A stretch of 64,000 nucleotides of DNA from Actinomadura graeca. GTDB taxonomy: Bacteria; Actinomycetota; Actinomycetes; Streptosporangiales; Streptosporangiaceae. The translations under genes and the position numbers were made by a program. Positions 1-64,000 of the stretch are shown here, one piece after another; the first letter of the stretch is position 1; each line of letters opens with the position of its first letter. The notes under the pieces were generated by a model. That model did no database searches, had not been told where the DNA came from, and saw only the letters and a list, made by a program, of their open reading frames with translations. The stretch lies in assembly GCF_019175365.1 (NCBI RefSeq), contig NZ_CP059572.1, forward strand, positions 5,642,001-5,706,000, written 5' to 3'.

Positions 1-46
1 GCAGGGTGGCCGTCACCAGGGCAGCCGAATACGAGAACAGCTTCAT
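1..46 (-). CDS. Start of a secreted protein gene, cut by the left edge
   Basis: Only the first 15 codons are inside the window. They read MKLFSYSAALVTATL, which looks like the opening of a Sec signal peptide: one lysine, then a hydrophobic run. A GGGGG ribosome-binding stretch sits six bases before the ATG. The gene runs leftward out of the window, so its product cannot be named. Confidence 0.5.
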   Translation of the reverse strand, partial: MKLFSYSAALVTATL

Positions 47-588
47 TGAATCCCCCGGTCGCGGTGCCGGGGCGGAGTGGCCCCGGCGAGATCCACCGTC
101 ACGAATGGCTCCCGTTGTTCACAAGGAGATTCGTGTTGTCAGCCTGTTCGACGTGCATTCCCGTACAGCCGGACACACGATCTGGCAGGCGATGTCCAGG
201 GCAAGAACAGCTGCTCAGGGGGTCATACAACGACGGGACGCGACCGTCGCCGACGACGGAGCCCGCGTCCGCCGAAAAACTATTTCTCCGCACACAAGAT
301 GTGCAAGGACAGGCGGACTCCTGCGGCGAACACAATCGCGGTCCTACGTCGGCTTCCCCGGAACACGGTGTCGTCTCGCCATAGCGTTCCGGCTCACCGA
401 CCGGCATGCTCCCCGAGCCGGTCCGCCGGGACCGCCCGACCTGCGCGGAGTGGTCGTCTCCGAACGGCATCCCCCACGTGCCCGTGACGATCGATCTGCG
501 AGATATCCGGGCGGAAACCGACAAATCGGATGTATGCTGTCCGCATCCGGCCCAGAATCGAATGTATCGTTCAGCTAGAATTCACCCC
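47..588. other. Divergent intergenic region, no gene recognised
   Basis: About 540 bases lie between the leftward secreted-protein gene and the rightward gene at 589. Several frames are open, but none gives a protein-like composition or a convincing start. The stretch probably carries the promoters of the two divergent genes. The right end holds TAGAAT at 576-581, placed to serve as a -10 box for a leaderless GTG start at 589. Confidence 0.4.
576..581 (+). promoter_or_regulatory. Candidate -10 box for a leaderless gene
   Basis: TAGAAT ends seven bases before the GTG at 589, and no ribosome-binding site lies between them. This is the arrangement expected for a leaderless transcript, which is common in actinomycetes. 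No clear -35 box was found, so the call rests on position and the -10 match alone. Confidence 0.35.
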
Positions 589-1437
589 GTGCCCAGGCAT
601 AACGCATCACCGTCGGACGACGACGTCCGGTTGGTCGAGGCGCTCCGGGCGGGGCGGCCCGGAGCGGGCGGCCATGTGCAGAGCGTGTACGGGCCCGAGC
701 TGACCGAGTACGCCGAGGTGCTGCTCGGCGACCACGACCGCGCGGTGGCGGCCGTCCGGTCGGCGCTGCTGATCCTGCGGGACAGGCCCGAGCTCGCCCC
801 CTCCCCGGAGACCTTCCGGGACCGGCTCTACATGCTGGTGCGGTACCAGTGCCGCAAGGCGCAGAGGCGCGGACGCGGCCGGCTGGTGATCGCCGGAGCC
901 GCCGCCGGGATCGCGTTGACCACCGCCATGCTCCTGTTGTTCGAGGTGTCCCGCGGAGAGAGTGTGAGCGCGCCGCCGATGGCGCTGACCCCGCCGCCCC
1001 TGACCGAATTCCCCACGCCGCCGCCCTCCGACACGCCGTCCCCCGATCCGACCGAATGGAAGGACAGGGCGACGACGCCGCCGCCGTCGCACACCCGGCC
1101 CCCCGGCAAGCGGCGCAAACCGGCGGACGTGCACGGACGGCTGGCGGTGCACGACGGGAACTGCCGGGTGTTCCACGCGATCGCGCTGCCGATCACGTGC
1201 CACGTCACGCTCACCGCCGAAGCCGGCCCGGTCGACTGGTCGGTCTCGGAGGTCCACGCGGCGAACGGACGGATCTACACCGGTGGAGGCGGGTCGCTGA
1301 AGCCCGGGGAGTCGGTCGCGGTGCCCGTCAGGGTGCGGCCGACCGCCCTCTGCAACCTCGGCGGCGGCGTCAGTGGAACGGTCTCATTCGCACCCGGCGG
1401 CACCGCGACCGTCCTCTACAGCTGCCTGAGCCTGTAA
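589..1437 (+). CDS. Membrane-anchored protein with sigma-region-2-like N-terminus
   Basis: 282 residues from GTG. Residues about 11-95 resemble sigma-70 region 2 of ECF factors: an acidic start (DDDVRLVEALRAG), a helix with DRAVAAVRSALLILRDRP, then FRDRLYMLVRYQCRK before an arginine-rich patch. No region 4 follows. Instead there is one membrane segment (about 99-119), a proline/threonine-rich linker (about 125-180) and an outer domain with four cysteines that looks Ig-like. The cytoplasmic head may bind a regulator or simply be a recruited helical domain. Function is unknown; I infer a membrane sensor or envelope protein. The start was chosen because of the leaderless promoter and because the upstream reading is not protein-like. 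Confidence 0.6.
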   Translation: MPRHNASPSDDDVRLVEALRAGRPGAGGHVQSVYGPELTEYAEVLLGDHDRAVAAVRSALLILRDRPELAPSPETFRDRLYMLVRYQCRKAQRRGRGRLVIAGAAAGIALTTAMLLLFEVSRGESVSAPPMALTPPPLTEFPTPPPSDTPSPDPTEWKDRATTPPPSHTRPPGKRRKPADVHGRLAVHDGNCRVFHAIALPITCHVTLTAEAGPVDWSVSEVHAANGRIYTGGGGSLKPGESVAVPVRVRPTALCNLGGGVSGTVSFAPGGTATVLYSCLSL

Positions 1438-1531
1438 CGCCACCACCCAGAACCAGGACACGCACTCGTGACCGCATCGGGCCGGGGCTTCCAGGGCGGC
1501 GCGCCGCAGGTTGCGGCGTAGCGTCATTGAG

Positions 1532-1885
1532 ATGGACGACAGTCGATTACCTCCGCCATCCCGATGGGACGCCCAGCCGGAAACGAGACCTCCGCGGTGG
1601 AAGGTGCGAGCCGGGCGGATCGGCTTCTTCGCATTCGGCGCGGCCCTCACGACCATCGCGATCGCTTGTCTTGCCGGGAAGATCACTGTCGACAACGGGG
1701 CTGGCGAACCGGTTTCCCTCGCGGGTCGGCTGATCTTCTCCGGCATATCTCTGGTGTGGGGGGCCACGATGATCCTTACGGCGTTGACCAGCACCGATGA
1801 GGAGATCCTCTCGACCGGCGACGTGTCGGGGGAGGGGGAGAACGAAGTCGCCGTCGAGATCGACGACGTCGATATCGACTGGTAG
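1532..1885 (+). CDS. Small two-helix membrane protein
   Basis: 117 residues starting MDDSRLPPPSRWDAQ. A short proline-rich cytoplasmic head is followed by two hydrophobic segments (about 31-48 and 63-84) separated by a loop with DNGAGEP. The tail is strongly acidic, ending VEIDDVDIDW. No family is recognised. It follows the sigma-like membrane protein by about 95 bases on the same strand but has no obvious coupling to it. It converges on the CU044_5270 gene, with a hairpin between them. Confidence 0.5.
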   Translation: MDDSRLPPPSRWDAQPETRPPRWKVRAGRIGFFAFGAALTTIAIACLAGKITVDNGAGEPVSLAGRLIFSGISLVWGATMILTALTSTDEEILSTGDVSGEGENEVAVEIDDVDIDW

Positions 1886-1913
1886 GAAAGCCGATCTGGG
1901 ACGCTGCCACGGC

Positions 1914-1951
1914 GATGCTCCCGAGCGAGGGTGAGTGCGCCCGGGAGCATC
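1914..1951. terminator. Hairpin between convergent genes
   Basis: A perfect 10-base inverted repeat, GATGCTCCCG (1914-1923) and CGGGAGCATC (1942-1951), with an 18-base loop. It sits between convergent stop codons at 1885 and 1961 and is followed on the plus strand by a short T-containing stretch. It probably acts as a bidirectional terminator. Confidence 0.6.
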
Positions 1952-1960
1952 TGTTCATTT

Positions 1961-3064
1961 TCAGAGGCGGCGGGTGGGGAGGTCGGGGAGTGTGTCGGTC
2001 CAGCCTTGGCGGCGGACGAGGGTGTAGCTGTCGAGGTGACCGTGGAGGTAGCCCTCCACGGCGAGCGGGTGTCCCGTGCGCGGATCGACGATCAGCTTCT
2101 CGTCCAGCGCCCCGGTGTCGGCCCAGAAGGCCACTCCGCGTCGGCCGAGCCGGTCGGTGACGGTCCCGCGGCTCCGGCTGATCGGCAGGTCGGCCAGGAC
2201 GCGGTACAGAGCGGCCTGCATGGCGGGCGGAACGGGGGCGCTGACCAGGAGGTCCGCGATCTCCTGCACGGTGACGGCGGTCGGCACCCCCTGGTCGGCC
2301 CTGCCTCCGGCTTGGGTCCACACCTTGTCCAGTGCCGCTTTGAGCGCCGCGGGATCGGTCGGCAGCCCGGCGATCTGGTCGAGGGTGACCGGAACGCCCG
2401 CGATGCTCGGATAGGTCGGCGCCTCCCGTGAGCCCGCGGGAACGCTGCGCTCCAGGCCGAGCGCCGCGGGCGGAGCCGAACGCATGCCGATGCTGGTGTG
2501 GTAGATCTGGCAACCACGGGCGCCCGGCGCCCCGGATCGGCGCCAGGCCCGCTCGTCCGCGCCGCTCAGCCTCCGGTCGGTGACCGAGTCGATGACGAGC
2601 CAGCTGGCGTCGCGGCTGGATTTCGAGGCCCACAGCCGCGCGTCACAAGTCGATGTGTAGCGATACAGCGGGTTCGCCGCGGGGGGATCACCCACGTGGC
2701 CGACGATGGTGCGGGTGCTGAGGTCGGCGGTCCAGTACCTGCCCGTCCCGCCCGCGGTTTCGAGCGCCGTGGCGGCGGCGAGCAGCGTCCGCCGCGCCGA
2801 CGGCGGCGCGGGCTCGTGATCGGCCGGGTGGGTCACGGCGACCAGGCCGGCGACCAGCGCCGCAGTGGCGGCCGCGACGGAGTACCGGGCCGGACGGGGG
2901 AACCTGACGCCCGGCCGGGGCTTTTGCGTCGGACGGTCCGCCCGCGCCTCCGAGGCCGCCGCGACGGCGCGGAAACGTTCCAGCCGTCCGGGGTCGGCGG
3001 GCGGGTCGAGCTCGTCCGGCCGGACGCCGGACATCGCGGTCAGGAGATCGGTCTTCCTACTCAT
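1961..3064 (-). CDS. CU044_5270 family protein, likely anti-sigma-type partner
   Basis: 367 residues from MSRKTDLLTAMSGVRPDEL. A basic, alanine-rich cytoplasmic head of about 60 residues contains DPPADPGRLERFRAVAA. One membrane helix follows (about 60-78), then a large outer domain. This matches the actinomycete CU044_5270 family as I know it; members usually sit right after an ECF sigma gene, as here. The start at 3064 overlaps the sigma stop by eight bases, which argues for translational coupling. The expected role is control of the adjacent sigma factor from the membrane, but no zinc-binding anti-sigma motif (HxxxCxxC) is present, so that role is inference from context. Confidence 0.7.
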   Translation of the reverse strand: MSRKTDLLTAMSGVRPDELDPPADPGRLERFRAVAAASEARADRPTQKPRPGVRFPRPARYSVAAATAALVAGLVAVTHPADHEPAPPSARRTLLAAATALETAGGTGRYWTADLSTRTIVGHVGDPPAANPLYRYTSTCDARLWASKSSRDASWLVIDSVTDRRLSGADERAWRRSGAPGARGCQIYHTSIGMRSAPPAALGLERSVPAGSREAPTYPSIAGVPVTLDQIAGLPTDPAALKAALDKVWTQAGGRADQGVPTAVTVQEIADLLVSAPVPPAMQAALYRVLADLPISRSRGTVTDRLGRRGVAFWADTGALDEKLIVDPRTGHPLAVEGYLHGHLDSYTLVRRQGWTDTLPDLPTRRL

Positions 3065-3620
3065 CGGTGCCTCCACTCTCACGTCGGGCGGTGTGCGCGG
3101 CGCCGCCGATCCGGCGTTCCAGGCGGCGGCGCGCCCGGTGCACGCGCATGGTGAGCGCGGGCCTCGAACAGCCGAGGACGTCGGCGGCCTCCCGAGGGGA
3201 CAGCCCGTGCCAGCCGAGCAGCATGAGGACCTCGCGGTCCTGCTCCGGCAGCGCGGCCAGCCCGCGCAGGAGGACGTCCCGATCGGCGACCAGTTCGGCG
3301 ACGTCGCCGGACACCGGCGTGGACGCCGCCCAGGCGGTCAGCTCCGCGGCGATCAGGTCCTGGCGCAGCGCGTCCCGGTACTGCTCACGGATCACGTTGC
3401 GGGCGACGCCGATCAGCCAGGCCAGCGGGACGTCCGGTACGACGTCACGGCGCCGCCACGCGATGGCGAACGTCTCGCTCGCGACCTCCTCGGCCTGCGC
3501 GGTCCCGACCCGCGTCACCGCGTAGGCGTACACGCGCGGGAAGTACCGGCCGAAGAGATCGTCGAACCACTCGGCCGGGCCTTGGGCCGCGCACTCGATG
3601 GCCGATCCCCGTCTGCTCAA
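3057..3620 (-). CDS. ECF RNA polymerase sigma factor
   Basis: About 187 residues from a TTG with GGAGG eight bases upstream; a GTG at 3677 would add 19 residues. Region 2 is seen in WFDDLFGRYFPRVYAYA and the helix EEVASETFAIAWRR; PLAWLIGVARNVIREQYR closes it. Region 4 contains LAALPEQDREVLMLLGWHGL and the helix-turn-helix SPREAADVLGCSRPALTMRV. It directs polymerase to alternative promoters. It overlaps the downstream CU044_5270 gene by eight bases, suggesting one operon and membrane control of its activity. Confidence 0.88.
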   Translation of the reverse strand: MSRRGSAIECAAQGPAEWFDDLFGRYFPRVYAYAVTRVGTAQAEEVASETFAIAWRRRDVVPDVPLAWLIGVARNVIREQYRDALRQDLIAAELTAWAASTPVSGDVAELVADRDVLLRGLAALPEQDREVLMLLGWHGLSPREAADVLGCSRPALTMRVHRARRRLERRIGGAAHTARRESGGTDE

Positions 3621-3738
3621 CCCACGCTCCTCCACTTCCGTCACACTGAGAAGTGGTCCACGGCAGGCAGATATCACACCGAACCCGAAAACCGGCCTGG
3701 GAAACGTCGCTACCGGCGTGAACGCGTAGAGCCCGCCG

Positions 3739-4977
3739 TCATCGGACGCGGCGGCTCGCCTTCGTCGCGCTGTACACCAGGTACTCCAGCGGCCCGCGCC
3801 GAAAATACCGGGACCACGCGAACGCCGGGAGGGTCACGGCGAGCATGAAGCCGATCAGGATGTGCGGTGGCCACTCCGGCAGATCGGTGCCCAGCGGCAG
3901 AAGCGCGACGATGTGGGCGACGTAGGCGGTCAGCGACATCGTGCCGACCGCGATCAGCGGGGCGGCCGGACGGCGCAGCCAGGGGAGGCGGTCGACGGCG
4001 GCCAGCGCCGCGGCGATCACCAGGAGGGACGTGCCGATGCCACCGGCCACCGAGAGGGTGGTCTCGCTGTGCGGCGCGGCGGCCGCCAGCCAGACGGCCC
4101 GGCCGTCCGGATCGCCGTCGGCGTCGGACCACCAGGCCGACGGCGCCCCGGTCGCGTCCGGAATGCCGGGGAAGAGGCGGAAGGCCAGCCACGACCCGCC
4201 GTACGCGAGCGTCACGAGGACCCCGCCGAGCGCCGCGAGACGGACGCGGACGGCCGTCGAGGTGAGGTCCAGCCGTCCGACGGCCATGCCCGCGATCACG
4301 AACGGCATGTAGGTCAGCGCCGGGTAGGTGCCGGTGACCAGTAGATCGAGGACGGCCCGGCCGCTCAGCCGGGTGACCGGGTCGAGTCCGGTGCCGCCGT
4401 CAACGGTGCCGTCCAGGAATCGTTGGAACACGTACGAGAGTTGCGGGCCGGTCAGCGTCCACACGGCCGCGATCAGCGCCAGCGTCCGGGCGCGGAGCCG
4501 GATCAGTGGCAGGGCGAGCAGGAAGAACAGGCCGTAGTAGGCGAGGATGACCTCCACCGGGGTCCCGGTCATGGTCAGCGCGGTGCCGAGCACCAGCAGG
4601 ATCGCCGCGCGGATGACGATCTTCGCCGCGGCCTGCCTGCCGGGACGTCCGGTCTTCGGCGTGACGCGCCCGCCGATGATGACCAGCGTCACCCCGGCGA
4701 GCAGCGCGAACAGGGCCATGGACCTGCCGTGCGTCACCTCCGTGAGCGCCCCGGTCGCCCCACCATCGGCCGGGTCCGGGCCGACGTGCGCCGCGAACAT
4801 CCCGAAGAGCGCCAGGCAGCGGGCCAGGTCGATGCCCACCAGACGTCCGGCCGTCGTCGCGCCCCGTCCGGCCGCCATCGCGTCGTGCCCGGCCGCCGTC
4901 GCGTCACGTTCGGGCGGCGGGGCATCGGGCTCGGTCTCCGAACGTTCGCGTTCGGCTGGGGGAGTCTCCTGTGTCAT
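3739..4977 (-). CDS. DUF418/DUF1624-type multi-pass membrane protein
   Basis: 412 residues. The first 45 are charged and contain repeated short units built on AAGHDAMAAGRGAT. The signature GRLVGIDLARCLALFGMF then starts a series of about nine membrane helices. This N-terminal signature is shared by the DUF418 and heparan-alpha-glucosaminide acetyltransferase-like membrane families. The C-terminal part (TAYVAHIVALLPLG, and FAWSRYFRRGPLEYL near the end) is typical of DUF418. The substrate is unknown. The gene is divergent from the two-component pair, leaving about 150 bases for promoters. Confidence 0.75.
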   Translation of the reverse strand: MTQETPPAERERSETEPDAPPPERDATAAGHDAMAAGRGATTAGRLVGIDLARCLALFGMFAAHVGPDPADGGATGALTEVTHGRSMALFALLAGVTLVIIGGRVTPKTGRPGRQAAAKIVIRAAILLVLGTALTMTGTPVEVILAYYGLFFLLALPLIRLRARTLALIAAVWTLTGPQLSYVFQRFLDGTVDGGTGLDPVTRLSGRAVLDLLVTGTYPALTYMPFVIAGMAVGRLDLTSTAVRVRLAALGGVLVTLAYGGSWLAFRLFPGIPDATGAPSAWWSDADGDPDGRAVWLAAAAPHSETTLSVAGGIGTSLLVIAAALAAVDRLPWLRRPAAPLIAVGTMSLTAYVAHIVALLPLGTDLPEWPPHILIGFMLAVTLPAFAWSRYFRRGPLEYLVYSATKASRRVR

Positions 4978-5126
4978 GGGTTCGAATCTCGCGACCGGGC
5001 GGGGCCGATCCCATCCGCTGTCCTTCCCGAGGCACCCGGCCGGTAGGACGGACCGGCCCCCGCCACCCGGCGGGTGTTCCGATCACGGACCCGGCCACCG
5101 GCATCGGGCGTGGTAGTAATCGGAAC

Positions 5127-5789
5127 GTGATCCGCGTGCTTGTGGTAGACGACGAGGCACTGATCCGTACCGGTTTCACGCACATCCTCAACGCCGCCGG
5201 CGGCATCGAGACGGTCGGTGCGGTCGAGGGCGGCCGGGCGCTCCGCGCCGTCCGGGAACTACGTCCCGACATCGTGCTCCTCGACATCCGGATGCCCGAC
5301 GTCGACGGGCTGACCGTCCTCGCCGACATCCGCCGCCTGCCCGATCCCCCCGTGGTGGCCATGCTCACCACGTTCGACACCGACGAGTTCGTGGCCGGCG
5401 CGCTGCGGTCCGGAGCGGCCGGGTTCGTGCTGAAGGACACCGACCCCGAACAGCTGGCCAACCTGGTCCGGACCCTCGCCGCGGGCGGGGTCGCGCTGTC
5501 CTCCAAGGTCACCCGCACGGTCGTCGACGGCTATCTGGACGCCGGGGCCCAGGTGTCGGCCGTCCGCGCGGTGGCGCGGCTGACCGGCCGCGAGCGGGAG
5601 GTCCTCGCGCTGGTCGCCGAGGGACTGTCCAACGCCGAGATCGGAGCCCGCGTCCACCTGAGCGCGTCGACCGTGAAGGACCACGTCAGCGCGATCCTCG
5701 CGAAGCTGGAGGTCGGCGGCCGTGTCCAGGCCGCGCTGGTGGCCGATCGCGCCGGCCTGCTCGCCCCGGGCGGCCGGGACCGCGCGTGA
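5127..5789 (+). CDS. NarL/LuxR-family response regulator
   Basis: 220 residues from a GTG at VIRVLVVDDEALIRTG. The receiver domain covers about 1-120: the acidic pair is DDE, the phosphoacceptor is Asp53 in IVLLDIRMPD, and the conserved lysine is in FVLKDTDPEQL. A LuxR-type DNA-binding domain follows (LTGREREVLALVAEGLSN, ending STVKDHVSAILAKLEV). Its stop overlaps the start of the kinase gene in GTGA, so the pair is translationally coupled. It should activate or repress genes when phosphorylated by that kinase; the signal is not evident. Confidence 0.92.
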   Translation: MIRVLVVDDEALIRTGFTHILNAAGGIETVGAVEGGRALRAVRELRPDIVLLDIRMPDVDGLTVLADIRRLPDPPVVAMLTTFDTDEFVAGALRSGAAGFVLKDTDPEQLANLVRTLAAGGVALSSKVTRTVVDGYLDAGAQVSAVRAVARLTGREREVLALVAEGLSNAEIGARVHLSASTVKDHVSAILAKLEVGGRVQAALVADRAGLLAPGGRDRA

Positions 5790-6913
5790 GACGGCGGTGG
5801 ACGCCGCGGACCGGCCGGCGCGCGATCCCCGGGCCCGTGCTGGACGCGGGCCTCGTCGTCGTGTCGCTGCTGGACGTCTGGGTGCAGGCGGGATTCGGCC
5901 CGCGGTCCGACAGCGCGTTCGCCGTCCTCGCCTCGTGCGCCCTGCTGCTGCGCCGCCGCGCGCCGCTCGTGGGCTTCGTCCTGGCCCTGCCCGCCGTCCT
6001 GACCTCATTCGCCCTGGTCGCGGCGCTGATCGCCGTGTACTCCCTCGCGGCGCACACGCGCAGCCGGCCGCTGCTGGCGGTCTGCGCGGCGGCGTTCGCC
6101 GGCTGCTACGTGCTGCCCTGGCCCGCGCCCAGGGTCGGCGGCATCGTGCACGCCTCGGACGTGCCGGACCTGGCGTACGGCCTCGCGCTGGGCGCCGCCG
6201 CCGCGCTGCTCGGCCAGCTCGTCCAGGCCCGCCGTGACCTCGCCACCAGGCTGGCCGAGATCACCGAGGTGCGCGAGCACGAGCAGTTCCTCGCCGCGCA
6301 GAGCGTCCTCGCCAAGGAGCGCGCCCAGCTCGCCCGCGAGATGCACGACGTCGTCTCCCACCAGGTCAGCCTGATCGCGGTGCGCGCGGGTGCGCTCCAG
6401 GTCAGCACCGGGGACCCGGACGCCAAGGACGCCGCGTCCACCATCCGGCGGCTGAGCGTGCGGACCCTGGACGAGCTGCGGCACATGGTCAGCGTGCTGC
6501 GCGCCTCGGGCGGCCCGCCCACGGAGCTGACTCCGCAGCCCACCCTCGCCCAGCTCCACGCCCTGGTCGCCGGCTGCGGCATCGAGGCCGACCTGGACGT
6601 CGACCTGACCGGCGACCTCCCCGCCCCGGTGCAGCGGGCGATCTACCGGACGGTGCAGGAGGCCCTGACCAACGCCCGCAAGCACGCCCCCGGCTCCACC
6701 GCCAGGGTCGAGGTCCGTCAGCGGGACGGGACGGTGCGCACCGCCGTCACCAACACCGCCCCCACCAGGCCCGCCCTCCCGCTTCCGAGCGCCAGCCACG
6801 GCCTGATCGGCCTGCGGCAACGCGCCGAGCTCCTCGGCGGCGTCCTGGAATCCGGCCCCACCCCCGACCACGGCTACCGCCTCAGCCTCGACCTCCCAGT
6901 AACCTCCCCCTGA
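5786..6913 (+). CDS. Sensor histidine kinase, HisKA_3 (DesK/NarX-like) type
   Basis: 375 residues from a GTG overlapping the regulator stop. The N-terminal 145 residues hold about five membrane helices with short loops, so the signal is probably membrane-derived or intramembrane. A linker helix leads to the HisKA_3 phosphorylation site in AREMHDVVSHQVSLIAV, with His187. The HATPase_c domain shows the N-box (QEALTNARKHAPG) and a late glycine-rich box (HGLIGLRQRAELLGG). It pairs with the response regulator directly upstream. Confidence 0.92.
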   Translation: MRRRWTPRTGRRAIPGPVLDAGLVVVSLLDVWVQAGFGPRSDSAFAVLASCALLLRRRAPLVGFVLALPAVLTSFALVAALIAVYSLAAHTRSRPLLAVCAAAFAGCYVLPWPAPRVGGIVHASDVPDLAYGLALGAAAALLGQLVQARRDLATRLAEITEVREHEQFLAAQSVLAKERAQLAREMHDVVSHQVSLIAVRAGALQVSTGDPDAKDAASTIRRLSVRTLDELRHMVSVLRASGGPPTELTPQPTLAQLHALVAGCGIEADLDVDLTGDLPAPVQRAIYRTVQEALTNARKHAPGSTARVEVRQRDGTVRTAVTNTAPTRPALPLPSASHGLIGLRQRAELLGGVLESGPTPDHGYRLSLDLPVTSP

Positions 6914-7825
6914 CCTCCGCTCCTCGCGCTGACCCACTGCCCTCTCTTGACTCCGCTGACCTCGCAGTACGTCCACGGGGCCGTCATTCCGGGGTAAGGG
7001 CGATCCATTGAACAACTTCGGCTCTATTGAAGCTCGGTCGCTACATAGAGCACGTCGAGAAGAACATAGTCGTAACGATCGTGTCCACAGAGCAGCACGA
7101 GGCGATGGCGATTCGGCTCGGGCTTGTCAAGTTGCAATGGGCAATGCATTATCGTCGTAGTCGGCCGACTCCATCTCGCCTATCATCCGCTCATTCTACG
7201 CGGCATTGTCTTGCTTAAGAAGGACTTGCGACGGGCCTTGTGAGACACGTCACGTGGTTAGGCTACGGCAATACCTGATCAACCTTCTGTCCTCCTTGGC
7301 GGCGACGCAATGAGCTTCCTGAAATCGGTTGGTCGAACACTTAGAAAGGGGACAGCGTGGATCCCCACATTCTGGTAGTCAGGAGGAGAGCACGACGGTG
7401 TAGGCGATCTATTCGCCGGTCAGTGCGTCCCGCGCAAAACCCGATCACGCGAACGAATCGAATCTGGAACCTCGAAGCGTGATCACTAAAGAAAGAGGTT
7501 CGGCCCGGTCTCGACGATACTTGATCCATCGCACCGTCATCGAGGTTCCCGCCAAGGGTCACCGGATGTCGTGGCTTGGTGTGCAGCTGGTGCGCCCGAG
7601 TTCAGCGTGCTGTGATCAATTTGCGGAAGACCTACGTTCCATAAGGGATCACGAGCTACGGTATCGTCACGTCCATAACCACCGTTCGGGCCATGTGACT
7701 CAATATTGGAACGACACAAGCCCCTAGGCTTGCTTCTAGCTTGCAAAGAGGCGGGATAATGTGGCACATGACATGGTCGCCATCGGGCACCGGAGTAGCA
7801 TCGGGCCTACTCTGACCCTTGCTGG
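6914..7825. other. Long low-GC gene-poor region
   Basis: More than 900 bases whose base composition is visibly less GC-rich than the genes to the left. Short open frames exist on both strands (for example 7027-7218 plus and 7537-7767 minus), but none has a convincing ribosome-binding site or protein-like composition. I see no tRNA, transposase or repeat. It looks like the edge of an acquired segment or heavily decayed sequence. Confidence 0.4.
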
Positions 7826-8644
7826 ATGCAGGTGATCCTGGTGAGCCGCAGTGGGCTACATGATCCATTCTTCGTTGCCGTATCGACCTCCCAGGTCCTT
7901 CGGCAAAGTATTGCCGATCTGGCAGCCGGGCGATGTGCAGCCGTCCGGATTTCCGGTTTTATGTCGGCAAAAATATGCCGTCAGGTTCTCGCTGCGTTGG
8001 AGACGGCATCGTTCGAGTCATACGGTGAGGAACGAGTCCAGCCGCAGGTACTCCGATTCGGCGTCGGTGTCAGCGATCACCGCGTGGACGGCGCAATCGC
8101 CGACACCTACTGGGAAGCGGCGGCGGCGTCCCGGCAGGCCTGGGAGGCGCTCGGGTTGCCGTTCGATCCCTTCGCCTACTGCCGCGACCGCCTTGGCGAA
8201 GACTGGCCCGGCAGCGTCGATGTCGGCACCTACCGCGGGCGGGAACTGGAGCCGGGTGTGGCGCGCGAGCCCAACGGTGGGTTCATCGTGCACTACGACG
8301 ACGCGCAGCGCGAGTTCACCGACGGCTTCCTGGACGCCGGTCAGATCGCCCAGTTCGCTTTCAACCTCTATCTCAGCGTTCCCGCGAAGGGCGGCGAGAC
8401 CGTAATCTGGCGACATCGCTGGGCACCGGCCGACGAGGCGTTCCGTCTGCCAGGCTCTTACGGTTTCGCCGATGGCGTCGTGGGTACGGCTGAGAGCCTC
8501 GAGATGAGACCGAAGATCGGTGAGGCCCTGCTCTTCGACCCTCGGAACTATCACGCTGTCCGTCCGAGCTTGGATGCGCGTCGAATCGCCCTTGGATTCT
8601 CAGTGGCCCTGACCGACACTGGCGATCTTCTCACATGGGGATAG
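7826..8644 (+). CDS. 2-oxoglutarate/Fe(II)-dependent oxygenase
   Basis: 272 residues. The iron ligands of the double-stranded beta-helix fold are visible: His156 and Asp158 in GGFIVHYDDAQREF, and the distal His243 in FDPRNYHAVRPS. Arg246 or Arg253 would bind 2-oxoglutarate. The HxD motif (not HxG) points to a hydroxylase rather than a halogenase. The substrate is unknown; a free or carrier-bound amino acid is plausible given the neighbouring PhzF- and RidA-like genes. The start is uncertain: no strong ribosome-binding site lies before the ATG at 7826, and GTG codons at 7832 and 7841 are alternatives. Confidence 0.8.
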   Translation: MQVILVSRSGLHDPFFVAVSTSQVLRQSIADLAAGRCAAVRISGFMSAKICRQVLAALETASFESYGEERVQPQVLRFGVGVSDHRVDGAIADTYWEAAAASRQAWEALGLPFDPFAYCRDRLGEDWPGSVDVGTYRGRELEPGVAREPNGGFIVHYDDAQREFTDGFLDAGQIAQFAFNLYLSVPAKGGETVIWRHRWAPADEAFRLPGSYGFADGVVGTAESLEMRPKIGEALLFDPRNYHAVRPSLDARRIALGFSVALTDTGDLLTWG

Positions 8645-8697
8645 AACAGTTCCTGCATCGTCGTGTCCGCCTCGTCATTGTCGCCTAGTCTCAAGGC

Positions 8698-9534
8698 ATG
8701 GATGTTCTGCGGTACGCGGCCTTCGGGGTCGACGCGAGTGGCGGCAACCCGGCCGGTGTGGTACTCGGGGCGCGTGGCTGTGACGACGCGGAGATGCAAC
8801 GGATTGCCGCCGAGGTAGGCTTCTCGGAGACCGCATTCGCCATAGCGCGTGCGGATGGCGGTATCGAGGTCCGCTACTTCAGTCCGCTCGCCGAAGTGCC
8901 GTTCTGCGGGCACGCAACGATCGCCCTGGCCGTTGCTTACGCGCACCGGCACGGGCCGGGTGAGTTGCGCTTGCACACGAAGGCGGGAGAGGTTCCGGTG
9001 CGGACCACTCGCGATAGGCAAGATGTCTACACAGCGACGCTTACCAGTGTCCGGCCGCGCACTGTCCGGATCGCCCCAGATGACCTCTTCGAGTTACTTG
9101 CCGCCCTACGGTGGGCGACCGCAGACTTGGACCGGGACTTGCCTGTGCGGGCTGCATACGCCGGAGCCTGGCATCCGGTCCTTGCGGTACGGGAACGAGC
9201 TCGACTGGCCGATTTGGACTATGACATGGCGAGGTTGAATCGCCTCATGCTTCGCCAAAACTGGGCGACGGCAAATCTGCTTTGGCGTGAGTCGCCAAAG
9301 GTGTTCCACTCCCGCAATCCCTTCCCGCCAGGTGGCGTACGCGAAGACCCCGCAACCGGCGCAGCCGCAGCGGCCCTAGGTGGCTATCTACGTGAAAGCA
9401 GCCTAGTGAGACCGCCCGTGACGATCACTGTTCGGCAGGGCGAGGACATGGGGCGGCCGAGCATCATCCACGTGACCGTCCCGGAGGGCTCCTCGACCGG
9501 CATTGAGGTCAGCGGCACCGCAGTGGCGATGTGA
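8698..9534 (+). CDS. PhzF-family isomerase/epimerase-like protein
   Basis: 278 residues with the family landmarks in order: GNPAGVVL near residue 17, SETAF with the catalytic glutamate at Glu44 (Glu45 in PhzF), PFCGHATIALAVAYAH, and the second-lobe motif EDPATGAAAAALGGYL. These two pseudo-symmetric lobes bind the substrate between them. PhzF itself isomerises a dihydro-hydroxyanthranilate; most relatives have unknown substrates. No phenazine genes are present, so phenazine synthesis is not implied. The gene follows the oxygenase by 53 bases on the same strand and converges on the RidA-like gene. TAGTCT at 8686-8691 could serve as a -10 box for a near-leaderless transcript. Confidence 0.85.
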   Translation: MDVLRYAAFGVDASGGNPAGVVLGARGCDDAEMQRIAAEVGFSETAFAIARADGGIEVRYFSPLAEVPFCGHATIALAVAYAHRHGPGELRLHTKAGEVPVRTTRDRQDVYTATLTSVRPRTVRIAPDDLFELLAALRWATADLDRDLPVRAAYAGAWHPVLAVRERARLADLDYDMARLNRLMLRQNWATANLLWRESPKVFHSRNPFPPGGVREDPATGAAAAALGGYLRESSLVRPPVTITVRQGEDMGRPSIIHVTVPEGSSTGIEVSGTAVAM

Positions 9535-9537
9535 GAG

Positions 9538-10002
9538 TCAGGTTTGAACCTCGGCGATCATCTCGATCTCCATCGGCGCGTTCAGCGGAAGCCGAGCCAC
9601 CCCCACGACGCTACGGGCGTGCCGGCCCGCTTCTCCGAGAACTGCGACGAGTAGCTCGCTCGCACCGTCGACCACGCTTGCTTGCTCAGTGACGCCATCG
9701 GCGGAGGCGACGTAGCCCGTCACTGTCGCGATCCGGGTCACGTTCGTCAGCCCGGCGACGACGTCGATTGCCGCCAATGCGGCCAGTGCGCACTGGCGCG
9801 CCAGAGCGCGTCCTTGGTCTACTGAGATTCCTTCTCCGATCCGCCCGGTGGCGACCACCTTCCCATCTTTCATTGGGATTTGCCCGGATATGTACACAAT
9901 CTGTCCGGCGCGCACGGCGGGCACGTAGGTGCCTTTGGGCGGGCTGACCAGCGGAAGCTGGAGCCCAAGCGAAGTAAGTCGATCATAAGGGGAGAGGTCC
10001 AT
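9538..10002 (-). CDS. RidA (YjgF/YER057c/UK114) family protein
   Basis: 154 residues. Typical features are GQIVYISGQIPMKDGK near residue 33, a central ALARQCALAALAAI helix and the C-terminal VVGVARLPLNAPMEIEMIA, which contains the conserved arginine that in RidA proteins contacts the imine/enamine acid substrate. Family members are trimeric and hydrolyse reactive 2-aminoacrylate-type imines or have specialised roles in pathways. Its stop lies three bases from the convergent PhzF-like gene, so oxygenase, isomerase and RidA may serve one pathway that makes a reactive amino-acid derivative; this is inference. Confidence 0.85.
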   Translation of the reverse strand: MDLSPYDRLTSLGLQLPLVSPPKGTYVPAVRAGQIVYISGQIPMKDGKVVATGRIGEGISVDQGRALARQCALAALAAIDVVAGLTNVTRIATVTGYVASADGVTEQASVVDGASELLVAVLGEAGRHARSVVGVARLPLNAPMEIEMIAEVQT

Positions 10003-10071
10003 CTGATGACGATAACCGGCCGTTGCCGATCATAGGCGGTGCCGTCGAATGGGCCTTGATCGTTAGGCGAT

Positions 10072-10086
10072 AGTTGTGACACAACT
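10072..10086. promoter_or_regulatory. 15-base palindrome, candidate operator
   Basis: AGTTGTG-A-CACAACT is a perfect inverted repeat about 70 bases before the RidA start and 147 bases before the STAND gene. Its position in the divergent promoter region suggests an operator. No regulator gene is next to it. Confidence 0.4.
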
Positions 10087-10232
10087 TGCCTCTTCGCTAC
10101 GGAAACCTTACTCCCGAGTTAACGATCTTGTGGTGGGTGCTTTGCACTAGGAACTCCGTTGTGCAATCATTGATCCTTCCGTGTGGGGGGATTGCTGATA
10201 AATACTGACAAATTCGGCTGAAGGAGTCCGTC

Positions 10233-13200
10233 GTGGCGCCGGAACCCGTTCAAGTCGTCTTCGTGCACGGAGTGTTCTCTTCATCCACGAAGACCTGGCC
10301 GAACTTCGTTCGTCTCATCGAACAAGATGAAGATCTGGCCGGTGCCGTAACCTTGCTGACGTCCTTCGACTATCCTTCGCCGAAAGTACGCAGACGGCCT
10401 GACCGCAGGATCCCCGAACTCGAAGATCTGGGTCACCTACTGCGCACCTTCTTCCTGAACGAGGTCAGCCCCAGCGCCCCTGTCGTTCTCGTCGCTCACA
10501 GTCAAGGAGGTTTGGTCGCCCAGCGTTTCCTGGCGCAGATGGTCGGTTCCGGGGAAGGCAGAAAGCTCGCCTGTATCAAGCACCTACTCATGTACTGCTG
10601 TCCCAACGACGGCTCGCAGTACATGCTGGCGATGCGCAGATCGCTGTCTCGGCTGTTCAGGCCCCTGTGGTCTCCACAGGAGTCGACCCTGCGCCCACTC
10701 AACAAGGCGCTTGGTGATATCCAGGCAACCGTCGTGCGGGCCATTCTCAACGCCCGGGAAGTTAGTGACTCGACATGCCCGATACCGATTACGGCGGTTG
10801 CGGGTGTCAGCGACAACATCGTTTCACCGCATAATGCGACTGCAGTGTTCCTGGCGCGTCACCATGTCCCGGGAGATCATTTCTCGTCCGTGCGCCCAAC
10901 AAGCGCCGACGAGCAGTCTTATCGTGTCCTGCGAGGGGTCTTGCTCGCTGCTGTGAATGCTGAGAGGGCCAGAGACGTCGCTGCGACGGCGTCTGAGGCC
11001 GGTCATGTGCGGTCGGGTCAGCCGCAGCATCCTGACGGGCCACCCGAAAGGTCTAGTGGTGGTGCTGCTCCACCATCGGCCCTCAGCCACGCGGGTCTTT
11101 CGGCGCCTGGTTCCGACGAATTGATCACTCCGCCGTTTGGCCAGCGGGACGCTGATCTGCAGGGGCGTGACGAGCAGATCGCCGAAATCATTGGCGGTGG
11201 TGTTCCAGCCGAGCCGCAGATCTTGGCCGGCCTGCCCGGTTCCGGTAAGAGCCGGATCGCCCTGGAACTCGCTGACTGGGCACAAAGGGGAGGGCGGGAC
11301 GTTTGGTGGGTTCATGCCAGTCAGTTCAATCTGGCCATGCGTGTTGTCGCTGCGCAAGCAGGTGCTTCTTGGAGCCAGATCGAGGTCTCTTGGCGTGACG
11401 GAAGTAACACCGCGGACCTGGTCTGGGCCCATCTGAACGCTTACGAGAAGCCATGGCTGCTCGTGTTCGACAATGTCGACGACCCGGAGCTTCTCTCGCG
11501 GCTGGGCGGCACGGTCGCCGATGGAGATGGGTGGCTGCGTCGCTCCACAAGCGGCCGTGGCATGGTGGTGGTCACCACCAGGGACCGCAGCCCGGCCACC
11601 TGGGGTGCTTGGAGCACTCTGCGGGAGGTAAAGCCGCTTCCTGAATCGCACGGGGCGACGCTGCTCATCGAGCGGGCGGGCCCCCAGTGCGGCACCAATG
11701 AGGAAGCCCGGAGACTCGCCCAGCGACTGGGCGGGCTGCCATTGGCGCTCCGTGCCGCGGCTGACTACCTGCGGTCGGTCCGGGGCACGGAGGGAGTGGA
11801 CAGCTCCTTGAAGATCGTCGATTTCGAGTCCTACCGCCGAGCGCTAGAGAACCGCTTCAACGAGCCCCCGGGCGTCGCCGACATCCCGCTGGGCGAGGCG
11901 TTCGGCTGGAAGATCGTGCGTAACGTCTTCGAGATGTCCCTGGATCTGATCGACGAACGTGGCAGCCCGCAGGCGGCGCGTCTGATGCGATTGTTCGCCT
12001 GCCTGAATATCGCACAGATTCCGTACAAACTGCTGTTTACTGGTCCGGCTCTGCCGTTGTCGCGGCTGTTCCCCGATCTCCACGACGCGGGCAGGGAGGC
12101 GGCGCTCGGCAGATTGGAGGATCTCTGCTTAATCGATCGGGACGTCCTCTCTTCGGTGGACGGTTCGCAGGTGATCGAGGTGCTGTCCATGCACGCCGTT
12201 GCCCACGGCGTTCTGCGCGAGAGCCAAGAGGTGCACCACAATGCAGATGACTATTACGGCCTGAACATAAGACTACTGCTTAATGCTCTCAAGGATCATC
12301 CTGCAGATCTAGAGAGAAGTTGGCAGATCTGGGGGTTGCTTGCGCCTCACTGCGTGGAAGTGCTTCGCGCCGTGTTGCGCCACCGAAACAGGAGATGGCG
12401 ACGGAGTGTAGTGGTGTTGGCGTTGGAGCTTGCGCGGTCGACCAGCCGCTACCTGATCGTGCGGGGGCTGCTTCGTCCGTTGTACAACCTGCTGCCCGCG
12501 ATCATCGAGAACTGCCGGTCGTACGAGTTCGCTCCGACCGACCGAGAGATCCTCGCCCTGCGTCATGAGAAGGGACGGTTGCTCCTCGAGATCGGAGAGT
12601 CCGAAGCGGCCGAAGAAGAGATGCGCAGTGTCGTCGCGGATCGGGAGGCCACACTGGGTTCGGATGCCCCGGATACATGGGCCAGTCGCCACAAGCTCGC
12701 CCGTGCCATCCTCGACCAGGACGATCCAGATCGTTGGGAAGAGGCCGAGCTCCTGCTGCGCGACATCACCGCTAGGGCCCAACGGGGAATCGATGGGTTT
12801 CGAATCTCTGATACCCAGGTGGTAGCCCATACTCTCGCCCGTGCCGTTCTTCTCCGCCACCACCCGGAGGAAGCTGAGCAGATGCTGCGATGTATCCTGC
12901 GTGTTCGTGGCCATTTGTGGCCAATGGCCACTCCTGAGACTCTTTTTGTTCGCCGCACCCTCGCTCAGTGCATGCTGGCTTACGGTGACCGGAAGAGGGC
13001 AGCCGAGGCCGAGGCTGAGGTCCGTGATGCGTTACAGCGGGTGCCCAAGCAACAACAGGACGCTCCCGTGGCCATGCTTCTGCGCCAGTCGCTGTGCTCG
13101 GCCTTGCTGCTACAGGAGCGGATCAGCGAGGTCCGAGAGATCGCCGAGGACCTGCTGGCGGACATGCGCCGTGTCTGGGGCGACTCCCATCCAACGACGC

Positions 13201-13238
13201 GTGAGTTCAAGATGCGCATGAGTCCGGTTCTGGTCTGA
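10233..13238 (+). CDS. STAND protein: alpha/beta hydrolase, NB-ARC ATPase, TPR repeats
   Basis: 1001 residues from a GTG with AAGGAG six bases upstream. Residues 1-245 form an alpha/beta hydrolase of lipase type: VFVHGVF, a nucleophile elbow VLVAHSQGG with Ser90, and candidate Asp194 and His216. Residues about 300-520 form an NB-ARC switch ATPase: P-loop AGLPGSGKS (Lys339), Walker B LLVFDNVDD (409-417), VVVTTRDR, and GLPLAL at 501-506. The last 450 residues are helical with TPR-like repeats (for example EKGRLLLEIGESEAAEEEMR). This is the layout of NLR-like STAND proteins: repeats sense, ATPase oligomerises, hydrolase acts. Membrane-lipid attack or another suicidal output is a reasonable inference. 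The gene stands alone in a low-GC region. Confidence 0.88.
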   Translation: MAPEPVQVVFVHGVFSSSTKTWPNFVRLIEQDEDLAGAVTLLTSFDYPSPKVRRRPDRRIPELEDLGHLLRTFFLNEVSPSAPVVLVAHSQGGLVAQRFLAQMVGSGEGRKLACIKHLLMYCCPNDGSQYMLAMRRSLSRLFRPLWSPQESTLRPLNKALGDIQATVVRAILNAREVSDSTCPIPITAVAGVSDNIVSPHNATAVFLARHHVPGDHFSSVRPTSADEQSYRVLRGVLLAAVNAERARDVAATASEAGHVRSGQPQHPDGPPERSSGGAAPPSALSHAGLSAPGSDELITPPFGQRDADLQGRDEQIAEIIGGGVPAEPQILAGLPGSGKSRIALELADWAQRGGRDVWWVHASQFNLAMRVVAAQAGASWSQIEVSWRDGSNTADLVWAHLNAYEKPWLLVFDNVDDPELLSRLGGTVADGDGWLRRSTSGRGMVVVTTRDRSPATWGAWSTLREVKPLPESHGATLLIERAGPQCGTNEEARRLAQRLGGLPLALRAAADYLRSVRGTEGVDSSLKIVDFESYRRALENRFNEPPGVADIPLGEAFGWKIVRNVFEMSLDLIDERGSPQAARLMRLFACLNIAQIPYKLLFTGPALPLSRLFPDLHDAGREAALGRLEDLCLIDRDVLSSVDGSQVIEVLSMHAVAHGVLRESQEVHHNADDYYGLNIRLLLNALKDHPADLERSWQIWGLLAPHCVEVLRAVLRHRNRRWRRSVVVLALELARSTSRYLIVRGLLRPLYNLLPAIIENCRSYEFAPTDREILALRHEKGRLLLEIGESEAAEEEMRSVVADREATLGSDAPDTWASRHKLARAILDQDDPDRWEEAELLLRDITARAQRGIDGFRISDTQVVAHTLARAVLLRHHPEEAEQMLRCILRVRGHLWPMATPETLFVRRTLAQCMLAYGDRKRAAEAEAEVRDALQRVPKQQQDAPVAMLLRQSLCSALLLQERISEVREIAEDLLADMRRVWGDSHPTTREFKMRMSPVLV

Positions 13239-13458
13239 TCAATTGATTGTGATCAACATGAATCATTGAACTTTCCGTGCTCTTATGCGTACATCTAGTG
13301 TGACCGGACGCACTCGGATACGCTGAGAGAGTCGAGGTCACCTCAGGCAATGCTCGTGCAGTCCAGAGTCGTCCATGCCGCCTAGCAGTATGGTGTGGAC
13401 CTTTCCGTCCCCGCGCCAAGATCATCGTCGACAGGGAAGAGTGCAGGTGGACACGGTT

Positions 13459-13635
13459 ATGAACTGGTTCAGGCGCGACATGTGGGATGACCAACCGGAT
13501 GATCGGCCGGCGGCGGAGGAGAAGGCACAGGGAGACGAGCACTTACTGGAGATCGCGCAACAGTTAGCCTACGAGCTCGTGCAGGACGGGAACCGTGCAG
13601 CGGAGCGTCACGTCAAGGCCGCTCCGACGTTTTGA
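13459..13635 (+). CDS. Possible small acidic protein, unknown function
   Basis: 58 residues from ATG (MNWFRRDMWDDQ...), or a few more from GTG at 13441, which has AGGGAAGA just before it. The composition is charged and helical (EIAQQLAYELVQDGNRAAE), unlike the arginine/proline-rich noise of false frames. It lies 220 bases after the STAND gene on the same strand. No family is recognised. If real it may be a small partner of the STAND gene, but evidence is thin. Confidence 0.35.
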   Translation: MNWFRRDMWDDQPDDRPAAEEKAQGDEHLLEIAQQLAYELVQDGNRAAERHVKAAPTF

Positions 13636-14831
13636 AGGCGTTGTTGCTTGGACACGCCTGTTAGCATCGGGGATCCTTCTCTTGCCGCCGATCTGCTTCC
13701 GCCGTGCCTCCAGAGGTGCCAGGGCCCTCTGCCCGCATAGTCGATCTCATAGCCATGGCGGTTTGAGATGGCACCGATGATGACTTCATGATCCGGCCTG
13801 CGGCACGCCGGTCGCCAACGGTGACCGCATTGAACTCGCGGGACGGGGCGGTCAGGCGGCTGCGAGGGGCATGCCTTGGTGTCGTGCCGACCCATACCCG
13901 ACCATACCGGTCAACATTGGCTTAAAGACGCTGGAGATGCGTCAGCGATCCGATTCGCCCAGCGCGCTTCCGACACCTAACCGCTGATCCACTGACTGTG
14001 TCCTGATTCTTAGCCAGTAGCCGCGCTGCAAGGTCGATACTCCGAGAGCGATAGTATGGCCGCCGTGCGATAGATAAAGCTGACTTTGTCGCTGCCTTGG
14101 GGCCTGGTTGAGTGGTATGTGGGTGGCTCTCAGCGGGTGGGCGGGATGAACGATGCGGCCGTCTTGCTGTCTGAGGTGCGGCGAACACATGTTCGTCGAT
14201 ACAAAACGTATCACCGGCGGCCCCCCGTTGAGGGATTGGGTTACCCGCTTGCACTCGAATCTAGTTGACCGGGCCTCGGTCGAAAGGTGACGGGGCTCCA
14301 CTTGCCGGTCGGGTCGCAGTCATTCTGTATGAAGTGATCGTGCTAGACCCTCACTTCTCGTATTATTTCTGCTTTTGCGGCGGGGCTAAGCGTATTCGGC
14401 TGTTCAAGTAGCCCTAATGTATAAAGACGCATTGCTCGCGCCGATCATCACGCTAAAGGCCGCGCTGCCGATGTCCGCCTGATGGACGGTGAGCAGGTCG
14501 TGCGCCTAAATGACGATTGATTCCTCTTTGTAACGAGATCATCTGTTTCGAAGATGTGTCATGGTTGTTTGATCATTCGATCATGATATTTTTTACGATG
14601 TATGGCGCACTGGGGCCTACGGTTGGGCAGCGGGTGAGTTCTTTGCGGCGCTTGTGGTCACGGATCTATGTGGCGCGCATATCTTCTTTCCTTGTGGCTA
14701 TGGTCTTTTTCGGCAATATTGTGGTTGATGTGAGTCCCGATCTGTTGTTGGACGTTTGGTTGCCGCGCTCATCAACGGACTAGTGATTGGTTCCGGAGTT
14801 GCTTGGGTGACGTTACCGTTGCCGAGACGTC
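13636..14831. other. Low-GC gene-poor region between the STAND gene and the lanthipeptide locus
   Basis: About 1200 bases. The part from 14300 to 14800 is strikingly AT-rich for this genome. A plus-strand open frame at 14517-14783 could encode an 88-residue protein with one hydrophobic stretch (FLVAMVFFGNIVVDV), but it lacks a convincing ribosome-binding site. No transposase, tRNA or array was recognised. It may mark the right flank of an acquired segment. Confidence 0.4.
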
Positions 14832-17621
14832 TCAGCTGGTCCGTTCTGTGGCCGGGACGGCGGGTGGGTCGATCCAGAGGCGGGGGGCGTGAGGGGCGTG
14901 GAGGCGTCGTAGGAAGGACAGGACTCCGCTGCTTCCGGTGGCCCAGCCACCACTCGTGCCGTGCTGGGAGTGGTCCGGGAGAACGGGGGCGTCCGGGGTG
15001 CCGCCGGCGCGGTCGAGGATGTGCTCAGCGACGGTCGTGGCGTGGTGCTGGTAGGCGGTGTCGCCGGTGACGTCGTGCAGGTCCAAGTAGAACTCGCCCA
15101 GGCCCGCCAGCCCGCAGCACTGCGACACCACGATCATCGTCGGGGCCAGGCGCAGGCAGGCGGCGGCGGCTTGACCGGCCAGGTCCAGATGCTGCGGATC
15201 CGCGGGGGTGGCGACGCGGGTCAGGACCGCGCCGATTCCGGCCAGGCCCTGGCAGAACGAGGCGTGCATCGGCCGGGCGGTGGGACGCCGGGCCGCCTCA
15301 AGGAGCCCCGGCAGGTGGTGGCCGAGCACGGACAGGTATTTGCGCGCCGTCGCCTCGATGGACGGGTCGTTGGTGGCGGCGTGCAGCGCGTGCAGGAAGA
15401 GGGTGGCTCCCGCCAGTCCGTGGGCGAGACCGAGGGTCCGGGACACGGCGGTGCAGTCGTCGTAGTCGACGTCCCGGCCGTCCAGGGCGGACGGGTCGCG
15501 GGCGACGAGATGCCCGGCGTAGCGGACGGCGGCGGAGAGGTGGGCGGCACCGCCGGTCAGGTGCCACAGGTGCAGCCGTCCGAGGCCGATGCCCGTCACC
15601 CCGTGCATGAAGTCGTGCTGCTCGATGCGATGGGGTGGGGGCGAGGGCATGCCGTCGGCCAGGGTGAGGAGGGTGGCGTCGTCGAGGGCCCGGCCCGTGG
15701 CCGCGACGAAGAGCGCCGTGCCGGTGGTGCCCATCATCAGGGAGGCGGGCGGACGCTGGAGGGTGAGCATCCCGCATGACCAGTAGGCCAGAGCGCGCAC
15801 CAGGTCGTCCACGCCGGGACGGTCGAGGTGGTGCAGCAGCTCCATGCCGATTCCGGCGGCCCCGTAGGAGGCGCCCGCGGGGTTGGCGAAGCCGCCGGCC
15901 GACCGCTCCCGGCCCGTCAGCAGGGTTTCGGCGTGGACGATGACCTGGCCGAGGGTGTGGCCGGTGATGGCGGGTAGGTCGATCGGCCGCCGCGGCGATG
16001 CCGTCGATGCCGTCGAGGGGGCAGGCGATGGCGTGGGTTGCGTGACGTGACCGGAGCGCAGCCGTTGGGCCGCGGCGCGGCGCATGGCGGGGTCGGGGCT
16101 CATCAGGCCGACGATCACGCCGGTGCGGTCCCGGCCGTCGAGCAGGGCGGCGACCCGGCCGACGTCGTGATTGCGGGGGTCGCCCGCCAGCCAGACCGGG
16201 GCGAGGCCGGTGACGGCGTAGAAGAGGGTGGCGCCGAGCGAGTAGTAATCGTCCTCGATACAGGGGGGCCGCCGCTGTTCCTGCTCGGGGGAGCTGTAAC
16301 CCGGCGTCCAGCCGTGCAGGGCGGCGCCCTCGACGTGGCTGATCTGGAAGTCGATCAGGTGGGGACGGCCGTCGGCGTCCATCACCACGTTCTTGGGCGC
16401 CAGGTCGCGGGCGATGACCCCGTGCCGGTGGATCTCGTCGAGCGTCGACAGCAGCGCGGCGGCCAGGCCGGCGGCGTCACGTCCGGGACGATCGGGGTCC
16501 GCCCGGTCGGGGCCCGCCCCGTCGGGGGCCGGACGGTCGCGTCCGGTCGTGAACGGGACTGTGTCTTGTGGGGGGGCGACCCCCCACGCCCCCCGGAACG
16601 GCCCGTTGTCGATCACGTCGCGCAGCAGGGTGTGCGCGCCCACGTCCGTGAGCGCCAGGTAGTCGGCGGCGCCGTGCCGGAAATGGTCGATCACCTTCGG
16701 CACACCGGCGACGGACCGCAGCAGGTGCAGCACATGGCGCTCGTGGCTCAGCCAGGTCCGCACGTCGCGGCCCTGGTCGTCCTGGTTGACGTGGGCGAGC
16801 GCCTCCTTGAGGATCACGGTGCGGCCGCCCCCGGGGTCGGTGGCCCGGTAGACGCCGCCCTTGGCGTTGATGGTGATCGCCTCCTGGACGGGATACCGCC
16901 CGCCCAGCGTGATCGGCTGCGGCACGGTGCCCTGACCTGCGGCCGCCGCGTCGCCACCGGGCTGGGCGGTGGCGTGCGCTGCTGCGGCCGCGGCGTCCTG
17001 CGGGGGCTTGGGGGCGAACGGGTCGTCCAGCCATGGAGGCGTCCACACCACCGGTCCGGCGACGCCCGGATGTGCCCGCCCGTCGGGATCGGTCACGCAC
17101 AGGTACAGGTCGCCGTTGTCGTTGAACTCCATGCGGGCGCGGAACGGCCCGTAGCGGTAATAGACGGGGGCGTCCGCCCGTACCCGCCGGTCGCTGTTGA
17201 TCCGCGGGCCGGAGAGGCCGGTCAGCGCGTCGGCCAGGTCGTGTGCCAGGCCGGTCACCCGGTCGGGTGCCGGGTAGACGGTGATGGCCTTGCCGACCGA
17301 GCCCGGCGGCGTCTGCACGGAGTTCAGCTCGTCCAGATGCCCGCGAGAGCGGATGACCTTGAACCGGCACGACGTCGCCGTCAACACCGGGACGGCGCGC
17401 CGCAGCGTCTCGGCCAGCGACAGGGGATGCGCGGAGACATGCAGCTTCCATCCCTGATCAGGGGGCCGGAAGCCGGGATCGTCCACATCGAGCCAGAGGC
17501 CGCCCGGGGTCACCACCCGGCCGCTGCCCTCCAGCAGATCACCGAGCAGCCCGGCGGTCTCCTCCTCGTGTTCAGTGCGGCCGTCCGCGGAACCGGGCGG
17601 GCCGGGGATTCCTGGCGACAT
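14832..17621 (-). CDS. lanL: Class IV-like lanthipeptide synthetase (lyase-kinase-cyclase)
   Basis: 929 residues. The N-terminal 240 residues match the phosphoserine/threonine lyase part of LanKC/LanL enzymes (YYRYGPFRARMEFNDNG). The kinase domain follows: Lys272 in VILKEAL, the catalytic loop VIARDLAPKNVVMD (Asp406), and DFQ at 424-426 in place of DFG. A LanC-like cyclase occupies about 550-910, with a conserved histidine in GLAHGLAG (His734). Predicted zinc ligands are Cys790 (SFCQGLAG) and Cys835-Cys836 (QCCGLAG). Class III enzymes lack zinc ligands; class IV normally has Cys-Cys-His. It phosphorylates, dehydrates and cyclises the precursor encoded just upstream. GAGG lies four bases before the ATG. 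Confidence 0.88.
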   Translation of the reverse strand: MSPGIPGPPGSADGRTEHEEETAGLLGDLLEGSGRVVTPGGLWLDVDDPGFRPPDQGWKLHVSAHPLSLAETLRRAVPVLTATSCRFKVIRSRGHLDELNSVQTPPGSVGKAITVYPAPDRVTGLAHDLADALTGLSGPRINSDRRVRADAPVYYRYGPFRARMEFNDNGDLYLCVTDPDGRAHPGVAGPVVWTPPWLDDPFAPKPPQDAAAAAAHATAQPGGDAAAAGQGTVPQPITLGGRYPVQEAITINAKGGVYRATDPGGGRTVILKEALAHVNQDDQGRDVRTWLSHERHVLHLLRSVAGVPKVIDHFRHGAADYLALTDVGAHTLLRDVIDNGPFRGAWGVAPPQDTVPFTTGRDRPAPDGAGPDRADPDRPGRDAAGLAAALLSTLDEIHRHGVIARDLAPKNVVMDADGRPHLIDFQISHVEGAALHGWTPGYSSPEQEQRRPPCIEDDYYSLGATLFYAVTGLAPVWLAGDPRNHDVGRVAALLDGRDRTGVIVGLMSPDPAMRRAAAQRLRSGHVTQPTPSPAPSTASTASPRRPIDLPAITGHTLGQVIVHAETLLTGRERSAGGFANPAGASYGAAGIGMELLHHLDRPGVDDLVRALAYWSCGMLTLQRPPASLMMGTTGTALFVAATGRALDDATLLTLADGMPSPPPHRIEQHDFMHGVTGIGLGRLHLWHLTGGAAHLSAAVRYAGHLVARDPSALDGRDVDYDDCTAVSRTLGLAHGLAGATLFLHALHAATNDPSIEATARKYLSVLGHHLPGLLEAARRPTARPMHASFCQGLAGIGAVLTRVATPADPQHLDLAGQAAAACLRLAPTMIVVSQCCGLAGLGEFYLDLHDVTGDTAYQHHATTVAEHILDRAGGTPDAPVLPDHSQHGTSGGWATGSSGVLSFLRRLHAPHAPRLWIDPPAVPATERTS

Positions 17622-17639
17622 GTGACCTCACAAGGAAGA

Positions 17640-17677
17640 GGGGCCGGAGCAGGCGATGATCCGCCCGCTCCGGCCCC
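17640..17677 (-). terminator. Hairpin between precursor and synthetase genes (attenuator)
   Basis: GGGGCCGGAGC (17640-17650) pairs perfectly with GCTCCGGCCCC (17667-17677). Inside the loop GGCG and CGCC extend the stem. It lies between the precursor stop at 17713 and the synthetase start at 17621. Such partial terminators commonly raise precursor mRNA over modifying-enzyme mRNA in lanthipeptide operons. Confidence 0.65.
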
Positions 17678-17712
17678 GGGGCTTCACGGTACGTGGACCT
17701 GTCCGCCCCGTA

Positions 17713-17874
17713 TCACAGGGTGTAACCGTCGCAGCGGAGCGTCCAGCCAGAGACGCAGGTGTTGCGGCACGCCGCTCCGGCGATGTTCACCTCGTCGCTG
17801 CTGGGCGCCATGGCGAACAGGCCGGCGGTGTCGATCCCGTCCGCCTCACGAGGGGCGGGGAGCTCAGATGACAC
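17713..17874 (-). CDS. lanA: Lanthipeptide precursor peptide
   Basis: 53 residues from a GTG with AAGGAAAGGAG five bases upstream, a very strong site. The leader is acidic and helical with TAGLFAMAPSSDEVN; the C-terminal part holds Cys36, Cys40 and Cys48 and Thr39, Ser42, Thr45 and Thr52. The segment SGWTLRC fits the Ser-x2-Ser/Thr-x2-Cys pattern that gives labionin or paired lanthionine rings. The leader/core junction probably lies around residues 30-35; no double-glycine site is seen. It lies between the transporter (18000) and the synthetase (17621) genes on the same strand, the expected place for the substrate. The core does not match a lanthipeptide I recognise. Confidence 0.82.
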   Translation of the reverse strand: MSSELPAPREADGIDTAGLFAMAPSSDEVNIAGAACRNTCVSGWTLRCDGYTL

Positions 17875-17999
17875 GACCACTCCTTTCCTTGCTGTAGCTG
17901 GGCAATTACATAAGGTAGCCATTGCTGGACGAGTGTCGCCATCGGCCGACCGGCAAAGACTCCGGAGATCATTGACAGCAGGCCGATCCACAGGCCGGT

Positions 18000-20033
18000 T
18001 CACGGTTGGCCGTGCTCGCCGCCCGAGGCGGTGCGCTCGGCCGGGCGGTAGGCCGACGCCTGGAGGTCGTACAGCTCGGCGTACAGCCCGCCGTTCCTCA
18101 TGAGCTGCGCGTGGGTTCCGTGTTCGGTGATGCGGCCGCCGCTCAGGACGTAGATGCGATCGGCGTGCCGGACGCTCGCGAGCCGGTGGGTGATCAGCAG
18201 GACGGTCCGGCCGCGGCGGGCGGCATGGGCGCGGATCTTGTCGAAGAGGTGGTGCTCGGCGCGGGCGTCGAGGGCGGCCGTGGGCTCGTCGCAGATCAGC
18301 AGCGGCGCGTCCCGGTAGAAGCCGCGCGCCGCCGCCAGCCGCTGCCATTGCCCGCCCGACAGTTCGAGCCCGTCGTGGAATCGCTTGTCGAGGAGGGTGT
18401 CCAGCCCGTACGGCAGGTCGGCGATCACCTCGTCGGCGCCCGCGGCGGCGACCGCCTGATCCACGGAGCGCCGCACGGCCGGCACCCCGACGTCGTCCCC
18501 CATGGTGATGTTGTCGGCCGCGGTCATCGGCCAGTGCGTGTGGTCCTGGGCGACGACGGCGATGGCGCCCCGGACGACCTCGGGGTCCAGGCCGTTCACC
18601 GACAGGTCGTCCCAGCGGACGTGCCCCCGCTGCGGGAGGTAGAGACCGGCCAGGACCTTCGCGAGCGTGGTCTTGCCCGATCCGTTCTCCCCGACGAGCG
18701 CGACGATCTCGCCGCGCCGCAGCCGTACCGATACCTCGTGCAGTGAGGGGGCCGTACCACCCGGATAGGTGAAAGTGACCTCCTCGGCGCTGATCTCCTG
18801 GAACCGCTTCAAGGTCTCGATCTGGCGCAGCGCCTCGGGCGCGGTGCAGGACGACCGGCCGTCGCGGGCCCGGCGCACGCCCGCCTCCGCCCGCCGGCAG
18901 TAGCCCAGGTAGTCGCTGAAGTACAAGCCGTCCTCGTAGCAGCGGTTCAGCGAGTAGATCAGGTTGACCAGCGAAGTCTGCCCCGCGCGGATCGCCAGGA
19001 CGGCGGTGCCGGCGACGGCCAGCGGCATGACGCCCCGCCACAGCAACGTGCCCAGGGCCGCGTACATCAGGGCGATCGCGACACCCTTGAGGACGTCCCC
19101 GCAGACCCGCGTCACGGTCTGACGCCACGCCAGGTCCAGCGACACGGCGCGGATGTGACCGGCGAGCTGGGTGTACCGGCGCAGCAGGAAGCCGCGGACC
19201 GTGAAGGAGCGCACCTCGGCCGCGTGCAGCCGCTCGGTCATCAGATCCGCCATGATCCAGCTGCGGCGCTGGACCTCCACCAGGTTCAGCTGGGTGAGGT
19301 ATCCCAGCCGGGCCGCCGCGACCGCCGCCCACGCCTCCGGAAGCGCGGTGAGCAGCAGCAACGGCAGGAGCAGCGGGTGGAGCACGCCCAAGGCACCGGC
19401 GGCCGCGGCGACCCCGACCACGGCGGTGAGCAGGTCCACCGTGTGGTCCACCATCAGCGGAGCCGCCTCCGCGCCCCGCAGCCGCGCGCGGTGCAGGTCG
19501 TCCTGGAAGCCGGCGTCGTCGAAGGCCGCCAGCTCGACCGCGGTGGTGACCTCGTACAGCCGGAGTTCGACGATCTGCTGGACCTGGGGCCGCAACCGCG
19601 CCTGCGCCCACTGCGCGACCGCCGCGCACGCCGCACGGATCGTCACCGCCGCCCCCACCATCAGCAGCTGCGGCGCCGCGGCCCGCACCTTGTCGGGCGT
19701 GGGCCCCGCCGAGAACAACGCCGTCAGCACACCCGTCGTGGCCAGCAGCCCGAACGCGGTGAAGACACCGGCGATGACATTGAACGCGACCGTGACGGCT
19801 AGGTCAGCCCGGTTGGCCCGCCACCCCAACCGCATCACCTGCCCCACCAGCGCGGGCAATTGCCGCGACATGGTGAGCATCCCGGTCTCCGCCAGCTCGG
19901 TGGCCCGGGTGTGCCAGGTGTGCCCGCTCAGTTCCGGCCCCAGCGGCGCCGTCCTCGACCGCCGTTCGCGCCGCTCGCGTGGTCCGCGCTGTTCGCGCCG
20001 TCCGCGCCAGAGGACCAGCCGCCGCAGCTTCAT
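18000..20033 (-). CDS. lanT: Lanthipeptide ABC exporter, fused membrane and ATPase domains
   Basis: 677 residues with GGAGG six bases before the ATG. A basic N-terminal tail of about 85 residues precedes a six-helix ABC exporter domain (about 85-385). The ATPase domain has Walker A LVGENGSGKTTLAK, signature LSGGQWQRLAAAR, Walker B APLLICDEPTAALDA and the switch histidine in VLLITHRLAS. No N-terminal C39 peptidase is present, so leader removal must be done by another protease. It is the first gene of the lanT-lanA-lanL operon and probably exports the modified peptide. Confidence 0.88.
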   Translation of the reverse strand: MKLRRLVLWRGRREQRGPRERRERRSRTAPLGPELSGHTWHTRATELAETGMLTMSRQLPALVGQVMRLGWRANRADLAVTVAFNVIAGVFTAFGLLATTGVLTALFSAGPTPDKVRAAAPQLLMVGAAVTIRAACAAVAQWAQARLRPQVQQIVELRLYEVTTAVELAAFDDAGFQDDLHRARLRGAEAAPLMVDHTVDLLTAVVGVAAAAGALGVLHPLLLPLLLLTALPEAWAAVAAARLGYLTQLNLVEVQRRSWIMADLMTERLHAAEVRSFTVRGFLLRRYTQLAGHIRAVSLDLAWRQTVTRVCGDVLKGVAIALMYAALGTLLWRGVMPLAVAGTAVLAIRAGQTSLVNLIYSLNRCYEDGLYFSDYLGYCRRAEAGVRRARDGRSSCTAPEALRQIETLKRFQEISAEEVTFTYPGGTAPSLHEVSVRLRRGEIVALVGENGSGKTTLAKVLAGLYLPQRGHVRWDDLSVNGLDPEVVRGAIAVVAQDHTHWPMTAADNITMGDDVGVPAVRRSVDQAVAAAGADEVIADLPYGLDTLLDKRFHDGLELSGGQWQRLAAARGFYRDAPLLICDEPTAALDARAEHHLFDKIRAHAARRGRTVLLITHRLASVRHADRIYVLSGGRITEHGTHAQLMRNGGLYAELYDLQASAYRPAERTASGGEHGQP

Positions 20034-20383
20034 CGCACCTCCACATCACCCGCCGAAGGGGCGACGTGACACCGGGGCCGCACCCACGTGGCGTCCCTCG
20101 GAGCAACACGCCTTATAGCTAAGCGTCACCGAAGCGATGCGCTATGTCACGGGATTCTGAAACCCCGTGCCCCCGGAGACACCAGAGCTGCCGGACGGCA
20201 CCCTCGACGCCGACGGCCGCGACCTCCGCCGACGGCCGTCGGGTGCGACTCCCACCCGACGGCCGTCGGGTGCGACTCCACCCCCCGACAGGCGGGGGTA
20301 CGGCCGACGGTCGGGGGATGGCGGGCGCTGCCACCCGACGGTGATCATGAGCCTTGGACGCACACCCTGCAGAAGGAGACAGC
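20034..20383. promoter_or_regulatory. Divergent promoter region of the lanthipeptide operon
   Basis: About 350 bases between the leftward lanT and the rightward serine hydrolase gene. The left part (20105-20160) is AT-richer and likely holds the lan promoter. The right part contains two near-identical units with perfect palindromes (20230-20279). No coding sequence is recognised. Confidence 0.4.
20230..20279. repeat. Two tandem 23-base units containing a palindrome
   Basis: The unit CGACGGCCGTCGGGTGCGACT followed by CC occurs at 20230-20252 and 20257-20279, a 27-base period. Each unit contains the perfect palindrome CGACGGCCGTCG. Related CCGACGG fragments flank both sides. The block could be a regulator site or a foldback element upstream of the serine hydrolase gene. 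Confidence 0.6.
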
Positions 20384-21496
20384 ATGCGCCGCAGGAGGAC
20401 TTTCGTCGCGGCCTTGGTGGTCATGACCTCCCTGGTGACCGTTCCGTCCGCCCTGGCCGGGACGTCCCGGTGCGACACCGATCCGATCCGAACCGCGCTG
20501 GAAGGGCTGCGCCACGTCGGTGCCACCGGTATCACCGTGACGGCGAAGAGCCCCCACTGCGGCGTCCGGAACAGCGGCGTCGGTCTCGCCGACCTCCGCA
20601 CGGGCCGCAAGGTCGTCGGTGACGAGCACGGCCGCATCGCCAGCAACACCAAGACCTGGGTCGCCACGGTCGTGCTCCAGCTCGCGGGGGAGGGCAGGCT
20701 CAAGCTCGACGACACGGTCGACCGTCACCTTCCGGGCCTGATCCGGACCAAGCGGTACGACGGCCGCAAGATCACCATTCGGCGGCTGCTCCAGCACACC
20801 AGCGGTCTGCCCGACTACATGGACGGCCCGGGCTGGGAGGACGAGGACGATCACCGCTGGGACCACTCCACGCCCCTTGAGACGGTCGAACAAGCTCTGA
20901 GACTTCCGCCGCCCGACCGTGCCCCGTCCGGCTTCTCCTACTCCAACACCAACTACAACGTGATCAGCCTGATCGTCGCCCAGGTCACCGGGCACGGCAT
21001 AGGCACCGAGCTCAAGCGCCGCATCATCACGCCACTCGGCCTCCGCCACACCTCGTGGCCCGGTGACCGCACCACCCTCCCCAAGCCCGAACTCCGCGGC
21101 TACGCCGAACGCGACGGCAAACTGGCGGACCGGACAGAGTGGAACGTCTCCGGCGCCGACGCGTCCGGCGCCCTGGTCTCCACCGGGCCCGACGTCACCG
21201 CCTTCTGGACGGCCCTCTGGTCCGGCAAGCTGCTGGCCCCCGCGCAGCTCGCCGAGATGAAGCGGACCGTCCCCGACGGCGAGGGCGGCCGCTACGGCCT
21301 CGCCCTTGAGCGCTACGAGACCGCCCCCGGCTTCGTCACCTGGGGCCACAGCGGCTCCATGGAGTCCGGCCACAAGCTCCGCAACGCGGTCACAGAGGAC
21401 GGCCGCCACGCCGTGACACTCCTGATCGGCTCGGAGACCTTCAACGAGCCAAAGCTCGACCGCATCGTCGCCACCCTCCTACGCACCCTCCGCTGA
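20384..21496 (+). CDS. Secreted serine hydrolase, beta-lactamase/DD-peptidase family
   Basis: 370 residues from ATG with GAAGGAGA six bases upstream. A signal peptide (MRRRRTFVAALVVMTSLV..., cleaved near ALAG) starts it. The active-site motif SxxK is SNTK in RIASNTKTWVATV, and the second motif YxN is in FSYSNTNYNVISL; a late HSG box appears in WGHSGSMESGH. This is the class C beta-lactamase / D-alanyl-D-alanine carboxypeptidase-like fold acting outside the membrane. Whether it attacks peptidoglycan peptides or other esters/amides cannot be told. It is divergent from the lan operon and probably independent of it. Confidence 0.88.
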   Translation: MRRRRTFVAALVVMTSLVTVPSALAGTSRCDTDPIRTALEGLRHVGATGITVTAKSPHCGVRNSGVGLADLRTGRKVVGDEHGRIASNTKTWVATVVLQLAGEGRLKLDDTVDRHLPGLIRTKRYDGRKITIRRLLQHTSGLPDYMDGPGWEDEDDHRWDHSTPLETVEQALRLPPPDRAPSGFSYSNTNYNVISLIVAQVTGHGIGTELKRRIITPLGLRHTSWPGDRTTLPKPELRGYAERDGKLADRTEWNVSGADASGALVSTGPDVTAFWTALWSGKLLAPAQLAEMKRTVPDGEGGRYGLALERYETAPGFVTWGHSGSMESGHKLRNAVTEDGRHAVTLLIGSETFNEPKLDRIVATLLRTLR

Positions 21497-22100
21497 ACCC
21501 GTCCCGCCCGCGCCGTCCGCGCCGTCCGCGCTGCGTACGCCGTCCGCGCCGGGCACGCCGTCCGCGCCCGTGCAGGCCGTCCGCACCCGTGCCCCCCGTT
21601 CGCAGCGTGCACACCGTCCGCGCCGTTCACGCAGTGCGCGTCCGTGCAGGCCGTCCGCGCTAGCCGCGCCGTCCGCGGCCGTTCGGACGCGTCCGCCGTG
21701 TCCACACCCATCCGCCGCGCCCGTGCCGCGCGCACCGTCCGTGCCGGGTGCAGGCGCGCGGACGAGGCAGGCGCCGCGGTCACTGACGTCCCACATCAGC
21801 GCGGCCACCCTCCGCATTCCGGGGCTGGAAGGGTGCCTTCGGGTGTCCCTCGCTGACGCCCCCGCCCGCGCCATGCACGCAGTCCGCCGCGTCCGCACCC
21901 GTGCAGGCCGTGCCCACCCGTCCGCGCCCGTGCAGGCCGTCCGCGCCACGCACGCCGTCCGCGCCACGCACGCCGTGGACGCCGTCCGCACCGTGCAGGC
22001 CGTCCGCACATGTGCAGGCCGTCCGGAAGCGTGCACACTCATACGCGGCGCGCACAAGCCCGGGAGGGTAGTGCTTCCCAGCCAGTGTCCGCCGCCCTAG
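21497..22100. repeat. Degenerate GC-rich repeat tract
   Basis: About 550-600 bases built from diverged copies of a roughly 18-base unit related to GTGCAGGCCGTCCGCGCC and GCCACGCACGCCGTCCGC. Runs of CCGTCCGCGCC are especially clear at 21508-21560 and 21930-22035. Frames are open on both strands only because the tract is GC-rich and repetitive; their translations are low-complexity (RTACTGADG-type). There are no uniform spacers, so it is not a CRISPR array. The function is unknown. Confidence 0.65.
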
Positions 22101-22237
22101 TGAACCAACGCGGCGCCGCACAGCCGGAAAGCGGAACCCTTGCCCCCGTCCTTCCGACCACTGCGCTGCTGGTCGGCGCAACCGCTAGGGGGAACAAGGC
22201 CGCTGCCTGACGGATCACATCTCCGACACAGTACGGA

Positions 22238-22948
22238 TCAGCTGGCGGCTCCGTAGTGGGTGTCCGCAGCGATGCCGAGGACGTCATGCAGGTGGACGCC
22301 GTCGGTGGCCCAGCGGATGAGGGCGGCCTTGTCGATGAGGTGGATCTGGGCCTTGGCGGAGAAGGCGAGGGCGTCACGGGTGTACCCGCTGGTGGTGACG
22401 ACGAGCTTCAGCCGGGCCTCGTAGATGTGCCAGGCGGCTCCGGCGACCTTCTGGACGTCGTCGGACTTGACCTTGTTGTTCGGGTTGTAGTGCTTGACCT
22501 GGACCATCCAGCGTTCGCCGAGGGCGGGGTCGTAGCCGATGACGTCACCGGAGAAGTCGCCGGCCTTGCCGGTGTGCTCCGCTGCGATCCCGTCTCGGCG
22601 CATCAGGTGCACGATCGCGATCTCGAAGTCACGCCAATGCATGTCCCGCATCTCGTCGAATGTCAGGCTGTAGGAGGTGACCCTCTGTCGGCGTTCCAGC
22701 TCGGCGGCCCACAGCGACCGCCAGTAGCGGTCGGCACCGAACGCGATCACTGCGAGCGCGGGCAACGCCAGATACCAGTAGGTGATCGACGCGCTCCACA
22801 GCAAACGCAGAAGCCAGATCAGGGCGAGCGGCAGGAGCGCCCATGCGGCCCATCCGCTGGCACCGCGCGGCCTTCTGGGTAACGTCAACCAGCCCGGCAC
22901 CCACCACACTCGTAAGCTCCCGAGCTCTTCGAACCGTTCGCGACCCAT
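22238..22948 (-). CDS. Membrane-tethered Mrr-like restriction endonuclease
   Basis: 236 residues from an ATG with GGAGG six bases upstream. Two membrane helices lie at about 25-70 (LLPLALIWLLRLLW, WYLALPALAVIAFGA). The C-terminal domain is Mrr_cat-type: helix MHWRDFEIAIVHLMRRDG, acidic residues in GDFSGDVIGYD, and the QVK signature in WMVQVKHYN of the PD-(D/E)xK fold. Mrr-family enzymes cut DNA, often modified DNA, but membrane-tethered relatives are poorly understood. It has no adjacent methyltransferase. It might act on incoming DNA at the membrane; that is inference. Confidence 0.82.
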   Translation of the reverse strand: MGRERFEELGSLRVWWVPGWLTLPRRPRGASGWAAWALLPLALIWLLRLLWSASITYWYLALPALAVIAFGADRYWRSLWAAELERRQRVTSYSLTFDEMRDMHWRDFEIAIVHLMRRDGIAAEHTGKAGDFSGDVIGYDPALGERWMVQVKHYNPNNKVKSDDVQKVAGAAWHIYEARLKLVVTTSGYTRDALAFSAKAQIHLIDKAALIRWATDGVHLHDVLGIAADTHYGAAS

Positions 22949-23329
22949 GCGCTCCTCCAGCCTGCCCACCCGCGACGACGGGACCATGGCCAGCATCGAA
23001 ACACGCCGGTCCGACAAAGTCCGCTCACGAGTCCAAAACAGTAAGGAACCTGTCAACTGAGAGACAGGTTGCGCTGTCAGTCACAATAGGGTCCGCCGAC
23101 TCCAGATGCAGGCGGTATGGGGCACGGTTCCGTACCAAGTTCACTAAATTCCTCTGGGAAGCAAGTGATGGTCGCGCGCCATTTCCGCCTGATCAACGCT
23201 CAAGAATAGCGTGGTACAGCCTTCTGTACCACGAATGGACGCGTTGGCTGGCTCGTCGGCCGTGTACTGCGCTCCTAGCCTGAGACGGCACGATCAGCAA
23301 TGGTTGATCCCCTGCGCGAGGAGGGACAC
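22949..23329. other. Intergenic region, no gene recognised
   Basis: About 380 bases between the leftward nuclease gene and the rightward secreted-protein gene. The middle part (23060-23260) is less GC-rich than its surroundings and may carry promoters. No coding frame or RNA gene is recognised. Confidence 0.4.
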
Positions 23330-23974
23330 GTGAATCTGAAGGCGCTCATCACGGCGGGAGCCGCCACCGCGGGCATGCTGCTGGGAAACGCCGCTTTCGC
23401 CGACGCTGTGACCGCTGTGACCGCCGCGTCCTACGACTTCGGCTACGAGAACGGCTTCGAGGGATGGTCGGCCAAGACCGACGAGACCTCCGGGGCACAG
23501 GACTGCCCTACCCGGCACAACTCGAGCATCGTGCATTCCACCGCCAAGGCCCGCACCGGGACGCACAGCCTCGAATTCCGGACGAACGGCGTCGGTGACT
23601 GCGGCCTGGTGTACTCCGATCGCCAGTTCCAGGTCGGCACGACCAGTCCGGTGAAGGTCGATTTGTCGTTCTGGTTCTGGAGCAACGACAAGCCGGGCCC
23701 CGGTACCGGAGGCAAGAATCACGTCCTGGCCTACAGCGGAGCCGACTGCATCGCGGACCCGAAGGGGCCTATCGAAAGCAACTGGGAGGGCTTCACCAAT
23801 CTCGGGACCACCGGTCATGAGGAAGGCGCGGGCTGGTACGAGTACCGCTACCAGGCCACGGTGACCCCGAATTCCAGTGGTCAGATCTGCGTCGGCCAAG
23901 CCGTCATGATCGCCTCGACCTACAGGTTCTTCAAGAGCTACTACGTCGACGACACCAGGGTGACCGTCTCTTAG
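23330..23974 (+). CDS. Secreted protein, probable beta-sandwich, unknown function
   Basis: 214 residues from a GTG with GGAGGGA five bases upstream. The signal peptide is MNLKALITAGAATAGMLL..., cleaved near AFADA. The mature part starts YDFGYENGFEGWSAKTDE, a pattern typical of carbohydrate-binding-like jelly rolls ('gf-egWs'), with regular beta strands, four cysteines and a C-terminal SYYVDDTRVTVS strand. No catalytic domain is present. It may bind cell-wall or external polysaccharide. Neighbouring genes give no clue. Confidence 0.7.
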   Translation: MNLKALITAGAATAGMLLGNAAFADAVTAVTAASYDFGYENGFEGWSAKTDETSGAQDCPTRHNSSIVHSTAKARTGTHSLEFRTNGVGDCGLVYSDRQFQVGTTSPVKVDLSFWFWSNDKPGPGTGGKNHVLAYSGADCIADPKGPIESNWEGFTNLGTTGHEEGAGWYEYRYQATVTPNSSGQICVGQAVMIASTYRFFKSYYVDDTRVTVS

Positions 23975-24061
23975 CCCTCTTCCACAGCCGACCACTTACT
24001 CCCCGCCTTGACCCGCAACGCTCCCGTTACGCTTCTGCGGCACCACGCCGGTGACCGGGGC

Positions 24062-24178
24062 GTCCATGCTCGGCGTCGCCGGTGGCTCCCTGAACCCTGG
24101 TCTGCCCGCAATAGCCGGGCGGCCTTCGCCAGGGGCTGCCGTGCGCCGATAATGACCCGGCGACGCCGAGGCATGGAC
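24062..24178. repeat. Imperfect inverted repeat with nested hairpin
   Basis: Arms GTCCATGCTCGGCGTCGCCG(G) at 24062-24082 and CCGGCGACGCCGAGGCATGG(AC) at 24157-24178 are complementary apart from one extra base. Between them, CCCTGG and CCAGGG, and GCCCG and CGGGC, form further nested stems. It could be a small mobile foldback element or a structured RNA. No transposase lies near it. Confidence 0.55.
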
Positions 24179-24235
24179 CGGACGCGGTCGGCGCCTTCGG
24201 GCGCCCACGTTCTCGCTGAGTACCGCCCCTATGCG

Positions 24236-24560
24236 CTAGGAGTAAGTGAAGATGCCCATAGTGCGGGCGGCCTGCCGGGCGTCCTCGGTGATGACAGCGC
24301 CACCCCCGCCGGACGTGCCCGGATGCCGCTGAACCCGCCCTGCGGCTTGAGGGTCAGTTCGGCGCGGTGCTCCCGGCAGTATTCGACGAGATCGGCTCCG
24401 TGCCGTCCACGTCGGCGCGTCCCGTGACCAGGCCCCGCGTCCACGGCGGGACCCGGTCGAGCGCGCCTTCGTCCTACGTGAACATCGCCGGTACGCGGGG
24501 ATCCGACAGCATCGCCAGGCAGCCGCCGCGGCGCCGCCCGCGACCGGTCGGATGGGATGA
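24236..24560 (-). pseudogene. Remnant of a circularly permuted ATP-grasp gene
   Basis: Reading the minus strand across frames gives LSDPRVPAMFT, then after a stop DEGALDRVPPWTRGLVTGR, then in another frame ADLVEYCREHRAELTLKPQG, and finally GGAVITEDARQAARTMGI before a stop. The order 'DPR...FT, PWTR, LV-x-hR, LKP-xGG' is what I know from circularly permuted ATP-grasp proteins. At least two frameshifts and one stop break it, and the N-terminal half is missing, so it is not functional. Confidence 0.4.
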
Positions 24561-24585
24561 TCATGCCCTATCCCAGGAGAGGGCC

Positions 24586-25467
24586 ATGTTCACCACGACA
24601 CCGGGCCCGGACGAAGCCATGGCGAAGGCCGGCCGGGGCTTGCTGTTCGCCGACCGCGACTTCCGCCTCGTCTTCGCCGCCGCGGCCGCGGGCAAGCTCG
24701 GTTTCCAGATCGGTGACCTGGCGATCCCGCTGCTGGCGGTGACCGAGCTGGACGCCTCGCCCGGCCAGGTCGGCGCCCTGAGCGCGTTGAGCATGGTGGC
24801 CTACCTGCTCGTCGGACTGCCCGCCGGGGTCTGGGTCGACCGGACCCGGCGGCGCGTCGTCCAGGTCGTCGCCGCCTGCTGTGCGCGGGCCTGGTTGCCT
24901 CCGTCCCCGTCGCGTAGTGGCTGGACGCGCTGAGCATTCCAGGTGACGCTCACGATGCTGCCGGTGCGTTCGTCCGCGAGCTGGGACTGTCGGAGGGGCC
25001 CTCGGCCTCTACTCGGCCGTCGGTGGCGGCGGGGTGCTGCTCGGCTCGCTGGTCGTGCGTCCGCTCGCAGTCCGTGCCGGCGAGGGCCGCGTGATGTGGC
25101 CCGGCGGCCTGGTAGTCGCGCCGTTCGGCTTCCTTGTGCCGCTGATGGACCGCGGCGCCGGGCTGTGCGCGGCCGCCCTGGCCTGGCTGCTCATCACCGT
25201 CAAGGCGGGCGTGGACAACTGATCAAGGTCAGCTTCCGGCAGCGCGTCACCCCGGACCATCTGCTCGGACGGATGAACGCCACGTTCCGCTGCCTGCTCA
25301 CCGGCGCCCTCGCGCCCGGTGCGCTGTTCGCCGGCGTCCTCGGCGAGAGCGCCGGTGCCCGCTCCGCCCTCTGGGCCGGGGCCGTGATCCTCGCGACGGG
25401 CCGGCTGCTGATCTTCTTTTCCCCGCTGCGCGGGGCGCGCGAGCTGCCCGAGTGTGCCGCAGGCTGA
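24586..25467 (+). pseudogene. Frameshifted MFS transporter gene
   Basis: The gene starts well at ATG 24586 (RBS GGAGAGGG) with 115 residues of a major facilitator: LLFADRDFRLVFAAAAAG, then IPLLAVTELDASPGQVG, and the loop GVWVDRTRRRVVQVVAA. The frame breaks near 24890. Further helices read in other frames around 25010-25220 (GGLVVAPFGFLVPLMDRG) and 25223-25467 (QRVTPDHLLGRMNATFRC, typical of drug-exporter MFS). Total length is also short for 12 helices, so internal sequence has been lost. Confidence 0.75.
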
Positions 25468-25625
25468 CCGGCTCGACCGCGGACCGCCCGGCGTGGCCGG
25501 CGTGGCCGACGCGACCGCGGCCTGCCCGGCCGGGCGGCGCTCTGAGCGGGATCGCGGCCGACGCGCGGTACAACTGGGTGTACGGACCCTGCCCATTGAG
25601 CAACGAAACACTCGCCGGGCGGGGG

Positions 25626-26696
25626 TCAGCCGATGCGGATGACCACTTTTCCGACTCCCTCCTGCCGGGCGAGGTAGCGGTACGCGGCTGCGAGGTCGTC
25701 CAGGGGGAACTCCCGGTCGATGGCGACCGTGTACGTGCCGTCCTGCACTCCGTCGATCCACGGCTGGAGTTCACCGAAGAAGTCGCGAAGTGAATCCGTC
25801 GGCTTCAGGCACTTGTGCTTCGCCGTGGTGAGGCGCACGCCGTGGGGGATGTAGTGGAACGGGCTGGGGGCGACGCCCGTGCGCCCGTCCAAGGGCCGGC
25901 CGTTGCGCCGTGCGCGTGCTTGTTCCTCAAGGAGGCCGATGAGGGCCACGGTCCCGCCTTCGGCCATGCAGCGCATCGTGTCCACGACGGCCGGGTAGCC
26001 GAGCGTGTCGAGCGCGACGTCGATGCCGTCGGGCGCGAGCGCGCGCACCCGTGCGACGAGCCGGTCGTCGTCGAGGACGGCGTGGTCGAACCCCAGCCGC
26101 GTCAGCGCGGCATGCTTGGCCGCCGATCGGGTCGTTCCGATGACGGTCAGGCCGTCCGCGCTCGCGATGCTCGCCGTCGCGAGCCCGATGGCGGTGGTGC
26201 CTCCGCGCACGAGCAGCACCTGGCCCGGCCGCCAGCGCAGCGTCCGGCGTGCGAGCCCCGCCCGGGTGAACGCCTTGGGCATGGCCGCGACCGTTCCGAA
26301 GTCCAAGGTGGACTCGTAGGTGATGAGATCGTCCGCGGGTGTCAGGACGTACTCGGCGTGCCCGCCGTTTCGCGTCCATCCGTGCCCGGCCCACGCAGTC
26401 GTGACCTTCTGCCCGAGCGGCACCTCACCGCCCGGGCATTCGACGACCTCGCCCGCGAACTCGTTGCCCAGGACCATCGGATACGAGGGGCCGTCCGGGT
26501 CGGCGACCCCCCACAGGGTGGACAGTTCCGAGGAGATGACGGTGGCGGCGCGTACCCGCACGAGAGCCTCACCGGGCGACGGCCGCGGCACCGGTACGCG
26601 CTGGACGCGAATGCCGTCGGGGCCGATCGGCCGCTCCAGGACCGCGGCCGTCATCGTGGCCGGCGCCGGTTCGGGCTCAGGACGAGCCGAAGACAT
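25626..26696 (-). CDS. MDR-superfamily NAD(P)-dependent alcohol dehydrogenase/quinone reductase
   Basis: 356 residues from MSSARPEPEP, GGAG upstream. The catalytic domain begins TAAVLERPIGPDGIRVQRV and contains VLGNEFAGEVVECPGGEVP; the nucleotide-binding domain has LLVRGGTTAIGLATASIA. The zinc-ligand cysteine cluster of classical alcohol dehydrogenases is absent, so it is closer to zinc-free quinone-oxidoreductase-like MDRs. It is the last gene of a five-gene minus-strand operon with a sugar-type ABC importer and resembles the first gene (30139-31230) through shared IPHGVRLTTA-type motifs. Confidence 0.82.
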   Translation of the reverse strand: MSSARPEPEPAPATMTAAVLERPIGPDGIRVQRVPVPRPSPGEALVRVRAATVISSELSTLWGVADPDGPSYPMVLGNEFAGEVVECPGGEVPLGQKVTTAWAGHGWTRNGGHAEYVLTPADDLITYESTLDFGTVAAMPKAFTRAGLARRTLRWRPGQVLLVRGGTTAIGLATASIASADGLTVIGTTRSAAKHAALTRLGFDHAVLDDDRLVARVRALAPDGIDVALDTLGYPAVVDTMRCMAEGGTVALIGLLEEQARARRNGRPLDGRTGVAPSPFHYIPHGVRLTTAKHKCLKPTDSLRDFFGELQPWIDGVQDGTYTVAIDREFPLDDLAAAYRYLARQEGVGKVVIRIG

Positions 26697-26779
26697 GTCA
26701 GTACTCCTCTGGGAAATCGACGTACCGGATCCCGGCACAAAGGACCCGGGGCGGTGAATGGTGGATCGCCGTGCCAGGG

Positions 26780-27676
26780 CTACTTGAGGCCGCTGCTGGC
26801 CATCCCCGCGACGTAGTAGCGCTGCAGGCCGAGGGCCAGGAAGACCAGCGGCACGGTGAGCAGGGTCGACGCGGCGAATATCTCTCCGTAGAGGGGCGTG
26901 TTCGCGTTGTCCGCGTAACCCGCCATCGTCACCTGCGCCACCTGCTTGGCGGGGTCCTGCATGGCGATGAGGGGCCAGAAGAAGTTGCTCCAGGAGTTGA
27001 TGAACTGTATGAGGACGAGGCTGGCCAGTGCCGGGATCACGCCGGGCAGGCCGACGTGCCAGAACGTCCGCAGGATTCCCGCGCCGTCGAGCTTGGCGGC
27101 TTCGAAGGTTTCGTCCGGCAGGGACCTGAAACTCTGCCGCATGAGGTAGATGGCGAAAGGGCTGAACGCGAACGGCAGAAAGATCCCCGGGTACGTGGAC
27201 AGCAGTCCAAGGTGTTTCGCCACCCCGTACATCGGGATGACCATCGCCTCGACCGGGACGAACGCACCCAGCAGCGTCGCCGCGAACAGCACGTCCCGTC
27301 CGCGGAATCGCAGCCGCCCGAACGCGTAACCGGCGAGGGTGGCGACGACCAGCGTCAGCGCGACCTGGGCCACCGACACGATGAGCGTGTTCACGAAGTC
27401 GCGGCCGAAGTGCAGGTCGGTGAAGAGCCGCGCCAAGTTCGCCATGGTGGGATGGGCGGGCACGAAGCTCTTCCACGTCAGCGGGAACGCGTCCTCGACG
27501 ACAGCCTTCGTGCCTTTGAACGCCGAGGTGAACATCCACAGGATGGGGAAGGCGAACAGGAACGCCACCACGCTCAGCACGACCGACTGGGCCGAGCGCG
27601 CCGTACGGCGCCGGCGTCGTGCCCTCGCCGCCGGGACCGCTGTCCTGATCGCGCCGGTTTCATGTTTGACCAGCAC
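26780..27676 (-). CDS. ABC sugar importer permease, MalG type
   Basis: 298 residues, six predicted membrane helices. The cytoplasmic EAA loop is EAAKLDGAGILRTFWHVGLP. Length and the C-terminal position of the loop fit the MalG/UgpE subfamily of carbohydrate importers (CUT1). The GTG start shares one base with the stop of the MalF-type gene, so the two permeases are translationally coupled. Its partner permease and binding protein are directly upstream. No ATPase gene is in the operon, as in many actinomycetes that use a shared MsiK-type ATPase. Confidence 0.9.
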   Translation of the reverse strand: MLVKHETGAIRTAVPAARARRRRRTARSAQSVVLSVVAFLFAFPILWMFTSAFKGTKAVVEDAFPLTWKSFVPAHPTMANLARLFTDLHFGRDFVNTLIVSVAQVALTLVVATLAGYAFGRLRFRGRDVLFAATLLGAFVPVEAMVIPMYGVAKHLGLLSTYPGIFLPFAFSPFAIYLMRQSFRSLPDETFEAAKLDGAGILRTFWHVGLPGVIPALASLVLIQFINSWSNFFWPLIAMQDPAKQVAQVTMAGYADNANTPLYGEIFAASTLLTVPLVFLALGLQRYYVAGMASSGLK

Positions 27677-28566
27677 TACTCACTCCTCAGAATTCGTGCC
27701 TGCGCGACCGACAGCACGACCAGCAGTAGCAGCATGACCACCGCGGCTGCGGCGGCCGGTCCGAACGCCTGGAAGCTGAACGCCTGCTGGTACGAGTAGT
27801 AGATGAGATTGCCGGTGCTGCCATTCGGGCCGCCGTCCGTCATGACGCTGATAGGGGTGAAGATGCGGGCGCCGGACAGCATGGACATGAACGCCGCCAC
27901 CACCAGCGACGGCTTGAGCAGCGGCACCGTGATCTGCAGCAGGGTCCGTAGGGGGCCGACGCCGTCCACCTTCGCCGCCTCGTACACCTCCTGGGGAATG
28001 AGTTGCAGACCGCCCAGGAAGATCAGCATGGGCAGCCCGACGCCGCGCCATACCGACATCACGGTGATCGCGGCGAGGGCCTGGTGCTCGGACGTGAGGA
28101 ACGGCTGCTGCGGCAGGTGGAGCGCCGCCAGGGTCGAGTTGAGGATTCCGAACGCCGACTCGTACATCTGCGACCACACCAGGGCGCCGACCGTTTCCGA
28201 CGCGGCCATGGCCGCGATGACGGCGGCGCGCAACGCCCGCGATCCGGGCAGGCGCTGGTTGACCGTGATCGCGAGAATGAGGGCGACGGGTATTTCCAGG
28301 CAGATGGTGATGGCGATGTAGAGGGCGGTGTTGAGCAGTGCCCGGCGGAAGTCCGGGTCGGCCAGGATCTCGGAGTAGTTGGTCAGGCTCGGCCCGCCCA
28401 CGGGCGCGCGGGTGAACGGGTCGACGCGGCGAAGACTCGTGCTGAGGACATCCGCGAGCGGCAGGTACTGGAAAAGGACGACGCCGATGAAGGCCGGAGC
28501 CAGCATGAGGCCCGCGGTGATCGCCTCTCGTCGTCGGCGGCCGCCTCGCGCGGTCTTCGCGGTCAT
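27676..28566 (-). CDS. ABC sugar importer permease, MalF type
   Basis: 296 residues, six predicted helices, GGAGGAGC just before the ATG. The N-terminus is basic (TARGGRRRREAITAGLMLAP). The EAA loop is EAAKVDGVGPLRTLLQITVP and a typical MalF-type loop TDGGPNGSTGNLIYYSYQQAF precedes the last helix. It pairs with the MalG-type permease (26780-27676) to form the membrane channel. The binding protein gene lies 64 bases upstream. Confidence 0.9.
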   Translation of the reverse strand: MTAKTARGGRRRREAITAGLMLAPAFIGVVLFQYLPLADVLSTSLRRVDPFTRAPVGGPSLTNYSEILADPDFRRALLNTALYIAITICLEIPVALILAITVNQRLPGSRALRAAVIAAMAASETVGALVWSQMYESAFGILNSTLAALHLPQQPFLTSEHQALAAITVMSVWRGVGLPMLIFLGGLQLIPQEVYEAAKVDGVGPLRTLLQITVPLLKPSLVVAAFMSMLSGARIFTPISVMTDGGPNGSTGNLIYYSYQQAFSFQAFGPAAAAAVVMLLLLVVLSVAQARILRSE

Positions 28567-28630
28567 GTGCTCCTCCGTGGTTTCTGCGTCCGATCGCGCC
28601 GTGTATCTCGGGACGACCCGTGGCTTCCGG

Positions 28631-30118
28631 CTAGCGATACTTCTTCAGAAGGCCGTCGACCTTGGTGGCGGTCTCATGCAGGGTCGTCGCCACATCCGCA
28701 CCGAGTGCGATGTTGCGGATGGCGCTGTTCGCGGCGGTCGAATAGTCCGACCAGCCGGCCGTCTTGGGGGCGCCTACGAAATGCTTCGCCGCGGCCAATC
28801 CCAGCTGCTGCGCCTTGCCGGCGTAGACGGGCAGGGAGGGGATGATGTCGTCGCGGGCGGGGACGGAGCCGCGGACGGTGTGGTAACCGACGCGGTTCTT
28901 GTCGTTGCAGAGGAAGGCGAGAAGCGCCACGGCCTCCGCCTGGTTCTTGCTTCCCGTCCAGACGAAGGGCGCCTCCGCCTGGTTGCATCCGAAGAAGGTG
29001 GTGCCCCGGGGCACCACGGTCGCCCCCCATTCGAATTTGAGCTTGTCGGCCGGGCTGCCCGTGTAGCGGTTGATGAGGGCGATCGCCTCCCATCCCATGG
29101 CCGCCTGCCCACCGGCGAACTGCTTGGGGACGGCGCCCTTGGGGGTGAGGCCGTCCTGGAAGAGCTTCTGGTAGTTGCGCATTCCCTGGATCGCTCCATT
29201 GGAGTCCAGATAGCCGGACGCCTTGCGGCCCGCCTCGTCGACGGCGGCCCAGGTGCGGTATTCGTCGGAGGTCTTGGCCGCTTGGGGATCGCCCATCATG
29301 CGGATGAAGTGGCCCTCGAACCCGCCGTAGTTCGAGCCCGGGCCGCCGTTGCCGAGCGTGGACGCTTCGAGGGCGAACAGTGACTGGTCCCCGGAGCGTG
29401 CGAGCCCTTCCTTGAGCCGGCCCAGCGTGGCCAGGAAGTCGTCCACGGTCCACCCCGACGTCACCTGCCGCGGTGTGAGCTCGGCCGGCGGATCGACCTT
29501 GGCCTTGGCGAACAGATCGAGGTTGAACACCACCATGGGGATGCCGTCCTCCCACGGCATGACGAGCAGGTCGCCGTTCACCGACGCGCCGTCCACGACG
29601 GACGCCCGCTGCTTGCGGACGAAATCGGCGGTGAGGTACGGCCCGAGGGGCACCGCCAGCTTGCCGGCGCCGTAGTAGGCGGTCAGGTCGGTCCGGCCCA
29701 TCATGATGTCCGGGGCGTCGCCGGACTGGATGTACACCTGGACCTTCTGCTGCAGGCTGCCGAACGGCACCCGCTCCTCAGCGATCTTGATGTTCGGGAA
29801 GGCCGCGTGGAACGCCGCGAACGCCTTGGCGTACCAGTCGTTGACCGGCGGTGAGGTGTCCGCCCGCAGCACCCTGAGGGTCATCTGCGACGTGCGGGGC
29901 ACGGGTCCCTGATATCCGCCCAGGTCGAGCGCGTAGCCGCCCGGGCCGGGGCCCTTGGCGACATCGGCGGCGCCGGTGCCGCCGGAGCCGGCGCTGCAGC
30001 CGATCAGGGACGTCCCGAACGCGGCCCCCGCCCCGGTGTAGGCGAGCGCGCGAAGGACCGTGCGGCGGCTGGGCCGGGTCGAGCCGAGGCCCTCGGAGGG
30101 GAGGTGCGTGTCGTTCAC
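28631..30118 (-). CDS. ABC importer solute-binding lipoprotein, sugar type
   Basis: 495 residues from a GTG with GGAG seven bases upstream. The leader has a twin-arginine-like SRRTVLRALAYTG and a lipobox-like SLIGC, so it is likely a Tat-exported lipoprotein. The mature protein has family features of extracellular solute-binding proteins (cluster SBP_bac_1): FHAAFPNIKIAEERVPFG, DAPDIMMGRTDLTAYYG, and a C-terminal TATKVDGLLKKYR. The ligand is unknown; linkage to reductases and a ring-cleavage enzyme suggests a glycoside or sugar-like aromatic precursor, as inference only. Confidence 0.9.
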   Translation of the reverse strand: MNDTHLPSEGLGSTRPSRRTVLRALAYTGAGAAFGTSLIGCSAGSGGTGAADVAKGPGPGGYALDLGGYQGPVPRTSQMTLRVLRADTSPPVNDWYAKAFAAFHAAFPNIKIAEERVPFGSLQQKVQVYIQSGDAPDIMMGRTDLTAYYGAGKLAVPLGPYLTADFVRKQRASVVDGASVNGDLLVMPWEDGIPMVVFNLDLFAKAKVDPPAELTPRQVTSGWTVDDFLATLGRLKEGLARSGDQSLFALEASTLGNGGPGSNYGGFEGHFIRMMGDPQAAKTSDEYRTWAAVDEAGRKASGYLDSNGAIQGMRNYQKLFQDGLTPKGAVPKQFAGGQAAMGWEAIALINRYTGSPADKLKFEWGATVVPRGTTFFGCNQAEAPFVWTGSKNQAEAVALLAFLCNDKNRVGYHTVRGSVPARDDIIPSLPVYAGKAQQLGLAAAKHFVGAPKTAGWSDYSTAANSAIRNIALGADVATTLHETATKVDGLLKKYR

Positions 30119-30138
30119 GTGCGTTCTCCGTTCGTGGA

Positions 30139-31230
30139 TCAAGCGGCTGGGCCGGCCTCAAGGACGATGCGGCCGATGCGGTCGCTGCTCTCGAGCAGGC
30201 GGTAGGCGTCGGCGGCGCGGGACATCGGGAACACGGCCTGCACGGGAACCGTGATGCGGCCCTCCGCGATGCCGTCGACCCACTCCTGCATGTGGTCGAG
30301 CTGGGGGTCCGGGACCTTCATGACGGTGACGCCGTTCTGCATGGCGGTGGTCAGGCGCACGCCGGCGGGGATGAACCATTGCGGGCTGGGCGCCACCGGC
30401 GCGAGACGGTCCTGAGGCTCGCCCGTAGCCCGCGACCTTGCCTGCTCGGCGAGGATGCCGACCATGCAGACGGTGCCGCCCGGCCTGACGCACCTGAGGG
30501 TCTCGACGACGTGGGGATACCCGAGCATCTCCACGGCGCCGTCGACGCCGCCGGGGAACAGCCGGACGACCCGGGCCGCCAGGTCGTCGCCGTCGACGAG
30601 GACGTGGTCGAAGCCGGCCGCGCGCATCTCCTCGGCCTTGGCGGGGCTGCGGGTGGTGCCCACGGTGGTCACGCCCGCCAGGCGGGCCAGCGAGGCCGTG
30701 GCCGTCCCGATCGCGGTGGAACCGCCGCGGACGAGCAGCACCTCGCCGCGGCTCCACCCGACGGCCTCTTTGATCATCTCCGCGCTGCCGAACGCCTTCG
30801 GCAGCGCGGCCAGCGTCGTCCAGGGCAGGTCGCTGGTGAAGGGCCACAGGTCCCGGCAGCGGGCCACGACGTACTCCGCCTGGCCGCCGTCGCGGGTGAA
30901 CCCGTAGCCGCCGAACCCGGCCGCGACCTTCTGCCCGACGGCGAGTTCGCCACCGGGGCACTCGACGACCTCGCCGACGAATTCGTTGCCCATCACCATC
31001 GGGAACCGCGGGCCGGGCAGTCCCGGGCCGGGGGCGGACACCCCGTCGAGGGTCGGCAGATCCGCCGACATCACCGAGCTCGCGTGCACCCGCACGAGCG
31101 CCTCCGCCGGGGCCGGCGTGCGGCGTGGAACGGTCGACCAGGTCAGCGCCCCCACCCCTTCGGGGGCGTTCAGGACGACGGCCTTCATGGTGTCGACGGC
31201 CGGGGTGGGCGTCGTCTTGCTCACGGACAT
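30139..31230 (-). CDS. MDR-superfamily NAD(P)-dependent reductase
   Basis: 363 residues starting MSVSKTTPTPAVDTMKAVVL. Core motifs are VMGNEFVGEVVECPGGELA and, for nucleotide binding, LLVRGGSTAIGTATASLA. It is a close relative of the protein encoded at 25626-26696: both have NEF(A/V)GEVVECPGGE, RGG(T/S)TAIG and a C-terminal GVRLTTA. It is the first gene of the operon, 20 bases before the binding-protein gene, and diverges from an IclR regulator. The role is probably reduction of an imported compound or its breakdown product. Confidence 0.82.
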   Translation of the reverse strand: MSVSKTTPTPAVDTMKAVVLNAPEGVGALTWSTVPRRTPAPAEALVRVHASSVMSADLPTLDGVSAPGPGLPGPRFPMVMGNEFVGEVVECPGGELAVGQKVAAGFGGYGFTRDGGQAEYVVARCRDLWPFTSDLPWTTLAALPKAFGSAEMIKEAVGWSRGEVLLVRGGSTAIGTATASLARLAGVTTVGTTRSPAKAEEMRAAGFDHVLVDGDDLAARVVRLFPGGVDGAVEMLGYPHVVETLRCVRPGGTVCMVGILAEQARSRATGEPQDRLAPVAPSPQWFIPAGVRLTTAMQNGVTVMKVPDPQLDHMQEWVDGIAEGRITVPVQAVFPMSRAADAYRLLESSDRIGRIVLEAGPAA

Positions 31231-31289
31231 TGAGGGCCCCCTGGGGCGGCGAGGACGGGGTCGGGTTGCGCGGCTTCGCGGCGGAGTGC

Positions 31290-31310
31290 TATATTCGCAC
31301 CTATAGGTGC
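31290..31310. promoter_or_regulatory. Palindrome at the divergent MDR/IclR promoter
   Basis: GCACCTATAGGTGC (31297-31310) is a perfect 14-base palindrome. It directly follows TATATT (31290-31295), a plausible -10 box for the rightward IclR gene, so a bound regulator would cover the transcription start. The IclR protein encoded at 31425 is the obvious candidate to bind it. Confidence 0.5.
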
Positions 31311-31424
31311 TGTTTTCGTTCCCCGGATGGTAAGAATGGGCGCAGCCGGTGTCAAGGGCCCCGCCGAGCCGTTCACCAGGGCACCCTTGGACGCGGAACT
31401 TGGACAGAGAGGGCTCAGGGCATC

Positions 31425-32141
31425 GTGGAGAAGAGCTCAACGCGATCCGGCGACGAGCAGCAGACGGCGGCGCCGCGGGCGGATTCGAAGACGCTCGACA
31501 AGGGCATCCGCATACTCAAGGCCCTGGCGGGCGCCCCGAACGGCCTGGGGGTTGCGGCCCTTTCCCGTCACGTGCAGATCCATCGCACGGTCGCCTACCG
31601 GCTGCTCGGAACCCTTGAGCGTCATGGCATGGTCCGGCAGGAGGACGATGGCCGCTACCTGCTCGGATTCGCCATCGTGGAACTGTCCGGCGCCGCCCGC
31701 TCCGACATCCGCTCCATAGCGCAGGAGCCATTGCGCACGCTCGCCGACCAGACGCGCTCCACCGCCGTTCTCCAGCGTCTCGACGGCACCGACATGGTGT
31801 GCCTGCTGATCGTCGAGCCGGGGACGGCGCCCGTGCATGTGCCCTACCAGATCGGCCTGCGCCTCCCCGCTGTCGACACCCCGTCCGGCGCGGCCCTCCT
31901 CGGCCGTTCCACGCACTCCGATATCGAAATCCACAATGGCGGATCCGTGGTCACGCAGGCCAGGACGGGAGGCCCGTGGTCATTGGCCGCGCCGGTTCCC
32001 CGTCCGGGCAGCACACCCCTCATAGCCATTGAGGTATTGGCGTTCGAACCCCTGCCTATTCAGGAGACGGCTGCTTTGGCGGCGGCCGCGGCGGCCGTCA
32101 TCGGTGAGCGCATGACGGCATTGGGTCCCCTTCGCAGCTGA
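31425..32141 (+). CDS. IclR-family transcription regulator
   Basis: 238 residues from GTG. The winged helix-turn-helix is at about 23-90 (KTLDKGIRILKALAGAPNG, VAALSRHVQIHRTVAYRLLG, then RYLLGFAIVELS). The effector domain follows but is shorter than usual, ending soon after VPRPGSTPLIAIEVLAFEP. It is divergent from the MDR/ABC operon with a palindrome between, so local autoregulation and repression of the operon are likely. Upstream in-frame codons exist, but the reading there is not protein-like. Confidence 0.85.
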   Translation: MEKSSTRSGDEQQTAAPRADSKTLDKGIRILKALAGAPNGLGVAALSRHVQIHRTVAYRLLGTLERHGMVRQEDDGRYLLGFAIVELSGAARSDIRSIAQEPLRTLADQTRSTAVLQRLDGTDMVCLLIVEPGTAPVHVPYQIGLRLPAVDTPSGAALLGRSTHSDIEIHNGGSVVTQARTGGPWSLAAPVPRPGSTPLIAIEVLAFEPLPIQETAALAAAAAAVIGERMTALGPLRS

Positions 32142-32215
32142 GCCTTCGTCGAGACCCTCTGGCATCGGCGAGTCTCCGCGCACCTGTCCGTGGCCGACGC
32201 CGGTGTCGTCCGGCA

Positions 32216-33436
32216 TCATTTCGACCCGGCCGGCACGCCGCTCCGGCCGGCCCATGCCCACGCATAGGCGGGGTCGTCCACCTCCACGCCGGCCTGGCCG
32301 AGCCTGAGCGGGGCGAAGGTGTCGACCATGACCGCGGTCTCGTCGAAGCCCTCGGCGCCGAGCGACGCCTCGATCGCGGACGGCAGCGGCCCGTGGGCGT
32401 GGCCGCCGGGGTGGAGCGAGACCGAGCCCACCGCGATCCCCGAGCCCTTCCTGGCCCGGTAGTCGCCGGCGACGTAGAACATGACCTCATCGGAGTCGAC
32501 ATTGGAGTGGTAGTAGGGCAAGGGCACCGACAGCGGGTGATAGTCGACCTTGCGCGGGACGAAGTTGCAGATCACGAAGTTGTGGCCCTCGAACACCTGG
32601 TGGGCCGGCGGCGGCTGGTGGATCTTCCCGGTAATCGGCATGAAGTCTTCGATGTTGAACGTGTAGGGGTAGAGGCACCCGTCCCAGGCGACCACGTCGA
32701 ACGGGTGACCTGCGTAGACGAAGCGTGTGCCGACCACCCCGCCGGGTCCGTCGCCCCGGTGCTTGACCAGCACCTCGACGTCCCGGCCGTCCGCAAGGAG
32801 GACGTCGCCTGGTCCATGCAGGTCTCGCTCGCAGTACGGAGCGTGCTCCAGGAACTGGCCGAAACGGGAGAGATAGCGCTTCGGCGGGGCGATGTGGCTG
32901 TTCGCCTCGATGACGTACAACCGGCTGGGCCCGTCGCCGGTGTCCGGGACCCAGCGATGGGTGGCGCCCCGGGGGATCACCACATAGTCGCCCGTCCGGT
33001 AGGGGAGGGCACCGAAGATCGTCTCGACGGTGCCCCGCCCGGACTCGACGTACACGCACTCGTCACCGATCGCGTTGCGGTAGTGCGGCGACGCCGCTCC
33101 CGCCACCACATAGCCGATGCGGACGTCATCGTTGGCGAGGACGAGGCGGCGGCCGGTGACCGCGTCCGTCCGTCCGGCGTCCCCGGTGCCGAAGAGGTCG
33201 TGCAGCCGGAGATGCCGGGGCTTGAGCGGATGGTTGGAGACCAGCGACGGGTCGGGAAGTTCCCAGCATTCGCTGGCGACGATTGCCGAGGGGACGCCGC
33301 GGTGGTACAGCAGCGACGAGTCGGAGGAAAAGCCCTCCTCGCCCATCAGTTCCTCGTAATACAGCTTGCCGTCGTCGTCGCGGAACTGGATATGCCGCTT
33401 GTCTGGCACCTCACCGACCTGCCGGTAGTACGCCAC
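32216..33436 (-). CDS. hmgA: Homogentisate 1,2-dioxygenase-like ring-cleavage enzyme
   Basis: 406 residues. The N-terminus [19 protein letters not shown] and the late metal-binding region ([31 protein letters not shown]) are those of homogentisate 1,2-dioxygenase, an Fe(II) cupin that opens the ring of homogentisate to maleylacetoacetate. The start GTG at 33436 is preferred because AGAGGTGGA lies just upstream and family members start at AYYRQVG; an ATG at 33469 would add 11 residues overlapping an operator. No fumarylacetoacetase or maleylacetoacetate isomerase is next to it, so the substrate could differ. Confidence 0.82.
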
Positions 33437-33451
33437 CACTCCACCTCTCAA

Positions 33452-33468
33452 TGACCGATTATCGGTCA
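33452..33468. promoter_or_regulatory. 17-base inverted repeat, candidate operator
   Basis: TGACCGAT-T-ATCGGTCA is a perfect inverted repeat between the divergent hmgA-like gene and the gene at 33513. It is a likely regulator site; an IclR protein encoded at 34418 or 31425 is the nearest candidate to bind it. Confidence 0.55.
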
Positions 33469-33474
33469 CACTAT

Positions 33475-33491
33475 GTTCTACTATCGAGAAC
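33475..33491. promoter_or_regulatory. Second inverted repeat in the same promoter region
   Basis: GTTCT (33475-33479) and AGAAC (33487-33491) are separated by seven bases. It lies seven bases from the stronger palindrome and 21 bases before the ATG at 33513. It may be a second operator half or part of the promoter. Confidence 0.35.
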
Positions 33492-33512
33492 TTTGGGTTA
33501 GGGTGGCGGACT

Positions 33513-34352
33513 ATGTCAATCCCCTCGCACTTCGCGGGCCTGGTGGACGACGCAGCCGTGTTCCCTCCGGGACTGGCCCCCCTGCCCGACGCCGTAGTCG
33601 CTCACGCCGCGCACCTCCGCTCCGACCACCGCGCGCTGGTCGGGCCGTTCATCGTGAGCGCGCAGGACCTCGCCACACTCGCGGAACTCGCCACGCCGGA
33701 CCTCTTCCCGGAGGGGATCCGCGTCAGCGTCGTCCTTCCGTCGCCGGACGAACTGTCCGGGGTCCTCGATCTGGTGCGGACCGGCCCGCTGGTGCTCGCC
33801 GGCTTGGAGGTCAAGCTCGGTCCCGGACCCCTGACGCCACAGGTGGACGTGATCGCCGCGCATGATCGCGGGACGAGCCCCGCGTATGTCGAGGCGCCTC
33901 GTCCCGGCCACCCCGAATGGACCGGCGTCCTCGATGCGGCCGCCGCCAGCGATCTCCGCCTGAAGTTCCGCACGGGCGGCACCGAGGCCGCGGCCTTCCC
34001 GGACGAGGACGAGGTCGCCTCATGGATCCACGGGGCGGTCCGGTCGGCCGTCCCCTTCAAGTGCACGGCCGGGCTGCACAACGCCGTGCGGCACACCGGC
34101 GCGGACACCGGCTTCGAGCATCACGGCTACCTCAACATCCTGCTCGCGACCGCGGCGGCGCAGGACGGCGCGTCCGTCCACGGGCTCGTTCCGATCCTCG
34201 GCGAACGCGACGGGCGCGTCCTCGCCGACAGGCTGGCGGCCTGCCCCGCCGCCGCACTCCGAAGGGCACGGCAGGGGTTTCTCTCCTATGGTTCGTGCAG
34301 CATCGACGAACCGCTCGCCGACCTGGCGGCCCTCGGTCTGATCACGGCCTGA
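33513..34352 (+). CDS. Conserved actinobacterial protein of unknown function
   Basis: 279 residues starting MSIPSHFAGLVDDAAVFPPG. Alternating strand and helix units with DLRLKFRTGGTEAAAFPDED and VPFKCTAGLHNAVRHTG suggest a TIM-barrel-like fold; conserved Lys, Arg, Cys and His in these motifs may form an active site. It ends LSYGSCSIDEPLADLAALGL. I recall similar uncharacterised proteins in other actinomycetes, but no function. It is divergent from the homogentisate-dioxygenase-like gene and is followed by an IclR regulator, so a role in the same aromatic pathway is likely by context. Confidence 0.7.
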   Translation: MSIPSHFAGLVDDAAVFPPGLAPLPDAVVAHAAHLRSDHRALVGPFIVSAQDLATLAELATPDLFPEGIRVSVVLPSPDELSGVLDLVRTGPLVLAGLEVKLGPGPLTPQVDVIAAHDRGTSPAYVEAPRPGHPEWTGVLDAAAASDLRLKFRTGGTEAAAFPDEDEVASWIHGAVRSAVPFKCTAGLHNAVRHTGADTGFEHHGYLNILLATAAAQDGASVHGLVPILGERDGRVLADRLAACPAAALRRARQGFLSYGSCSIDEPLADLAALGLITA

Positions 34353-34417
34353 GCCGGACGGTCCCGCGGGACGAATGCGGCCGTCCAGACCATGACCCCT
34401 CCGCAGATGGCACCACC

Positions 34418-35113
34418 ATGACGACAGAAGACAAGGGCGACGCGCCCGCGGGCTCGCAGACGCTGGAGCGCGGGCTCGCCGTGCTGGTCGAACTGAGCAG
34501 GCACCCGGACGGCCTCACCGTCGCCCAGGTGGCGGCCGCCTGCGGGCTGCACAGATCGATCACGACCCGCCTCCTCGTCTCCCTCGAACGCACCGGCTTC
34601 GCGGCGAGGGACCAGGCGGGCCTCTACCGCGTCGGCTCCCTGGTGACCGAGATCTCCCAGCGGACCCGGCCGCAACTGCGCGAGATCGCCGAACCGGTGC
34701 TGCGACGCCTGGCGCTCACGGTCGACGCCACGGCGTCCCTCGTCGAGGTGCGAGGAGAGTACGCCGTCACCACCCTCGTCGCCGAGCCGCCGACCAACGG
34801 TCCCCGCTTCTCCTACCGCCTCGGCAATCGCGACCCACTGGACCAGGGCGCGGGCGGCCTCGCCGCCCTCGCCTCGGGCCCGCCCCGTCCCGGTGACCCC
34901 GATCGCGTCGCGGCGACCCGGGAGCGCGGGCACATCGTGACGCACGCCGAACTCAACCCGGGCGCGTACGGCATCGCGGCGCCCCTGCCGGGCTGGGACG
35001 TGCGCGCGGCGATCAACATTGTCACCAACCGGAAGGACGTGCTCGAAGCCGCACGCGTGCCCTTGCTCGAAGCCGTCCGCGAAATCGGCGCACAAAGAAG
35101 AACGGACGGATGA
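34418..35113 (+). CDS. IclR-family transcription regulator
   Basis: 231 residues from ATG. Residues about 10-75 are a winged helix-turn-helix (SQTLERGLAVLVELSRHPDG, VAQVAAACGLHRSITTRLLV, LYRVGSLVTEIS). The ligand-binding domain follows (AEPVLRRLALTVDATASLVE, GAYGIAAPLPGWDVRAAINI). It lies 65 bases after the unknown-function gene and probably controls it together with the divergent dioxygenase gene through the palindromes at 33452-33491. Confidence 0.87.
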   Translation: MTTEDKGDAPAGSQTLERGLAVLVELSRHPDGLTVAQVAAACGLHRSITTRLLVSLERTGFAARDQAGLYRVGSLVTEISQRTRPQLREIAEPVLRRLALTVDATASLVEVRGEYAVTTLVAEPPTNGPRFSYRLGNRDPLDQGAGGLAALASGPPRPGDPDRVAATRERGHIVTHAELNPGAYGIAAPLPGWDVRAAINIVTNRKDVLEAARVPLLEAVREIGAQRRTDG

Positions 35114-35210
35114 ACACGACCGGCCGGCGAAAGCAAACGACGGGCCGTACCCCAAGCCGGTGATCACAGGCCGCCTGGTCGAATCCGCTGCCCGTCCGGC
35201 CGTCCCGCGC

Positions 35211-35810
35211 CTATCCCGCGTTTCGGCGCCGCGGCCCGACGCCCTCGGGGATCTCGCCGTGAAGGTGCGGGGTGTAGACGAGCTTCTGCGTCCGGCCGTC
35301 GAGCACGGTCGACTCGATGAGCTCCAGGTCGAACTCCGCCCCGCCGTGGAAGAGCGCGGCCTCACCGGCGCGACCCGAAATGGCGGGGAACATGATGACC
35401 TCGATCCGGTCGACGAGGCCGGCGGCAAGCAAGGCGCGGTTCAGTGAGACGCTGCCGTGCGAGCGCATCGGGACGTCCGTGGTGCGCTTCAGGCGCTCGA
35501 TCGCCGTCACCGCGTCCTCGTTCAGGACCGTCGAGTTCCGCCACCCGAGCGGGTCTTCGAGCGTGCTGGAGAACACGATCTTCGGCAGCTCGTTCAGGCT
35601 GTCGTAGTAGGGCTCGTCGTACTCGGCCACGAACTTGCGGAACTGCCGGAACGTCGTCGCGCCGAAGACGAGCACCTGCTCCTGGGCGAAGGTCCGCACC
35701 CGGTCCTCGCGGATCTCGGGGCCCTCCTTCCCCCAGTATCCGGGCCAGCCTCTGGCCATGCCGTAGCCGTCGAGGCTGCAGAAAAAGTCGACGGTGAAGG
35801 TGGTGCTCAT
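35211..35810 (-). CDS. RibD C-terminal/dihydrofolate-reductase-like protein
   Basis: 199 residues starting MSTTFTVDFFCSLDGYG, the opening strand and loop of the RibD_C/DHFR-like fold. QVLVFGATTFRQFRKFV gives the family 'lv-GR-Tf' element (here GATTF), and PMRSHGSVSLNRALLAAGLVD the second nucleotide-binding segment (normally GGa-l-) with a serine-rich variation. It probably reduces a pterin-like or other small substrate with NAD(P)H. It converges on the IclR gene. An inverted repeat lies about 85 bases upstream. Confidence 0.82.
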   Translation of the reverse strand: MSTTFTVDFFCSLDGYGMARGWPGYWGKEGPEIREDRVRTFAQEQVLVFGATTFRQFRKFVAEYDEPYYDSLNELPKIVFSSTLEDPLGWRNSTVLNEDAVTAIERLKRTTDVPMRSHGSVSLNRALLAAGLVDRIEVIMFPAISGRAGEAALFHGGAEFDLELIESTVLDGRTQKLVYTPHLHGEIPEGVGPRRRNAG

Positions 35811-35894
35811 GGTGGTGCTCCCTTTTCCTGTGCCACCTCCGTCGGGCGGCTTCACTACGTCCACGAACGCCACTGCCCCGATCCGACACCGCCT

Positions 35895-35909
35895 TCGAAA
35901 TTCTTTCGA
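35895..35909. promoter_or_regulatory. Inverted repeat upstream of the RibD-like gene
   Basis: TCGAAA-TTC-TTTCGA is a perfect inverted repeat 85 bases before the start of the leftward gene, in an AT-richer patch. It is a candidate operator. Confidence 0.35.
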
Positions 35910-35935
35910 GGACTTTTTCCGCATACCGACCGTCA

Positions 35936-36110
35936 CTACACCGGACGGCCGTCGTGGAAGCTGTCGGGCGGCTGCGTGACGTCGCCGCCGGGAAGCACGG
36001 CGGACCAGCCGCCGTCGACGACGGGGTTGGCCCGGGTGACGTAGGAGGACTCGTCGGAGGCCAGGAACAGGGCGCACCGGGCGACTTCCTCAGATGTCCT
36101 GATCCTTGTC
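35936..36110 (-). pseudogene. C-terminal fragment of a short-chain dehydrogenase gene
   Basis: The minus strand reads [19 protein letters not shown] and then GGWSAV near the end, the typical last 40 residues of a short-chain dehydrogenase (SDR): the helix before the C-terminus and the substrate-loop glycines. All upstream parts (cofactor and catalytic motifs) are missing; the frame runs straight into monooxygenase remnants. Confidence 0.6.
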
Positions 36111-36112
36111 GA

Positions 36113-36885
36113 CGGTCGCGCCTGGTCAGGAGTTCGGCGAGTACGGCGGCGTCCTCCAATGCCTGGGCGTCGCCCTGGGCCGGGGTGGGCGGGCAGGTGT
36201 GCGCTGCGTCGCCGATGAGGACCACCCGGCCCCGGTTCCACGGGGCGGGGGAACACGTGCGTCCCGAAGCGGGTGTCGTTGACGCGGCAGGGTCGGTAAG
36301 CGTCTCGCGGATGTCGTCCCAGGGGCCGTGATAGGCGTCGGCCAGTTCCTTGAGGGTGACCAGCCGCTCGTCCGGTGAGGTGGGAGCGGTCCTGCGCGGG
36401 TTCCACGACGTAGGCGTAGAGCAAGTCCTCGCCAGGTAGGGCTGTAGCCGACGATGAGCGAAGGCCCGCCAGATGCCCATGCCGACCGGACGGGTCTCCA
36501 GGTCGATGCCCAGCGCGCGGCGGGTGTGCGAGCGGACGCCGTCGGCGCCGACGACCAGGTAGTAGCGGCCGGTCGAGCTGTCGGAGAAGGTGATGTCGAC
36601 GCCCGCGCCGTCCTGGCGCAGGCCGGTATGAGTGCCGCCGAAGCGGGTCGTGACGCCGACGGCGGCGATGCGGCCGAGGAGGATCCGCGCGAGGTTTGGC
36701 CGAGGGCATCCCCAGCACGGCGGGCAGGTCGGGGCCGCCTGTGCGGACGTCGCGGATCTCGGCGAGGACGGTTCCGTTCGCGTCCGGGGCGCGGATACCG
36801 GTGACGTCGGAGGCGAACCCGTGCCGCCGGTGCCGAGCGCGCGGAACTCCCGCAGGGCGTTGCCCTGCGTGAACTGCTGGTGGAA
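36113..36885 (-). pseudogene. Decayed FAD-dependent aromatic monooxygenase gene
   Basis: Fragments read across frames on the minus strand: [40 protein letters not shown] (the DG motif of class A flavoprotein hydroxylases), [20 protein letters not shown], and [18 protein letters not shown] (the GD motif that binds FAD). The N-terminal GxGxxG nucleotide fold is missing and frames shift more than once. The 3' end is joined to an SDR tail, so this is a fused remnant. Confidence 0.7.
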
Positions 36886-37266
36886 GCTGGCCGTGGGCTG
36901 GGGTCCGCCGGCTGAGGCCCTTGGCGCGGTACGCGCGGGCACTGCGACCCCCCTTGAAGAACATCCCGTGCCGTTCGGGCTGGCCACTGGCGGCGAGATA
37001 AAAGCGAACAACGAGCGAACGTGGTTGGCTGGTGGGTGCAACCCCATGCCGATGGCGGTACCGCTTCTTCGGCATGATCTGACGAGCAGCGAGAACACTT
37101 CTGCGGCCATAGCACGTTTTCATGAGGAAATGGCATTTCCTGGTCGCGGCCGTCCTGGTGGATGATCGGGTCGCAAACGAGGCCCGGCTCCTCGGAATCG
37201 GGGCCGCATATCGCGAGGCCGGCGATCGTGTATGCGGACCCGCCCAGCTCCCAAGGAAGTGTCATC
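36886..37266. other. Intergenic region, no gene recognised
   Basis: About 380 bases between the leftward monooxygenase remnant and the rightward secreted-protein gene. It may contain further decayed upstream sequence of the monooxygenase, but no clear motif was found. The promoter of the small secreted protein should lie near its right end. Confidence 0.35.
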
Positions 37267-37635
37267 ATGAAGATCCGCAAACCAGCTCTGGCCGTGTTCG
37301 GCCTCGGGGCGACGGCACTGGTCTTGTCCGGCGGCATCGGCCCGGCGTCCGCCGGCACGGGCGACGACAAGCCTAAGCTGCCGGTCACCTGCAGTCTCAA
37401 GGCGGACGCCGGCCCCTTCGCGGCGGCACGATGCCTCGGTGAGGGCGCGGTGCAGTTCACCGTGTTCTGCCCTGCCGACGAGAAGCGGGACATGGTCGTC
37501 AACATGTTCGCGGGCCGCTCGATGCTGCTCCTGAACCGCTGCCACAAGGGCCCCACGCTCGCCGCGCTCACGATGTTCGACGTCGACAACAACAAGCCGG
37601 GCGAGGTCCTGGTGCCCATGCAGCAGATCGCCTGA
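37267..37635 (+). CDS. Small secreted protein, unknown function
   Basis: 122 residues from ATG with AAGGAAG upstream. The signal peptide is MKIRKPALAVFGLGATALVL..., cleaved near PASAG. The mature part is about 94 residues with four cysteines in two likely disulfides (TCSLKADAG, ARCLGEG, FCPADEK, NRCHKGP). No family is recognised. A hairpin follows the stop, so it is probably a single-gene transcript. Confidence 0.72.
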   Translation: MKIRKPALAVFGLGATALVLSGGIGPASAGTGDDKPKLPVTCSLKADAGPFAAARCLGEGAVQFTVFCPADEKRDMVVNMFAGRSMLLLNRCHKGPTLAALTMFDVDNNKPGEVLVPMQQIA

Positions 37636-37644
37636 CCTCCCGCT

Positions 37645-37669
37645 CGGGCCGTTCGAGGGGAGCGGCCCG
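37645..37669 (+). terminator. Hairpin after the secreted-protein gene
   Basis: CGGGCCG (37645-37651) and CGGCCCG (37663-37669) pair perfectly across an 11-base loop, ten bases after the stop codon. There is no T run, as is usual for actinomycete terminators. Confidence 0.5.
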
Positions 37670-37725
37670 GGCGACCGGTCCTGAGACAGAACGCATTCTG
37701 ATTCACCCTGCGATCCATCCTCGGT

Positions 37726-37772
37726 ACGACGAGCGCCGCCCGCTCCGCGCCTGCGGGCGGCGCTCTCGTCGT
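37726..37772. terminator. Strong long hairpin
   Basis: GAGCGCCGCCCGC (37731-37743) pairs perfectly with GCGGGCGGCGCTC (37753-37765); ACGAC and GTCGT extend the stem after a two-base bulge. The loop is nine bases. It lies between the rightward secreted-protein gene and the leftward TetR gene, so it probably terminates in both directions. Confidence 0.7.
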
Positions 37773-38032
37773 GACATCCCGACGAGAGTCGGCATGTTCG
37801 GGCGGGTACCTGTCAGTGGGAAATTCCGAGATCGGTTTACACTTTCGTGAGATCGGTGGACGAAGCTGTCGTAGGCGACCCTGATGCGGGCGAACCGCCG
37901 AGATCACCGTGTACGGCGGCCTCACCGCCCTTGCGTCCCACAAGTCGATCACCGACGCCACCCGTCCGGGCCCGGGTGACCTCTCAAGAGGCTCAAAACA
38001 GAGACACACCGTCGTGATCTTGGCGGAGCCGT

Positions 38033-38629
38033 CTATCCAGCGGACTCTGTCCTGTTGAGAGCGTCCAGAATCTTGTGCAGCTGCTCCCGGAGACGGCGGA
38101 CCGCGTGGGGATCGTCGGGAAAGACTTGACGGCCGTCCTCGTCCATGAAGCCATTGTGCACGAACGTGCCGATGCTCCAGATGACGATCCAGGCCAAGAG
38201 CCGGAGATCCAGGTCGGGGGCGACGCCCTCCCACGGAGTGGACGTCAGAACATCGATGAACGGCGGAGGGTCTTCGGCTAGCGAAAGGTGTACATCGGTG
38301 GCATCCCCCAAGCCTCGATGACTCCACAGCGCGGGCAGTTGCGGGTGGTCGACGATGAAGTCGAAGAACGCGTCTATAACACGATGAATTCCTTCGACCC
38401 CGTGGGTGCTTTCGCTCAGTGCGGCGTCGATCCGTGCTGTCTCGATGTCGCGCAGCCTGGCGAAGACTTGCCGGTAGATCTGCTCTCTGCCGATCTCCTC
38501 GAGCAAGGTGGTCTCCACCCTGGCGACCTCGCTGATCATTTTCAGGGTCGTCGAATCGTAGCCGAGCTGTGAGAAGAGTTTCCCCGCCGCGTCCAGGATA
38601 TCGTCATCAATATCATAGCTGGCAGTCAT
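38033..38629 (-). CDS. TetR-family transcription regulator
   Basis: 198 residues from MTASYDIDDDILDAAG. The N-terminal helix-turn-helix reads ILDAAGKLFSQLGYDSTTLK and MISEVARVETTLLEEIG, with a divergent recognition helix (VETTLLEEIG instead of the usual t-lYyhF). The rest is all-helical as in TetR ligand domains (VEGIHRVIDAFFDFIVDHPQ). It lies between gene remnants; a target operon is not evident, so it may itself be left over from a decayed locus. Confidence 0.82.
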   Translation of the reverse strand: MTASYDIDDDILDAAGKLFSQLGYDSTTLKMISEVARVETTLLEEIGREQIYRQVFARLRDIETARIDAALSESTHGVEGIHRVIDAFFDFIVDHPQLPALWSHRGLGDATDVHLSLAEDPPPFIDVLTSTPWEGVAPDLDLRLLAWIVIWSIGTFVHNGFMDEDGRQVFPDDPHAVRRLREQLHKILDALNRTESAG

Positions 38630-38661
38630 CGAAGCCCCGATCCCGGCTGTTCCTTCTCGCC

Positions 38662-39015
38662 TCAAACCTCACCGTAGTCTTGCGCCCAGTCTTTCCCCGC
38701 ATTGCCGACTCGGTGCCAAAAAGACGTAAAATCACATTCACGGATCGGGTCGGCTATCACGGGCTCCCGGGTGATGTCTCCCTTGATCGAGCGCAGCACC
38801 GTGACGAGGTGCTGGGTGGCGAGGTGGCCGCCCTGGGAGAAGGCGGTGAGGTGCACGCGGTAGCGCCTCATGGTGGCGCGCCAGTGCTCGTCGGCCGCGG
38901 ATCGGTCGTCGGTGTAGGGCTCGAACTCCGACAGGGCGACGATGTCCTTGCGCGCCGGGCCCAGTTCCTTCGAGACTTGGGCCGTATGAGTGGAGGCGAG
39001 TAACAGCCACTTGAT
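38662..39015 (-). pseudogene. C-terminal fragment of a branched-chain-type substrate-binding protein gene
   Basis: About 118 codons are open on the minus strand: VTGIKWLLLASTHTAQVSKE, VALSEFEPYTDDRSAADEHW, HLTAFSQGGHLATQHLVTVL, and a terminal HRVGNAGKDWAQDYGEV. The 'taFsQ-G-laa--lv--L' pattern is typical of the C-terminal half of periplasmic LivK/urea-type binding proteins. The N-terminal two thirds are missing, and no transporter genes are next to it. Confidence 0.5.
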
Positions 39016-39019
39016 GCCG

Positions 39020-39195
39020 GTGACGTTCTGTGCCTACGCGTCCTGGACCCAGCCGATGGACATGGCCTCCAGCCCGCCACCATCAGGGATGTCCCGGACG
39101 CGCTGCCGGTCGGGTTCCATCCGCTCACCCTGGACCTCTACGTCCCCCGGAACCGGCCGCCCTCTACCTACCTCTACCTTCACGGCGGCGGGTGA
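39020..39195 (+). pseudogene. N-terminal fragment of an alpha/beta hydrolase gene
   Basis: The plus strand reads QPATIRDVPDALPVGFHPLT, then DLYVPRNRPPSTYLYLHGGG and a stop. 'lDlY-P......-ylHGGG' is the opening of alpha/beta hydrolases of the hormone-sensitive-lipase/esterase type, ending exactly at the oxyanion-hole HGGG. The nucleophile and rest of the fold are missing. Confidence 0.45.
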
Positions 39196-39279
39196 CGGGG
39201 CGGAAACCGCGCCCTCGGTCCCGAAAACGTCCCGGACCTGGCCAGACCCCCCTCGCGCCTGCGTGCGGACATCGATTTG

Positions 39280-39792
39280 TCAGATGATCGGCGGGCCGAG
39301 GGCCGTCGCGATGTGTGCCTGTCTCGATGCGAGTGCCCGGTTCAGCTGCCGTGGTTGGGTGAATCGCAGCGTATTGCGGGAGGGGTCGAAGAAGGCGCAA
39401 TCGCGGGTGCCGTCGGGTCGGTCGATCGGTTCTTGCATCACCTCGGCGCCCGCGGCCTCGATGCGCTCGAAGGTGGCATCGCAGTCGCCGGTCACGAAGA
39501 CGAGACGGTGACTCAGGAGGCCCTTGACCGTCAGTTCCTCGATCGTCCGCCGGTCGGCGGGTGAGGCATTCGGGTCCGCGCCGGGCGAGTGGAGAAAGAT
39601 GCGCACATTCGGATACGAGGGCGGGCCGACGCTCGCCGACCACAGCGCCCCCTCGGGTTCGTTGCGTACGTCGAAGCCGAGGACGTCACGGTAGAAATCA
39701 AGCGCCTCGTTCAGATCGTGGACGGCGAGGGTGCAAGACCAGAGCATGACATCGGTGCCGGTCACCCGGATCTGCGGGGCAGGTCGCCTCAT
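39280..39792 (-). CDS. VOC-family (glyoxalase/bleomycin-resistance-like) protein
   Basis: 170 residues. The repeated beta-alpha-beta-beta-beta units of the VOC fold are seen in MLWSCTLAVHDLNEALDFYR and GLLSHRLVFVTGDCDATFER, and GTRDCAFFDPSRNTLRFTQP closes the domain. Metal ligands cannot be fixed with confidence. The ATG overlaps the stop of the ECF sigma gene (ATGA), so it is translationally coupled to it and may be part of the response the sigma controls. Confidence 0.82.
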   Translation of the reverse strand: MRRPAPQIRVTGTDVMLWSCTLAVHDLNEALDFYRDVLGFDVRNEPEGALWSASVGPPSYPNVRIFLHSPGADPNASPADRRTIEELTVKGLLSHRLVFVTGDCDATFERIEAAGAEVMQEPIDRPDGTRDCAFFDPSRNTLRFTQPRQLNRALASRQAHIATALGPPII

Positions 39793-40652
39793 CGCCGTCC
39801 CTTGTCGTCGGCGTGGAGAGGGACGATGTCGAGGCCCTGGAGGCGGTCCGGGGCGGTGTCGATGGTGATGCTGGTGATCTTCTCGTTGCCGATGGTGAAC
39901 GTGAAAACGGCCTTCGGTCGGCCTCGGTGCGACCAGACGGCCGCCGGAACCCCATCGACCAGAGCCAGCCGGGCGGCCTGGGCCCGGCCCGCGAAGAACG
40001 CCGCCACCGCGTGGGCGCCGCGGACTTCGAGGGCCACGGCGTCCGGATCGAGCAGTTCGAGCAGGGCGGCGAAATCCCCGCTCCGGGAGGCGGCGAGGAA
40101 GGCCTCGACGATGTCCCGCTTCGCCGATCGCGCGGCGGCGGACGCCTCCGCCGCGCCTTGCACCCGGCGCCGGGCCCGGCTGGCGAGTTGCCGGGCCGCG
40201 GCCGGGGAGCGGTCGATGATGCCGCCGATCTCCACGAACGACACGGCGAAGACGTCGTGCAGGACGAACGCGAGCCGTTCAGCGGGAGACAGGGTGTCCA
40301 GCACCACCATCAGCGCGGCACCGACCGAATCGGCGAGCATCGCCTCGTTCTCGGGGTCGGCCGGGCCGGGGCCCGGGTGGGGCGCGTCCGGCTCGGGCGG
40401 CAGCGCCCCGGCCGACTCCTCACGCCGGGCCCGGCGGGCCTCGAGCATGTTCAGGCAGACCCGGGCCGTGATCGTGGTCAGCCAGCCGGCCGGATTCTCG
40501 ATCTGGCCGGTGTCGGCGCGGCTGACCCGCAGCCACGTCTCCTGCAGCGCGTCCTGGGCCTCACCGGGCGAACCGAGCATTCGATGGGCCATCGCGTGCA
40601 AGCGGCCTTGGTGCTCGGCGAACCGCTCGCTCAGCCAGTCCTGCTCGATCAT
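39789..40652 (-). CDS. ECF sigma factor with SnoaL-like C-terminal domain (SigJ/ECF41-like)
   Basis: 287 residues with AAGGAA eight bases before ATG. Region 2: FAEHQGRLHAMAHRMLGSPG and DALQETWLRVSRAD; region 4: LSPAERLAFVLHDVFAVSF followed by EIGGIIDRSPAAARQLASRA. The last 110 residues (IVEAFLAASRSGDFAALLEL...) form a SnoaL/NTF2-like domain. In this class the added domain replaces a separate anti-sigma factor and tunes activity. The next gene, a VOC protein, overlaps it; the VOC gene at 40780 diverges from it. Confidence 0.87.
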   Translation of the reverse strand: MIEQDWLSERFAEHQGRLHAMAHRMLGSPGEAQDALQETWLRVSRADTGQIENPAGWLTTITARVCLNMLEARRARREESAGALPPEPDAPHPGPGPADPENEAMLADSVGAALMVVLDTLSPAERLAFVLHDVFAVSFVEIGGIIDRSPAAARQLASRARRRVQGAAEASAAARSAKRDIVEAFLAASRSGDFAALLELLDPDAVALEVRGAHAVAAFFAGRAQAARLALVDGVPAAVWSHRGRPKAVFTFTIGNEKITSITIDTAPDRLQGLDIVPLHADDKGRR

Positions 40653-40779
40653 CTGTCACATTCCTTCGTTTCGGCCTGTCATATCAACTGACCGGCGCAA
40701 CCACGCTGATGTGACATCGGGGTCGGCCCCGGGTGCTCGGCCTGCCGGTCCAGACATCTCGAACTGAAGGAGAGACACG

Positions 40780-41193
40780 ATGAAGGCGCACGTGAGCTCG
40801 ATCCTGCTCGGCGTCCAGGACATGGAGCGGGCCAAGCGGTTCTACACCGACGGTCTCGGCTGGAAAATCAAGAACGACTACGGCATCTCGGTGTTCTTCG
40901 AGTCGGACGGCGCCTCGCCCGTCGGCTTCTACGGCCGTGAAGGTCTGGCAGAGCAGGTGGGGACGAGCCCAGAAGGCGATGGCTTCAGCGGGCTCGTCCT
41001 CACCTACGTCGTCCGCAGCGAGGCGCGGGTCGATGAGATCATGGCGGAAGCCGAAAAGGCCGGCGCCACCATCCTCAAGCCCGCCGGTGCCCTGCCATGG
41101 GGTGGGTACGGCGGCACTTTCACCGACCCTGACGGCTACATCTGGAGCCTGGGCTACAGCGCCCGCGGGACGGATCAGCCTTACGCGGAGTAG
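40780..41193 (+). CDS. VOC-family protein (glyoxalase-like)
   Basis: 137 residues, GAAGGAGAG upstream. The fold is shown by VSSILLGVQDMERAKRFYTD, GWKIKNDYGISVFFES and GGTFTDPDGYIWSLGYSA. This group is often annotated as glyoxalase or bleomycin-resistance-like; no specific activity can be given. It diverges from the ECF sigma operon, whose own second gene is another VOC protein, which suggests a shared stress response. Confidence 0.83.
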   Translation: MKAHVSSILLGVQDMERAKRFYTDGLGWKIKNDYGISVFFESDGASPVGFYGREGLAEQVGTSPEGDGFSGLVLTYVVRSEARVDEIMAEAEKAGATILKPAGALPWGGYGGTFTDPDGYIWSLGYSARGTDQPYAE

Positions 41194-41257
41194 CAGCTCT
41201 GGTAAGTGTGGACAAGGCCACTCGGCCTGCCCCACACCGATCGGAATGGAGGACGTC

Positions 41258-41692
41258 GTGAAGTTTCGCACCCTCGTCGAACCACCCGAGCCCATGCGGG
41301 GCCTGGAGGTTCCGCCCGAGGTGGTGGAGGCGCTCGGCGGGGGCGCGCGACCGCCGGTGACGATCACCATCAACGGGCATTCCTGGAAGAGCCGCGTCGC
41401 GATCATGCGCGGCCGCCTCCTGCTCGGCCTCAGCAACGCCAACCGCAGGGCGGCGGGTGTCGCGGTCGGCGACGAGGTCGAGGTCGAGCTTGAACTCGAC
41501 ACCGAGCCGCGTGTCGTCGTCGAACCCGAGGACTTCGCCCGAGCCCTGAACGACGACCCCGTCGCCCGTGCCGCCTACGACAACCTCGCCTACAGCCACA
41601 AGCGCGAGCACGTGCGCGCCATCGAGAGCGCGAAGAAGCCCGAGACGCGCCGACGGCGCATTGAGAAGGCCATCGCCGCCCTGCGCGGCTGA
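41258..41692 (+). CDS. YdeI/OmpD-associated family protein with DUF1905 domain
   Basis: 144 residues from GTG with GGAGG five bases upstream. Residues 1-95 are DUF1905-like (PPVTITINGHSWKSRVAIMR, VAVGDEVEVELELDTEPRVV), and the C-terminal 50 are the YdeI/OmpD-associated helical region (AYDNLAYSHKREHVRAIESA, ending RRRRIEKAIAALRG). The cellular role of the family is unclear. A second member is encoded at 53101-53553. Confidence 0.8.
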   Translation: MKFRTLVEPPEPMRGLEVPPEVVEALGGGARPPVTITINGHSWKSRVAIMRGRLLLGLSNANRRAAGVAVGDEVEVELELDTEPRVVVEPEDFARALNDDPVARAAYDNLAYSHKREHVRAIESAKKPETRRRRIEKAIAALRG

Positions 41693-41946
41693 AAACTCCG
41701 AAGAAATCACTCCGTCGGCGATCTGCCCACGCCCGGCCCAGCACCAGCGCGCGGCCAGGCAGGCGATACATCGGGCGCCGCCGCCGACAAAGCGGCTGCG
41801 TGGCCAGCCGTCCCGGCGCCTCACCGCCGATCTCTCGGTTCGGTATTCGTCGGGCATGCCGGGGTGCTGCAGCGGTGTCGGGAGAAGGACGTCACGAGAT
41901 CAACTTTCTGCTTTCGGATCCATAGGAGTCATCCCCCGTGTTTCGT

Positions 41947-42810
41947 TCAAAGGTGGGGGGCGAGTACCTCGGCGATTTCGCGGCAGCGGAGATAGGACTT
42001 GACACGGTGAGGGTCGAAGCGGTGGATGGTGATGTCCCGGTCGATCCACACGCCGTCGAAGCGCAGGGGCAGCGCGCGCCGTGGCGCCGCCACGGGGTCG
42101 CCCTTGTCGGACAGGTTCCACCACTCGCCCACGCCAGGGGGACGGATGCCCTTTCCGGCAGGCGGCGGCTCGAGGCGGTCGAAGACGACGTTGCGCATGG
42201 CGAGGGGGCTGCCGAGCGTCACCAGCAGGTCCACGCGTAGGTCCGGGGCGGAGCACAGCGCCTCGTATGCCACCACGCTGCCCAGGGAATGGGTGACGAG
42301 CCCCCTCGGCCGATGGGTGCGGACCGCATCGGCGACGCGCTCGCGGCAGCGTCGACGGCGGTCGGCGAACCGCGGGTCGAAGTAGGTGGCCAGCTCGGCG
42401 ACCAGTGCTGTGATAACCGGGATGCAGCGGGCACCATAGCGATCGGTGAGGAGACCCACGGCCTGGCGCAGGGCCGCCGTGACCCGGCCCGCCGGGACGG
42501 GTGCGGGCGCGTTCGACTCCGCCGCCTCCACACGTGTCTGCTCGGCCCACTCCAAGAACAGTGCACGCGCGAAAGGTTCGAGTGTGTCCGGCCGCGCCGC
42601 TCCCATGCCGGTTCCGCGGTCGAGGAGGTCGGCGTAGTAGGCGACCGGCATCTGGCTCGGACCTGCGAGCAGCGGATCATATGCCCGGCATCCCTCGCCG
42701 AGCCATTTTTGCCAGTCCGCCTCGATCGCTTGCATGGCGCCGGTGAGGTCCCGCGCGGCGCTGTAGTAGGAGAAGTTCCTGATTCCGTGCACCCCGACGA
42801 TCGACGCCAC
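41947..42810 (-). CDS. Lipase-like alpha/beta hydrolase
   Basis: 287 residues from a GTG with GGGAGG five bases upstream. It begins ASIVGVHGIRNFSYYSAA, a 'VHGi' oxyanion strand, and the nucleophile elbow is RGLVTHSLGSVVAYEALC with the serine in HSLGS. A late DRDITIHRFDPHRVKSYL may carry the catalytic His. It resembles the N-terminal hydrolase modules fused to STAND proteins (compare 10233-13238), but stands alone here. It diverges from the DUF4407 gene in a block with caspase and flotillin genes, so a conflict-system effector role is a reasonable inference. Confidence 0.78.
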   Translation of the reverse strand: MASIVGVHGIRNFSYYSAARDLTGAMQAIEADWQKWLGEGCRAYDPLLAGPSQMPVAYYADLLDRGTGMGAARPDTLEPFARALFLEWAEQTRVEAAESNAPAPVPAGRVTAALRQAVGLLTDRYGARCIPVITALVAELATYFDPRFADRRRRCRERVADAVRTHRPRGLVTHSLGSVVAYEALCSAPDLRVDLLVTLGSPLAMRNVVFDRLEPPPAGKGIRPPGVGEWWNLSDKGDPVAAPRRALPLRFDGVWIDRDITIHRFDPHRVKSYLRCREIAEVLAPHL

Positions 42811-43018
42811 CGGCCTCCCTTCGGTGAGGTCGAGGATCAGAATGGCCTTGAGAGGACATTGGCGGCACCCCGGATCTTCGACGGGCACGGATATTCTATG
42901 TGGGGAACGTGGGATGCGGGCACATCGTTCTCCGGGTGCGGGACGTAAATCATTCTCGCGCAACCGATCACAAGCCGTGCGGGGGTACGGTGACGAAACC
43001 TCAGAGGGTTCGCTCTTA

Positions 43019-44287
43019 ATGGGGGCCGTGGTCAAGACCCGTTCACGGTGGACGGGCAGGCTCGGCCATTTCCTGATCTTTGCCAGCGGCGCAGACCGCC
43101 CGATGTTGTCCCAGTGCCCCGAGGTGGAGCGCAACAGGTACCAGGGGCTCGGCGGCGCAGTGGCGACCACCGCCATCACCGCGGCCGTGTCGATGGCGGT
43201 GGCCGTGCGGTTGGCGTTCCACAACACGCCCGCCGGGGTGGTGGCCGGAGTCCTGTGGGGGCTGGCCGTCTTCAACCTCGACCGCTGGCTGGTGGCGAGC
43301 TACCGGTCGGCGCGCGGAGTGCGGCGCAAGCTGATCACGCTCGCGCCGAGGCTGCTGCTGTCCTTGGTGCTCGGTATCACGATCTCCGAGCCCTTGGTGC
43401 TGATGGTGTTCGAATCCGAGGTGACCGCGCAGGTCACCGCCATACAGCGGGAGCGGCAGGAGCGGGCGGAGCAAGAGATCGACCGCAGTCCGCTCGCCCA
43501 GAAGATCCGGTCCTACGAAGCGCGCATCGAGGATCTGCGCATGGGCCGGGCGGCATCCGGGGAACTGCGGGCGCAGCTCGATCGTCGTGCCGAACTCCAG
43601 CGGGAGCTGGACCAGGCCCGGCGGCAGCGCGGCCAGGTCGGCGCGCAGCTTCAGGGTGAGCAGAACGGTTCGTCGGGCACGGGGCGCGTCGGAGACGGCC
43701 CGGAGGCCCGCGCCCTGCGTGAGAGGCTGGCCGGGTTCGACCGGCAGATCGCAGACCTCGAGCGCGACCTCGCCGCGGCCCAGAAGGCCGTCGCGGGCCA
43801 GTCCGGGCAGGCGAATGCCGAGATCGGACGCCTCAGAGCCGACCAGGCGAAGCTGGTCGCCGAGCGCGACACCCGGATCGGCGAGGCGCGCCGGGCCAAC
43901 AGCCGTATCGACGGATTGCTGGTGCGCATCGAGGCGCTCGAGTCGCTGGGACGGCAGCATGCCGCGGTACGCGCCGCCCACTACCTTCTCGCTCTGCTCA
44001 TCCTCCTAGTGGACATTCTGCCGGTCATGGGGAAGGCCCTGATGGGCGCGGGCGGCCGGAGCACGTACGAGAACCTGCTCGCCGCCCGGGAGCTGGAGGC
44101 GAAGGAGCACAGCACGCGGCGCGTGCTGCGCCAGGTGGAGGCGACGACGGAGCTGCGGGCCGACACCCACGAGCGGCGGCGGCACCGGCGCTCCATGACC
44201 CGGATCGCACTCGCGGAGGAGCGTTACCGACGCCAGCGCCGCGTCGACCTCGACATTCCCGAGGCGGAGCATGACCTCGATCGGTGA
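43019..44287 (+). CDS. DUF4407 coiled-coil membrane protein
   Basis: 422 residues. Three membrane segments lie in the first 140 residues (VATTAITAAVSMAVAVRLAF, AGVVAGVLWGLAVFNLDRWL, LLLSLVLGITISEPLVLMVF). A long coiled coil follows (about 145-310, rich in Arg, Glu, Ala, Gln), then a fourth segment (YLLALLILLVDILPVMGKAL) and a charged tail. This is the layout of DUF4407 proteins, whose function is unknown. The stop overlaps the next gene by 17 bases, so the two are made together. It converges with the flotillin/caspase pair. Confidence 0.82.
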   Translation: MGAVVKTRSRWTGRLGHFLIFASGADRPMLSQCPEVERNRYQGLGGAVATTAITAAVSMAVAVRLAFHNTPAGVVAGVLWGLAVFNLDRWLVASYRSARGVRRKLITLAPRLLLSLVLGITISEPLVLMVFESEVTAQVTAIQRERQERAEQEIDRSPLAQKIRSYEARIEDLRMGRAASGELRAQLDRRAELQRELDQARRQRGQVGAQLQGEQNGSSGTGRVGDGPEARALRERLAGFDRQIADLERDLAAAQKAVAGQSGQANAEIGRLRADQAKLVAERDTRIGEARRANSRIDGLLVRIEALESLGRQHAAVRAAHYLLALLILLVDILPVMGKALMGAGGRSTYENLLAARELEAKEHSTRRVLRQVEATTELRADTHERRRHRRSMTRIALAEERYRRQRRVDLDIPEAEHDLDR

Positions 44288-45707
44288 TCTCATCAGGCCG
44301 ATGGACTGGACGCCACGGCTCCTGCGGGTGCGCGTCGGCGAGCGCGTGGTCGTCCTCGGCAAGGGCCGTCCGAAGGTGCTCGGGCCCGGCCGGTACGGGC
44401 CGATGTTCGGTCTGCCGCTGACGGGCGTGTCCGAGTACCTCGTCTTCAGCGCCCGGCCGGTGCGACACCGCGCGGTGCTCCCCGGCGTCCGCCTCGCGGA
44501 CGGGGAGCCGGTGAACCTCGAGGCGGAGACCATCGTCGGCCTGCTGCCCGTGCCGGACGAGGAGCTCCTCGACTGGGCGGCCGACATCGGCGTCGGCGAG
44601 CTGCCCATGGGCGAGGCATTGGCCGTGACGTTCGAGTCGACCCTGCGGCGCTTCTGCGGGACGGTCGGCTACGCGCGGGCGAGACGACTGCATTTCGAGC
44701 TGGACGAGCCGCTGCGCGCTTGGGCCGTCAGCATGGCAGACGGCCCACTGGAGATACGGAGCGTGAGCCGAGCGGTCGTGACGCCCGCGCCTGGCGCGGA
44801 TGCCCGGCACGCGGACCGCAGGTCGCGCGACAAGAAGGCCGTCGCCGCCCGCGCTGACGAGCTGACCGCATCCGCTCTCGCGCTGCTGCCCACCGGCCGG
44901 TCGGATCCGCTCCAACGCCGACGTGTCCTCGGCTGGATCGACCACGCCGACCACGAGCTGGAGTTGCTCGCCGACCTGCTTCGCACCCGTGGTGCGTCCG
45001 AGGGTGCCGTCGGCACGCTGCTGACCAAGGCGTCGATCGCGACGAGCCTGCTCTTGCTCGGCGCACTTCCGGGGGAGGAAGGCCGGCAGGCCCTGCTGTC
45101 CCTGTACTCCTGGGCGTCGCTGCGCGAGTCCTGCCCCGCCCAGTGGCCGGTGCTGCGCGGGTTGCAGCAGCGGGGTGACTTCGATGAGCTCAGGGTGATG
45201 CTCGGCATGATCGCTCCAGACCTGCCCTCCCCGAGACCGCCGGGGCCGGGACGGCCCTGGACGATGCCGGGCCGGCTCGTGCATGACCCGGCACTGCGCC
45301 CCCTCCTACGTTCCCACGGCATCGACGAGCTCGTGGAGGGGGCCTGCGTCGCGCCGACCCGTCGTCCGGGCGGGCGTGCCGTCTACCTCGCGAGCGTCCA
45401 GGCCGGGGAACTGCGCGACCGGCCGCCCGGCTGGGACCGCGTGCTGAACGATGCGTCCCGTACCGACCGGACCGTGGTGCTCGAGCTGTCGCCGGACCGG
45501 GGGGCGAGCCTGCGCGCGTGGTTTCGCGACCTGGTCGGGCCCGAGCCGAGGCGGGTCGAGGGCGTCCTTCACGGCGACGGGACGCTGACGCTGGATTTGC
45601 TGTCGGCGGCCCGGCCGAAGGATGTCCCGGCTTGGGCGCTGCACGTGTTCGCCGAGGTCGTCGCCGGGCTGACCGGGGTCGGTGACGTCGCGTTCCGGCA
45701 GTCATAG
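44271..45707 (+). CDS. Protein with SPFH/band-7-like N-terminus, unknown function
   Basis: 478 residues overlapping the DUF4407 gene. Residues about 15-110 read like the start of a stomatin-type SPFH domain: LLRVRVGERVVVLGKGRPKV, LGPGRYGPMFGLP, then a strand-rich region. No membrane helix precedes it. The middle (about 190-300) is helical, and the last 120 residues (GDGTLTLDLLSAARPKDVPA) form a separate domain I do not recognise. Coupling to DUF4407 and closeness to a flotillin suggest a membrane-associated scaffold. The family is not recognised with certainty. Confidence 0.6.
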   Translation: MTSIGDLIRPMDWTPRLLRVRVGERVVVLGKGRPKVLGPGRYGPMFGLPLTGVSEYLVFSARPVRHRAVLPGVRLADGEPVNLEAETIVGLLPVPDEELLDWAADIGVGELPMGEALAVTFESTLRRFCGTVGYARARRLHFELDEPLRAWAVSMADGPLEIRSVSRAVVTPAPGADARHADRRSRDKKAVAARADELTASALALLPTGRSDPLQRRRVLGWIDHADHELELLADLLRTRGASEGAVGTLLTKASIATSLLLLGALPGEEGRQALLSLYSWASLRESCPAQWPVLRGLQQRGDFDELRVMLGMIAPDLPSPRPPGPGRPWTMPGRLVHDPALRPLLRSHGIDELVEGACVAPTRRPGGRAVYLASVQAGELRDRPPGWDRVLNDASRTDRTVVLELSPDRGASLRAWFRDLVGPEPRRVEGVLHGDGTLTLDLLSAARPKDVPAWALHVFAEVVAGLTGVGDVAFRQS

Positions 45708-45730
45708 CCACGGATGCCGCCCCCGTGGGG

Positions 45731-48700
45731 TCAGCTCTGGCGTGCGAGGGCGATCACTTCCCCGTCGGCGTTCACGAGAAGGTTCCCGCCGGGCAGGACC
45801 AGAAGCCCGGTCACCGGCGACGGGAGGGTGAACCGGTGCTCCTGTCCGCGGCGCGTCAGGTCCCACACCACCACCGTGCCCGACCGGTCCCCGCTCACCA
45901 GCAGCGACGGCTCCCCGCCGTCCGACGGACCCGCCGCAAGCGCCGATATGGGAGCGGCATGCGCGCCGAGCACGCCGTCTCTGTGCGGGGTGCCCGCGCC
46001 CACGAGGCGGACGGTCGTGCCGTCGGCGTCGACGACCGCCTCGAACCGGCCGCCGTCGAGGACCAGTGTGGCGGGGCCTCCGATCGCGACGCGCCCGGCC
46101 GGGCAGGAGGGCAGGACGGCGCCGTCGCGGATGGACACGGCGATGTCGGTGCCGTCGTCCGCGGTGAGGACGATCGCGTCGGCGTCGGTCAGGCGCCAGC
46201 CGGTGATGTGGCCGGCGGCCGCCGTCGCCGTCCGGGGCCTGGTGGCGTCCGCGTTGCCGTGCCGGGCCTCGACCAATCCGCCCAGGTCCCACACCTGGAG
46301 GGGCGTGCCGTCCCCGGCCACGATCACGACGGCGTGACCGCGGACGGTGCCCCAGGCGATCCGGTGGATGCCGTCGAGCCGGGCGAAAGGTCGCGACCGG
46401 GCCAGGGGCCTGCCTGTGGAGAGGTCCCACACGTGTGCGGCACCTACCTCGCCACCGGCGATCACCACCGGGCTGCCGCGCAGCTCCGCGCACGTGAGCG
46501 TCTCCAGCATGCCCTTGTGGCCGCGCAGCTCGAAAGGCGGCGCGGCGGAGTCGTCCAGCCACCAGCCGCGGACGCGGCCGCCGCCTCCGGCCGTGACCGC
46601 GACGGGCCGCCGGTCACGGCTGCCGGCGGTCACCACCGTGGTGGACGTGCCGGTGTCCCGCTGGAACACCACCTGACCGGAGGCGAGGTCGACCGCGCTG
46701 ACCCGGCCCCCTTGCGCGGCGGTCAAGGCGCACGCCCTGCCCTCCAGCCGGACGATCGACAGGCCGATGAGGCGGCCGAGCCGTGTGACCGGCGCCCCGA
46801 CGGTGCGGCCGTCTGCGAGACCGAAGCAGTGCAGCCTGCCGGAGTCGTCCGCGACGACCACGGCCGGTGCGCCGTCGATCCACGCGCACGCCACGGCGGG
46901 CAGGAACGCCTGATCGTCGATCTCCCAGACGTACCGGGGCTCGGGCTCGGGTGGGCACCATGCGCGCGCCCTCCCGTCGGAGCCGGTACTGATCACCAGG
47001 GTTTCGTCCCCCACCTGCGCGCAGGCCAGCGCGTGCACCGATCCCTCGTGTGCCCGGACGGGACGCCTGCGGCGGCCCGGCCCGTCCGTCCACGGGATGG
47101 CGTCGCGCCGCAGAAGGTCCCACAGCAGGAGCCTGCCGTTGTCGTGGCCGGTCACGGCGACGGGAACGCCGTCCAAGGACACGTAGGCCAGCGCCGTGGT
47201 AGCCGTCTGCCAGCGTTTGATCCGAGGCAGCGCGAAGTCACCGGGAGGCGGTGTCCTTCCGCCGGTGCTGTCCGGGTCACGGGCGCGGCCCGCCGTCCAG
47301 ATCGGGACCCAGGGCAGGGGCGGCTCCGCGGGCGGGCAGGCGGCCCGGCGTGCGAGAACGGGTCGGCCGGCCCGGGCGGCGGCGAGCACGAACGCGGCGC
47401 GCCGCCTCCCGGCCGCCGCGGCGTCGGGTGCCGGCAGCCCGACGATCGTCGCGCGCAGGACGGTGTCCCCGGCTTCGTCCAGAACGGTGGCGAGCCGCTC
47501 AGGTGTGAGGCGGAGCAGGAACTCGGGATCGTCGAGCAGTGTCCGCTCCTCGCCCGCCTCGCAGGCGTGTTCCCAACCGTGTTCCAGCAGGTACGGCTCG
47601 GCCGCGTCCCAGTCCCGCGCGTCCTCCGGTCCGAGGACCGCGAACAGGGCGGACGGGTCGACCGGTCCGGTCTCGCGGAGCAGCTCCTGAGACAACCCAT
47701 GGTGGAACAACGAGTACAGCGCGGTGCCGTCGAGCTCGGTCGCCTGGCGCAGATAGTGGTGCCCCGAGACGAGCACGGCACGCAGGTCCGCCTCCACACG
47801 GGCGCGGTCGGCCTCGTCCTCCTCCTCGGGGACGGTGCCCGTGCGCACCAGGCGGAACAGCACGTCGGCGGGGATTCCCCGGCCCTTCGCCCGGGAGAGA
47901 AGACCAAGGAGGCGGCGCAGCCAGTGACGGGCGGGCCCGGTGGCGAGGTCGAGGTCCAGCATCGCGGCAGGGGTGCGTGGGATCCGCTCCCCGAGACGCT
48001 CGGCGTCCGCCGGGTCGGTCAGCGGTTCGCGGCGCTGCGCCGCCAGGAAGTGCTGCACGTAGAGCGTCGCGACGAGGAACGCCCCCCACTGCCGCGGCGC
48101 TCCCGGCCGGGTGAGCGCCTTGGCGACCGCGCCCGCGAAGGCCCCCTGTACCGTCGAGGACTCGCGGCATGCCCCATCATGTTCGATCACGTTGTACACA
48201 TAGATCGACAGATCGCTTCGCAGGACGTCCCTGTCGATCCGGTCCAGGTCCACGGTGAGCTCGGAGCGCCGCGGCGAGCGCAGCAGCGGGTCGAACTCAC
48301 GGTAGGGGCGGACGCCTACCAGCAGCCGCGCAGGCGTCGCGCCGTCGCCGCGAAGCCGCGTCCCGTCCACGAGAGGCAGCAGCAGCCGTCGCATGACCTC
48401 CGGGCCGTCCAGCGCCTCGTCCAGGGCGTCCACCGCGATCACAGGGCGGGTGCGCAGCGATCGCACCGCACCCAGGAACGCGTCGGCGGCGCCGCGGTCG
48501 GGGACGCCGAGCTGCTCGGCGAGCGCCGCCGTCACCTGCTCAAGGCTCCGCCCCGCGGCATGCACGGCTACGAAGCGGTCCTTCGGCATCACCGGTGGCA
48601 GATGCTGGACCCGCCCCAGCAGTGCACCAGTGTGCCGGGCGAGGACCGGGTGGGCGGCGCAGACCAGCACGCCGATCAGTGATGACTTGCCGGAGCCCGG

Positions 48701-49666
48701 ACCCCCCGTCACCGTCGCGAGTTCGCCGCCGTTCGTGGCCTCGAGCCAGTGGCCCAAGCTCTGCAGCTCCCGCTCACGTCCCGTAAAGTGGCTGATGATC
48801 TGCCCGTACCGGCCGTCCGCGCCGCCCGGGCCGGCGGCGGCCTCGACGAAGGGGACGCCGTAGCCGGGAACTCGCCTCCCGGGCGGCTGGGACGGATCGC
48901 GGGGCGGGGCCGGGTGTGCGGGCGGCGTCCCCCGGCCGGCGGGTGATCCCGCCGGGCGGTGGCGGAAGAACGGCGGGCATGCCTCGTCGTCGCTCGGGTC
49001 GACCAGCGTCGCCGCCACCTGCTGCGGGTAGTGGTCCGCCCGCCGGGCCAGCGCGTTGACCTCCTGCCGTATGAGGCGGGACACGACGGGGAAGGGGACG
49101 TGGGCGACACCGTCCGCCAGGTCGAGGCGGCCCTCGGAGATCCGGTGCAGCACCGCGGCGACGGCGAGGCTGAACCGGCCGTCGTACGCGAGTTCGTCTC
49201 GCTGGCAGGCCGCCACGACCCAGGCGCGGCGTTTCGCCGTGTCGAGGTCGGTCTGCCAAGCGAGCCGGGAGACGCTCCCGGCGTGGCACAGGTCGAGAAG
49301 GAACAGGACGGGGGAGCGGTCGGGCAGGTTCTCGACGAGCCGGATCCACCCCTCCACGTCGGCGGAGGGCCCGCCGTCGGAACCCAGTGCCAGGACGTTG
49401 CCGTGCGGCGCCTCGCCGTGCGTGATCACATGGACGACCAGGACGCGCTCCGGGCTGTCCTCCAGCTCTGCCCTGACCAGCGCGTCCAGTGCGGCGGACG
49501 TGATCTGCAGGACGACGCGGAGTCGGGAGTCGTAGCCGAGCCGGCCGAGGGCGGCGTCGATGTCGCGGGCGCGCTCGGCAGCGAACGGCAGCTCGTCCAG
49601 TCCCTCCGCGATGAACCGCTCGACCGCGACGACGAGCGCGCGGGGGCGGGGGGTGACCGGCGTCAT
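45731..49666 (-). CDS. Caspase-like protease fused to STAND NTPase and WD40 repeats
   Basis: 1311 residues. Residues about 8-235 are a caspase-like peptidase: catalytic His83 in VVHVITHGEAPHG and Cys127 in LFLLDLCHAGS. A proline-rich linker leads to a STAND NTPase (about 295-600): FTGRERELQSL, P-loop TGGPGSGKSSL (Lys327), Walker B VIAVDALDEA. From about 840 to the end there are WD40-type repeats (for example GHDNGRLLLWDLLRR, GGEVGAAHVWDLSTGRPL, GDRSGTVVVWDLTRRG). The expected scheme is sensing by the propeller, NTP-driven assembly, then proteolysis. Its ATG overlaps the stop of the upstream flotillin gene (ATGA). Confidence 0.9.
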   Translation of the reverse strand: MTPVTPRPRALVVAVERFIAEGLDELPFAAERARDIDAALGRLGYDSRLRVVLQITSAALDALVRAELEDSPERVLVVHVITHGEAPHGNVLALGSDGGPSADVEGWIRLVENLPDRSPVLFLLDLCHAGSVSRLAWQTDLDTAKRRAWVVAACQRDELAYDGRFSLAVAAVLHRISEGRLDLADGVAHVPFPVVSRLIRQEVNALARRADHYPQQVAATLVDPSDDEACPPFFRHRPAGSPAGRGTPPAHPAPPRDPSQPPGRRVPGYGVPFVEAAAGPGGADGRYGQIISHFTGRERELQSLGHWLEATNGGELATVTGGPGSGKSSLIGVLVCAAHPVLARHTGALLGRVQHLPPVMPKDRFVAVHAAGRSLEQVTAALAEQLGVPDRGAADAFLGAVRSLRTRPVIAVDALDEALDGPEVMRRLLLPLVDGTRLRGDGATPARLLVGVRPYREFDPLLRSPRRSELTVDLDRIDRDVLRSDLSIYVYNVIEHDGACRESSTVQGAFAGAVAKALTRPGAPRQWGAFLVATLYVQHFLAAQRREPLTDPADAERLGERIPRTPAAMLDLDLATGPARHWLRRLLGLLSRAKGRGIPADVLFRLVRTGTVPEEEDEADRARVEADLRAVLVSGHHYLRQATELDGTALYSLFHHGLSQELLRETGPVDPSALFAVLGPEDARDWDAAEPYLLEHGWEHACEAGEERTLLDDPEFLLRLTPERLATVLDEAGDTVLRATIVGLPAPDAAAAGRRRAAFVLAAARAGRPVLARRAACPPAEPPLPWVPIWTAGRARDPDSTGGRTPPPGDFALPRIKRWQTATTALAYVSLDGVPVAVTGHDNGRLLLWDLLRRDAIPWTDGPGRRRRPVRAHEGSVHALACAQVGDETLVISTGSDGRARAWCPPEPEPRYVWEIDDQAFLPAVACAWIDGAPAVVVADDSGRLHCFGLADGRTVGAPVTRLGRLIGLSIVRLEGRACALTAAQGGRVSAVDLASGQVVFQRDTGTSTTVVTAGSRDRRPVAVTAGGGGRVRGWWLDDSAAPPFELRGHKGMLETLTCAELRGSPVVIAGGEVGAAHVWDLSTGRPLARSRPFARLDGIHRIAWGTVRGHAVVIVAGDGTPLQVWDLGGLVEARHGNADATRPRTATAAAGHITGWRLTDADAIVLTADDGTDIAVSIRDGAVLPSCPAGRVAIGGPATLVLDGGRFEAVVDADGTTVRLVGAGTPHRDGVLGAHAAPISALAAGPSDGGEPSLLVSGDRSGTVVVWDLTRRGQEHRFTLPSPVTGLLVLPGGNLLVNADGEVIALARQS

Positions 49667-51045
49667 GACCCGTCAGCGGGCGCGGACTCCCTCCCCACCT
49701 CCAAGATCGCCTCGGCGACATGGGCCGAGCTCTCGCCCTCGAGGTCCTGAAGATTGCCCTCCTTCAGACCCTTGAGGAACTCCCCGACCATGTCGAGGGC
49801 GGGCCCTCCCATCGCTGTGAGCTGGGAGAGCAACCCGCCGGAACCGTCCCCGTTGACGGAGACGTTCCTGAGGTTGGAGAGGTCGGGACGGGACTTGGCG
49901 ACCTCCCCGAGCTGTTCAGCGACCGCGAGCATGACCAGCCCTTTGATCTCATCACCGGTCAAACCCTTGATCCGGGACGCCGTCTCCAGGCCCTTCGCCC
50001 GCGCGGCCGAGAGCAGCTTCACCTCCTCGACCACGGCCAGGTCCATCTGGCGCCCGTGTTCGGTGGCGTTGAGCGCCAGGCGCTCGGCGCTGGCGCGCTC
50101 GGTCCGGAAGTCGCTCTCCAGCTTCTCGATCTCCAATTCGACCCGGCGGGCCTCGCGCGTCCTCTCCGCCTTGACCCGCCGGTGCTCCTGCTCCTCGAGG
50201 TCCTTCTCGGCGGCCAGCTTGGCCTTGTGCCGCTCGCGCTCGGCCGTGATCTCCGCGACCTCGTGCTCGATGGAGTTCGTCCGGAGCAGCAGCTCATGCT
50301 GGCGTTCGGCGGCCTCGGCCTCCAGCCGTCTCTTCTCGACTTTCGCCTCCTCCTCCAGGCGCTTCCTGTCGATGTCCGCCTGCGTCTCCAGCTCCGTGGC
50401 CTTGAGCCTCCCGGCCTGTTCGGCCTCGATGACCTCGTTCCTTCTGCTGATCTGCGCGACACTGCGCCGGGCCTTGCCGATCTCGTCCAGGTCGTCGAGG
50501 CTCGTGAAGCCGACGTCCTGCACCACGAGCCCGTAGTCGGTGAACGCCTCGGTGATCGCATCCCGCACGCGGGCGACGACGCTTTGGCGGCGCGTGTTCA
50601 GGTCGTCGTGCTCGGTCTCGCTGACCACCTCGGTCAGCTTGCTGTGCGCGAGGTTGCGGATCGTCTCCGTCCTGCTCTCCGGCTGCATCGGGAGCCGCAC
50701 GGCGGCACGCCTGATGTGCTCCTTCTTGTCCTCGATCCGGTACGACAACGCCATGATGATGTTGACCCGCAGCTGCTGCTTCGTCTCACAGTTCTTGGCC
50801 TCGATCGGGATGTCCTCCACGGCGAGAGGGATCTCCCGGCGGCCGCGGTGCGGCGGCGGGACGAATTGCGCCCGTCCCAGGACGACGCGTAACCGCGCAC
50901 CGTCCGTCGTCTTGAATCCCCACAGGCCACCCCCTGAGAACACCACGGCCGTACTCGTGTTGGGCGGCGTCACCCGGAACCGCGTGTAGACCACATACCC
51001 GAAGATCGGCACGGCGACTGCCGCGATAGTGACAACCCAAAGCAT
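49663..51045 (-). CDS. Flotillin-like SPFH-domain membrane protein
   Basis: 460 residues from MLWVVTIAAVAVPIFGYVVY, a single N-terminal membrane helix. The SPFH (band-7) domain occupies about 25-210 (VEDIPIEAKNCETKQQLRVN, FTDYGLVVQDVGFTSLDDLD). A long charged coiled coil follows (about 210-400, EEEAKVEKRRLEAEAAERQH-type), as in flotillins. Such proteins form membrane rings or rafts. It is the first gene of a two-gene operon, coupled by a four-base overlap to the caspase-STAND-WD40 gene, so it probably places that protein at the membrane. Confidence 0.87.
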   Translation of the reverse strand: MLWVVTIAAVAVPIFGYVVYTRFRVTPPNTSTAVVFSGGGLWGFKTTDGARLRVVLGRAQFVPPPHRGRREIPLAVEDIPIEAKNCETKQQLRVNIIMALSYRIEDKKEHIRRAAVRLPMQPESRTETIRNLAHSKLTEVVSETEHDDLNTRRQSVVARVRDAITEAFTDYGLVVQDVGFTSLDDLDEIGKARRSVAQISRRNEVIEAEQAGRLKATELETQADIDRKRLEEEAKVEKRRLEAEAAERQHELLLRTNSIEHEVAEITAERERHKAKLAAEKDLEEQEHRRVKAERTREARRVELEIEKLESDFRTERASAERLALNATEHGRQMDLAVVEEVKLLSAARAKGLETASRIKGLTGDEIKGLVMLAVAEQLGEVAKSRPDLSNLRNVSVNGDGSGGLLSQLTAMGGPALDMVGEFLKGLKEGNLQDLEGESSAHVAEAILEVGRESAPADGS

Positions 51046-51521
51046 CGGCGGACCCCCAAGGATTGCGCGATTCGCTCGGTTCAGCGACACCCTGACGAAA
51101 GTATAAGGAACAATCCACCCGTTTTCATGCTCACGAATATTAGTGGGCTTGTTGTAGTCTAATCTGTCTGGTGTGAAGGGTGGGAACGGCCTTGGCGACG
51201 CCGGTAATGCCCTTGAGTGCCTTCGGTCCTTACGGAGATCTCCGCTGGACAACGTGGATCGAACTACCGCGGTATGCATGGCAGGAGGGCGTTGACTGGG
51301 AGTATCCGCCCAATTATCCCCACGTAGGAACTTTGCTCTTTCATAAGCAGGTTTCTAGTGGGTAGTCCGACTCTAGGTGCTTTGAGAAGGCGATCGGCTT
51401 GCTGGAATGCAACGCGATCTTCGACTAACTGGAGATCGTCCGCGATTGTCGGCTCCGCCACGGTGCGCTTGGGGTGTTCAGCCGGGTCGGGTGCGACACC
51501 TCAGCCGTAGGTTCTTGCAGA
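51046..51521. other. Intergenic region upstream of the flotillin operon
   Basis: About 475 bases, AT-richer than its flanks. A plus-strand open frame at 51180-51365 would give 61 residues of protein-like composition (DLRWTTWIELPRYAWQEGVD, then YPPNYPHVGTLLF), but no family or strong ribosome-binding site is seen. The promoter of the leftward flotillin gene should lie near 51070-51180, where TATACT occurs on the minus strand close to 51100. Confidence 0.35.
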
Positions 51522-52757
51522 TCAGCTCCATGCGGGCGGCGACGTGATTGGTGCGTGAAGCCAGGTCTCGTCGTGCATGGGCAGGTCGAGGGTCCGGATC
51601 CGGGCGAGGCGCCGGTCACCGTTCCCGCCTGGGAGCACGACGACGTCGGTGACGCTGCTGGAGAGGTTGACCGCGGCGCTGCCACCGAGTGCGATGACAC
51701 GAGCGCGAGCCGCCGCGGCACGGGGATGCGAGCCGCCTAGCACGAGCACGCGCCGCCCGAGCAAGGCCATTCCGGGCGGTTCGTCAGGTCGGGCTACATC
51801 GGGAGAACTCCCGGCTTGAGGCGTGATGGTGGAAATGCCGTGCGGCGGAGATAACGGTGTCGACTGCTGCGGGATACCGGGCTGTACGTGCTGCAAAAGA
51901 CGCAGGAACATGGGCTCATCGATGAGAGGAACGCCTTCGGCGGCTGCGCGCCGCGCCTTGGTGCTGGAGGAGTTCGGGCTGTTCGTCACCAGCGCGCTGG
52001 TGTGGCGGCTGACGGTGGACATCATGTTCAGTCCGGCTGCGGCGGCCTTGGCCGTGAGTTCGGCGCGTGCTGTCCGGGTGTCGCCCGTGATGGCGATCTT
52101 CATTCCCTGGACGAGTGGACTGCCGACGGCGAGTCGTCCTGGGTTGCGATAGGCGCATGCGACCTTGGCGGTACGGGCCGGATACCGTGTGCGAGTGGTT
52201 TGGCGGGGCGGGCAAGGTACCAGCGGCAGGGGTAATCCAAGCCGCGCCGCTGCCGTCAGAGAGCCGTGGAGCACTCCGGCGAGGACACGCGTGTCGTCCG
52301 CTGCGTCGTGTGCCCTGCGCTGCACAACGCCATAATGGGCGGCCAGTGTCCCCAGCCGCATGTTCGGTGTGGGGGGCGACAAACGGCGGTTCAGAGCCAG
52401 GGTGCATAGCCGTTGATCGACGGGTAGTCGAAGTCGGGCGCGGGCGAATTCGTGGACCAGAAAGTCGTAGTCGAAGCGCGCGTTATGGGCGACCATCACA
52501 CGCCCCTGCAGCAGGGCCGCGACTTCTGGGGCGATCTGCTCGAACCTGGGGGCGCCCGCCAATCGTTCCATGGTGAGTCCGTGGATGTGGACGGGCCCGG
52601 GATCGCAGCCAGGGTTGAGCAGAGACGAGAACTGACCGGTCACCTGTCCGTTCGCGTCGATCGTCAGCAATGCGATGGACAGCACGCGATGCTCCGAAGG
52701 TCGAAACCCGGAGGTTTCGACGTCGACCAGTGCCCAGTCCGAAGGATGGTTCTGCAT
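51522..52757 (-). CDS. DnaQ-like 3'-5' exonuclease with two BRCT domains
   Basis: 411 residues from MQNHPSDWALVDVETSGF; a TTG at 52781 would add eight. The DEDDh exonuclease is complete: DVETSG, IHGLTMERLAG, VMVAHNARFDYDFLVHEF and RRAHDAADDTRVLAGVL. A BRCT domain follows at about 220-290 (GMKIAITGDTRTARAELTAK, AEGVPLIDEPMFLRLL). A second BRCT lies at the C-terminus (RRVLVLGGSHPRAAAARARV, LPMHDETWLHAP). The protein is likely to process DNA ends in repair or proofreading. Confidence 0.87.
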   Translation of the reverse strand: MQNHPSDWALVDVETSGFRPSEHRVLSIALLTIDANGQVTGQFSSLLNPGCDPGPVHIHGLTMERLAGAPRFEQIAPEVAALLQGRVMVAHNARFDYDFLVHEFARARLRLPVDQRLCTLALNRRLSPPTPNMRLGTLAAHYGVVQRRAHDAADDTRVLAGVLHGSLTAAARLGLPLPLVPCPPRQTTRTRYPARTAKVACAYRNPGRLAVGSPLVQGMKIAITGDTRTARAELTAKAAAAGLNMMSTVSRHTSALVTNSPNSSSTKARRAAAEGVPLIDEPMFLRLLQHVQPGIPQQSTPLSPPHGISTITPQAGSSPDVARPDEPPGMALLGRRVLVLGGSHPRAAAARARVIALGGSAAVNLSSSVTDVVVLPGGNGDRRLARIRTLDLPMHDETWLHAPITSPPAWS

Positions 52758-53100
52758 GGCAGCGCGCGTCCAAACGATCAAGATCGGCTGATTGGACTCC
52801 AGATGCTAATCAGCCGACCGTCCCTTGTCGCTGGGCATCGCAACGTGTCGCTCCAGCAGCGTGTGGCCATTGTCGGCCATGTTTATGTGGTCCGGAGCGC
52901 CGGAGCGCCAAGGATTCTTATCCGGCCCTGCCTTGCGTAATACATGTCGAGGCTTCCGGCGCTCTGCTGAGCAGTGATTTCAGGGAGCTGTGCGTTGTAG
53001 GGGTATGGGGAAGAGGACGGCCGAGTGGATCATTACGACGTACAGCTTGGCGAGCTTCTTCCCGCCGCCCACGCAGTGCTTACCGTACTGTGCTGCCCAC
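52758..53100. other. Intergenic region with a hairpin
   Basis: About 340 bases between two leftward genes. TCGGCTGATT (52784-52793) and AATCAGCCGA (52808-52817) form a perfect 10-base inverted repeat just upstream of the exonuclease gene; it could be an operator or a leader hairpin. No coding sequence is recognised. Confidence 0.45.
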
Positions 53101-53553
53101 TCAGCGGGGCTTGCCCTGGCCGAGTGCCTCGATGGACTTGGCGATGCGCCGCTGCCGGGTCTGTTCGGTCTTGGCGCCGTCGATCTGCAGCACGTGGTAA
53201 CGCCGATTGCTGTAGGACAGGTCGTTCCAGGTCTGCTGCGCCGCCGGTTCCGAGGCGAGGGCCTGCGCGAAGTCCTCAGGAATCTCGACCACGCGAGGCT
53301 CGGTGTCCAGTTCGAGGACGACCTCGATATCCTCTCCCGCCTCGACACCCGCCCGTTTCCGGTTCTCGGCGGCCAGCGGCAGCATGTACCGGTCACCGTA
53401 GACGGCGACCGTACTGCGGTAACTGTGGCCACCGATGGTCACCTTCACCTTCGGCTTCTTGCCCGCTCCCAGCTGCTGGACCACCTCGGCGGGAACCTCG
53501 AAGCCGGTCGCGGTCCTACCGCCCAGCTCGACTGTGGTCCGGAACTTCTTCAC
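53101..53553 (-). CDS. YdeI/OmpD-associated family protein with DUF1905 domain
   Basis: 150 residues from GTG (VKKFRTTVELGGRT). The DUF1905-like part has PKVKVTIGGHSYRSTVAVYG and IEVVLELDTEPRVVEIPEDF; the C-terminal helical part has WNDLSYSNRRYHVLQIDGAK and RQRRIAKSIEALGQ. It is clearly paralogous to the protein at 41258-41692 (shared LELDTEPRVV and RRRIxKxIxAL patterns). Function unknown. Confidence 0.82.
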   Translation of the reverse strand: MKKFRTTVELGGRTATGFEVPAEVVQQLGAGKKPKVKVTIGGHSYRSTVAVYGDRYMLPLAAENRKRAGVEAGEDIEVVLELDTEPRVVEIPEDFAQALASEPAAQQTWNDLSYSNRRYHVLQIDGAKTEQTRQRRIAKSIEALGQGKPR

Positions 53554-53734
53554 CGCACATCCCCCCTGATCATCCATATCGACGGGCTCCGCAGGAGAGC
53601 CTCTTCTGCCGAGTCTGGTTTGTCATCTTGTCCCACGCGGAGTCCGGCACACGCCAACGTCTCGGCGCGATCCGCCAGAACCCGTATGGAGCATCTCGGA
53701 TTGACGCATGCCGATATGGGCATATGATGGGGGG

Positions 53735-54076
53735 ATGGCACGAGCAGCGACGACGTCGGACGTCTTCAACGCGATCGCCGAGCCGCAGCGCCGGGACATC
53801 CTGGCGTTGCTGCGGGCGGGTGAGCGGCCGGTGACCGATCTGGCCCGGGAGCTGGGGATGACCCAGCCGGGGGCCTCGAAACACCTGCGGGTGCTGCGGG
53901 AGGTCGGGCTGGTGCGGGACCGGAAGGCGGGCAAGCAGCGCCTGTACGGCCTTGACGCCCGCGGGCTGCGGCCCGTCCACGAGTGGACCGGTGGATTCGA
54001 GCGGTTCTGGAACGAGAGCTTCGACCGGCTGGACACCTATGTGCAGGACCTCAAGCAGACACGACAGGAGCAATGA
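53735..54076 (+). CDS. ArsR-family transcription regulator
   Basis: 113 residues from ATG following a G-rich site. The winged helix-turn-helix is ATTSDVFNAIAEPQRRDILA, RPVTDLARELGMTQPGASKH, LRVLREVGLVRDRKAGKQRL. No metal-binding cysteines are present. The C-terminal helix (GGFERFWNESFDRLDTYVQD) is typical of the ArsR group that is linked to AHSA1 proteins. It precedes an AHSA1 gene by three bases and a RibD-like gene after that: a common three-gene unit, with the regulator probably controlling its own operon. Confidence 0.88.
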   Translation: MARAATTSDVFNAIAEPQRRDILALLRAGERPVTDLARELGMTQPGASKHLRVLREVGLVRDRKAGKQRLYGLDARGLRPVHEWTGGFERFWNESFDRLDTYVQDLKQTRQEQ

Positions 54077-54079
54077 CCG

Positions 54080-54586
54080 ATGGCAGCGAAACAACGGGAC
54101 GCGCCCGCGCATTCGGCGGCGTCCGACCGGGAAATTGTGATCTCCCGGGTCATCAGTGCCCCACCGGAACTGGTGTTCGAGGCGTTCACCGAGGTCCGGC
54201 ACCTGTCACGCTGGTGGGGGCCGGAAGGGTTCACCACCACCACGCGGTCCTTCGAGTTCCGCGTCGGCGGGGAGTGGGACTTTGTGATGCACGGACCGGA
54301 CGGAACCGACTACCCAGAATGGATCACCTGGACCGAGATCGCCCCGCCGCGGCGGATCGCGTTGCTGCACGGTGAGTCCCGTGGTGACCCGGACGCCTTC
54401 GAGTCGGTCCTGACGTTCGCGCCCGACGGCGCGGAGACCCGGATCGAGATGCGCACGGTCTTCCCCACCAAGGAACTGCGCGATCAGGCGGTCGAGAAGT
54501 ACCACGCGATCGAGGGCGGCCGGCAGACCCTGGGCAACCTGGCGGCCTACGTAGCCGAGATCGTCGGGAAGGGGGCCGGGGACTGA
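54080..54586 (+). CDS. AHSA1/SRPBCC-family protein
   Basis: 168 residues. The SRPBCC ligand-binding fold of the AHSA1 group is shown by EIVISRVISAPPELVFEAFT, HLSRWWGPEGFTTTT, FRVGGEWDFVMHGPDGTDYP and the C-terminal EGGRQTLGNLAAYVAEIV. These proteins bind hydrophobic small molecules in a deep pocket. It sits between the ArsR and RibD-like genes; its TGA shares bases with the ATG of the next gene, so expression is coupled. Confidence 0.87.
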   Translation: MAAKQRDAPAHSAASDREIVISRVISAPPELVFEAFTEVRHLSRWWGPEGFTTTTRSFEFRVGGEWDFVMHGPDGTDYPEWITWTEIAPPRRIALLHGESRGDPDAFESVLTFAPDGAETRIEMRTVFPTKELRDQAVEKYHAIEGGRQTLGNLAAYVAEIVGKGAGD

Positions 54587-55206
54587 TGGCCGGAAAAGTG
54601 TTCTTCAGCGTGTCCATGTCGCTGGACGGCTTTATCGCGCCCGGGTCGCCCGGGGAGCTGATGGGCCAGCAATGGATGGAACTGCAGGCGTGGCTCCTGC
54701 CGCAGCGGTTCACCCGGGAGAACCTCAAGCTGGGCGAAGGTGGCGAGGAAGGGCGCGACAACGACATCGCGCGGGAGACGTTCGAGCGCACCGGCGCGAG
54801 CGTCATGGGGAGGCGCATGTTCGACGCGGGCGAGCGGATGTGGCCGCCGGAAGCGCCATTCCACACACCGGCCTTCGTCGTCACCCACGACAAGCGTGAC
54901 CCCTGGGAGCGGCCGGGTGGGACCACCTTCCACTTCGTCGACGACGGCATCGAGCACGCGCTCGACCAGGCCCGCCGGGTCGCCGGTGACCGAGATGTCC
55001 GCATCGCCGGTGGCGGCGCGACGATCCTTCAGTACCTGAACGCCGGCCTGATCGACGAATTTTCGATCGCGCTCTCACCCGTACTGTTCGGCTCCGGGAT
55101 CCGCCTGTTCGAGGGCGTGGACGCCGGCCGCGTAGCCCTGGAGCAGGTCCATGCGGAGCCCTCCCCGCGGGCAACGCACCTGACCTACACCGTCCGCCAG
55201 CGGTAG
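54586..55206 (+). CDS. RibD C-terminal/dihydrofolate-reductase-like protein
   Basis: 206 residues starting VFFSVSMSLDGFIAPGSPGE, the opening of the RibD_C fold. The nucleotide-binding region is GASVMGRRMFDAGERMW, and RDVRIAGGGATILQYLNAGL provides the second glycine-rich motif. The C-terminus IALSPVLFGSGIRLFEGV is typical. It is the last gene of the ArsR operon and probably an NAD(P)H reductase of unknown substrate. It is only distantly similar to the protein at 35211-35810. Confidence 0.87.
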   Translation: MAGKVFFSVSMSLDGFIAPGSPGELMGQQWMELQAWLLPQRFTRENLKLGEGGEEGRDNDIARETFERTGASVMGRRMFDAGERMWPPEAPFHTPAFVVTHDKRDPWERPGGTTFHFVDDGIEHALDQARRVAGDRDVRIAGGGATILQYLNAGLIDEFSIALSPVLFGSGIRLFEGVDAGRVALEQVHAEPSPRATHLTYTVRQR

Positions 55207-55750
55207 GCACACAGCGGACGCGGGGGCAAGACCCTCGCGCTTGGCATGCCGCCCCTCTCCTGCCGGGATGACCGGTCCACCTGCTGGAAGGCCAGGAAGG
55301 AGCCGGAGGCACCTTCAGCGCCCGAGGCCCGGTTCGGTGGTCGGGACGGGTCGTAGCTGATCCACGGCTGCGACTGCGGGACGGCGGGCCGGACCGGCGG
55401 CCCGCCCGGTCGGCGACGGATGCCGCCATCAGTGCTTGGCCAGGCGGGCGATCGTGGACCGGGCGGTCAAGCGTGCGCCTTGGCCGTCCGACTCGTCCTA
55501 CAGATCGCGCACCGCCGGCAGCGGTTCCCGAACGGCTGCCGTGGTCGTCGCACGGCGCCGGGCCGCCAGTTGGTTATGCGGCGACGAAGTTTGCGCACAG
55601 CGCACCGACGGTTCCTCCTCAGGATGGGGATTCCCCTTGTGGTGGACGAGCTGGGGATTCCCAAGGCGAGAACCCCAGGAGAGGTCGCCCGGGCCAGGCT
55701 CGTGAGTGCTGTGCGGGCCTGGCCCGTGGTGGCTTGAGCCGAGCCGCTGG
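55207..55750. other. Intergenic region, no gene recognised
   Basis: About 540 bases after the ArsR operon. Several GC-driven open frames overlap here, but none shows a known motif, a good start or protein-like composition. No transposase remnant, tRNA or array was recognised. Confidence 0.4.
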
Positions 55751-56034
55751 TTACCCGGGTCGGGTGATCACGATGGAGTTGATCGGCGTGAGGTTCGGAC
55801 GGTACGCGCCGATTCCGTTCACTGGGCCGCATTGCAGGCCGTCACGGTCGAAGCAGGGCTTTGCGTTGCCGGTCTGGCTGTTGTCGGGGTCGGTGCACAC
55901 GGCCTCCGACGGGCAGGGAACTGGGCCACGGCGGCGTGTCCGGTGGACGCGGCGGCGGCGACAGTGGCGTTCAGCGCGGTGGCGGCGAGGACGGCGGCCG
56001 GGCGCGGGAACGCCGGGCGGGTTGCAGATCGCAT
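55751..56034 (-). pseudogene. Small secreted cysteine-containing protein with a frameshift
   Basis: An ATG at 56034 with AAGGAAG five bases upstream opens a signal peptide (PAAVLAATALNATVAAAAST). Near 55925 the sensible reading moves to another frame: PVPCPSEAVCTDPDNSQTGN, then KPCFDRDGLQCGPVNGIGAY and IVITRPG before the stop, with four cysteines. A single indel would join the two parts into one secreted protein of about 94 residues. It may be a true mutation or a sequencing error. No family is recognised. Confidence 0.55.
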
Positions 56035-56548
56035 TGACGGCTTCCTTGTGGAGAAGGGGTTTCGCCTGCGCTGGATGCGCCGAGGATCCTGAGGGCGAGA
56101 CCGCCCCGGGGAGCAGGACGCAAGAGCCACCACGAGCGGGGCCGACCACAGACCGCGTTTCGGTGGCCGGTGGTTGGGCGGACACGGGGCTGCGACGGGT
56201 TGATGTAACTCGCGCCCGGCCCCGCGGTACCGGCCATCTGAGCGCGGGCCGGGCGGCGCCCGCGCCGCACTCTGTTCGGTTCGCTGGTTGGTGCGATTGG
56301 GACCGCCACCGGGTTGGGGCCGCCTGGCGCGGGGGGCTCTGTGGTCGGTTGCCTGGTGGCTTCTGAGGTCGGGTGGCTTCGTCGGCTTCGGGGCGCGCGG
56401 GTTTGTTCCAGGGGAGTGCTCTGGGGTGGGCGCCCAAAATTGACCCAATACAGCTCAAAGGTAAAAATAACGCTATCTTGGGTTGTCTTCTGTGGTGCGA
56501 ATGGTCCACACTTTGGGGCATCGGAGCTGCTAGTAGGGGTTGGGACTG
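56035..56548. other. Region upstream of the catabolic operon
   Basis: About 510 bases. The left two thirds are GC-rich without a recognisable gene. The right third (56430-56545) is AT-rich and contains TTGACC at 56440-56445 with AAAAAT 17 bases downstream (56463-56468), a plausible promoter for the binding-protein gene at 56549. Confidence 0.4.
56440..56468 (+). promoter_or_regulatory. Candidate sigma-70-type promoter of the catabolic operon
   Basis: TTGACC (56440-56445) and AAAAAT (56463-56468) are spaced by 17 bases in an AT-rich patch about 80 bases before the binding-protein start. The -10 match is only fair. Confidence 0.35.
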
Positions 56549-57544
56549 GTGAGACACACGAGGTTGGTCGCGCTTGCGGCGGCGGCGCTTGCATGCCTGT
56601 CCTCGGCGGCGTGCGGGGACGGCGGCAAGACGGCGAAGAGCGGGGGTGCCGAGGTCACCTACATGACCGCGTTCGGCACGTTCGGCCGGGAGGCGTACGC
56701 CTACGTCGCCAAGGACAAGGGCTTCTTCAGGGACGCGGGGATCGACGTCACGATCCAGCCGGGTCAGGGGACCGGGAACAACCTGAAGTTGATGACGGCC
56801 GGGAAGGCGGACTTCGCACCGGTCGGCGCCCTGTCCCTGGCGCAGGCGATCGACAACCGGCCGGGGCTCGGCATCGTCGCCACGGCGGCGCTGGACCAGC
56901 ACACGATGGCCTCGATCATGACGACCACCAAGTCCGGGATTGGGCGACCCGCCGATCTGGCCGGGAAGTCGGTCGGAGGGCTGCCCAACTCGGAGGTGCC
57001 GGCGTTGACGGCGGCCTACTCGCGCGCCGCGGGCTTCGACGCCGGGAAGATCAAGCACGTCGCCGCCACGCCGACGCAGCTGCCCGGCCTTCTGGCCGCG
57101 GGCTCGGTCGACGCGATCGGTCAGTACGTCGTCTCGCAGGGCCTGATCAGGAAGGCGGTAGGCGGGGAGGTCACTGTCTTCCCCTTCAAGCAGTACCTGC
57201 CGGACGTCTACGGGGCGCTCCTCGCGGTCCGGGGGAGCCTGGCGACCCAGGACCCCGCGCTGGCGAAGAAGTTCACCGGTGCACTTCTGAAGGGGCTGGA
57301 ATACGCGATCGACCATCCGGAGGAGGCCGGTCAGATCCTCCATAAGGCCGTCCCTTCGCAGAACGCCGACCAGGCGGCCGCCGAGATCCGGCTTCTGGCG
57401 CCCTACGACAAGGACGGCTCGGCCGCGGTGGGTGCCGTGGACGCGAAGCGCGTCGACCGGATGCTGGCGCAGTTCACCAAGGACGGCCTGCTGAAGCGGC
57501 CGCTGAAGTTCGGTGATCTGTTCGCCGCCGAGGGGGCGCGCTGA
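56549..57544 (+). CDS. ABC importer binding lipoprotein, NMT1/SsuA-like
   Basis: 331 residues from GTG (a TTG at 56540 is possible). The leader HTRLVALAAAALACLSSAAC ends in a lipobox, giving a lipoprotein. The mature part fits the NMT1/THI5-like SBP family: YVAKDKGFFRDAGIDVTIQP, NNLKLMTAGKADFAPVGALS, and VGGLPNSEVPALTAAYSRAA. These bind aromatic sulfonates, pyrimidines, nitrate-like or other small organics. It is first in an operon with its ATPase and permease and several catabolic enzymes. Confidence 0.9.
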   Translation: MRHTRLVALAAAALACLSSAACGDGGKTAKSGGAEVTYMTAFGTFGREAYAYVAKDKGFFRDAGIDVTIQPGQGTGNNLKLMTAGKADFAPVGALSLAQAIDNRPGLGIVATAALDQHTMASIMTTTKSGIGRPADLAGKSVGGLPNSEVPALTAAYSRAAGFDAGKIKHVAATPTQLPGLLAAGSVDAIGQYVVSQGLIRKAVGGEVTVFPFKQYLPDVYGALLAVRGSLATQDPALAKKFTGALLKGLEYAIDHPEEAGQILHKAVPSQNADQAAAEIRLLAPYDKDGSAAVGAVDAKRVDRMLAQFTKDGLLKRPLKFGDLFAAEGAR

Positions 57545-57584
57545 TGAATGGGCCCCGCACGATGCCCGTGGAAGGAGGACGGTC

Positions 57585-58352
57585 GTGATCGAGATCGAGG
57601 AAGTCTCCAAGGTCTACGAACGGGATGGGCATGCCGTCCATGCGTTGGAACGTGTGGACCTGGAGGTCAAGGAGGGGGAGTTCGTCACCCTGCTCGGACG
57701 GTCGGGGTGCGGCAAGTCGACGTTGCTGCGTTCCATCGCGGGTCTGGAACGGCCGACCTCCGGCCGCGTCAGCATCCGGGGTGAGCGGGTCGACAAGCCA
57801 CGGCGCGACGTCGGCATCATGTTCCAGAAGACGGCGCTGCTGCCGTGGCGCAATGTGATCGAGAACGTGCTGCTTCCCGTGGAGATCATGCGACGCAAAT
57901 CCGCCGCGAGCCGGGCGCGGGCCCTGGAACTGCTGGAGACGGCGGGCCTCAAGGGATTCGAGAACCGCAGGCCCGGCGAGCTTTCCGGGGGGATGCAGCA
58001 GCGGGTGTCGCTATGCCGCTCGCTCATCCACGATCCCGATGTGCTGCTGATGGACGAGCCTTTCGCCGCCCTGGACGCCCTGACCCGCGAAGAACTGACC
58101 GGAGAACTCCAGCGGATCTGCGAAGAACAGGGGAAGACCGTGGTGTTCGTTACGCATTCCATCGACGACGCGGTCATGCTCGCGGATCGCACCGTTGTCA
58201 TGACGCCGCGTCCCGGACGGGTCAGCCACGTGGTCCACATCGACGCGGTCCGTCCGCGGAGCCTTGGGCACAGCGAGCAGAGCGGATATCTGGCCGAGCG
58301 CCGGAGGCTGCTCCACGACATGCTGTTCGAGCGTTCGAGGAGCGGCACATGA
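57585..58352 (+). CDS. ABC importer ATPase, SsuB/TauB-like
   Basis: 255 residues from GTG with GAAGGAGG upstream. Walker A is LLGRSGCGKSTLLRSIAG, the signature is ELSGGMQQRVSLCRSLIHDP, Walker B is VLLMDEPFAALD and the switch histidine is in VVFVTHSIDDAVM. IMFQKTALLPWRNVIENVLL is the Q-loop region typical of the nitrate/sulfonate/taurine group. It energises the importer formed with the genes on either side. Confidence 0.94.
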   Translation: MIEIEEVSKVYERDGHAVHALERVDLEVKEGEFVTLLGRSGCGKSTLLRSIAGLERPTSGRVSIRGERVDKPRRDVGIMFQKTALLPWRNVIENVLLPVEIMRRKSAASRARALELLETAGLKGFENRRPGELSGGMQQRVSLCRSLIHDPDVLLMDEPFAALDALTREELTGELQRICEEQGKTVVFVTHSIDDAVMLADRTVVMTPRPGRVSHVVHIDAVRPRSLGHSEQSGYLAERRRLLHDMLFERSRSGT

Positions 58353-59173
58353 CTCGCACAGCCAGCGTCGTTCCCGAGCGGGTGAGCCGTCCTGTGGTCC
58401 GGGTGCGGCCCGCGTTCACGCAGCGGAGGACGTCCAAGATCCTTCTGCCGCTTCTCGCGGTGGCGGTGTGCGTCGCGGTGTGGTGGCTCCTGACGGTGGT
58501 CACCGGCTGGTCGGAGGTGCTGCTGCCCTCGCCGGGCGACGTGCTCTCGGCTCTGTGGACCGAGCGTTCCCTGATCATCAACAACACCTGGTCCTCGCTC
58601 GGCGAGATCCTGGCCGGCTTCGCCCTGGCCGTCGCCGTCGGGTTCCCCCTGGGAGTGGCGATCGCCTATTCGGTGGTGGTCGACCGGATGCTCTCCCCGG
58701 TGCTGTTCGCTTTCAACGCCGTCCCCAAGGTCGCCGTGGCCCCCATTCTCGTGGTGTGGGGCGGTTTCGGACCTATGCCGAAGATCGTCATGGCCGTGCT
58801 GCTCGCCTTCTTCCCCATCGTCCTGTCCGCGGCGGCGGGAATGAAGGCGGCGCCGTCGGAGTACCGGGAACTGCTCCGGTCCCTTGACGCGGGTCCCTTG
58901 CAGACCTTTCTCCGGGTGCGTCTTCCCGCGTCGCTCCCGCACCTGTTCGTGGGGCTGAAGAACGCGATCACGCTGGCCACCATCGGCGCGGTGATCGGTG
59001 AGTTCGTCGGCGCGAGCAAGGGCCTGGGCTATCTGGTCGTGGTGTCGGGGGGCAACGCCGACACCGCCCTCGGATTCGCCGCCGTCGCGGTCCTGGCCGT
59101 GCTGGCGGTCGCGCTCTATTACATCATCGTGGCCCTGGAGACCTGGCTGGTTCCCTGGGCCGACCAATCCTGA
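58349..59173 (+). CDS. ABC importer permease, SsuC/TauC-like
   Basis: 274 residues; the ATG overlaps the ATPase stop (ATGA). About six membrane helices, starting KILLPLLAVAVCVAVWWLLT. The EAA-like loop is PSEYRELLRSLDAGPLQTFL, followed by RVRLPASLPHLFVGLKNAIT, as in the sulfonate/taurine/pyrimidine permeases. It forms the membrane channel for the binding protein at 56549. Confidence 0.92.
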   Translation: MTRTASVVPERVSRPVVRVRPAFTQRRTSKILLPLLAVAVCVAVWWLLTVVTGWSEVLLPSPGDVLSALWTERSLIINNTWSSLGEILAGFALAVAVGFPLGVAIAYSVVVDRMLSPVLFAFNAVPKVAVAPILVVWGGFGPMPKIVMAVLLAFFPIVLSAAAGMKAAPSEYRELLRSLDAGPLQTFLRVRLPASLPHLFVGLKNAITLATIGAVIGEFVGASKGLGYLVVVSGGNADTALGFAAVAVLAVLAVALYYIIVALETWLVPWADQS

Positions 59174-59240
59174 CCCGCTCGGGTCTCGTCGATTGTCCCG
59201 CCCAGTGCTGCCGGACGGGAATGGGAGGAAGGGTACTTCT

Positions 59241-60257
59241 TTGCCTCGATACACTAAAGCAGAAGCTCGGGAATGGGCCCGCGAGCATATGCGGGGGACG
59301 GCGAACACCACCATCGCCTCTTACAGTTCGGACCTGCGCACGCTCAACGAGCAGGGCATCCGGCACGACATCCGCAGGGCCGCGCAACTCGGTTTCAAGG
59401 GGACGCTGATCTGTTCGGAGACCGCGCTCTCCTTGGAGGAGTACGAGCAGTTCACCGGTTGGGCGGCGGACGAGGCGGACGGCCTGCTGCACATCATCTT
59501 CCAGGCGGCCTTCAACACGCTGGAGGAGAACATCGAGGCGGCGCGCCGGGCGAGCGCGGCGGGCGCCGACTATGCGCTGCTGTCGTATCCCGCGAACTTC
59601 TATCCGACGGACGAGGGGGAGATCTACGAGTACACCAAGGCGTTCTGCGACGCGGTGGACCTCGGGGTCATGCTCTTCCCGGTGCCGTTGTGGAACTTCG
59701 GCCGTCTGCATCCGGCCGACATCGCCCCCGACATGCTGGAGGCGCTGGTGAAGGACGTCCCGAACGTCATCGCCATCAAGGCCGAGGGGGCGATGCCGCT
59801 GACGGCGGGCCTTCTCGACGTGCACCGGCGGCTGTCGGACACGGTGGTGATCTCCTGCCCGCTGGAGAAGGAGGTCATTCCGCTGATGAGCTATGTACCG
59901 TTCCAATACAGCGGTACCAGCAACTTCGAGTACTACGGCACCTCGATGCCGCGCATGTTCGAGGCGGCGCGTGACGGGGACATGGACACGGCGATGGACA
60001 TCTACTGGTCCATCATGCCGGCCCGCAACGCCAACGCCGCCGTCGGCACGTACGTCCCGCAGACCGGGCTGATCAACCGGATGCTCTGGAAGTACCAGGG
60101 GTGGCTGAACGGGATGAACGGCGGGCCGCTGCGGCAGCCCACGATGAAGGCGTCGGACCGCCAGATGGAGCAGCTGCGCCAGGGCGTCCGCGCGTCGGGG
60201 ATCGCCGATGCGGCCGAGCCGAACAGCGCGTTCTTCGTCGGCCGCAACCCGGCGTGA
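59241..60257 (+). CDS. Dihydrodipicolinate-synthase-family aldolase/lyase
   Basis: 338 residues from TTG, with GGAAGGG seven bases upstream. The TIM barrel of the DHDPS/N-acetylneuraminate-lyase family is seen in GIRHDIRRAAQLGFKGTLIC, ARRASAAGADYALLSYPANF and the Schiff-base lysine Lys180 in PNVIAIKAEGAMPL. It is longer than the usual 300 residues because of extra N- and C-terminal parts. These enzymes make or break C-C bonds next to a pyruvate-type carbonyl. It is 67 bases after the permease gene, so it is likely part of the pathway for the imported compound. Confidence 0.88.
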   Translation: MPRYTKAEAREWAREHMRGTANTTIASYSSDLRTLNEQGIRHDIRRAAQLGFKGTLICSETALSLEEYEQFTGWAADEADGLLHIIFQAAFNTLEENIEAARRASAAGADYALLSYPANFYPTDEGEIYEYTKAFCDAVDLGVMLFPVPLWNFGRLHPADIAPDMLEALVKDVPNVIAIKAEGAMPLTAGLLDVHRRLSDTVVISCPLEKEVIPLMSYVPFQYSGTSNFEYYGTSMPRMFEAARDGDMDTAMDIYWSIMPARNANAAVGTYVPQTGLINRMLWKYQGWLNGMNGGPLRQPTMKASDRQMEQLRQGVRASGIADAAEPNSAFFVGRNPA

Positions 60258-60271
60258 GGAGCTGACGGATC

Positions 60272-61240
60272 ATGGACATCAACGGCATCGCACGGCTCGT
60301 CTACGGTGTGACCGACCTGGACCGGTCGGCCGCGTTCTTCACCGATCTCGGGCTGACCGCCTCGGAGAGCGGCGCGGACGGCACTGTTCTCACCTTGGAC
60401 GAGGGGTCGGCGATCGAAGTGCGCCGCGGTGACGACCCGGCGCTTCCCGAGCCGTTCCTGGACGGCGACGGGCCGCGCGAACTCGTCTGGGGAGTGCCCG
60501 ACCGCGAGCAGCTGGAGCAGGTCCGCGCCGAGCTGAGCCGGGACCGGACCGTCACGGTGGCCGACGACGGCTCGCTGCACACCCGGGACGACGCCGGAAT
60601 GGCGATCGGCTTCGAGGTCTTCGAGCGGCGGCAACCGGAGATGGACGGTTCGCCGGAGAACTCGCCGTCGAACATCCGCCGGTTCAACGCACGCCGCCGG
60701 TGGTACGAGCGGGCCGAGCCGAAAATGCTCTTCCACGCCGTGTTCGGGATGCCGCGGGCGGTGGAGAACGTGGCCTTCTACACCGGGCGGCTGGGATTCC
60801 GGGTCACCGATGTGCTGCGTGGCAAAGGCGCCTTCCTGCGGGCTCCCGGCCGTTTCGAACACCACAACCTGTTCGTCCTGAAGACGCCGAGACCCCTGTT
60901 CAGTCATGTGTCCTTCGGCGTCGAGAGCGTCGACGAACTGATGGTGGGCGCCAATCACATGCAGCGTTCCGGCTGGTCGGCGACCAGCGAGATCGGCCGC
61001 CACCGCGTCTCGTCCATGATCTTCAGCTATGTGCCCTGCCCGGCGGGGGGACGGGTCGAGTACTCGGCCGACGGCGACTACGTGGACGACTCCTGGCGGC
61101 CGAGCGTCTGGTCCGAGCCGTTCGCGCACGTGTACTGGGACAGCCACCTGCCCGAGGGCTCGGCCGCCCCGGCGCGGGACATCGAGCCGCTCGACGGGCC
61201 GGTGGAACGGTACATCGAGGCGAAGCGGGGCGCCCGGTGA
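60272..61240 (+). CDS. VOC-family extradiol-dioxygenase-like protein
   Basis: 322 residues with two VOC modules: ARLVYGVTDLDRSAAFFTDL in the first, and KMLFHAVFGMPRAVENVAFY plus GRFEHHNLFVLKTPRPLFSH in the second. The second module is the catalytic one in type I extradiol dioxygenases: candidate metal ligands are His in MLFHAVF, His in LFSHVSFGV and a Glu near GRVEYSADGDY. It could cleave a catechol-like ring of the imported substrate. Its stop overlaps the cupin gene start. Confidence 0.85.
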   Translation: MDINGIARLVYGVTDLDRSAAFFTDLGLTASESGADGTVLTLDEGSAIEVRRGDDPALPEPFLDGDGPRELVWGVPDREQLEQVRAELSRDRTVTVADDGSLHTRDDAGMAIGFEVFERRQPEMDGSPENSPSNIRRFNARRRWYERAEPKMLFHAVFGMPRAVENVAFYTGRLGFRVTDVLRGKGAFLRAPGRFEHHNLFVLKTPRPLFSHVSFGVESVDELMVGANHMQRSGWSATSEIGRHRVSSMIFSYVPCPAGGRVEYSADGDYVDDSWRPSVWSEPFAHVYWDSHLPEGSAAPARDIEPLDGPVERYIEAKRGAR

Positions 61241-61764
61241 GCATCAGACGCGTCGTCACCGGCCATGACGGCACCGGCGCCGCCGTGGTCCTGAGGGACG
61301 GGCCCGCCACCAACTCCCGGCGCCGGGAGGCGGCCGGGGGGCTCGTGTCCACCCTCCTGTGGACCACGGCGGAGACACCGGCGCGGCTGGGCGGGGCCGA
61401 TGACCGGGGCGACGTCGAGATCGGCGTCGCGCCGCCGCCGCGCGGGAGCGTCTTCCGGGTCGTGGAGTTCCCGCCCCTCGGTGCGCAGGCCACGGCGTTG
61501 AACCAGGCGGACATCCTGGCCGAGATGGGCATCGCCGACGACGGCGGCGTGGGCCGCCGGCACCCCTTCACCCACCGGACCGCGTCGCTGGACTACGGCG
61601 TCGTCCTCAGCGGGCGGATCAGGCTGATCCTGGACGCCGACGAACTGGTGCTGGCCGCCGGGGACGTCCTGGTCCAGCAGGCCAACGACCATGCCTGGGT
61701 GAACGATTTCGACGAGTCCTGCTCGGTCGCCTTCGTCCTGCTGGACGCCGCGACCGGCCGATGA
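61237..61764 (+). CDS. Cupin-domain protein
   Basis: 175 residues from GTG overlapping the previous gene. A small N-terminal part (VVTGHDGTGAAVVLRDGP) precedes a single cupin fold: RTASLDYGVVLSGRIRLILD, LAAGDVLVQQANDHAWVNDF. The second cupin motif has a His in NDHAWVN; the first is weaker than usual. It is typical of small cupins that act in aromatic or sugar catabolic operons or bind a small ligand. Exact role unknown. Confidence 0.83.
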   Translation: MSIRRVVTGHDGTGAAVVLRDGPATNSRRREAAGGLVSTLLWTTAETPARLGGADDRGDVEIGVAPPPRGSVFRVVEFPPLGAQATALNQADILAEMGIADDGGVGRRHPFTHRTASLDYGVVLSGRIRLILDADELVLAAGDVLVQQANDHAWVNDFDESCSVAFVLLDAATGR

Positions 61765-61822
61765 GGGCGAGACCGGCGGTGCCGGTGGCATCCCCCGGCT
61801 CATTTTCTTGAAGGAGCACGTG

Positions 61823-63520
61823 ATGGACGTGGATTGGCATTGCCTCATTTCCCAGCCCGAGCACGGGGTCGCCGCGGACAAGGACGTCCGGGTGGTCATG
61901 CGCGACGGTGTCGAACTGGCCGTGGACGTCTTCCGGCCCGACGGCGACGGGCGGTACCCGGCGCTCCTGTCCTATTCGCCCTACGGCAAGGACGTCCAGC
62001 GCGTCCTGGACAAGCAGAGGCCGCACAGTTCCCGCACCGGGAACGGTGGACAGGAGGCCGGTGACACCGGCTATTTCGTGAGCCGCGGATATGTGCACGT
62101 CATCGCCGACGTCCGCGGGTCGGGGGATTCCGGCGGCAGTTACGACTTCCAGGGCCGCCGTGAGCAGCTGGACGGATACGACCTCATCGAATGGATCGCC
62201 GAGCAGCCCTGGTGCGACGGCAATGTCGGCATGCTCGGCATGTCCTATTTCGGAGTCGTGCAGAACCTGGTCGCCGCGACGCGGCCCCCGCACCTCAAGG
62301 CGATCGCCCCCTACGAGGCGTACACCGACCGGTACCGGCACTCGGTCTATCACGGGGGCATCTTCGACGAGGGGTTCTTCCACCAGTGGTTCGAGCACCT
62401 GAGCGTCCCGCCGCAGCGGCCGCTGATCTACGACTTCCTGGACGAGAAGGAGGTCGACCGGCGCCGCGCCGCCCTGCTCGCCGAGCCGGAGATCGTCGAC
62501 AGCCCCTACCTGCACATCCAGCTCAAGTACGAGACGAAGAACCCGCTGATGTTCGACTTCCTCGTCGAGCCGCACGACGGGCCGTACTACTGGGAGCGCT
62601 CCTCCAACCGGGTGCTCGACCGGATCGAGGTGCCCGCGCTGCTGATGGCGCGCTGGAGCGGCTGGCCGATCCACCTCGCCGGCGCCTTCGAGGCGTGGCG
62701 GGGCATCACCGCCCCGAAGAAGATGATCATTATGGAGACCGAGTGGATCACCGGGCCGATGCGGCCGTGGCGTGACCACCAGGACATCATCCTGCGCTGG
62801 TACGACCACTGGCTGAAGGGGAACGACACCGGGATGCTGGACGAGCCGCCGATCACGCTGCTGGTCAAGGGCACCGACGAATGGCGCCATGAGCACGAGT
62901 GGCCGCTGGCGCGCACGGTGTGGACGCGGTTCCACCTGCTGCCAGACGGGAGCCTGGACCGGGAGCCGGACGGGAGCCTGGACCGGGAACCGGGCACCGG
63001 CGAGGCGTCGCTGGACTTCGAGAACGACCCGTGGATCCGGCCCGGCGACACCTCGCCCGGACTGGACTTCGCGACCCCGCCGCTGGAGAGCCCGCTTGAG
63101 GTGACCGGCCCGATCGCGCTCCACCTGCGGGCCGAACTCGACCAGCCCGACGCGACCTGGATCGTCACGCTCCGGGACGTCGCGCCCGACGGGTCGTCCA
63201 CGGTGGTGACCAAGGGGTGGCTGCGTGCCTCGCACCGCGCGCTCGACCCCGAGCGGTCCGAGCCGTACAAGCCGTACCATCCGCACGACCGGACGGTTCC
63301 GGTGCCCGTCGGGGAGCCGCAGGACTACGCCATCGAGCTTCGCGAGACGTCCATGGTCTTCCGCGCCGGGCACCGGCTGCTCCTCCAGGTGCGGGGCCAG
63401 GACACCCAGACCGAGGAGCCGGTCTGGTACCACACGTGCAACCCGGTGCCCACCACGCACCGCCTGCTGCTCGGCGGCGACGCCGGATCGCATCTGCTGC
63501 TGCCGGTGATCGAGTCCTGA
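61823..63520 (+). CDS. CocE/NonD-family (X-Pro dipeptidyl-peptidase-like) hydrolase
   Basis: 565 residues from ATG with AAGGAG upstream. The alpha/beta hydrolase domain shows VHVIADVRGSGDSGG and the nucleophile Ser141 in GNVGMLGMSYFGVVQ. The C-terminal beta-sandwich of this family follows (AELDQPDATWIVTLRDVAPD, VFRAGHRLLLQVRGQDTQ). Relatives hydrolyse esters or amides such as cocaine. A 24-base duplication at 62945-62992 gives the repeated DGSLDREP. It probably releases the acid or amine part of the imported compound. Its TGA overlaps the next start. Confidence 0.9.
   Translation: MDVDWHCLISQPEHGVAADKDVRVVMRDGVELAVDVFRPDGDGRYPALLSYSPYGKDVQRVLDKQRPHSSRTGNGGQEAGDTGYFVSRGYVHVIADVRGSGDSGGSYDFQGRREQLDGYDLIEWIAEQPWCDGNVGMLGMSYFGVVQNLVAATRPPHLKAIAPYEAYTDRYRHSVYHGGIFDEGFFHQWFEHLSVPPQRPLIYDFLDEKEVDRRRAALLAEPEIVDSPYLHIQLKYETKNPLMFDFLVEPHDGPYYWERSSNRVLDRIEVPALLMARWSGWPIHLAGAFEAWRGITAPKKMIIMETEWITGPMRPWRDHQDIILRWYDHWLKGNDTGMLDEPPITLLVKGTDEWRHEHEWPLARTVWTRFHLLPDGSLDREPDGSLDREPGTGEASLDFENDPWIRPGDTSPGLDFATPPLESPLEVTGPIALHLRAELDQPDATWIVTLRDVAPDGSSTVVTKGWLRASHRALDPERSEPYKPYHPHDRTVPVPVGEPQDYAIELRETSMVFRAGHRLLLQVRGQDTQTEEPVWYHTCNPVPTTHRLLLGGDAGSHLLLPVIES
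62945..62992 (+). repeat. 24-base in-frame tandem duplication inside the CocE-like gene
   Basis: Two copies of a 24-base unit encoding DGSLDREP stand side by side, differing at one base. The repeat adds eight residues in the linker between the hydrolase and beta-sandwich domains and keeps the frame. Confidence 0.8.
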
Positions 63521-64000
63521 TGGCCACGTCCACACCCGTGTTCATCTCGGCCGATCAGGCGCGTGACCTGCTGGACTGGCGGGGCGCGGTCGACGCGATG
63601 GCGGACGCCTACGACCGGCCCGCGGAGCCGGCGGCGTTCCCGCCCCGGTCGATCGCCGAGCGGGACGGCGCGTGGCTGCGCGCCCACATCGGCGTCCCCG
63701 AAACAGGCCGGTGGATGGGGGCCAAGCTCTTCGCCCGCTCACCGGGCCGCGCCGCCTCGTTCGTCCTCGTGCTGTTCGACAAGGAGTCCGGGGAGGTGGC
63801 GTGCCTGCTGGACGGCTCGGCCGTGACGGCGTGGCGCACCGCCGCGACCTCCGCGCTCGCCGTCGGCCTGCTGACCCCGGGCCGCCGGCACGACGTCGCG
63901 CTGGTCGGCAGCGGGCTGGAGGCGAGGACCCACCTGGAGGCGCTGGTGGCGCTGGGCCTGGCCGGCTCGGCCAGGGTGTTCAGCCCGACCCCCGCGAACC
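63520..64000 (+). CDS. Ornithine cyclodeaminase/mu-crystallin-family protein, 3' end beyond the window
   Basis: The first 160 codons are present. The family core is clear: SAVTAWRTAATSALAVGLLT, then the Rossmann motif VALVGSGLEARTHLEALVAL. Members include ornithine cyclodeaminase, ketimine reductases and lysine-type dehydrogenases that use NAD(P)H on imines. The ATG overlaps the CocE-like stop, so it belongs to the same operon. An imine- or amine-handling step fits the DHDPS-like and hydrolase genes upstream. Confidence 0.87.
   Translation, partial: MATSTPVFISADQARDLLDWRGAVDAMADAYDRPAEPAAFPPRSIAERDGAWLRAHIGVPETGRWMGAKLFARSPGRAASFVLVLFDKESGEVACLLDGSAVTAWRTAATSALAVGLLTPGRRHDVALVGSGLEARTHLEALVALGLAGSARVFSPTPAN

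What the first reader, a model, noticed from the sequence alone, without database searches (positions are those of the whole stretch)
41947..51045. Flotillin coupled to a caspase-STAND-WD40 protein, facing a DUF4407/band-7-like pair and a lipase-like gene
Seen: five genes without unrelated genes between them. A flotillin-like protein overlaps by four bases a 1311-residue caspase-STAND-WD40 protein with His83, Cys127 and an intact P-loop. Convergent to it, a DUF4407 membrane protein overlaps a protein with a band-7-like N-terminus, and a lone lipase-like gene diverges from DUF4407. Known: caspase-STAND fusions are linked to biological conflict and cell death in multicellular bacteria. Inference: two membrane scaffolds hold a protease that fires on a signal seen by the WD40 propeller, with the lipase as a second effector. 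I do not know a described system with this exact set.
Basis: partly seen in the sequence, partly recalled or inferred. Interest (0 to 1): 0.8.

Follow-up and report, generated by a model that had tools for sequence, protein, structure and literature searches.

The report
Membrane-coupled bacterial caspase death module
An actinobacterium carries a rare, conserved gene cluster that couples a protein resembling the animal cell-death machinery (a caspase joined to its own switch and sensor) to membrane-organising proteins and a lipase-like enzyme, probably so that an attacked cell can kill itself.

Summary
Four of them form a conserved module: flotillin (FLOT) overlapping the caspase-STAND-WD40 gene (CASP) by four bases, convergent with DUF4407 and a Band-7-like gene (BLP). 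The same block occurs in 4 of 4 loci found with full-length BLP, in four genera of one family, at 30-44% protein identity to the window. Their CASP proteins form one clade (100/99). The lipase-like gene (HYD) is not a fixed fifth member: it sits beside the module in 2 of 4 loci, on opposite sides and from different HYD lineages. HYD is the usual partner of the wider CASP family: adjacent in 10 of 10 plasmid records and 11 of 16 non-module family places. Kaur 2020 already reports caspase plus alpha/beta-hydrolase pairing in VMAP conflict systems (passage). Catalytic residues are invariant in the rows aligned. Best reading: a known kind of caspase-NLR/lipase suicide core carrying a new membrane module of one or two SPFH proteins plus DUF4407.

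The parts
41947..42810 (-). HYD: alpha/beta-hydrolase, predicted lipase/esterase; motif THSLGS with Ser175, His268 and Asp235/Asp238
   Evidence: Pfam PGAP1 E 0.013, below cut-off; 6 of 7 members match PGAP1 at E up to 0.1; Ser175, His268, Asp235 and Asp238 invariant in 36 of 36 HYD rows; no membrane segment by hydropathy
42811..43018 (.). 208-base divergent intergenic region between HYD and DUF4407, presumably holding both promoters (inference, not scanned)
   Evidence: Coordinates of the two genes
43019..44287 (+). DUF4407 membrane protein: hydrophobic segments near 45-65, 105-130 and 323-341; charged, helix-rich middle (by eye)
   Evidence: PF14362 E 1.2e-69; hydropathy; module-type orthologues 4 of 4
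44271..45707 (+). BLP: 478-aa protein with weak N-terminal Band-7/SPFH similarity and an unknown C-terminal region
   Evidence: No Pfam match itself; Band_7 at E 1.3e-4 and 1.4e-4 in 2 of 4 orthologues; full-length relatives in 4 of 341 family genomes
45731..49666 (-). CASP: caspase domain (about 9-160), STAND NTPase (about 293-430 and on), C-terminal WD40 propeller(s) (about 820-1300)
   Evidence: His83, Asp125, Cys127, P-loop G321, G324, G326, K327, S328 and Walker B D413, D416, E417 invariant in 30 of 30 rows
49663..51045 (-). FLOT: flotillin-like SPFH protein with N-terminal membrane segment and a charged, coiled-coil-like C-terminal part (by eye); overlaps CASP by 4 bases
   Evidence: Band_7 E 1.3e-12; membrane segment 1-19; 4-base overlap with CASP in 4 of 4 loci

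Best explanation
The locus encodes a membrane-coupled caspase-NLR of the biological-conflict type. CASP is sensor, switch and protease in one chain: the WD40 part senses a signal or holds the protein autoinhibited, the STAND NTPase oligomerises on nucleotide exchange, and clustering activates the caspase. FLOT, made in step with CASP, anchors it at the membrane, probably with DUF4407 and BLP as a cage or microdomain. On firing, the caspase cleaves or releases partners, and HYD, where present, attacks lipids, so the infected or damaged cell dies. Shown: gene set, arrangement, conservation, intact catalytic residues. Inferred: membrane co-localisation, oligomeric activation, HYD as lipid effector, self-killing.
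For: The four-gene block is conserved in 4 of 4 loci at 30-44% identity to the window and with different outside neighbours; one clade of CASP; 4-base FLOT-CASP overlap 4 of 4. Catalytic residues invariant in 30 of 30 CASP and 36 of 36 HYD rows. CASP-HYD adjacency in 10 of 10 plasmid records that match at least half of CASP and 13 of 20 places in family genomes. Two CASP-HYD loci also carry a SIR2-like gene. Of 14 other DUF4407 loci, 11 lie in gene sets with DO-GTPase-like and/or AAA and radical-SAM genes. Kaur 2020 (PMC7159879, passages): when a caspase is present in VMAP systems there is always a neighbouring alpha/beta-hydrolase gene.
Against: No function tested. No known-defence model matches (PADLOC, E up to 0.1: only mad8 at 0.0063 on the P-loop region). 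HYD is not beside the module in 2 of 4 loci, and a related HYD clade is a chromosomal gene without caspase in 11 of 11 loci examined. No record of the phage collection matches CASP at E 1e-5. BLP as SPFH is weak. Membrane attachment of CASP itself is inferred only from gene coupling.
Confidence: 0.45

Rival explanations
1. Membrane quality control or envelope-stress response. FLOT (with BLP) is a cage around a regulated protease, as HflK/HflC is around FtsH, but with a caspase-STAND protease; CASP trims membrane or signalling proteins and no cell death is involved.
For: Two SPFH proteins around a membrane protease is an established arrangement: HflK/C cage with AAA+ proteases inside, as described in PMC11260169 (abstract and introduction). 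FLOT and CASP overlap by 4 bases in 4 of 4 loci.
Against: Patchy distribution, 4 of 341 family genomes with full-length BLP and only the window's genome in its own genus, different outside neighbours in the four loci, and CASP relatives paired with HYD on two plasmids next to Tn3 transposases look like a conflict system rather than housekeeping.
Confidence: 0.2
2. The membrane proteins are the executioners and the caspase their trigger: CASP cleaves DUF4407 and/or BLP/FLOT, which then permeabilise the membrane (gasdermin-like logic); HYD is an accessory.
For: DUF4407 has several hydrophobic segments; the module occurs without adjacent HYD in 2 of 4 loci; DUF4407 recurs beside other switch-type gene sets.
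Against: No cleavage site or pore was looked for beyond hydropathy, and the structure jobs failed. I found no report of a DUF4407 activity: 3 papers of the library name it, seen as a listing and not read.
Confidence: 0.2
3. Two neighbouring, independent systems: FLOT-CASP(-HYD) and DUF4407-BLP meet by chance.
For: The two pairs are convergent and so not one operon.
Against: The same convergent block in 4 of 4 loci, with dedicated FLOT and DUF4407 paralogues and the same closest pair, G173-G200, for all four proteins.
Confidence: 0.04

Closest known systems
Caspase plus alpha/beta-hydrolase pairs of VMAP ternary conflict systems (Kaur et al. 2020, PMC7159879; passages read)
   Same: Caspase-family protease with a neighbouring alpha/beta-hydrolase gene; actinobacteria among the hosts; Band7 domains also occur there as scaffold domains on the vWA protein.
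   Different: No MoxR, vWA or VMAP gene found here; the caspase is fused to a STAND NTPase and WD40; separate flotillin, DUF4407 and BLP genes.
Bacterial NLR/STAND antiphage proteins; animal Apaf-1 with caspase-9 (recalled)
   Same: STAND NTPase between an effector domain and a repeat sensor; Apaf-1 WD40 repeats appear among the PDB matches of the CASP profile.
   Different: Caspase in the same chain, and coupling to SPFH membrane proteins.
canu caspase-nuclease systems (PMC12799240; passages read)
   Same: Caspase encoded with another hydrolytic enzyme that it may activate (shown for canu, only supposed here).
   Different: The canu partner is a metallo-beta-lactamase-fold nuclease; here a predicted Ser-His-Asp alpha/beta-hydrolase.
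HflK/HflC-FtsH SPFH protease cage (as described in PMC11260169, abstract and introduction; FtsH named from recall)
   Same: SPFH protein coupled to a protease; possibly two SPFH proteins.
   Different: Protease is a caspase-STAND protein, not a membrane AAA+ protease; BLP as SPFH is unproven.
EACC1-caspase two-gene membrane system (Kaur et al. 2020, passages)
   Same: Caspase domain related to NF047832; proposed to act near the membrane.
   Different: NF047832 score 18.5 against a cut-off of 140; the 5' partner is a flotillin-like protein, not described as EACC1.

Membership tests
Caspase/alpha-beta-hydrolase pairing (Kaur 2020) | Caspase domain with intact His/Cys | tested here: met
   His83/Cys127 in 30 of 30 rows; NF047832 in 7 of 9 and Peptidase_C14 in 5 of 9 members
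Caspase/alpha-beta-hydrolase pairing (Kaur 2020) | Neighbouring alpha/beta-hydrolase gene | tested here: met
   In the window; 10 of 10 plasmid records; 13 of 20 family places, the module itself 2 of 4
VMAP ternary system | MoxR AAA+, vWA protein and VMAP genes | tested here: not met
   None of the five proteins nor the 7 nearby proteins scanned has vWA or MoxR matches; not every gene of the window was scanned
EACC1-caspase system | EACC1 gene 5' of the caspase and NF047832 above cut-off | tested here: not met
   18.5 bits against 140; the 5' gene is a Band_7 protein
STAND/NLR NTPase | P-loop, Walker B and C-terminal superstructure repeats | tested here: met
   Motifs invariant in 30 of 30; AAA_16 in 9 of 9, nSTAND1 in 7 of 9, NACHT in 5 of 9 members at E up to 0.01; WD40 in 9 of 9
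Experimentally known antiphage systems | Match to a PADLOC model | tested here: not met
   Only mad8 at E 0.0063 to the P-loop region
canu | MBL-fold nuclease beside the caspase | tested here: not met
   No MBL match among the five proteins or the 7 nearby proteins scanned
SPFH protease cage | Two SPFH proteins | tested here: inconclusive
   FLOT yes; BLP Band_7 in 2 of 4 members below cut-off, no profile similarity to FLOT
SPFH protease cage | Physical cage around the protease | not testable with these tools
   Needs co-purification and cryo-EM; structure jobs failed

The most novel reading that the evidence does not exclude
A self-contained bacterial 'apoptosome' (caspase, STAND and WD40 in one chain) is confined inside, or tethered to, a hetero-SPFH membrane cage made of FLOT and BLP with the DUF4407 membrane protein: the HflK/C-FtsH principle used to hold a death protease in check. 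Disturbance of the membrane cage itself, for example by phage entry or lysis proteins, would be the trigger, with HYD destroying lipids after release.
Probability: 0.2. Interest if true: 0.87.

Novelty: new variant of a known kind. Interest (0 to 1): 0.6.

Why it matters
Bacterial caspases and NLR-like proteins are thought to be the roots of animal cell death, but how they are held safely and where they act in the cell is mostly open. A caspase-NLR gene coupled to a flotillin gene, with a conserved second membrane operon, makes a membrane-localised bacterial inflammasome directly testable, and gives DUF4407, a family of unknown function named in 3 papers of the library searched, a place beside conflict-type gene sets.

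Tried and rejected
A fixed five-gene system: rejected, since HYD is beside the module in 2 of 4 loci only and from two HYD lineages.

HYD as an exclusively caspase-linked family: rejected. A separate clade (Lys instead of Asn at position 12 in 11 of 11 rows) is a chromosomal gene with no CASP match in 11 of 11 stretches of 20 kb examined; the twelfth region taken with them was a CASP-linked locus that I already had.

Generic flotillin next to a caspase by chance: rejected for those seen. 29 loci with other flotillins (L002, L009-L036) show no CASP, BLP, HYD or DUF4407 match in their flanks of up to 1.5 kb (at least 4 of the 29 are cut short by contig ends). They are the best-scoring part of a longer list, not all of it.

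FLOT and BLP as recent duplicates: not supported. A terminator-like hairpin between the convergent stops: z -0.09, no signal. RNA genes in the window: none found. BLP, FLOT or DUF4407 on plasmids at E 1e-5: none. CASP in phage records at E 1e-5: none. BLP elsewhere: a class sample of 246 genomes, some of them of the same family, gave only the window and one weak C-terminal match; an order sample of 200 gave the window, G173, the two N-terminal-only matches and one weak match in a gene called as a different protein; the genome-contig scan found only the three relatives already known, but it relied on two short peptide patterns. Structure of BLP and of CASP 1-770: both jobs failed and could not be repeated.

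Limits of counts: the genome search scored 2 candidates per genome for CASP and 7 for HYD, so these are not full censuses; one CASP beside HYD (G200 contig 171) was found only by fetching. G254 and the plasmid-collection record of Nonomuraea gerenzanensis appear to be the same locus (CASP and HYD of the same length and the same opening residues), so the two series overlap by one. In one search the active-site table and some lengths used wrong reference rows; one search replaces them. Gene calls in fetched stretches come from a simple script of mine, which missed some genes.
Full report
What is there. The five genes were confirmed by ORF listing and translation and their junctions by sequence. 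From low to high coordinate: HYD (minus, GTG start), 208 bases, DUF4407 (plus), overlapping BLP (plus) by 17 bases, 23 bases between the convergent ends, CASP (minus), overlapped for 4 bases by FLOT (minus). Pfam gives DUF4407 (E 1.2e-69), Band_7 for FLOT (1.3e-12), AAA_16, nSTAND1 and WD40/propeller models for CASP, a sub-threshold PGAP1 match for HYD and nothing for BLP. PADLOC gives no system.

Is the caspase real? In the window protein alone the evidence is thin (NF047832 E 0.0011, 18.5 bits against a cut-off of 140). With nine relatives it is good: NF047832 in 7 of 9 (best 4.6e-17) and Peptidase_C14 in 5 of 9 (best 3.6e-6). On an alignment of 30 CASP proteins His83, Asp125, Cys127, Gly130, the P-loop (G321, G324, G326, K327, S328) and Walker B (D413, D416, E417) are invariant in 30 of 30. 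These 30 were those of the fetched loci whose match covered most of the caspase and NTPase parts. For HYD the nucleophile Ser175 in HSLG, His268, Asp235 and Asp238 are invariant in 36 of 36; 6 of 7 HYD members match PGAP1 at E up to 0.1. That Ser175, His268 and one of the two Asp form the catalytic triad is inference from the fold family.

A conserved four-gene module. A profile of BLP found full-length relatives in 4 of 341 genomes of the window's family: the window's genome and G173, G200 and G282, plus two N-terminal-only matches, in G140 and G165. A scan of genome contigs found the same three and no other: Streptosporangiaceae bacterium NEAU-GS5, Acrocarpospora catenulata H8750 and Sinosporangium siamense NBRC 109515; the last two are Streptosporangiaceae in the NCBI taxonomy, from which I take the family's name. 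A class-wide sample of 246 genomes gave only the window and a weak C-terminal match in one genome. In 4 of 4 loci the gene set and orientation are the same: FLOT then CASP, facing DUF4407 then BLP. The FLOT-CASP overlap is 4 bases in 4 of 4; the block spans 7.9 to 8.4 kb. Identity to the window's proteins is 31-32% for FLOT, 40-44% for CASP, 30-34% for BLP and 42-44% for DUF4407, and for all four proteins the closest pair is G173-G200, so the block is old and seems to be inherited or transferred as a unit. Apart from HYD, the outside neighbours differ among the loci. In a tree of 30 CASP proteins the four module members form one clade (100/99), needing one change. FLOT and DUF4407 of the module are dedicated paralogues: in the four genomes the next FLOT match falls to E 3.5e-37; in 298 family genomes the module DUF4407 score E 1.5e-158 or better in 4 genomes and the next scores 1.4e-63. 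The 29 other flotillin loci examined have no module gene in flanks of up to 1.5 kb.

The lipase-like gene belongs to the wider caspase family. In the window HYD lies beyond DUF4407; in G173 it lies beyond FLOT, so the four-gene block is inverted relative to HYD. In G282 there is none within the 20-kb stretch fetched, and in G200 none was called, though that contig ends about 1.2 kb beyond FLOT. In the HYD tree the window's HYD groups with one that sits beside another CASP gene (G200 contig 171, 97/82), while G173's groups with that of G200 contig 6 and a HYD of G282 that has no CASP match in its 20-kb stretch (98/89). I read this as two separate recruitments; the lone HYD in G282 may act in trans (inference).

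Away from the module, HYD is the usual partner of CASP. In the plasmid collection 13 records match CASP, and 10 of these cover at least half of it; in 10 of 10 HYD is adjacent (NZ_CP108278 and the Arthrobacter plasmid, whose genes are fragmented, judged by match coordinates). In reverse, 26 plasmid records match HYD. Of the 14 that match at least 80% of it, 13 have a caspase or CASP-like gene next to it, two of them, in Sinorhizobium, on the annotated name 'caspase family protein' alone; the exception is Streptomyces chartreusis. Of the 12 with lower coverage I looked at 6: three have a CASP-like gene adjacent (L053, L068, L069), two show none by profile (L067, L070) and in the Leptolyngbya stretch my caller found no genes (L066); 6 were not looked at. 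In family genomes the 20 CASP places with E at most 1e-150 have HYD within two genes in 13 of 20: 2 of 4 module and 11 of 16 others (the CASP gene of G253 placed by coordinates, the HYD of G093 incomplete as called). The 7 without are G200 contig 177, G282, both G094 places, G328 contig 40, G212 contig 543 and G292, where HYD is about 5.7 kb and four called genes away.

Results against a pure conflict reading of HYD: 162 of 338 family genomes have an HYD-type match at E 1e-10. Eleven of the many single matches with E near 1e-80 to 1e-93 were examined: they form a separate clade (100/100), 9 of 11 lie within two genes of an ArfB-like or HAD-like gene (names by eye), and none has a CASP match in 20 kb. 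So HYD is drawn from a broader enzyme family.

Links to conflict biology. Two CASP-HYD loci, G200 contig 171 and G328 contig 31, also carry a SIR2-like gene. CASP-HYD occurs on two Streptomyces plasmids next to Tn3 transposases and integrases. Of 15 stretches fetched around other DUF4407 matches (chosen mostly from the top of the list), DUF4407 was called in 14. By BLAST against representatives 7 of 14 have a DO-GTPase-like gene, its neighbour and a protein kinase gene; 4 of 14 have a radical-SAM gene, a partner and an AAA ATPase gene, with the DO-GTPase-like gene also in the stretch; 3 of 14 have a third set whose only lead is a sub-threshold nSTAND3 match. The representatives were named by Pfam: DO-GTPase2 is sub-threshold in the two where it appears and absent in a third relative scanned, the kinase, radical SAM and AAA are clear. 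DO-GTPase systems, and FtsH-type ternary systems with radical SAM genes, are conflict systems in Kaur 2020 (passages); I did not show that these DUF4407 loci are members of them. An N-terminal relative of BLP occurs in G140 and G165 beside JAB-ThiF and HerA-like genes.

Literature. Kaur 2020 (PMC7159879, passages) states that in VMAP systems a caspase always has a neighbouring alpha/beta-hydrolase gene and lists Band7-like domains among scaffold domains; the passages shown describe no flotillin or SPFH gene paired with a caspase-STAND protein, 'flotillin' occurs 0 times in its main text, and 'SPFH' once, in the reference list. PMC8195603 (passages) has no 'SPFH' or 'flotillin'. The canu paper (PMC12799240, passages) gives the precedent of a caspase activating a partner enzyme. 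PMC11260169 (abstract and introduction) describes HflK/C as a cage holding AAA+ proteases. Searches for the combination showed no described system with this set among the rows listed; the lists are capped, the library lacks most subscription papers, and PMC13174449, PMC13236601 and others were seen as listings only.

How it most likely works. CASP has the parts of Apaf-1 and a caspase in one chain (comparison recalled). The 4-base overlap of FLOT and CASP argues for coupled translation and a complex. FLOT has one N-terminal membrane segment; DUF4407 has hydrophobic segments near 45-65, 105-130 and 323-341; HYD and BLP have none by a simple hydropathy scan, and the single CASP hit lies inside the WD40 part. 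I therefore propose a membrane-held caspase-NLR whose activation ends in proteolysis and, where HYD is present or acts in trans, lipid attack. Sensor, trigger, substrate and outcome are inference. BLP as a second SPFH protein is only weakly supported.

Verdict. The core (caspase, switch, lipase partner) is a known kind; the dedicated FLOT/BLP/DUF4407 membrane module is, as far as these searches reach, an undescribed variant.

Noticed in passing
window 41246-41692 (+) and 53101-53577 (-): Two OmdA/DUF1905 (YdeI-like) paralogues, 52% identical over 144 aa, flank the five-gene block and an exonuclease-BRCT gene in opposite orientation; whether this marks an insertion is unknown.
   Followed up: partly
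window 10233-13238 (+): A 1001-residue protein with an N-terminal alpha/beta-hydrolase and a sub-threshold AAA match, an architecture recalling fungal NLRs with lipase-like effectors (recalled); possibly a second conflict gene in the window.
   Followed up: no
window 14832-20033 (-): RamC-like protein with kinase and LanC-like domains (class III lanthipeptide synthetase type, recalled) next to an ABC transporter gene.
   Followed up: no
L038 9380-17942 and L039 9129-15594: An N-terminal relative of BLP (Band_7 E 0.0035) heads a locus with a JAB-ThiF fusion and a HerA-like ATPase, suggesting a ubiquitin-like conjugation system with a Band-7-like part.
   Followed up: partly
L139 7468-13405 and L150 9669-15711: Three-gene variant: CASP, HYD and a SIR2-like domain protein.
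   Followed up: partly
L177-L190: Other DUF4407 genes of the family sit in three recurring gene sets: 7 of 14 with DO-GTPase-like, neighbour and kinase genes, 4 of 14 with radical-SAM and AAA genes, 3 of 14 with a set holding a weak nSTAND3 match; DUF4407 may be a general part of conflict systems.
   Followed up: partly
L132 8731-14913: A CASP relative called as 2060 aa whose N-terminal extension looks like a ClpC-type N-domain by eye.
   Followed up: no
L143 8725-14350, L144 5565-11205, L145 6160-11517, L147 7659-13319: Split versions in which the caspase-STAND part and the WD40 part are separate genes, with HYD between or beside them.
   Followed up: no
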